IMG/VR virus record: IMGVR_UViG_3300025598_001100
Coordinates: 1-20,103 of that record
Reading direction: 5' to 3' (one strand)
DNA: 20,103 nt
Origin: a virus
Part shown: in pieces, positions 1 through 20,103 of the stretch
How positions within the stretch are numbered: position 1 is the first letter of the stretch
How the letters are laid out: each line of letters starts with the position of its first letter
The notes under the pieces: model-generated
What the model saw: only the letters and a program-made list of their open reading frames with translations
Told to the model about the DNA's origin: nothing
Databases searched by the model: none
Translations under genes and position numbers: made by a program

Positions 1-178
1 CTCCTACCCATGCTTCTCCTCTTTCAGTAGCACGTTCTTTTGGAGTCATTTTTGCTTCTTGTTCGGCAACCTGTGCTTCAGCAGTTGAGGCTATAGCCTT
101 TGCTTCCATTTCTTTAAGCATCTTTAAGTTTTCTTCTAACTTATCGATACCAAACCATTTTTTAATTAAATTTTTCAT
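1..178 (-). CDS. Hypothetical phage protein, 3' end cut by window edge
   Basis: The frame opens with ATG at 178 and stays open to base 1, giving 59 residues of an incomplete protein. The N-terminus (MKNLIKKWFGIDKLEENLK) is a short amphipathic segment. It is followed by a charged, Ala/Glu-rich helix that is probably coiled coil, then TPKERATERGEAWVG. That last motif resembles a conserved block in small uncharacterised proteins of marine myoviruses, as I remember them. A purine-rich AAGGA precedes the ATG. The ATG overlaps the TGA of the upstream small membrane-protein gene (ATGA), so the two are probably translationally coupled. Function unknown. Confidence 0.65.
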   Translation of the reverse strand, partial: MKNLIKKWFGIDKLEENLKMLKEMEAKAIASTAEAQVAEQEAKMTPKERATERGEAWVG

Positions 179-312
179 TTTTCATCCTTGCAATCGCAAC
201 GTCTTCCTTGATAGCAGTTTCCTGTACAAAGAGATTTAGAACCTTTAGTAAACGCAATAACACATACTACAAATATTGTTACCAATAGTAATGCTATAAT
301 CATTTCAAACAT
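175..312 (-). CDS. Small Cys-rich single-span membrane protein (45 aa)
   Basis: This 45-codon ORF was found by direct reading. Its start ATG shares one base with the QueE stop (TAATG at 310-314), and its TGA overlaps the next gene's ATG. Residues 4-21 form one hydrophobic span (IIALLLVTIFVVCVIAF). A short tail follows with four cysteines spaced Cx3Cx5CxC, beginning LCTGNCYQGRRCDC. The pattern suggests a small inner-membrane protein with a metal-binding or disulfide tail. A lipoprotein is less likely because no clean lipobox is present. Coupling on both sides, with no gap, supports it as a real gene. Function unknown. Confidence 0.6.
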   Translation of the reverse strand: MFEMIIALLLVTIFVVCVIAFTKGSKSLCTGNCYQGRRCDCKDEK

Positions 313-1169
313 TAGGTACCCCATTCGTTTTTAAAGAGTGGAACTTGTAAACGGTCACTGTAACGCCACCCACGTTTCATAGCCGCTAATGCTACATTTT
401 TAGCATTTAATGTATACACACTTTCTACACCGCCCACTGGCATTAGATAAATGTGTCCTTTGAATCCTGCCGATTTAAACGCATCTACTGCACGTTCTGC
501 ATCCTCGATATCTTGTTCTGTAGCAACAACAAATTTAAGATATGCTATACCAACTTGTTCGTATTCACATACTATTTCGGGTTTAATTGCATCTTCCCAA
601 GATTCACCACTTGCCGGTAATTTTGCACTTACACTGAATGTAATTTCTCTCTGTTGACGAGGTAAACCTTTCCATACACTCAAATAATGTTTAAATTCTG
701 TAGTTAATTGTTGAGTACCATTTGTTTCGAACGTAATTTCTTTTAAACCGGCCATCTTAGGATGATCCAACAAATCAGGATAAGCACGTTGCCATCCTAA
801 CAACGGTTCTCCGCCTGTAATAACTAGATGCTCGTCTTGCCATTCGTTATATGGAATAATTTCTGTAATACGATCTGCTATAGCATCTGTAGTAAGCATT
901 GGACTAAGGTCTTTAAAGCTAGGATGCCAACTAGCATAGCTATCACAACCGGTTGATACTAGTGGCAAATCTTCATATTTGTTATATAAATGTACAACAC
1001 TAGCAATATCTTCTGCTTCTGTGCTTAGTTCGCCTCGAGGCATGCCAAAGCCTGCACACTTAAAGTTACAACCAAATGTACGTAAGAAAACAGACGGTAC
1101 ACCCATGTAACGTCCTTCGCCTTGTACACTATAAAATAATTCTGCAATTTTAATTTTACTCATCTTCAT
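312..1169 (-). CDS. queE: QueE-like 7-carboxy-7-deazaguanine synthase (radical SAM)
   Basis: This is a radical-SAM enzyme that would convert 6-carboxytetrahydropterin to 7-carboxy-7-deazaguanine (CDG). The N-terminus carries the QueE signature FYSVQGEGRYMGVPSVFLR (residues 12-30). C34 and C38 supply the first two cluster cysteines, and GGEP at 119-122 is the SAM motif. The third cysteine is not at the usual place: position 41 is Phe. The Cys-Asp that normally completes CX3CX2C appears at C75-D76 (GCDSYASW), so the motif is CX3CX36C. At 285 aa it is longer than typical bacterial QueE (about 210-225 aa). The first ATG (1169) and a second at 1163 are both possible. The start overlaps the end of the upstream gene. 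Confidence 0.88.
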   Translation of the reverse strand: MKMSKIKIAELFYSVQGEGRYMGVPSVFLRTFGCNFKCAGFGMPRGELSTEAEDIASVVHLYNKYEDLPLVSTGCDSYASWHPSFKDLSPMLTTDAIADRITEIIPYNEWQDEHLVITGGEPLLGWQRAYPDLLDHPKMAGLKEITFETNGTQQLTTEFKHYLSVWKGLPRQQREITFSVSAKLPASGESWEDAIKPEIVCEYEQVGIAYLKFVVATEQDIEDAERAVDAFKSAGFKGHIYLMPVGGVESVYTLNAKNVALAAMKRGWRYSDRLQVPLFKNEWGT

Positions 1170-1386
1170 CTTTCTCTAAATATTGACTTACTTGATCTTC
1201 TGCATCTTGTATGCTTTCAGCCCATACTGTAAATGTAGCGATACCTTTACTAGCACGAATATCAAAAGGAATAGTTCCGTTTGGAATCCAGTTATCGCCT
1301 ACTTCTCGTTTAATAGTAAATTTTTCCATCGTAGTTGTTTTCATACGATAGATTAATTCATCAGTTAGTTGTTTGGCGTTTTGCAT
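1156..1386 (-). CDS. Hypothetical protein (76 aa)
   Basis: A small soluble protein with no transmembrane segment. It has an acidic C-terminus (EKDEDE) and a central alternating beta-type pattern (PFDIRASKGIATFTVWAES). Its start is strongly supported: a perfect AAGGAGG Shine-Dalgarno lies at 1393-1399, six bases before the ATG. This is the best ribosome binding site I saw in the window, so the protein is probably made in quantity. The gene overlaps the upstream ORF by 26 bases and QueE by up to 14 bases. I do not recognise the family. The QueE-FolE setting alone does not establish a role in base modification. Confidence 0.7.
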   Translation of the reverse strand: MQNAKQLTDELIYRMKTTTMEKFTIKREVGDNWIPNGTIPFDIRASKGIATFTVWAESIQDAEDQVSQYLEKDEDE

Positions 1387-1717
1387 CCTGTTCCTCCTTG
1401 AATTTTGCTACATCCTCTACAGCACTTAGCAGTGTGTGAGCATAGTTAAATGCTTGTTGTCGACGCATGATTACAGTAGACTCTGTATCAATATAACCTT
1501 TAGTCAACAATGTCCAAATAGCATGCCAACGAGTTTTACTCCACCAATTGCTTTTTACAGTTGTATAGATAGTAACACTAACATCATTCTCTTCAGCCTC
1601 GACCCACATGTGATGATCGTGATCGGATGCGCCACATTCACATGTAACACGGTAAACTTTTGAGTTGCCCCAATCGTTTGTTTTCATAATGCCTTCGGCA
1701 GGTGTTTGTACTATCAT
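1361..1717 (-). CDS. Hypothetical protein (118 aa)
   Basis: Its ATG overlaps the FolE stop in an ATGA junction at 1714-1717, so it is probably translated by re-initiation after FolE. The protein begins with a possible metal-binding stretch (VTCECGASDHDHHMWVEAE, about residues 24-42, with two Cys and several His/Asp). Next comes a Trp-rich middle (NWWSKTRWHAIWTLLTKGYI), then a helical, charged C-terminus. The CxC plus DHDHH cluster could bind zinc, but no known fold is recognised. A second ATG at residue 11 (MKTNDWGN) is a possible alternative start. Confidence 0.7.
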   Translation of the reverse strand: MIVQTPAEGIMKTNDWGNSKVYRVTCECGASDHDHHMWVEAEENDVSVTIYTTVKSNWWSKTRWHAIWTLLTKGYIDTESTVIMRRQQAFNYAHTLLSAVEDVAKFKEEQDAKRQTTN

Positions 1718-2484
1718 TTTGAAGCGTATTCCTGTTGCATCTTAATATTGTCAAAGAATTCTTTCTTTGTACCGTGGTCGTCTTTGAACGCACCTTTTAA
1801 TACTGTAGTTTGTGTAAGACTGCTCTTGGCCATAATGCCGCGATTTTCACAGCATCCATGTACGGCTTGTACATACACACCTAAGTCTTGTGCTCCTGTG
1901 GCTTTTTGGATTTCCCTAGCAATGTCATTACAAAGTTCCTCCTGGAGAGTACCACGTCGGGCACACCACTGTGCAATTCTTGTGTACTTGCTGAGTCCGA
2001 TAAGTTTCTCGGCCGCAATAATACCAATATAAGCAACGCCGGTAACGGGTTGGTGATGATGGCTACACATACTGCGAAGCTCACTACGAACAACTAGCAT
2101 ACCTTCATAACGGTCCACCGAGTCGTTTGGAAATGCTGTTGCGTCTGGTGCTGGGTCATATCTTCCACTCATTATTTCATTAAAGTACATTTTAGCCATT
2201 CGCTTGGCTGTGCCTTTGCTATTAGGATCTGTTTCGCGATCAATCAGCAATGCATCTAAGACTTTTTCAAAAGCCTTAGTAGCTTCTTCGATTAAGACTT
2301 CTTTTTGTTCTTCGTCGACAAACTCGCTAATGTTGTCACCGGCCCAAAAACGCTTGCCTCGTCGTTTCATTTGAAAGCGGATAACATCCGCTAGATTACA
2401 TTCTTTATAATTTTTGTCATCATCGTCTTGCTGTTCTGCGCCAGCAAGAATATTTTCGTGTTCGTATGTTCTGGATTCAGTCAT
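1714..2484 (-). CDS. folE: GTP cyclohydrolase I
   Basis: Converts GTP to 7,8-dihydroneopterin triphosphate, the first step towards both folate and 7-deazaguanines. The zinc and catalytic residues are visible: SMCSHHHQPVTG (C140, H142, H143) and the second half AVHGCCENRG (H209, C211). The family blocks IGLSKYTRIAQWCARR (162-177) and TLQEELCNDIAREI are also present. The C-terminal catalytic domain is complete. The first 60 or so residues form an acidic N-terminal extension of unclear role. AGGAG precedes the ATG by five bases, and a promoter-like TTGCAA-N17-TATAAT lies just upstream. With QueE downstream and a DpdA-like gene in the window, its likely job is supplying the DNA-modification pathway. 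Confidence 0.93.
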   Translation of the reverse strand: MTESRTYEHENILAGAEQQDDDDKNYKECNLADVIRFQMKRRGKRFWAGDNISEFVDEEQKEVLIEEATKAFEKVLDALLIDRETDPNSKGTAKRMAKMYFNEIMSGRYDPAPDATAFPNDSVDRYEGMLVVRSELRSMCSHHHQPVTGVAYIGIIAAEKLIGLSKYTRIAQWCARRGTLQEELCNDIAREIQKATGAQDLGVYVQAVHGCCENRGIMAKSSLTQTTVLKGAFKDDHGTKKEFFDNIKMQQEYASK

Positions 2485-2501
2485 TATTACTCCTATGTGT
2501 T

Positions 2502-2530
2502 ATTATATGGGTTTATTTAGGCGATTGCAA
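2502..2530 (-). promoter_or_regulatory. Predicted sigma70-type promoter before folE
   Basis: On the minus strand there is a perfect -10 hexamer TATAAT (2502-2507) with TTGCAA (2525-2530) exactly 17 bases upstream. The -35 matches the consensus at four of six positions. It overlaps the 3' end of the upstream small membrane-protein gene and lies 18 bases before the folE ATG. It would let folE, the 118- and 76-residue ORFs, queE and downstream genes be transcribed separately by host RNA polymerase. This is prediction by pattern only. Confidence 0.45.
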
Positions 2531-2731
2531 GATATTTTCTGCTCGAAGTTTTCTACATGCTTCTTTTACAGCAACAGGATAATCGGGGTTAATTTCAGAG
2601 ATTGAGCAATCGTAACGTACGGTTACGTGGGGGTGTTTTAAAGCCATGTATAATCCAAACACAACAACACCGACACCTGATAATATTACTAGTACAAAAT
2701 CTAAACTTTGTCGCTTATTAATATCTTGCAT
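2513..2731 (-). CDS. Small single-span membrane protein (72 aa)
   Basis: One hydrophobic segment (FVLVILSGVGVVVFGLYMAL, about residues 12-31) follows a short polar N-terminus. The rest forms a soluble domain, VRYDCSISEINPDYPVAVKE then ACRKLR. That second block resembles a conserved patch in small phage membrane proteins that I have seen described only as hypothetical. The charge pattern would place the C-terminal domain in the periplasm or the cytoplasm; I cannot decide which. It overlaps the upstream 70-residue gene by 31 bases. Function unknown. Confidence 0.65.
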   Translation of the reverse strand: MQDINKRQSLDFVLVILSGVGVVVFGLYMALKHPHVTVRYDCSISEINPDYPVAVKEACRKLRAENILQSPK

Positions 2732-2913
2732 AAATGATAATCCTTTTTTGATTTAAAACGAAATAGCATACAAGTTTCATATGGATGACTTGTATATCTT
2801 AAACCAGGCAGACCAAAAACTTCCATAATATCTGCACACACTTCATTCCACCAGCTATTTCTTTGATTATTCCAATCTATGCGGATCTCATAAACTGAAT
2901 TAACTGTTTCCAT
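2701..2913 (-). CDS. Hypothetical protein (70 aa)
   Basis: A short soluble protein with a beta-type start (SVYEIRIDWNN), a Trp-rich segment (NSWWNEVCADIMEVFGLPG) and a C-terminal basic strand-helix (CMLFRFKSKKDYHLCKILIS). The layout suggests a small alpha/beta fold. Its ATG lies 14 bases inside the 3' end of the 55-residue gene upstream, and its own end overlaps the next gene. No family is recognised. Support comes from the tight overlapping arrangement and the plausible soluble-protein composition. Confidence 0.62.
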   Translation of the reverse strand: METVNSVYEIRIDWNNQRNSWWNEVCADIMEVFGLPGLRYTSHPYETCMLFRFKSKKDYHLCKILISDKV

Positions 2914-3067
2914 TTTGTTCTGCTTCTTTAAGCTGATCTTGCAAATATTCTAAATATGAATCTAACACTTCAGCTTGTTTAGTTACGCCATCGGATCTCA
3001 TTCTGGCGATATCTTGTGTAGCTTGGACAATTTTGTCCTTAATTTCTTGTACAGTTAGTTCTTTCAT
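2900..3067 (-). CDS. Small helical protein (55 aa)
   Basis: Found by direct reading. ATG at 3067 overlaps the TGA of the upstream membrane-protein gene (ATGA at 3064-3067), and TAA is at 2900-2902. The product starts MKELTVQEIKDKIVQATQDI and ends DQLKEAEQNGNS. It is almost wholly amphipathic helix with heptad-like spacing, so a coiled coil or helical hairpin is likely. It fills what would otherwise be the only gap between the two neighbouring genes. Function unknown. Confidence 0.6.
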   Translation of the reverse strand: MKELTVQEIKDKIVQATQDIARMRSDGVTKQAEVLDSYLEYLQDQLKEAEQNGNS

Positions 3068-3264
3068 TTTCCAGTACCAAATTTAATTAATGATCCGCTG
3101 AATAAGATATTAAAAGCGGCCCAAGTTTCCCATGTTAATGGAATATGCAATGCCGGAAATAATGTATTCAACGCCCATATACCTATGATAGGTCCCAATG
3201 AAATAGCAATGATAATGAATATAATACCAAATGCTAATCTAATTAAACTGCTTGTTAACGACAT
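3064..3264 (-). CDS. Small membrane protein (66 aa)
   Basis: Two hydrophobic segments are visible: LIRLAFGIIFIIIAISLGPI, and a second around WAAFNILFSGSLIKFG. Between them, a conserved-looking loop reads IWALNTLFPALHIPLTWETW. The pattern ALNTLF plus a Trp-containing second span occurs in small phage membrane proteins of unknown role. I chose ATG at 3264 because a GGGAGGAA ribosome binding site (3273-3280) sits just upstream. A longer frame back to 3300 would need a TTG start deep inside the phosphoribosyltransferase gene. Confidence 0.65.
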   Translation of the reverse strand: MSLTSSLIRLAFGIIFIIIAISLGPIIGIWALNTLFPALHIPLTWETWAAFNILFSGSLIKFGTGK

Positions 3265-3752
3265 AACCAAAATTCCTCCCAAGGATAAACTAACCAACAA
3301 TCTTCTTCTGTCTTGTTTACAGTCCAGACATAGTAATCTGGATCTTTAAATTGACTAGATAAATTATGAGTTAATACTGCAAACCTGACATTGTCTCCCC
3401 ATACATGTTGCCATTGTGTTTCGCCAGGCAAGCAACTGTTTTGCCAATCTTTTTTAATCCACGCGACGGTAGATCCTTGATCATTAATATCATCAACAAC
3501 TAGAATCTTTTTACCTTCGTATGCGTCTTCGCTCATGCTACAATTACTAACACAGTCGCCACCGTCTCGTAGACTAATGTCTAAACTGTTCATTTTAATG
3601 CCAGTGTACTGGCTTAGCAAGTTAGCTGGCACAAGTCCACCGCGGGTTATACCTACAATATAGTCAGGCTTCCAATCGTGTGCTGACATCTGGCGAGCGA
3701 TATCTAATACCGCTCCTTCGACTTGTTGCCAGGTATAGTAAACTTTCTTCAT
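3255..3752 (-). CDS. Purine phosphoribosyltransferase (Gpt/Hpt-like)
   Basis: A type I phosphoribosyltransferase that would join PRPP to a 6-oxopurine base to make the nucleotide. The PRPP-binding loop is VVDDINDQGST (residues 85-95), and the upstream GITRGGLVPA (34-43) matches the family's PPi-loop strand. At 165 aa it is the usual size for xanthine/guanine or hypoxanthine enzymes. Which base it uses cannot be told from the sequence. It starts at ATG 3752, overlapping the upstream stop (ATGA). In this phage it could recycle guanine, including guanine released when a DpdA-type enzyme exchanges DNA bases; that link is inference. Confidence 0.82.
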   Translation of the reverse strand: MKKVYYTWQQVEGAVLDIARQMSAHDWKPDYIVGITRGGLVPANLLSQYTGIKMNSLDISLRDGGDCVSNCSMSEDAYEGKKILVVDDINDQGSTVAWIKKDWQNSCLPGETQWQHVWGDNVRFAVLTHNLSSQFKDPDYYVWTVNKTEEDCWLVYPWEEFWLCR

Positions 3753-3979
3753 ACTGTCAATGCAGATGCTAATGTTGTCATTTCATCTTGAGTCATAAAG
3801 AAATTATAAACAGCAGTATCTGTGACCTCACCGTCTTTTAGTGATTGTTGTTCTAAATTGACACTAAACAATCCTTTAGGATTTAGTACTTCGTGTTTTT
3901 TTAAAATAAGACGAAAGCCCTCGTGTTCTTTGATAATCGTCTCTTTATAAGTATCTCTAACTGATTCATGTAGTTCCAT
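3749..3979 (-). CDS. Hypothetical protein (76 aa)
   Basis: A short acidic protein of beta-strand character. It begins MELHESVRDTYKETIIKEHE and continues through FRLILKKHEV to a C-terminal helix (TQDEMTTLASALTV). The ATG at 3979 is preferred over the one at 3985. AGGAG directly abuts the 3985 ATG but lies six bases before the 3979 ATG, which is the normal spacing. It overlaps the phosphoribosyltransferase start by four bases, so coupling is likely. No family recognised. Confidence 0.65.
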   Translation of the reverse strand: MELHESVRDTYKETIIKEHEGFRLILKKHEVLNPKGLFSVNLEQQSLKDGEVTDTAVYNFFMTQDEMTTLASALTV

Positions 3980-4355
3980 TGTCATCTCCTTTTATTGCTT
4001 CGAATGTTCTATACTTGCCCAATGCTGTGATGTAATCATCATACAACTTTTTTAGCTTTGGATGTTTACGTTCTAGTATAACATCTCGTTCGGGAATTTG
4101 CAAGACCTTTTCAATGGTGTTTAACCGTTCCTCCAAATCGCGCCCGTTAATAACCATGTTACCTTTGACTTCTATAGTGGCAGGATTGGTTTGATTAATC
4201 CTCATCACTTCGCTATTTGGAACGCTTGTATTAGTGGTCCAAATAGTGTTAGTTCCAGTCGATGTTAGATAACCGCCATATGGTATAGTAGCTGTGCTGG
4301 TACCATTAGTATATATTGAAGTAGCAGTTGTATTAGTTGTTGGGAAGTAAGACAT
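3966..4355 (-). CDS. Ser/Thr-rich phage protein with conserved C-terminal module
   Basis: The first 55 or so residues are very rich in Thr, Ser, Asn and Tyr (for example TNTTATSIYTNGTSTATIPY). A strand motif (ATIEVKGNMVINGRDL) follows, then a helical C-terminus: LEERLNTIEKVLQIPERD, ERKHPKLKKLYDDYITALGK, YRTFE. The beta-like then coiled-coil organisation fits a surface, fibre or decoration protein. The ending resembles that of the 135-residue protein two genes upstream (HPKLKKLYDDY versus YPGLKIAFEKF). I prefer ATG 4355 to GTG 4367, which has no ribosome binding site. It overlaps the cupin gene. Role inferred, not shown. Confidence 0.62.
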   Translation of the reverse strand: MSYFPTTNTTATSIYTNGTSTATIPYGGYLTSTGTNTIWTTNTSVPNSEVMRINQTNPATIEVKGNMVINGRDLEERLNTIEKVLQIPERDVILERKHPKLKKLYDDYITALGKYRTFEAIKGDDNGTT

Positions 4356-4824
4356 TCTTTCTATCACTTAAATATTTTTCAAAGTGGATCCATTTATTTT
4401 CAACAATAAATCCCCACTCGCGTTGACGCTTACCGACAAAGAACAATGTCCACGGTGTTACGCCTTCTTTTAATTCGATACGGTGGAAGGTATGTGTATT
4501 TCCGAAACGGAAACTACCAGGCCCTCGCCAAATTCTTACTTCACAGTTCTTTGTACCATCTTCATTGAATTGTGCAATCCACTCGTAGTATCCACCGGCA
4601 AGAATGATAGTAAAGTAGTTCCATGGATGATCATGAACATCATCTGGATCTGATTTTAAGAACTTGTGTAAAAATACGTTGTAAGGGAATGTTACACGTT
4701 CTTTGAATAGAACATAGTAACGTTCCAAATATGGTTCGTTTTCTGTACGATCCATAATGATACGTTTACGGTCATGGCGTTCGAGCCAATTAAGGACGTG
4801 ATCTTTGATCTTCTGGTGTGTCAT
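4333..4824 (-). CDS. Cupin-fold phage protein (163 aa)
   Basis: A single-domain cupin. The first metal-ligand-like stretch is DDVHDHPWNYFTIILAGGYYEW (about residues 57-78, with two His spaced HxH), and the second is the PGSFRFGNTHTFHRIEL region. The N-terminus contains ENEPYLERYYVLFKER, and the C-terminus contains WTLFFVGKRQREWGF. Small cupins with this DHPW and WTLF(x)GKRxRxWGF pattern are common in T4-like cyanophages and other marine myoviruses, where they are uncharacterised. Possible roles are a sugar epimerase-like or dioxygenase-like enzyme, or a non-catalytic binding domain. It sits between two Ser/Thr-rich proteins that share a C-terminal module. Confidence 0.75.
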   Translation of the reverse strand: MTHQKIKDHVLNWLERHDRKRIIMDRTENEPYLERYYVLFKERVTFPYNVFLHKFLKSDPDDVHDHPWNYFTIILAGGYYEWIAQFNEDGTKNCEVRIWRGPGSFRFGNTHTFHRIELKEGVTPWTLFFVGKRQREWGFIVENKWIHFEKYLSDRKNVLLPNN

Positions 4825-5197
4825 AATGATTTTTTACTAGTAAATAAGTTGTTTTAAATTTTTCAAATGCTATTTTTAAACCAGGATATTCTTCGCACAT
4901 TTTCTGCACTTCTGACCAATTGGGAAATTGATCTTTCCAATCTTCGGGCAAATGAAACGTAAAGGTATCGGATGCACCTATACTATTAAGTTGAGCAGTA
5001 GTTAACGATGCTATACCTGTGCCAAACGTACTAATAGTATGCGTGGGAGAATAACATGTATTACTAATCGTAATAGTATCCGATGAAAGAGAGTATCCAC
5101 TATTTGGAGCAGTAATTGTAATCACGCAAGGAGAGTAACTACTAGCATAATCAGTTGAGCCTGTCCAACAAACTGTTTGCGGAGAAGAAATTGTCAT
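4790..5197 (-). CDS. Ser/Thr-rich phage protein with conserved C-terminal module
   Basis: The N-terminal 85 residues are strongly beta-prone and Ser/Thr-rich, with immunoglobulin-like alternation (CVITITAPNSGYSLSSDTIT, ISNTCYSPTHTISTFGTG). The last 50 residues are helical: EDWKDQFPNWSEVQKMCEEY, PGLKIAFEKFKTTYLLVKNH. This ending parallels the one in the protein at 3966-4355. AGGA lies six bases before ATG 5197. The gene overlaps the end of the glycosyltransferase by 47 bases and the cupin start by 35. A virion surface or fibre-attached role is plausible but unproven. Confidence 0.65.
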   Translation of the reverse strand: MTISSPQTVCWTGSTDYASSYSPCVITITAPNSGYSLSSDTITISNTCYSPTHTISTFGTGIASLTTAQLNSIGASDTFTFHLPEDWKDQFPNWSEVQKMCEEYPGLKIAFEKFKTTYLLVKNHYDTPEDQRSRP

Positions 5198-6212
5198 GTA
5201 AATCCTTTGCTTGTTTTCGGATCATATGAATTCTTGTAGAATAATTATCCATATGTTCCATTATCTTACGACATACGTCTGGACGATATACGGTATAAGC
5301 GTCATAACTTTCAGTCCATTTACTTGGATACTTAAATCCATCGTAATACATTTCTGTGTAACTAAGTCTGTCCGGGACCATAGGAATAGCATCAACTACC
5401 GCACCTTCATAGCAACTAATGCCTAAAGTTTCTTGTAAGTTAGCACTAAACACCATCTTCGCTTCGCCTAACAAGTTATGATATTCATTTTTTGTTAGTT
5501 GTTGATCCTGACACACTATAAATTCATACTGCGGTAAGTGTGTAGCTAAGTCTCTGAAAATCTCAACTTGCTTCTCAGGTGCGATGCGATGCGGAAAAAG
5601 AATTAAGTCACGCTTGGGCATATTCTTATACATAGTTAATGTATCGTCCATATATTCCATAGGCCAGCCTGTGCGTACAATTTTTGTATCGTATAATTCC
5701 TTAGCAGGAGTAAACCCTAATAAGTTTTCGCAAAATAATTCGATATGAAATTGTGTAGCAAAGTAGTTGTGATCAAATGCGTGATAGAAACTTTTTTCAG
5801 CGTGTCTGACCCAAGGTTTATCTCCAACTAACCGTCCGAGAAAGTCTTGAGGATCATAACTGCCAGCATGCCATAGACCATGTGTGACTACTGGAATGTT
5901 CAGTAGTTCACTCATGTATTTTAAGTTTATGATGCCAGGATGCCAAGCATCAGTAAAAATGAAGTGATCGCCAGGCTGTACTGATCCGGAGCAAAATAGA
6001 CGCCCCATTTGTTCCACTTGGCTAGACTTATAGATATTGGTGCCGCCAAAATTAAGAAAAGCACCAGGAGTAGTGGCTGAAGGAATATCCGTAGGCCCAG
6101 ATAGAATTTGAACATTATGTCCTGCCTTTCGTAAGAGATTAGGTACATGGCGTTTCCATTCGCCAGTGTACCTTGTATCTACGGCTTCTAAATCAACTAG
6201 AAAAATTGTCAT
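5151..6212 (-). CDS. GT-B glycosyltransferase (GT4-like)
   Basis: A 353-residue two-domain (GT-B) glycosyltransferase. The C-terminal donor-binding half has FPHRIAPEKQVEIFRDLA (206-223, with the conserved Arg and Lys). It also has the retaining-family EX7E motif, ETLGISCYEG with E261 and E269, followed by IPMVPDRLSYTEMYY. The N-terminal half shows a Rossmann-like start and HGLWHAGSYDPQDF (111-124). It would move a sugar from a nucleotide-sugar donor to an unknown acceptor. In phages such enzymes act on DNA bases, virion proteins or host envelope. A UDP-sugar dehydrogenase and two sugar-type oxidoreductases lie upstream, which may be relevant. The target cannot be read from the sequence. Confidence 0.85.
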   Translation of the reverse strand: MTIFLVDLEAVDTRYTGEWKRHVPNLLRKAGHNVQILSGPTDIPSATTPGAFLNFGGTNIYKSSQVEQMGRLFCSGSVQPGDHFIFTDAWHPGIINLKYMSELLNIPVVTHGLWHAGSYDPQDFLGRLVGDKPWVRHAEKSFYHAFDHNYFATQFHIELFCENLLGFTPAKELYDTKIVRTGWPMEYMDDTLTMYKNMPKRDLILFPHRIAPEKQVEIFRDLATHLPQYEFIVCQDQQLTKNEYHNLLGEAKMVFSANLQETLGISCYEGAVVDAIPMVPDRLSYTEMYYDGFKYPSKWTESYDAYTVYRPDVCRKIMEHMDNYSTRIHMIRKQAKDLHDNFFSANSLLDRLN

Positions 6213-6214
6213 TA

Positions 6215-6463
6215 TTAATAACGATTGTTTCCACTGCGGTTGTATTCGCCACGTGGTTTGCGTTCACCGGTATAAGGCTTCTTAGGACGATTACGTTTTT
6301 CATAATTTCTCCAAGCCCAACTTTCTCTATTGTAAAGATCTGCTTCGTTAAACGGAAACATTTCTAGTTTGCAATAATCCAAATATGACTCTAAGTCGTC
6401 AAAAATTTTGACAATATCAGGGCGGATTTCGAAATAACTAACGTCTTTATAATTCTTAGCCAT
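6215..6463 (-). CDS. Small basic hypothetical protein (82 aa)
   Basis: The first half is acidic and helical (MAKNYKDVSYFEIRPDIVKI, then FDDLESYLDYCKLEMFPFNE). The second half is a disordered, strongly basic tail rich in Arg, Lys, Gly, Asn and Tyr (from WAWRNYEKRNRPKKPYTGER onward). Such tails often bind nucleic acid. AAGGAAAG precedes the ATG by five bases. It ends two bases before the glycosyltransferase start. Similar small proteins occur in marine T4-like phages as hypotheticals, to my memory. Function unknown. Confidence 0.68.
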   Translation of the reverse strand: MAKNYKDVSYFEIRPDIVKIFDDLESYLDYCKLEMFPFNEADLYNRESWAWRNYEKRNRPKKPYTGERKPRGEYNRSGNNRY

Positions 6464-6483
6464 AATAGCTTTCCTTGTTTATA

Positions 6484-6879
6484 TCAATACTTAATAAAAG
6501 AACCATTTTCTCCGTCTTCGGAGACTTCAATCCAAATCTCACGATCTGGATACTTTGCTGAGATTGTGTCATATAAATCATCTGACATCATCTCGCAACT
6601 TTTATAGTCAAGTTTCAAAACGGAATCTTGACCATTATACAGCGACTCGAGCCATCGCTTGAATTGTATGAACTCGACATCTCTGTCATTGTGTTGCACA
6701 CTAAGCCACACCCTGAAATGAAAGATGTGACGATGAGGAGTACCAAGAAACGATACGTCATACATGTCTCCTGTTGCTAATTTTGGATCTGTTGCGGCCG
6801 CTGGATAGCAGTGGATACCTTCCTTTTGAAAAGTAACCCAGATCATTTTATTTGGTCTAATATCTTGTTTAATAATCAT
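6484..6879 (-). CDS. QueD-like (6-carboxytetrahydropterin synthase family) protein
   Basis: Proposed T-fold protein of the PTPS/QueD family, which converts dihydroneopterin triphosphate to 6-carboxytetrahydropterin. Three histidines fit the zinc site: EGIHCYP, then PHRHIFHF in the position of the family's HGHxY. Downstream, DVEFIQFKRWLESLY matches the 'M/V-x-DFxxLK' strand-helix. SCEMMSDDLYDTI matches PT(S/A)ENLA, and the final EVSEDGENGSFIKY matches the Glu-anchored last strand. The catalytic LDH motif reads LDY here (VLKLDYKSCE), so activity may be altered. The match is by motif order only. FolE, QueE and a DpdA-like gene in the same window favour the assignment. Confidence 0.55.
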   Translation of the reverse strand: MIIKQDIRPNKMIWVTFQKEGIHCYPAAATDPKLATGDMYDVSFLGTPHRHIFHFRVWLSVQHNDRDVEFIQFKRWLESLYNGQDSVLKLDYKSCEMMSDDLYDTISAKYPDREIWIEVSEDGENGSFIKY

Positions 6880-7529
6880 TAATTTTCTCTTTTAAAGCGT
6901 TGTAACGGAAACTGATCTACTTGTAGTTTATAGATAAAAAACACTAATGTCAATCTATCAGACGTATTATTTTTTACAAAATTATTAGCGGCATGATACA
7001 TATGACTATCAAATGCAACTAATCGATTGAATTTATTTTTAACTATAATAGATTCTGAAAATTGTTTATTATTTTCTTCTCTATAATTTTTATATTCAAT
7101 ATTTTTCTTAGGATCTTTTATTGTTTCTGCAAATTTATCTTGATGTAATGCTTGCGGAGCCATAACTGCTGAATCATATACAGTTGTTCCTGCATCAGGT
7201 GTAGCATCATCATCTAAATATATAATTCCGGTAATCAAGGCATCGTCGACATGTGCCCACCCACTATCATATATTGAACTTACTTTTTGAAAACATCCAG
7301 TTGAGCTCCATGCATAGGTATGATTTGCAGGATAAAATATTTTTAAAAACCTTGTTATAGTATTGTCAAAAAAATTCTTATCCAATTTATGCAAAGGCAA
7401 AGACCGTTCACCGGGCCATCGACTCTCATCGTCGGTTTGATATTCTTGCCTTAATGCATAATCTCTAACCATTAAGGGATTATCAAAAAAATTATCTACT
7501 ACTGTTGTAGGAATTATATAATTATTCAC
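6879..7529 (-). CDS. 2-oxoglutarate/Fe(II)-dependent oxygenase-like protein
   Basis: A 216-residue protein of the 2OG-Fe(II) oxygenase type common in marine phages. The iron site reads WAHVDD (H93, D95) with a distal histidine in SHMYHAANNF (H179). A conserved Arg for 2-oxoglutarate follows in SDRLTLVFF (R192). Substrate unknown. Such enzymes hydroxylate proteins, nucleobases or small molecules. The start chosen is GTG 7529, which overlaps the upstream TGA (GTGA) and gives the N-terminus NNYIIPTTVVDNFFDNP, which looks like the family start. A TTG at 7559 would add ten residues. AT content is locally high relative to its neighbours. Confidence 0.8.
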   Translation of the reverse strand: MNNYIIPTTVVDNFFDNPLMVRDYALRQEYQTDDESRWPGERSLPLHKLDKNFFDNTITRFLKIFYPANHTYAWSSTGCFQKVSSIYDSGWAHVDDALITGIIYLDDDATPDAGTTVYDSAVMAPQALHQDKFAETIKDPKKNIEYKNYREENNKQFSESIIVKNKFNRLVAFDSHMYHAANNFVKNNTSDRLTLVFFIYKLQVDQFPLQRFKREN

Positions 7530-8041
7530 AGCGTTGTATCTTGTGTATATTGATCCCAATAAGTGTATTTGTCTTTACTCATTAGATCGTGTAGTTGATG
7601 TGTCCATACACCGGGATTTGTAGCACCCCAAGTGCGATCATCAAGTTTAAGTGTAGCATTATAGTTAAGTTGATTGATATACGGTAGTTTAACACTAATC
7701 ATAGGAACAAAACGTGGATATTCGTTATAAGAAGATTCTAATACACCTTCAATATGTTCAACACCAAAGTCTAGAGTTACCCAATAGTCTTTCTTTAAAC
7801 ACGGAATAATAACATCATCCCAGCGTTTGTATTCTCCGTGGCTAATCGATTTAGGATTAAAACTTTGACTAGTGCCAAAGTAGATATGTTTTACTTTACT
7901 TTCTTCAGCTTTTGTAAGGATTTCTTCGATAGGAGGAGTTCCTACAACAAATAAGGTAAACATACTATGACAAATAGTATGCTCCACTTCATAACCTGTG
8001 AAATAAACAACATCTTGTCGTTCTTCTGTGTTTAATCCCAT
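7526..8041 (-). CDS. Hypothetical protein (171 aa)
   Basis: An alpha/beta protein with no recognised domain. Early strands are VVYFTGYEVEHTICHSMFTL and FVVGTPP. A helix then a strand follow (EEILTKAEESKVKHIYFGTS), and later YWVTLDFGVEHIEGVLESS. The strand-helix alternation suggests a small Rossmann-like fold. The gene sits inside a coupled set: it overlaps the dehydrogenase end by 10 bases and the oxygenase start by four. It is probably co-made with them, and it may be an accessory subunit of that cassette. That role is inferred only from position. Confidence 0.68.
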   Translation of the reverse strand: MGLNTEERQDVVYFTGYEVEHTICHSMFTLFVVGTPPIEEILTKAEESKVKHIYFGTSQSFNPKSISHGEYKRWDDVIIPCLKKDYWVTLDFGVEHIEGVLESSYNEYPRFVPMISVKLPYINQLNYNATLKLDDRTWGATNPGVWTHQLHDLMSKDKYTYWDQYTQDTTL

Positions 8042-8937
8042 TTAATATAACCTCTGCTGTAACCACTCGGACGATTAACGCCATCCGCAAACGCTTGTTC
8101 CCACTCTGTAGTACGATTGTAACATTTTGTCCAAAAAGAATCAACCTCTAAGTAACCGTTTTCGATAAAATACCTTGCCATTTGCATACAATCAATAAAA
8201 TAAGGATTACGTGGACTTGGCTTAATAGTAGTAACAGCCTTCCAAAGTTGAGATTGCGCTTCTTGTTTAGATACTGCTTTGCCAACTCCATCGATAATTA
8301 ATGCATTATTATTTAGGTTAATTTGTAAACCTAGCTCATAATTTCCACTAAGATCTACAACAACATCATAATTTTCAATAGTGCTTGATAAAAGTTTATC
8401 TCCCCACAAATCTTTATTGCTGTGTCCAAGCACATCTACATGAAAGATATAACCATTTAGGCGCATAGCATGATAAGCAACCCAAGCAAGGAAACCACTA
8501 CCAATAATTAACATACGTGTGTTTTCACTTTGACCTTGTCTATCTAATAATTGTTCTTTAGCCTGATTAATAAGATTGAGTCCACACGCTACTGGTTCAA
8601 GAATATATTTAGGATTAGCTTCGGGGACTACTACAAATTCTTCAATTCTAACATTATAATAATCGGCATACGCTGGTTCACCTCGTGTAGCAACAATATC
8701 GCCAACGTTGGTTTTAGCAATGCCTGATCCAACTTTGGTTACAATGCCTAACCCTTCGTGACCTTGCATGTGCAACGGTAATGGCCCGAATTCGCCCATC
8801 ATCATATCAATGTCGCTACGACAAACACCTGTCATTAACGATTTAACTTCAATTTCATAAGTATTTGGTTCAGGTTTATCGTACTCAACTTCATCAAACC
8901 AACCTTGACCGTTAGTTTGCAAACATTTTACTTTCAT
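8032..8937 (-). CDS. Zinc-type alcohol dehydrogenase-like oxidoreductase (MDR)
   Basis: A medium-chain dehydrogenase of 301 residues. The catalytic zinc region is clear: GVCRSDIDMMMG (C39) and QGHEGLGIV (H60, E61). The four-cysteine structural zinc loop of classical members is missing: the segment reads GDIVATRGEPAYADYYNVRI. The Rossmann domain begins MLIIGSGFLAWVAYHAM and is shorter than usual, since the family is typically about 340-380 aa. ATG 8937 overlaps the upstream TGA (ATGA). The frame runs further to a TTG at 8964, but that would overlap the neighbour by 31 bases. Substrate unknown. Pairing with a Gfo/Idh/MocA enzyme suggests a sugar or polyol pathway. Confidence 0.82.
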   Translation of the reverse strand: MKVKCLQTNGQGWFDEVEYDKPEPNTYEIEVKSLMTGVCRSDIDMMMGEFGPLPLHMQGHEGLGIVTKVGSGIAKTNVGDIVATRGEPAYADYYNVRIEEFVVVPEANPKYILEPVACGLNLINQAKEQLLDRQGQSENTRMLIIGSGFLAWVAYHAMRLNGYIFHVDVLGHSNKDLWGDKLLSSTIENYDVVVDLSGNYELGLQINLNNNALIIDGVGKAVSKQEAQSQLWKAVTTIKPSPRNPYFIDCMQMARYFIENGYLEVDSFWTKCYNRTTEWEQAFADGVNRPSGYSRGYIKWD

Positions 8938-9815
8938 AATTTTTCTACTTGTTCGTGGATCCAAAGGTCAATGTCATATTGATTTAACCAGAATTGATAA
9001 TTATCCATATTGTCTATAGCATCTTTGATCATATTTGAATATGCTTCTTCTGGACATAACCCTAATTCAAAACTTTCTATTAATCCATCATTGGTATGAA
9101 AATCAATCCGCCTTAAATCATCGGTGGTATTTCTCCAATTAGCTTCTAACGACCATTTATTTCCAAAATCTATATAACAATGATCGTCGACATCATATAT
9201 TCCATCTGATTTAACAACACCGTAATCAGTTTGAGTTAAATCCTTTAACTCCCATTGCCTATTAGAACCATAATCTTTTAACAGTTCTTTACGCCAGTTT
9301 GGATTAAGGGCAATATATAAACTTAATAAATGTGGCATTAAATCTCTACTAACACCTCCAAATGCTAATTTTTTTGTAGTAAACCAAGTTCCAGGGTTAG
9401 GTACACGATCTTTATTACACCAAAACAAATCAACATACCGGGCTCTTAATGCTTGTAACTTTAATTCATCTATATTACTACGCCACATATTGTTTTTAAC
9501 CATCATAAATCGTGTTTGAGGGAATGTGGTTATAAGTTTAGCCCATGTGAGACTAGTAGCAACACCTGGTTTTTCAATAAAAACAATCTTTGTATAAGGC
9601 GCTAGTTTAGCCGCAAGCTCGAAATGCGTAAAGTTAGGAGTACAAATGTGTACAGTATCAAACATGTGGCATTTAATAATAGCTGAATCCACAGTTTGAA
9701 AATCTGCACCTTTATTTGGGTCGCTATCTACGGTAATTACACCGTGACCAAGTTCAGTTAATACTTTAACATATAGATTGCCAATGCCCATACCTACAAC
9801 AAGACTAGTTTTCAT
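8934..9815 (-). CDS. Gfo/Idh/MocA-family oxidoreductase
   Basis: An NAD(P)-dependent oxidoreductase of 293 residues. The N-terminal Rossmann fold starts LVVGMGIGNLYVKVL (residues 5-19). CTPNFTHFELA (58-68) and the family signature EKPG (81-84) follow. The C-terminal domain holds FGGVSRDLMPHLLSLY (152-167), with the D-x3-H pair (D158, H162) that members use in catalysis. Such enzymes act on sugars, inositols and aminosugars. The ATG follows the BPSL0761-like gene with an 11-base overlap, and its stop overlaps the dehydrogenase start, so the two are translationally coupled. They may act one after the other. Substrate unknown. Confidence 0.85.
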   Translation of the reverse strand: MKTSLVVGMGIGNLYVKVLTELGHGVITVDSDPNKGADFQTVDSAIIKCHMFDTVHICTPNFTHFELAAKLAPYTKIVFIEKPGVATSLTWAKLITTFPQTRFMMVKNNMWRSNIDELKLQALRARYVDLFWCNKDRVPNPGTWFTTKKLAFGGVSRDLMPHLLSLYIALNPNWRKELLKDYGSNRQWELKDLTQTDYGVVKSDGIYDVDDHCYIDFGNKWSLEANWRNTTDDLRRIDFHTNDGLIESFELGLCPEEAYSNMIKDAIDNMDNYQFWLNQYDIDLWIHEQVEKL

Positions 9816-10065
9816 TTGTAAATTTCTTTCCTTCTTCCCAATACTTGATCATACGACTAACATCTTCCATACGTTCTTGCACGACATTAGGAGCCGCACG
9901 TTCTAATTCTTTCAAATTATGATAACTAGGATAATGACGCAAGCACCAGCGAGCTTGTTCGCGTATTTCTTTTGGAATACGTGGAGTTTTTTGAGGATTC
10001 ATTAGGTCCTGTAGAAACTCTTCAGTTCGCTGTATACTTTTAAATCTTTCGTCAGGTAATGTCAT
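9805..10065 (-). CDS. BPSL0761-family protein (86 aa)
   Basis: The sequence matches the uncharacterised BPSL0761-type family: it begins MTLPDERFKSIQRTEEFLQD. It then carries RIPKEIREQARWCLRHYPS, followed by YHNLKELERAAP. All-helical, no membrane segment, with a charged C-terminus. Family members are found in proteobacteria and phages, and no function is established as far as I know. The start codon lies 14 bases inside the end of the DpdA-like gene, so the two are probably made together. It may help that enzyme; this is inference from adjacency only. Confidence 0.75.
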   Translation of the reverse strand: MTLPDERFKSIQRTEEFLQDLMNPQKTPRIPKEIREQARWCLRHYPSYHNLKELERAAPNVVQERMEDVSRMIKYWEEGKKFTNEN

Positions 10066-11758
10066 GTACGCTTGCTTCTAAAGCATCGAGTTTATCAATT
10101 GCCGACTCGTCAAAATCGGTTTCTTCTTCTAATTGTACACTATCTTCTTCTACTTCTTCAAACAATTCGAAGAATTTAGTACTGGCATTAACTGTACGTT
10201 TGCCCGTATATCCTCTAGTTCCCGGAATAGCTTGCCAAAATTTATCAAATCCGTCGATAATTGCATTAGCAGTGTCTCGATCAGGAGCACTAAAAATAGC
10301 ATCTACGATATCTTTGAAGTATATTCGATCAAATTTTTCATCTACTAGCATAGCAGGACAAAGACCAGCATCATATTGACGATTTGCCTCTTGTACACTA
10401 TTCAAATGCAACCATACATTATGACCCATCATAATAGCATAGGTAAAACTATCCCAACTTGTTTTACCTTCTTTACCTATCTTATTTAGATCACCGGGCC
10501 CATATATACAAATCTTATTAACTTCTACTCCATCCATTAATGGGCTAGTAGTAAAAGACTCGAAATGTTTATCTTGTACTACTACGTCTTGGAATAATCT
10601 TGTGTCTTTAGCATACTTTTTGTCATCAAGAGACGGCAACATACGGTAGAGCCACTTTTCTCTGTCCTTAATTTCTGTTTGGACATAGATTTGTCCGTTT
10701 GCGGTTGCAAGGAACGGTGAGGCGCAATCAAAAGAGATGGTAAAGTTTTCATTATGATATTTCCTTATTGCACGTTGTATGTCAGTTAATAATAATGCCC
10801 ATTCCAATTTACTAGTTCCTAGGAAGTGCATCCAATCTTGATGTCCTTTTTCAAGAAGACCATCAAATTTTAATGCCACTAGTCTGCGCAATGTTAATTC
10901 GACATCACACATATTCTGTCCACCCATAGCCCAGCCATTAAAAGCCTTATCGCCATATATGTTAGGATCGCAAAAATCCTTCATTTGCTGATACCAATCT
11001 TCTGCTTGTGCGTGATTTTCACCTTGCAATACATTTAAAAATTTACAAGCACCTGTACGGTGTTTAATAAAATATTCGTTATTGTATTTTGTAGCATTTA
11101 CAGCTTGTTGATATGAACTAATACCAGTGGCCTTCTTTCCAACAGGGCTACGTTCAACCCATGCTGGAATATCAAGCACCATTCCGTAATCCATTAATGC
11201 ATCCATCCATGCTAACACTTGTTCACGTTTTTTCTGCGCCGCATCTAGTAATGCTTGATAGTTTTTAACATGATCAATCTTAGTATATTTTGGATTTCCA
11301 TTTTTATCTAATTTAGGATCTCCAGTTGGATGCAGTTGTGGCACAAGTTCGACTCCTAATGCGTGAACTTCCTTCCATTTAGCTGCCACTTCAGGGCCAT
11401 TAGGATCTCTCCATTCTCCTGCCCATACGCCTTTACCAATCTGGAATCCGCCCGAATCACCTAAAACCCAACTTGTTGTACGATCCCTGTTGCGAAACAT
11501 ATCTTCGCTAGGATCAAATTTAGTTAAATCTAAATTAGCGTGACCTGCACTATATAAACAATGATCAAAGTAAAATGCCGCATTTGGATTTAGATAATTC
11601 ATAGCTTCGATCCCTAATGGGCCAAAGCTCGCAGGTATACGTGCAGGATCGACGTAGTTACTATGACGTTGTTTGCCTATATAAGTGCTATAAAATCCTG
11701 ACGTTGCCGGCAGGAAATATGCATAATCACTTTGAGTGGCAGTAAGATTCTTATTCAA
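10052..11758 (-). CDS. dpdA: DpdA-like DNA guanine transglycosylase (TGT superfamily)
   Basis: A 568-residue member of the tRNA-guanine transglycosylase fold. The hallmark LGDSGGFQIGKG (99-110) holds the Asp of the TGT 'DSGGFQ' motif. LDIPAW (195-200), KFLNVLQGE (239-247) and NGWAMGG (274-280) follow. FDCASPF (343-349) is equivalent to the nucleophile region 'FDC(V)xPT' of TGT. The CxCxxC...H zinc site of tRNA enzymes is not seen, which favours a phage DpdA that swaps guanine in DNA for a 7-deazaguanine. The acidic tail (about 530-568) is unusual. The start is TTG 11758: the first ATG is at residue 53, which would discard an apparently conserved N-terminus. It overlaps the DUF2061 gene by eight bases. 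Confidence 0.85.
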   Translation of the reverse strand: MNKNLTATQSDYAYFLPATSGFYSTYIGKQRHSNYVDPARIPASFGPLGIEAMNYLNPNAAFYFDHCLYSAGHANLDLTKFDPSEDMFRNRDRTTSWVLGDSGGFQIGKGVWAGEWRDPNGPEVAAKWKEVHALGVELVPQLHPTGDPKLDKNGNPKYTKIDHVKNYQALLDAAQKKREQVLAWMDALMDYGMVLDIPAWVERSPVGKKATGISSYQQAVNATKYNNEYFIKHRTGACKFLNVLQGENHAQAEDWYQQMKDFCDPNIYGDKAFNGWAMGGQNMCDVELTLRRLVALKFDGLLEKGHQDWMHFLGTSKLEWALLLTDIQRAIRKYHNENFTISFDCASPFLATANGQIYVQTEIKDREKWLYRMLPSLDDKKYAKDTRLFQDVVVQDKHFESFTTSPLMDGVEVNKICIYGPGDLNKIGKEGKTSWDSFTYAIMMGHNVWLHLNSVQEANRQYDAGLCPAMLVDEKFDRIYFKDIVDAIFSAPDRDTANAIIDGFDKFWQAIPGTRGYTGKRTVNASTKFFELFEEVEEDSVQLEEETDFDESAIDKLDALEASVHDIT

Positions 11759-11930
11759 GTTTACCCCATTTAATCTTTAACCATAATCTTTCCATGGCGT
11801 AATGAACCGCAGTTAAAATGACATGGATTATAACGGCATCCTCTAAACCAGTCCATATAGCAGTTATAAGCAAAGCTACTATTCTATAACTTAATGCTCT
11901 TAATATAGTACGTTTGTGTAATTCAGCCAT
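11751..11930 (-). CDS. DUF2061 small membrane protein (59 aa)
   Basis: Found by direct reading. ATG 11930 shares one base with the clamp stop (TAATG), and TAA is at 11751-11753. The sequence matches the DUF2061 pattern: KRTILRALSYRIVALLITAI at the start and AVHYAMERLWLKIKWG at the end. Two hydrophobic segments (about 13-27 and 32-44) make it an integral inner-membrane protein. DUF2061 proteins are of unknown function. Its 3' end contains the TTG start of the DpdA-like gene, so clamp, DUF2061 and DpdA are likely translated in series. The WT-G-ED loop and ER-W pair are the recognisable residues. Confidence 0.75.
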   Translation of the reverse strand: MAELHKRTILRALSYRIVALLITAIWTGLEDAVIIHVILTAVHYAMERLWLKIKWGKLE

Positions 11931-12661
11931 TATTTGCTCTGCGCTGGAAGAATGTATTCGTATTCTGTAATACCGCTGTCTACAGTAATTTGTAGAGCAC
12001 CTTGATCACTAATACGCATGGTTTTGTCGCCAGTTAAATTAAGAATACTCATAACTTGTACGACAGGCCAAGACCATGCTTGTTTTAATTTGCCATTAAT
12101 GCCTGCTTGGAATGTAAACGATCCAGCATGTGTACTCGCATCTCCAAAACTAAACACTAGATTACTATCTTCTGTTCTAACTTGGAATACTTGTTCTTCT
12201 GTGTGAGCAGTAGCTTGGAATTTTAATTTTTGTATACTAGCCATAGTTGGCTGGAATTCAATGTTCCAAGTTGCACCTTTAAACTTAACAGTTTTTAATT
12301 TGTCATTGATAATATCGCTATTCATAAAACGATAATCATTTTCAAAGTCGCCAGCACCGTTTTGGAAATGTAATCCTGTAGGAATTTCTTCTCCGTTACG
12401 TACTTGTTTAACTACCTTAATAGTAAAATTTTCTTTGTATTCTGGGCATTTCAAATGAATGTCTAACTTGTTTAAGTTAGGCATACCAAACACTCCATCT
12501 AAATCTTCAATAGCTTCTTTAGTCTTAGCATTAAGAATAACGCTACGGTCTTCGGCCATTGATTCAATAACTGTTTCTTTATCGGTTGCACTAATTTTAA
12601 TTAGTGGTAAAAATCCTAGGCTATGCGTATGTGCTACTAGGTCTTGTAAAAAGTCTTTCAT
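11930..12661 (-). CDS. Sliding clamp (T4 gp45-like DNA polymerase processivity factor)
   Basis: A 243-residue ring-forming clamp subunit that tethers DNA polymerase to DNA and, in T4, also activates late transcription. Family features include the C-terminal block DASTHAGSFTFQAG, then WSWPVVQVMSILNLTGD and TMRISDQGALQITVDSGI, ending EYEYILPAQSK. Length fits gp45 (about 228 aa). I chose ATG 12661 over ATG 12673: GGAG lies six bases before 12661 and overlaps the earlier ATG. A consensus sigma70 promoter stands immediately upstream, so it can be expressed apart from the polymerase. The DNA polymerase ends with a matching clamp-binding tail (NLFEF). Confidence 0.85.
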   Translation of the reverse strand: MKDFLQDLVAHTHSLGFLPLIKISATDKETVIESMAEDRSVILNAKTKEAIEDLDGVFGMPNLNKLDIHLKCPEYKENFTIKVVKQVRNGEEIPTGLHFQNGAGDFENDYRFMNSDIINDKLKTVKFKGATWNIEFQPTMASIQKLKFQATAHTEEQVFQVRTEDSNLVFSFGDASTHAGSFTFQAGINGKLKQAWSWPVVQVMSILNLTGDKTMRISDQGALQITVDSGITEYEYILPAQSK

Positions 12662-12681
12662 ATGATTCTCCATGTTTTATG

Positions 12682-12710
12682 ATTATACTTAGGTTTTGTG
12701 ACTATGTCAA
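12682..12710 (-). promoter_or_regulatory. Consensus sigma70 promoter before the sliding clamp gene
   Basis: On the minus strand TTGACA (12705-12710) and TATAAT (12682-12687) are separated by exactly 17 bases, a perfect match to the bacterial housekeeping consensus. The TGA inside the -35 hexamer is also the stop codon of the dehydrogenase-like gene. The -10 lies about 20 bases from the clamp ATG, so the leader is very short and contains the GGAG ribosome binding site. It would serve the clamp, DUF2061, DpdA and further genes. Predicted from sequence alone, but chance is unlikely. Confidence 0.8.
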
Positions 12711-13477
12711 GGTTTTTTTCTTATCGTTTTATTATATTCTACTGCTGATTCTAATATAGTAAGTGGCGTATTTGCTCGATTTGCATATTCAATAAGAGCG
12801 TTGGTATCTTTTGGAAAACATGTTCCGCCGAACCCTCTATCTCCATCGAAACTAACAACTGTATGACTAGCACCCACGCGAGTATCGTGTGTAATAATCT
12901 GTCTTACTAAATTATAGTCTGCACCACTAATATTGCATAGATCATATAGTTGATTAAAGAACGCTACTTTTGTAGCTAAAAAACTATTGATACTATATTT
13001 TACTAATGATGCTTCTGTTACACTACAGTAAAAATATAATTTACAGTCGGGCAATACTTCTGTAAAAACTTCTTGCCAAAATCCTTCTGGATCTTCGCCA
13101 CCTAACACCATATATTTCTGATTGGCAAAATCTTCAACTGCACTAACTGCTCGTAAAAATTCTGGATTGTAACAGATACTGTGCTTAGGAAACGCTGTTT
13201 GTATTGCAAACAATTGATCTGGAACTATTGTAGATTTGACTAACACTGGCATGAATACTGGAACGTTTTCCATTACAGCATATACTTGGCTATCATCACA
13301 TGCTTCTTCTTTAGTATGCGGAGTACCTACACAGATAATAATGCCATCTGCATCTGGGTGATTAGCGATAGTGTCATCGCTGTATTTTGGATCAATGATT
13401 ACTAACTCGTGACCTTTTTCCAATGTTCTTGCTACTGCCTTACCGACAAATCCATATCCTGCAATTATAATTTTCAT
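12707..13477 (-). CDS. Short UDP-glucose/GDP-mannose dehydrogenase-like protein
   Basis: The first two domains of a nucleotide-sugar 6-dehydrogenase, which oxidises UDP-glucose (or a similar donor) to the uronic acid. The NAD fold starts MKIIIAGYGFVGKAVA (G7, G9, G12). NPEFLRA (104-110), YSINSFLATK (161-170) and the catalytic cysteine in GFGGTCFPKD (C220) are intact. The protein ends at residue 256 (EYNKTIRKKP), just after the central helix, whereas bacterial enzymes run to about 390-450 aa. The C-terminal substrate-binding domain is therefore absent. ATG 13477 is preferred; a TTG at 13489 would reach into the polymerase gene. It follows the polymerase stop by one base. Confidence 0.83.
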   Translation of the reverse strand: MKIIIAGYGFVGKAVARTLEKGHELVIIDPKYSDDTIANHPDADGIIICVGTPHTKEEACDDSQVYAVMENVPVFMPVLVKSTIVPDQLFAIQTAFPKHSICYNPEFLRAVSAVEDFANQKYMVLGGEDPEGFWQEVFTEVLPDCKLYFYCSVTEASLVKYSINSFLATKVAFFNQLYDLCNISGADYNLVRQIITHDTRVGASHTVVSFDGDRGFGGTCFPKDTNALIEYANRANTPLTILESAVEYNKTIRKKP

Positions 13478-13478
13478 A

Positions 13479-16148
13479 TTAAAACTCAAATAAATTATTA
13501 AATGTATTTTTTTCTTCAGTGCTTTGGATATCCCAATTTAGTACACCGATCAAGTTATCTAACTTGTTATCTATGATGGTTTGTTCCATCTCAGCGTGAT
13601 CAAAAGGTAAATCTTTGAACCACTGTGGTAACCTCAGTTCATCCACAGGATAAGCAACTGATGTGAAACCTAACGGATTAGGCTTGAGTTTACAAACAAT
13701 AACTTTTGCACCATCTGTAATACTCATAGAATATTTGTCGTTAAACATACGTTTTAAAGTATTCCAGTTGATACTTGCACGTACATGCCCTGGCATATTG
13801 GCCTTGCCAGCCTTAGCTTCCTTAACTTGGTATTCTGTAATCTTATTAGCACGTTTAGGAGATCCTTTTTCCCAGCCGGGTCTTCCTTTGAATTGCGTAC
13901 GAAATTCGGCGATGTGTGTTAATACTTCTTGTTCAGGCTTACCCATTAAGACCATTTCTAAAACATCACTTAAAAAGTTTTGTATAAATTCAGGAGTATC
14001 GCTACGTTTTAAATCCAAGCCCATAGCTTTAATTTTACCAGGCTTACCATCTACGTCTGCACGTTTACCTTCTTTATCATAATATAATACAGCATAACGT
14101 TTTTTAGTAATGAATAAACTTTTGCTACCAACAATTTCACGACCTGCACGTATAACTTCTCCGCGACTTTTTGGAACATGAAAATAGTCTAGCATAAACT
14201 GTGGAAATGTTGTGTTGACTTCCTCGCCAATTTGATCATACAATTGAATTACATTTTCTTTACTCCAGGGAATTAATCCGCTATCAATATCTTTCTTTAG
14301 AGTTTTGTATGCACTAAAATAACAAGAGTCTGTATCTCCATAGATAACTGCTTTTCCTATGTGGTCGTATTCTCCTGTGATAATCTCATTTACTTTACTC
14401 GCCATATGTTTTGCAATTTGGCGCCCGACCAGTGTTGTTGATTGTCCGATTCTCTTATCAAAGAACCTACAACCGCTATTAAGAATAGCGCCATAGAGAC
14501 TGTTAAGATTAATCTTTTTAACGAGTTGTCGTTTATCCCAGTATTCTTCTTCAACTTTGTTTCCAGCATTTATTGCTTCCTTTAATTTGGCCTGCATCTC
14601 TTTACGTTCAGCATACCATCTTTTAAGTAGCCCCGGAATAATACCTTCTTTTTCGTAGGTAAAAATAGTGCCATTACTCGAAAGCATCCAAGGCTGATTA
14701 CTTTCAAATATAAGTCTATAAACTTCTGCCGCACTTAGAATATCAGTGTCTCCATTTTCCCAATCAATGGTAATGTCAGTGCCAATCTCTTGAGCCATTA
14801 CACTTTCATATTCATCTGCTCCAAATTTACCTTCCCAAGATGCCGCAAATGATTTGCCTTTTGCCATCTGGGTTTCAATAAATTCCTCTGTTCGTGTCTG
14901 CCTTAATTGACCAATAATAGTTTCTGGGCCCATGTTCAACGCACGAATTGCACTAGGATAAAGACTGTTAATATCTAATGATCCGACCCAGTCTTGGATA
15001 CCTTCTTTAGGATGTGCAACATACGCACCGGCCGCCGCAGTATTTTCTTCACGATCACTCATTTTTGTACGGTTAGGCACTTGCATGCCTCTGCGATGGC
15101 ATTCGTTAATAATAGCTTGTTCAGTTACAGCTACCGCACCCATTGTAGTTTGTAGCAATACTGTATTTTCATGTGCCAATGTATTGGCAAGATCCATGAA
15201 CTTTAATTTTTTATCTAAGTCGTCTAATAGTTTACAGTCGTTAATATTATATTCGACAAACGTTTTAAAATCATTGTTGTATAGTTGGTCTAGTGTACCT
15301 TCATATTGTGTTTTACGCTTACCTAGCTCATATTCTGCAATTGCATCAAGTCTATAACTGTGGCGTTCTTCATACGTATACTTACGGTACAACTCAAGAT
15401 AGTCTAAATGAACGCGACCAATATAGTCATAGGTTACACTATCACGACCAAATTTTTCATATTCTCTGCGTTTAGGAAATTGATCAAACAAACAAAATCT
15501 ACGGGTATCTTCTTTTGATAATGCTTTTGTTACTCTATTTGTAGTATAAGGTACGTCAAATCCTTCACTGTTCCAACCACTAAGTACGTCTGCATCTTGT
15601 ATAAGATCTAAGAACATACTTAACAATTCACCTTCATTGTCAAACAAGTAAGTATTAGGAAAATCTTTAACCATTTCTTTGGCATCTTCCATGCTAACAC
15701 CTTTAGGCGGAATAGCCATACATACCATAGTTTCTAACCATTGTAGGTAGACAGCAATCGCAGTAATTGGCATGAATGCATCGTCTGGACTTGCATAACC
15801 ACGTTCTGGATCAAAGTCTACCTCAATATCAAAAAATGCTACATTTAGTTTAGGAGCATCCTGATTTAGATAGTGTTCACTTAGTGTGACAAATATTGGA
15901 TTAATATCGCTTTCGAACAATTCTTTGCCACTGTTAATAGCTTGTTCTTTGCGTAACTCTTTAGTGTTCTTACAAACAATCTTAGTTAATGGATCGCCGT
16001 AAATAGAAGTAAATTTGCCGCGTGGGTCTTTAACATAAAACGTGTGTTTGACAGGAATGTCACGAAACTCACGTTCACCTTTTTTATTACGTTCAACTAC
16101 TCGAATGATATCATTCTCACGGTCAAACCATGCGTCTACATAAGACAT
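13479..16148 (-). CDS. Family B DNA polymerase (T4 gp43-like)
   Basis: Replicative polymerase with proofreading, 889 aa against 898 in T4. Exonuclease motifs are FFDIEV (D107, E109), WNSEGFDVPY (D198) and YNINDCKLLDD (Y300, D304). Polymerase motif A is SLDINSLYPS (D392), motif B is KKINLNSLYG (544-553), and motif C is YGDTDS (D605, D607). All catalytic residues are present. The extreme C-terminus, NTFNNLFEF, resembles the clamp-binding tail of T4/RB69 gp43. GGAG lies ten bases before the ATG, and a 5-bp hairpin directly precedes it. The sliding clamp lies just downstream. The gene is uninterrupted, with no intein or split. Confidence 0.96.
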   Translation of the reverse strand: MSYVDAWFDRENDIIRVVERNKKGEREFRDIPVKHTFYVKDPRGKFTSIYGDPLTKIVCKNTKELRKEQAINSGKELFESDINPIFVTLSEHYLNQDAPKLNVAFFDIEVDFDPERGYASPDDAFMPITAIAVYLQWLETMVCMAIPPKGVSMEDAKEMVKDFPNTYLFDNEGELLSMFLDLIQDADVLSGWNSEGFDVPYTTNRVTKALSKEDTRRFCLFDQFPKRREYEKFGRDSVTYDYIGRVHLDYLELYRKYTYEERHSYRLDAIAEYELGKRKTQYEGTLDQLYNNDFKTFVEYNINDCKLLDDLDKKLKFMDLANTLAHENTVLLQTTMGAVAVTEQAIINECHRRGMQVPNRTKMSDREENTAAAGAYVAHPKEGIQDWVGSLDINSLYPSAIRALNMGPETIIGQLRQTRTEEFIETQMAKGKSFAASWEGKFGADEYESVMAQEIGTDITIDWENGDTDILSAAEVYRLIFESNQPWMLSSNGTIFTYEKEGIIPGLLKRWYAERKEMQAKLKEAINAGNKVEEEYWDKRQLVKKINLNSLYGAILNSGCRFFDKRIGQSTTLVGRQIAKHMASKVNEIITGEYDHIGKAVIYGDTDSCYFSAYKTLKKDIDSGLIPWSKENVIQLYDQIGEEVNTTFPQFMLDYFHVPKSRGEVIRAGREIVGSKSLFITKKRYAVLYYDKEGKRADVDGKPGKIKAMGLDLKRSDTPEFIQNFLSDVLEMVLMGKPEQEVLTHIAEFRTQFKGRPGWEKGSPKRANKITEYQVKEAKAGKANMPGHVRASINWNTLKRMFNDKYSMSITDGAKVIVCKLKPNPLGFTSVAYPVDELRLPQWFKDLPFDHAEMEQTIIDNKLDNLIGVLNWDIQSTEEKNTFNNLFEF

Positions 16149-16163
16149 AAATTTTCTTCTCCA

Positions 16164-16181
16164 TGCAATTTAGGGCTTGCA
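16164..16181 (-). promoter_or_regulatory. Candidate translational operator hairpin of the DNA polymerase gene
   Basis: In the polymerase leader, TGCAA and TTGCA can pair as a 5-bp stem around an 8-base loop (GCCCTAAA). The hairpin ends one base before the GGAG ribosome binding site at 16159-16162. T4 gene 43 is autoregulated by gp43 binding a 5-bp, 8-base-loop hairpin in the same place. The geometry is the same, though the loop sequence differs from T4. A hairpin this small can also occur by chance. Confidence 0.35.
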
Positions 16182-16225
16182 AATACCTTAGTGCTGTTTT
16201 ATGGCCAGCTAACCTTATACAATAA

Positions 16226-16233
16226 TATTTATT
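16226..16233 (-). promoter_or_regulatory. Possible T4-type late promoter element
   Basis: AATAAATA on the minus strand differs at one position from the T4 late-promoter consensus TATAAATA. It overlaps the stop codon of the DsbA-like gene and lies about 80 bases before the polymerase ATG. Late control of a polymerase gene would be odd, and the region is AT-rich, so this may be chance. Confidence 0.15.
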
Positions 16234-16489
16234 AGATACGCTTTGTGATATCTAAAATTGCTTCAATTTCTTCCCAATCTTCATTATAAGCCGCCCAATC
16301 GCCTTTATGTGCAATTTTAATAGCTTTGTTAATAACACTTGGTTTGATTTGTAATTCTTCTGCTACTGCCTTGACAGTTTCTTTTAAGCCTTCTTGCAAG
16401 TCTTCGACTTCACGTAGTACTGTACTACCTTCTGAAATCAACCGCTCTAGTTTTGCCTTTTCTTCTGCACCGTATGAACGACCGCCCAT
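16232..16489 (-). CDS. DsbA-like (T4 double-stranded DNA-binding / late transcription) protein
   Basis: An 85-residue all-helical protein. The core LKETVKAVAEELQIKPSVIN, then KAIKIAHKG, resembles the helix-turn region of the T4 DsbA family, small dsDNA-binding proteins that aid late transcription. It is preceded by a heptad-like helix (EEKAKLERLISEGSTVLREV) and followed by an acidic Trp-containing end. Small proteins of this form commonly stand just upstream of the polymerase in marine T4-like phages, as I remember. AGGAG lies six bases before the ATG, with a -10 TATAAT upstream. The similarity is by eye, so I leave the symbol blank. It could equally be a generic small DNA-binding protein. 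Confidence 0.6.
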   Translation of the reverse strand: MGGRSYGAEEKAKLERLISEGSTVLREVEDLQEGLKETVKAVAEELQIKPSVINKAIKIAHKGDWAAYNEDWEEIEAILDITKRI

Positions 16490-16513
16490 GTAAATCTCCT
16501 AATGTATAAGCCT

Positions 16514-16542
16514 ATTATATATTACTTATTGTGTCAATGCAA
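16514..16542 (-). promoter_or_regulatory. Predicted sigma70-type promoter before the DsbA-like gene
   Basis: A perfect -10 TATAAT (16514-16519) has TTGCAT (16537-16542) exactly 17 bases upstream on the minus strand. A better hexamer, TTGACA (16532-16537), is only 12 bases away, which is too close to pair with this -10. The element lies directly after the hairpin terminator of the LysM gene, which suits the start of a new transcription unit leading into the polymerase. Confidence 0.5.
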
Positions 16543-16555
16543 CCTTTAGAGGTGG

Positions 16556-16581
16556 AAATGGCAGAAATTAATCTGCCATTT
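16556..16581 (-). terminator. Hairpin terminator after the LysM gene
   Basis: A perfect 10-bp inverted repeat (AAATGGCAGA / TCTGCCATTT) surrounds a 6-base loop, starting five bases past the LysM gene stop. In minus-strand transcripts the hairpin is followed by only a short U run. On the plus strand the run is longer (TTTTT), so it may work in both directions. Its place between a stop codon and a new promoter supports a terminator. Confidence 0.65.
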
Positions 16582-16585
16582 TTAA

Positions 16586-18313
16586 TTAACCGCGAGCTAT
16601 TTTTAACCAGCGATTCAATTCTTCTTTATAACTTTCTTTTACTTGATATCCATCTTCTGCACTTGTTGCATTGTTTGCGGCTTTTTTAATGTTTTGATCT
16701 TGAGCGGCAGAATATTGAGCATCGTCTGCTTTTTCAGCTTCTCCCTTTTTTGGAGTAGCACTTGCGGCATCACTGGCTTGATCCATTTGATTAGTATAGT
16801 TACTTGCACTTGGATTGTTAGCATTTAATGCTTTGATATCATCCAAGTCATCTAATTGTGATTCTAAATCTTGCAGTTGTTTGATATTATCTTCGTCTTG
16901 AGATTGTTCTAAATCTACAAGCAAGGAAGCTAATTGTTGTTTAGTAGAATCAATTTCTTTTTGCGTAGCTTCAATTTCGGCTTGTTTTTTAGCTTTGTCT
17001 TCGGCTTCGGCATCTGCATCAGAATCTGTCTTAGGTGCGTTAGGTGCATCGTAAGGCATAGTTTCTGGTTTAGAACCTACACCTTGATCGTATACTGGTT
17101 TCCCAGTAGCTTGCGGAATTGTAATATTTTGTCCAACTCCAATTTTGTTTGGATTAGTAATAGCAGGATTAGCTGCCATCAGATCAGCAACACTAACTTT
17201 ATTACTTTGTGCAATTCTACTTAAAGTATCTCCTCGTTGAACTTGATAAGTTGTTGACGACGCATTAGATGTTTTAGTATCGCCGGGGTACAATGCGTTA
17301 GGTGGATTTACTTGTCCACGTCCTGCACCACTTACTGGCGCATCGGATGTCTTAGCATCACCGGGTAATGCATTAGGTGGATTTACTTGTCCACGTCCTC
17401 CACCATTTAATGAACCTGCGGCTCCTAATACTACCATACCTGCCGCTATAGATTTGCGAGGATTATCTTTTAGCCATTGCCATAATCTGCTCTTCATATT
17501 ATCAGGAACTGTACGCCATTCGATATCTGAGATATCTGGACGTGGGGGAGTTTTAAATGCACCAACTCTACCAGCTTCTGGCGGAAGTATATCTATCAAT
17601 GGATCTCTAACGGTAATGCCGCCGCGATCTCCGATTTCTGCTCCCCTTCTTGCTTCTTCGCCAGCACCTCGGGCCAAATCCCATGCTCTTCTGCCAAGTG
17701 TAAGTTCGCCTTCAAACAAGTCGCTAAAACTTTCTAATAGTGCTTCTGCTAATGGTTGATCTGCTGGAACAATACCTTGTCCAGTTCTGCTATCTGTATT
17801 AGGACCTTCGCCTGATAGTGCAGATAGTTTAGCTTTTAGTTCTTTGTATTTAGGAATTAAAGCTGTTAATTGTTTTAACTCTGCATCTTCTTTGTCTTGA
17901 CGTGCAATAGCAGTTTGACTGCCACCTTGGATACCAGCATCATAATCTTTATTGCTAGAACTAAAAGGATTTAAATGACGTAAAAATGTACTTGTATTTG
18001 CTTTTTGTGGAACTAGACCGCGTTTAGCTAGTAATGCATCTTGTTCTTCTGTACCAGTAGCACTGATACGTGGCTTAGTCGGTGTACCGGCACCTTGCCA
18101 TTCACCTTGTGTATCTGGCTCAGCACTAACAAAATATCCGCTAACAGGATCATATAAACCAGGTAATTTATTTTGTTGAGCAAGAGTCATTAATGTTTGA
18201 GCACGTTTTTGTTCGTCTTTTTCTTGACTTACCTGTGCTTCGATGTCACGTAGTCGTAGACCTTCATTAAGTTCAATGTTTTCTATGCGATTAATTAAAT
18301 CTCTTATGTTCAT
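16586..18313 (-). CDS. LysM-domain protein, probably virion-associated (575 aa)
   Basis: A long low-complexity protein with one recognisable domain. Residues 355-401 are a LysM peptidoglycan-binding domain (TYQVQRGDTLSRIAQSNKVS through GVGQNITIPQ). Before it lie a helical N-terminus (INRIENIELNEGLRLRDIEA), a short hydrophobic stretch (SIAAGMVVLGAAGSL, 288-302) and two copies of GRGQVNPPNAL. After it comes a coiled coil (432-495) and a C-terminal ELNRWLKIARG. It could bind cell wall during infection or be part of the tail or baseplate. No catalytic domain is visible. ATG 18313 is chosen for its AAGGA site five bases upstream; GTG 18352 would overlap the neighbour by 38 bases. Confidence 0.75.
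   Translation of the reverse strand: MNIRDLINRIENIELNEGLRLRDIEAQVSQEKDEQKRAQTLMTLAQQNKLPGLYDPVSGYFVSAEPDTQGEWQGAGTPTKPRISATGTEEQDALLAKRGLVPQKANTSTFLRHLNPFSSSNKDYDAGIQGGSQTAIARQDKEDAELKQLTALIPKYKELKAKLSALSGEGPNTDSRTGQGIVPADQPLAEALLESFSDLFEGELTLGRRAWDLARGAGEEARRGAEIGDRGGITVRDPLIDILPPEAGRVGAFKTPPRPDISDIEWRTVPDNMKSRLWQWLKDNPRKSIAAGMVVLGAAGSLNGGGRGQVNPPNALPGDAKTSDAPVSGAGRGQVNPPNALYPGDTKTSNASSTTYQVQRGDTLSRIAQSNKVSVADLMAANPAITNPNKIGVGQNITIPQATGKPVYDQGVGSKPETMPYDAPNAPKTDSDADAEAEDKAKKQAEIEATQKEIDSTKQQLASLLVDLEQSQDEDNIKQLQDLESQLDDLDDIKALNANNPSASNYTNQMDQASDAASATPKKGEAEKADDAQYSAAQDQNIKKAANNATSAEDGYQVKESYKEELNRWLKIARG
17262..17405 (-). repeat. Tandem 25-codon repeat inside the LysM gene (2 copies)
   Basis: Two adjacent copies encode GRGQVNPPNAL(Y)PGD(A/T)KTS(D/N)A, with a 75-base period. 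A 27-base core (TTAGGTGGATTTACTTGTCC and seven more bases, plus strand) is identical at 17299 and 17374. One copy has an extra Tyr codon. The near-identity suggests recent duplication of a linker segment just before the LysM domain. Confidence 0.75.
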
Positions 18314-18314
18314 A

Positions 18315-20103
18315 TTATTCCTTTGGTACACAGTTAGGGACCGTGCGCCCACCTTTCTTTTTAGTTCCTACTGGATGGTAACCCTTCCAACAAGGATTTG
18401 AATTTTTTAATGATTTCTTTTTAGCGTTAGCTTCTTTAATAGGATTAGTTTCGCCAATATGTTTAGGTATATTAGCAGTTCTGCGACCACCTTGTTTGCG
18501 AATACGTGCAAGTTCGTCTATACCATGACGAATTTGTTCCATATTCATCGCTAACTCTGGAAACTGACGAGTGATATTTTCCCAAGTTAGCAAATCGTTT
18601 GTTTGTGCTCTTTCGGATAAATCTTTTAATTGACCACGTGCTCGCATTATACGTGCTTCAATACTAGCAGGATTTACACCTTGATGACTGTGAATAGTGC
18701 TAGCCGCTGGATTTTCTTTATCAAAATCTAATGGAGTTTCGTCTACAACGTAATTACCCATACCTGGGCCGCCAGTAGGATTAAATCCCATGCTATGACC
18801 AGGAACTTCGTTTTCTTTAACTTTCTTTCGCTTGCCCTTCATCGCGTTACTTAACAATGCAGTACCTTTATCTTTTTGATTAAATTCTTTAGCAACTTTT
18901 TGATCAATACCTACTTTTTTAGCAAATGCAGGATTATGTGCGGCAGCTGCCATAGTACGTGCTTGTTTTTCAGTAGTACTTCTTTCATGTAATTGCGATT
19001 CTTTTTCCATTTTATCTAATGCATCACCGATTAAATCAGTAAGACTATGGAACGCCGCAGTGGTTAATACATCACGACCAAATGCTTGAACCCATCGTTT
19101 AAGCGGAGGAAGTAGTTTTGCTCCATCATGTATGACATTTGCTCCAACGAACGATAACGCCTTTTGAATAAACGAAGCTACTCTTTTAACTTTAGGTGCC
19201 TGAGATGCTAGCCAAACAGCTTCTCCTCCCGGGCCGGCAATAGCACTTGCTAGACCGCCAGCCGCAAGTCCTGCTAAATCAAATGCAAGATCTAATCTAC
19301 TATATGGAATTTCGGGAACAATTCTTTCATCCCACCAATCTCCTGCTCCTGCATCACCGCCACCAGCGGCCCGGTGTGCAATTTCACCTCCAACACCAAC
19401 AGCACCGGCTATAGCAGGCCAGGAAACTTCATTGATACTTTCTTTCATTAATACACGTTCAGCAATAGTTTGACCGTATTGTTTATAAAAGTTTTGTTTT
19501 TTAATTTGTTTGGCTTTAACTTCTTGTTCAGCTTCATCGAAATATTTACGGACAACACTTTCACGACCTACACGAGCCTGTGGTGTAGATATTTTTTCTT
19601 CTTTCTGGTAATGTTGCATTGCCATTTGCACAGGCAATGATACTTTATGAGGATTACCTTCCATTAACAAACTAACATCATTTTTATCTACAATAGATAA
19701 AAATTTACCTATACTATTTTCTGACATGGGCTGTTGTGCAGGCATCTCTCTAGGTTCAGGAGCAGTCATTGTAGTCTTAGAAGAATACATTTGAGTTTCT
19801 TTGTATCCAGCCGGATCTTGTTGAGCAACATAAGAACGAGCTTCTTCTTCAGAATCAAAGTCTGCTTCAATAGTGCCTTTTTCTACATTAGTAACTGTAA
19901 AATCAGGAGTCTCTCCTGGCATTGCAAATTCAGTTTTTGTAATATAGAATTTAGGAGCAGAAGGTAAAGATGCTTGGGGAGCCGCAGGTGCAGGAGCCGC
20001 AGGTTGATTAATATCTGCTTCCTTAACAACACGAAGAAATCGAACCATGTCACTAGCACCTGCTACAGGCTTTGTAGCAACGCCGTCCATCGCCTGTAGT
20101 ATG
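18315..20103 (-). CDS. Large phage protein, probably structural (5' end may lie outside window)
   Basis: The last in-window ATG is at 20090 and gives 591 residues. However, the frame stays open to the window edge (ILQ-A before the Met) and that ATG lacks a good ribosome binding site, so the true start may be further right. Features: a Pro/Ala-rich linker (residues 29-46); two related short motifs, MVRFLRVVKEADI (15-27) and IGKFLSIVDKNDV (127-139); a Gly/Ala-rich hydrophobic region (about 222-300, including AFDLAGLAAGGLASAIAGP); and a basic tail (CWKGYHPVGTKKKGG...VPNCVPK, two Cys) that recurs in marine phage proteins as I recall them. It may be a membrane-interacting virion or internal protein. 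Function not established. Confidence 0.7.
   Translation of the reverse strand, partial: ILQAMDGVATKPVAGASDMVRFLRVVKEADINQPAAPAPAAPQASLPSAPKFYITKTEFAMPGETPDFTVTNVEKGTIEADFDSEEEARSYVAQQDPAGYKETQMYSSKTTMTAPEPREMPAQQPMSENSIGKFLSIVDKNDVSLLMEGNPHKVSLPVQMAMQHYQKEEKISTPQARVGRESVVRKYFDEAEQEVKAKQIKKQNFYKQYGQTIAERVLMKESINEVSWPAIAGAVGVGGEIAHRAAGGGDAGAGDWWDERIVPEIPYSRLDLAFDLAGLAAGGLASAIAGPGGEAVWLASQAPKVKRVASFIQKALSFVGANVIHDGAKLLPPLKRWVQAFGRDVLTTAAFHSLTDLIGDALDKMEKESQLHERSTTEKQARTMAAAAHNPAFAKKVGIDQKVAKEFNQKDKGTALLSNAMKGKRKKVKENEVPGHSMGFNPTGGPGMGNYVVDETPLDFDKENPAASTIHSHQGVNPASIEARIMRARGQLKDLSERAQTNDLLTWENITRQFPELAMNMEQIRHGIDELARIRKQGGRRTANIPKHIGETNPIKEANAKKKSLKNSNPCWKGYHPVGTKKKGGRTVPNCVPKE

Follow-up and report, generated by a model that had tools for sequence, protein, structure and literature searches.

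A GFO-ADH-P171 gene triad in a phage 7-deazaguanine locus and its possible role in DNA glycosylation

Comparison of sequences among relatives indicates that three genes, encoding two predicted dehydrogenases (GFO and ADH) and a 171-residue protein (P171), form the true unit in a 20,103-nucleotide stretch of water-borne phage DNA (IMG/VR record IMGVR_UViG_3300025598_001100; hereafter, the window), and that this unit lies inside a 7-deazaguanine locus. We propose, with a probability of about one half, that the triad belongs to a QueC-less pathway that replaces guanine in the phage DNA by a glycosylated 7-deazaguanine; both the chemistry and the DNA target are what we infer.

Results

The initial annotation had claimed four open reading frames joined into one cassette, and all four are real and lie on the minus strand:

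8934..9815, minus strand: GFO, Gfo/Idh/MocA-type dehydrogenase, 293 aa, triad gene 1 (PF01408, E 2.5e-6)
8032..8937, minus strand: ADH, zinc-type medium-chain dehydrogenase, 301 aa from ATG, triad gene 2 (PF08240, E 8.7e-10)
7526..8041, minus strand: P171, 171-aa family, triad gene 3 (without a match in four family libraries)
6879..7529, minus strand: DUF6445 / 2OG-Fe(II)-type protein, lineage-specific cargo, non-core (PF20043, E 7.6e-13)

ADH may start at a TTG (8032-8964) or, better, at an ATG (8032-8937) that is common to relatives, and the 2OG-type gene at a TTG (6879-7559) or a GTG (6879-7529). With the later starts of these two genes, the overlaps of 4, 10 and 4 bases and the ATGA and GTGA junctions described earlier are reproduced. 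Such overlaps are weak as coupling evidence and were rejected as proof of it, because 17 of the 23 same-strand junctions listed in the window overlap. The evidence for coupling comes from the genes predicted in relatives, not from the overlaps.

In the non-redundant sets each distinct P171 or ADH tail is represented by a single row, and loci with insufficient flank were excluded from each count, so the denominators differ; most loci belong to related phages, and the counts are thus not independent. Among 122 non-redundant ADH loci flanked by 1.6 kb, the triad is contiguous in 113, with GFO directly upstream and P171 directly downstream; in the other nine, the GFO-ADH junction holds an insert five times and the ADH-P171 junction twice, and the last two loci (L276 and L277) have the pair but no P171. 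Beside P171, both GFO and ADH stand in 102/113 loci, neither in 11/113, and never just one, and this presence changed state at least five times on the TGT tree. No case of GFO and ADH separated from each other was found among the loci examined; even in two records (L039 and L027) where P171 is about 100 kb away, the pair stays together. Two extra scans gave 75 ADH-bearing loci, 73 of which accompany P171 or TGT, the remaining two (L303 and L335) being the records of L039 and L027, with P171 and TGT elsewhere. GFO-ADH was always found in deazaguanine-bearing phages. A bacterial origin was rejected, as P171 occurs in just two GTDB contigs, both with a phage polymerase and TGT.

The 2OG-type gene is not a member of this unit. 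Its product matches DUF6445 above cut-off and the 2OG-FeII families weakly, and is a predicted oxygenase. The gene lies at the identical position in three lineages, in a junction that accepts other inserts too. An obligate cassette of four genes including the oxygenase agrees with their contiguity and short overlaps in the window, but the gene adjoins P171 in only 2/86 non-redundant loci with enough flank and DUF6445 occurs in 1 of 12 large records; these counts largely refute the cassette, which we rejected as very improbable. What stands of it is the unity of GFO and ADH and their tie to P171. Separation of the genes in relatives, named at the outset as the finding that would speak against coupling, is seen in part: P171 lacks adjoining GFO/ADH in the 11 loci above, and the Acidovorax phage ACP17 has P171 without them anywhere, while GFO and ADH are never apart.

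Both dehydrogenases are well conserved. GFO matches PF01408 above cut-off and has the EKP and D..H motifs of the Gfo/Idh/MocA family, with EKPG at residues 81-84 and D158 and H162 as first reported; K82 is kept in 118/119 non-redundant relatives and D158 and H162 in 119/119. ADH matches PF08240 (ADH_N) above cut-off and has the catalytic zinc ligand residues of zinc-type medium-chain dehydrogenases at C48, H69, E70 and E123, which we take to be the ligand positions (C48 and H69 in 106/107, E70 and E123 in 107/107 non-redundant relatives). The structural zinc loop appears to be missing from ADH, the corresponding stretch having no cysteine cluster. Identity to the window among relatives falls to 0.32 for GFO and 0.37 for ADH. 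In Pseudomonas phage Paride, EKPG is replaced by DING in GFO and the Cys and His ligands are lost from ADH, and both genes are retained, which means that catalysis is not required everywhere. In inositol and sugar catabolism, IolG is paired with IolM; GFO and ADH are likewise from these two superfamilies and used together, but they are families of their own, and their weak NCBIfam matches, IolG at E 0.0021 and IolM at E 2.5e-4, fall far short of the family cut-offs. An ADH match was also seen in Bacteriophage sp. MT835641 (24.5 percent identity, 58 percent cover).

Around the triad, the window contains the following genes:

312..1169, minus strand: QueE, 7-carboxy-7-deazaguanine synthase-like radical SAM protein (PHROG 2076 QueE-like, E 3.3e-53)
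1714..2484, minus strand: FolE, GTP cyclohydrolase I (PF01227, E 1.3e-38)
3255..3752, minus strand: purine-type phosphoribosyltransferase (PRT), frequent neighbour (PF00156, E 2.8e-13; 45/62 loci)
5151..6212, minus strand: GT, putative glycosyltransferase, GT-B/GT4-like, core neighbour (77/78 loci; called from weak matches)
6484..6879, minus strand: orf6484 (phrog_17812), QueD/PTPS-like by motif as judged by eye, core neighbour (85/86 loci)
9805..10065, minus strand: 86-aa ORF between TGT and GFO, optional (61/113 loci)
10052..11758, minus strand: TGT, tRNA-guanine-transglycosylase fold, 568 aa, probable DpdA-type DNA transglycosylase (AF2 model, pLDDT 88.2)
12707..13489, minus strand: UDP-glucose-dehydrogenase-like protein (UGD), optional neighbour (PF00984, E 7.9e-23; 52/91 loci)
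13479..16148, minus strand: family B DNA polymerase, context gene (ORF with homologues in Paride and ACP17; family named by eye)

FolE, QueD and QueE together mark a phage 7-deazaguanine system, and here FolE and QueE are in the window and QueD in the records of relatives. FolE is present in 12/12 large records and in 43/50 loci with flank, PTPS/QueD in 10/12 large records of relatives, and QueE in 38/45 loci with flank; QueE also matches TIGR03963 (E 6e-14, below cut-off) and gave the sole PADLOC result, a weak viperin-type match. In orf6484, H23, H49, H51 and E121-D122 are invariant in 15 rows, a PDB sequence match is absent, and the gene adjoins QueE, FolE or TGT in ACP17, X1 and RHph_I1_18. 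The GT call draws on a weak WlaC match (E 0.0087) and on Glycos_transf_1 in the ACP17 homologue (E 2.5e-4, below cut-off).

TGT is present in 103/105 loci. Its model, for which the alignment held 29 of 30 kept rows, has 1efz as the best Foldseek match (E 2.3e-7), and all 50 VIA rows among the matches listed are TGT (Z 19.1-20.3). The two catalytic aspartates of the superfamily, which stand in the motifs DSGGFQ and FDC, correspond to D101 and D344, both invariant in 29 rows. Sequence searches of the PDB found nothing for TGT, and its profile had no match at E 1e-3 in the records of 9g and nt-1 (9g DpdA, nt-1 DpdA2). From the model, the protein is a probable DpdA-type DNA transglycosylase. The closest solved folds are tRNA enzymes and Paride has tRNA genes, so TGT and its partners might instead modify phage or host tRNA; however, the locus borders the genes for a DNA polymerase and a clamp, and a 28 percent identical TGT lies inside the QueF-QueC-FolE cluster of Vibrio phage 2.275, which resembles gene sets tied to DNA modification (PMC6884629). 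We consider a tRNA target improbable.

QueC, which the complete preQ0 pathway includes, had no full-length match in 12 records (ten large viral records, Paride and ACP17), one of which exceeded the cut-off by two separate partial matches only; Phosso and RHph_I1_18 had none and X1 a sub-threshold match only, while the positive controls 9g, nt-1 and Vibrio 2.275 gave E 1.7e-51 or better. QueF was found in Vibrio 2.275 only, among 14 records. A PAPS-reductase-type PP-loop protein was rejected as a QueC stand-in, being above cut-off solely in Xanthomonas X1 of 14 records. Since hosts may supply QueC or QueF, this absence leaves the product unfixed. GFO and ADH could themselves act on the deazaguanine side chain, setting the oxidation level at C7 in place of the QueC/QueF branch before GT caps the product; Paride, ACP17 and nearly all searched IMG/VR records are without QueC and QueF, and deazaguanine-bearing phages are the sole setting of the pair. 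But ACP17 and Phosso lack QueC and have no GFO/ADH, so the pair is not a general QueC substitute, and the weak matches of GFO are to enzymes that act on sugars, DgpA among them (E 1.1e-3). This alternative is doubtful.

A second possibility is that GFO-ADH make a nucleotide sugar for a virion or host-surface glycan and the deazaguanine neighbours are incidental. Surface-sugar clusters often contain Gfo/Idh/MocA proteins and zinc dehydrogenases, and the UGD-like gene is nearby in over half of the loci. However, the association of ADH with P171 or TGT in 73/75 loci, the other two records holding both elsewhere, argues against it, and UGD tracks GFO poorly: in a set of 104 non-redundant loci, both genes occur in 56, GFO alone in 38, UGD alone in one and neither in nine. 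With 38/94 GFO loci lacking UGD, a strict UGD-GFO pathway was rejected, and we find a surface glycan unlikely. The C-terminal domain of UGD had no family match; the protein appears to be without it.

P171 has no match in Pfam, PHROGs, NCBIfam or PADLOC, and a sequence search of the PDB found nothing. E18, E20, K132, D134 and D135 are present in 97/97 non-redundant relatives. The predicted model (pLDDT 88.8; 51 of 59 kept rows in its alignment, omitting the ACP17 row L250 and seven others) had no Foldseek match in the PDB at E 1e-3. In VIA nearly its full length (118-126 residues) aligns with the QueE proteins of E. coli and B. subtilis at Z 6.1-6.3, which is below 8 and tied with unrelated rows, namely RsbS (rank 1, Z 6.7, 93 residues), SbcD and ThrRS editing domains. 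Unlike QueE, P171 has no cysteine among its conserved columns and thus no radical-SAM cysteine motif, and there is no sequence signal: hhalign gave E 0.31, and the global score of 9.7 was in the wrong register and matched by 3/60 column shuffles, so P171 was rejected as a sequence relative of QueE. A short S-x-K-x-P motif is similar by eye. The model-based resemblance to QueE is a structural lead only.

The triad occurs in cultured Pseudomonas phages, including PA5oct, Paride and MIJ3; of the 11 PA5oct-type records, Paride alone was read in alignments. Iyer et al. (PMC7824862) list PA5oct as a phage with a deazaguanine synthesis/incorporation system. Paride and ACP17 show independent arrangements of these genes. 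In Paride they form three groups: FolE and QueD (39.8-41 kb), TGT-GT-orf6484-PRT-QueE (94-100 kb) and GFO-ADH-P171 (122-124 kb). ACP17 has the order QueD-FolE-P171-TGT-GT-orf6484-QueE, its TGT matching TIGR00449 (E 4.6e-7, below cut-off). Both ACP17 and Phosso have deazaguanine and GT genes without GFO/ADH; the pair is thus not needed for the core. A DNA-level search of phages with the window found nothing useful.

Discussion

We propose the following for glycosylated 7-deazaguanine in DNA. By family membership, and in the step order of the known pathway, FolE, QueD and QueE would make 7-carboxy-7-deazaguanine. Without QueC/QueF, the base may stay in this form or be finished by other enzymes, for which P171, a putative new dedicated pathway factor, and the QueD-like orf6484 are candidates. 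The TGT-fold protein may then exchange the base into DNA, and GT, as its family suggests, may attach a sugar. GFO and ADH may act as successive NAD(P)-dependent dehydrogenases on the sugar or on a nucleotide-linked precursor; for example, one may oxidize and the other re-reduce or oxidize further. Their pairing and near-invariant catalytic residues are observed, and the substrate is what we infer. Lineage-specific oxygenases or a halogenase may add further decoration, and the purpose may be to evade host restriction. The initial annotation had guessed at a sugar or cyclitol for the nearby glycosyltransferase or at a hypermodified base; the link to the glycosyltransferase holds and, of the two guesses, the neighbouring genes favour a modified nucleobase, whereas the involvement of the 2OG-type gene fell away.

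As in the 9g/nt-1 type of system (FolE-QueD-QueE-QueC with DpdA), FolE, QueD, QueE and a TGT-fold protein are found in a phage replication context; unlike that type, full QueC and QueF were not found in the records above, GT, QueD-like orf6484 and P171 are added, and many loci have GFO-ADH. T4 has glucosylated hydroxymethylcytosine, and the proposed base would likewise be synthesized before a phage glycosyltransferase attaches the sugar; the two systems would differ in the base itself and in its incorporation, by a transglycosylase here and by the polymerase in T4.

Known phage 7-deazaguanine DNA bases carry small groups at C7. More tentatively, and with confidence well below even, these loci may represent a form of DNA hypermodification that is widespread in phages and so far undescribed: QueC-independent 7-carboxy-7-deazaguanine would be inserted by a TGT-type enzyme and a sugar built on it in the DNA; GFO-ADH would reshape the sugar, P171 would be a radical-SAM-less QueE relative handling the base, and a variable slot would add oxidation, halogenation or sulfation, so that related phages differ in DNA chemistry.

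If the proposal is true, glycosylated and tailored 7-deazaguanine would be a new base chemistry, likely a restriction shield, and three gene families so far without any role would gain one. The presence of the triad in cultured Pseudomonas phages makes this reading testable now, and ACP17, with the rest of the set and without GFO/ADH, would offer a natural comparison for the contribution of the pair.

Genomic setting of the triad

All window genes of interest lie on the minus strand, and they follow one another in this order in the direction of transcription:

10052-11758, minus strand: ORF with a tRNA-guanine-transglycosylase fold (TGT)
then, minus strand: an 86-aa ORF, a Gfo/Idh/MocA-type dehydrogenase (GFO), a zinc-type medium-chain dehydrogenase (ADH), a 171-aa family without database match (P171), a DUF6445/2OG-type ORF and the QueD/PTPS-like orf6484
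after orf6484, minus strand: an 82-aa ORF, a glycosyltransferase-like ORF (GT), smaller ORFs, a phosphoribosyltransferase (PRT), FolE and QueE

The surroundings of the triad (GFO-ADH-P171) are a 7-deazaguanine locus. Among collected loci whose flanks reach far enough, 103 of 105 have TGT, 77 of 78 GT, 85 of 86 orf6484, 43 of 50 FolE and 38 of 45 QueE. The families of FolE, QueD and QueE are established, as is the fold on which the TGT assignment is based. For the TGT model (pLDDT 88.2), the Foldseek matches below E 0.001 numbered six, all of them TGT, and all 50 rows listed by VIA were TGT (Z 19.1-20.3, about 300 residues). Two aspartates are invariant in 29 rows; we take them to be the catalytic ones.

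Full QueC and QueF are absent from the triad-type records searched. In 12 large records (10 from IMG/VR, the PA5oct-type Pseudomonas phage Paride and the Acidovorax phage ACP17), FolE occurs in 12 and PTPS/QueD in 10, and QueC exceeded the cut-off in one, there as two separate partial matches, and fell below it in one more. The same search of a control set found full QueC in 9g, nt-1 and Vibrio 2.275, a sub-threshold match in X1, and none in Phosso, RHph_I1_18, ACP17 and Paride. QueF is absent from 13 of the 14 records searched, Vibrio 2.275 being the only one to have it.

Several window genes have features of their own. orf6484 (phrog_17812, 6484-6879) is present in 27 phage records; its three invariant histidines resemble the PTPS zinc site, and in Phosso, X1 and RHph_I1_18, whose neighbourhoods were read besides those of Paride and ACP17, it lies near FolE, QueD, QueE, GT or TGT. 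In QueE (312-1169), about 36 residues separate, by eye, C38 and C75, the second and third cysteines of the cluster type (C34 is the first), unlike the compact motif. The 260-aa UDP-glucose-dehydrogenase-like protein (12707-13489) stops short of the usual C-terminal domain, and its relatives are mostly 260-300 aa too. A cupin-like ORF (4333-4824) matches a PHROG that is annotated as cysteine dioxygenase (E 5.5e-35); of 72 loci that have the flank, 51 carry this ORF.

GFO and ADH as a unit

Relatives were drawn from IMG/VR by a P171 single-query search (217 relatives, 80 kept), a GFO search (147, 80 kept), a P171 profile search (at least 584, 80 kept) and two scans that started from divergent GFO and ADH sequences and gave 10 and 67 loci; the loci were annotated by profiles made from the window genes. 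Non-redundant P171 loci with 4.5 kb or more of upstream sequence numbered 113; GFO and ADH were both present in 102 of these and both missing in 11, and neither occurred alone. The exact order GFO-ADH-P171 occurs in 113 of 122 non-redundant ADH loci (1.6 kb flanks); inserts split the GFO-ADH junction in five (a SulP-type permease; PF00916, E 6.4e-50 for locus L031) and the ADH-P171 junction in two. Two further ADH loci, L276 and L277, carry GFO-ADH but lack an adjoining P171; they belong to the same records as L039 and L027, and P171 is about 100 kb off there. A tree built from 81 TGT rows requires at least five changes in the local presence of the pair. Thus, GFO-ADH is a unit that has moved and been lost whole, and its tie to P171 is loose. 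These counts are not independent events, since they come from related phages. L256 and L257 (PAOW01000007.1, PBPT01000016.1) carry the island in contigs assigned to euryarchaeal and Neomarinimicrobiota MAGs, together with a phage DNA polymerase; therefore, these contigs are probably phage.

The catalytic residues are near-invariant. Among non-redundant rows of GFO, 118 of 119 retain K82 and all 119 retain D158 and H162; among those of ADH, 106 of 107 retain C48 and H69, and all 107 retain E70 and E123. Paride is the exception in both enzymes, with GFO EKPG replaced by DING and the ADH Cys and His ligands gone. This joint decay in one lineage is consistent with a shared job, but both Paride genes (L162, 18227-19995) are retained intact despite the loss of catalytic residues.

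The oxygenase and other inserts

The initial annotation had joined GFO, ADH, P171 and the 2OG-Fe(II) oxygenase into one coupled four-gene cassette. The ORF listing, family profiles and junction list agree with its description of the four ORFs, their motifs and overlaps; however, overlaps prove little on coupling, because they are normal in the window (17 of 23 junctions). GFO and ADH are indeed held together, mostly with P171, but the oxygenase gene lies beside P171 in only 2 of 86 testable loci and does not belong to the cassette. DUF6445 beside P171 comes from three lineages at one spot, and it occurs anywhere in the record in 1 of 12 large records. The DUF6445 oxygenase is cargo.

The P171-orf6484 junction is the site of many inserts. 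In other lineages the area holds genes for different oxidising enzymes: a tryptophan-halogenase family gene (PF04820, E 8.2e-99; 11 loci, 2 distinct), 2OG-FeII types (L232, L090) or another DUF6445 (L115). The halogenase gene at L104 (9782-11323) and L220 (7422-8963) is an insert in or near the triad of one phage group. In G005 (L276, 3825-10153), the genes after GFO-ADH code for a cupin, a radical SAM protein and, at a greater distance, a 2OG-FeII protein; this stretch lies apart from the TGT locus. Genes for a sulfate permease (L031, 5894-7120), an APS-kinase-like protein (L331, 11924-12778) and a possible sulfotransferase (L333, 14301-14936; the match is sub-threshold) occur in the same island in several phages. 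These sulfate-related inserts are few, and they hint at sugar decoration.

Cultured phages and P171

ACP17 carries a single run, QueD-FolE-P171-TGT-GT-orf6484-QueE, in which TGT matches TIGR00449 below cut-off (E 4.6e-7); GFO and ADH were searched for in ACP17 and neither was found. In Paride, TGT-GT-orf6484 lies close to PRT and QueE; about 55 kb from this region are FolE and two QueD genes, and GFO-ADH-P171 is about 26 kb downstream of it. These two independent gene orders back the link to deazaguanine genes. Sinorhizobium phage Phosso has TGT, GT, orf6484, FolE and QueE, and gave no match to GFO, ADH or P171. GFO is found in 11 phage records and P171 in 13 (11 Pseudomonas, 2 entries of ACP17).

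The P171 model (pLDDT 88.8) had no Foldseek match in the PDB at E 0.001. In VIA, QueE of E. coli and B. subtilis took ranks 2, 5 and 7; among the leading rows these had the longest alignments, covering 118-126 of the 171 residues, but their Z of 6.1-6.3 is under 8 and tied by unrelated rows. Profile comparison of P171 with QueE gave no support, and the sole significant match in the viral library was the ACP17 homologue. The modelled resemblance to QueE may serve as a lead, not as membership.

Proposed role

We propose that DNA would be the target of modification and GT the putative enzyme of glycosylation, that GFO-ADH may act on the sugar (or side chain), and that P171 and orf6484 may have a base-handling role. 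GFO and ADH are securely assigned to their families, and the best PDB sequence match of GFO is DgpA (E 1.1e-3), an oxidiser of sugars on glycosides.

Published work attributes a deazaguanine synthesis/incorporation system to PA5oct (Iyer and others, PMC7824862), describes DpdA and DpdA2 phages (Hutinet and others, PMC6884629), and reports dPreQ1 at 15 percent in a Vibrio phage that carries FolE, QueD, QueE, QueC, DpdA and QueF (PMC12028318). A term search of the Paride and MIJ3 papers gave no mention of "deazaguanine". Literature searches, of incomplete coverage and no proof of absence, returned no report of the triad or of glycosylated deazaguanine in phage DNA.

The triad locus combines ordinary enzyme families with an unusual setting and is probably a variant of phage 7-deazaguanine modification, a reading whose prediction is testable in cultured phages.
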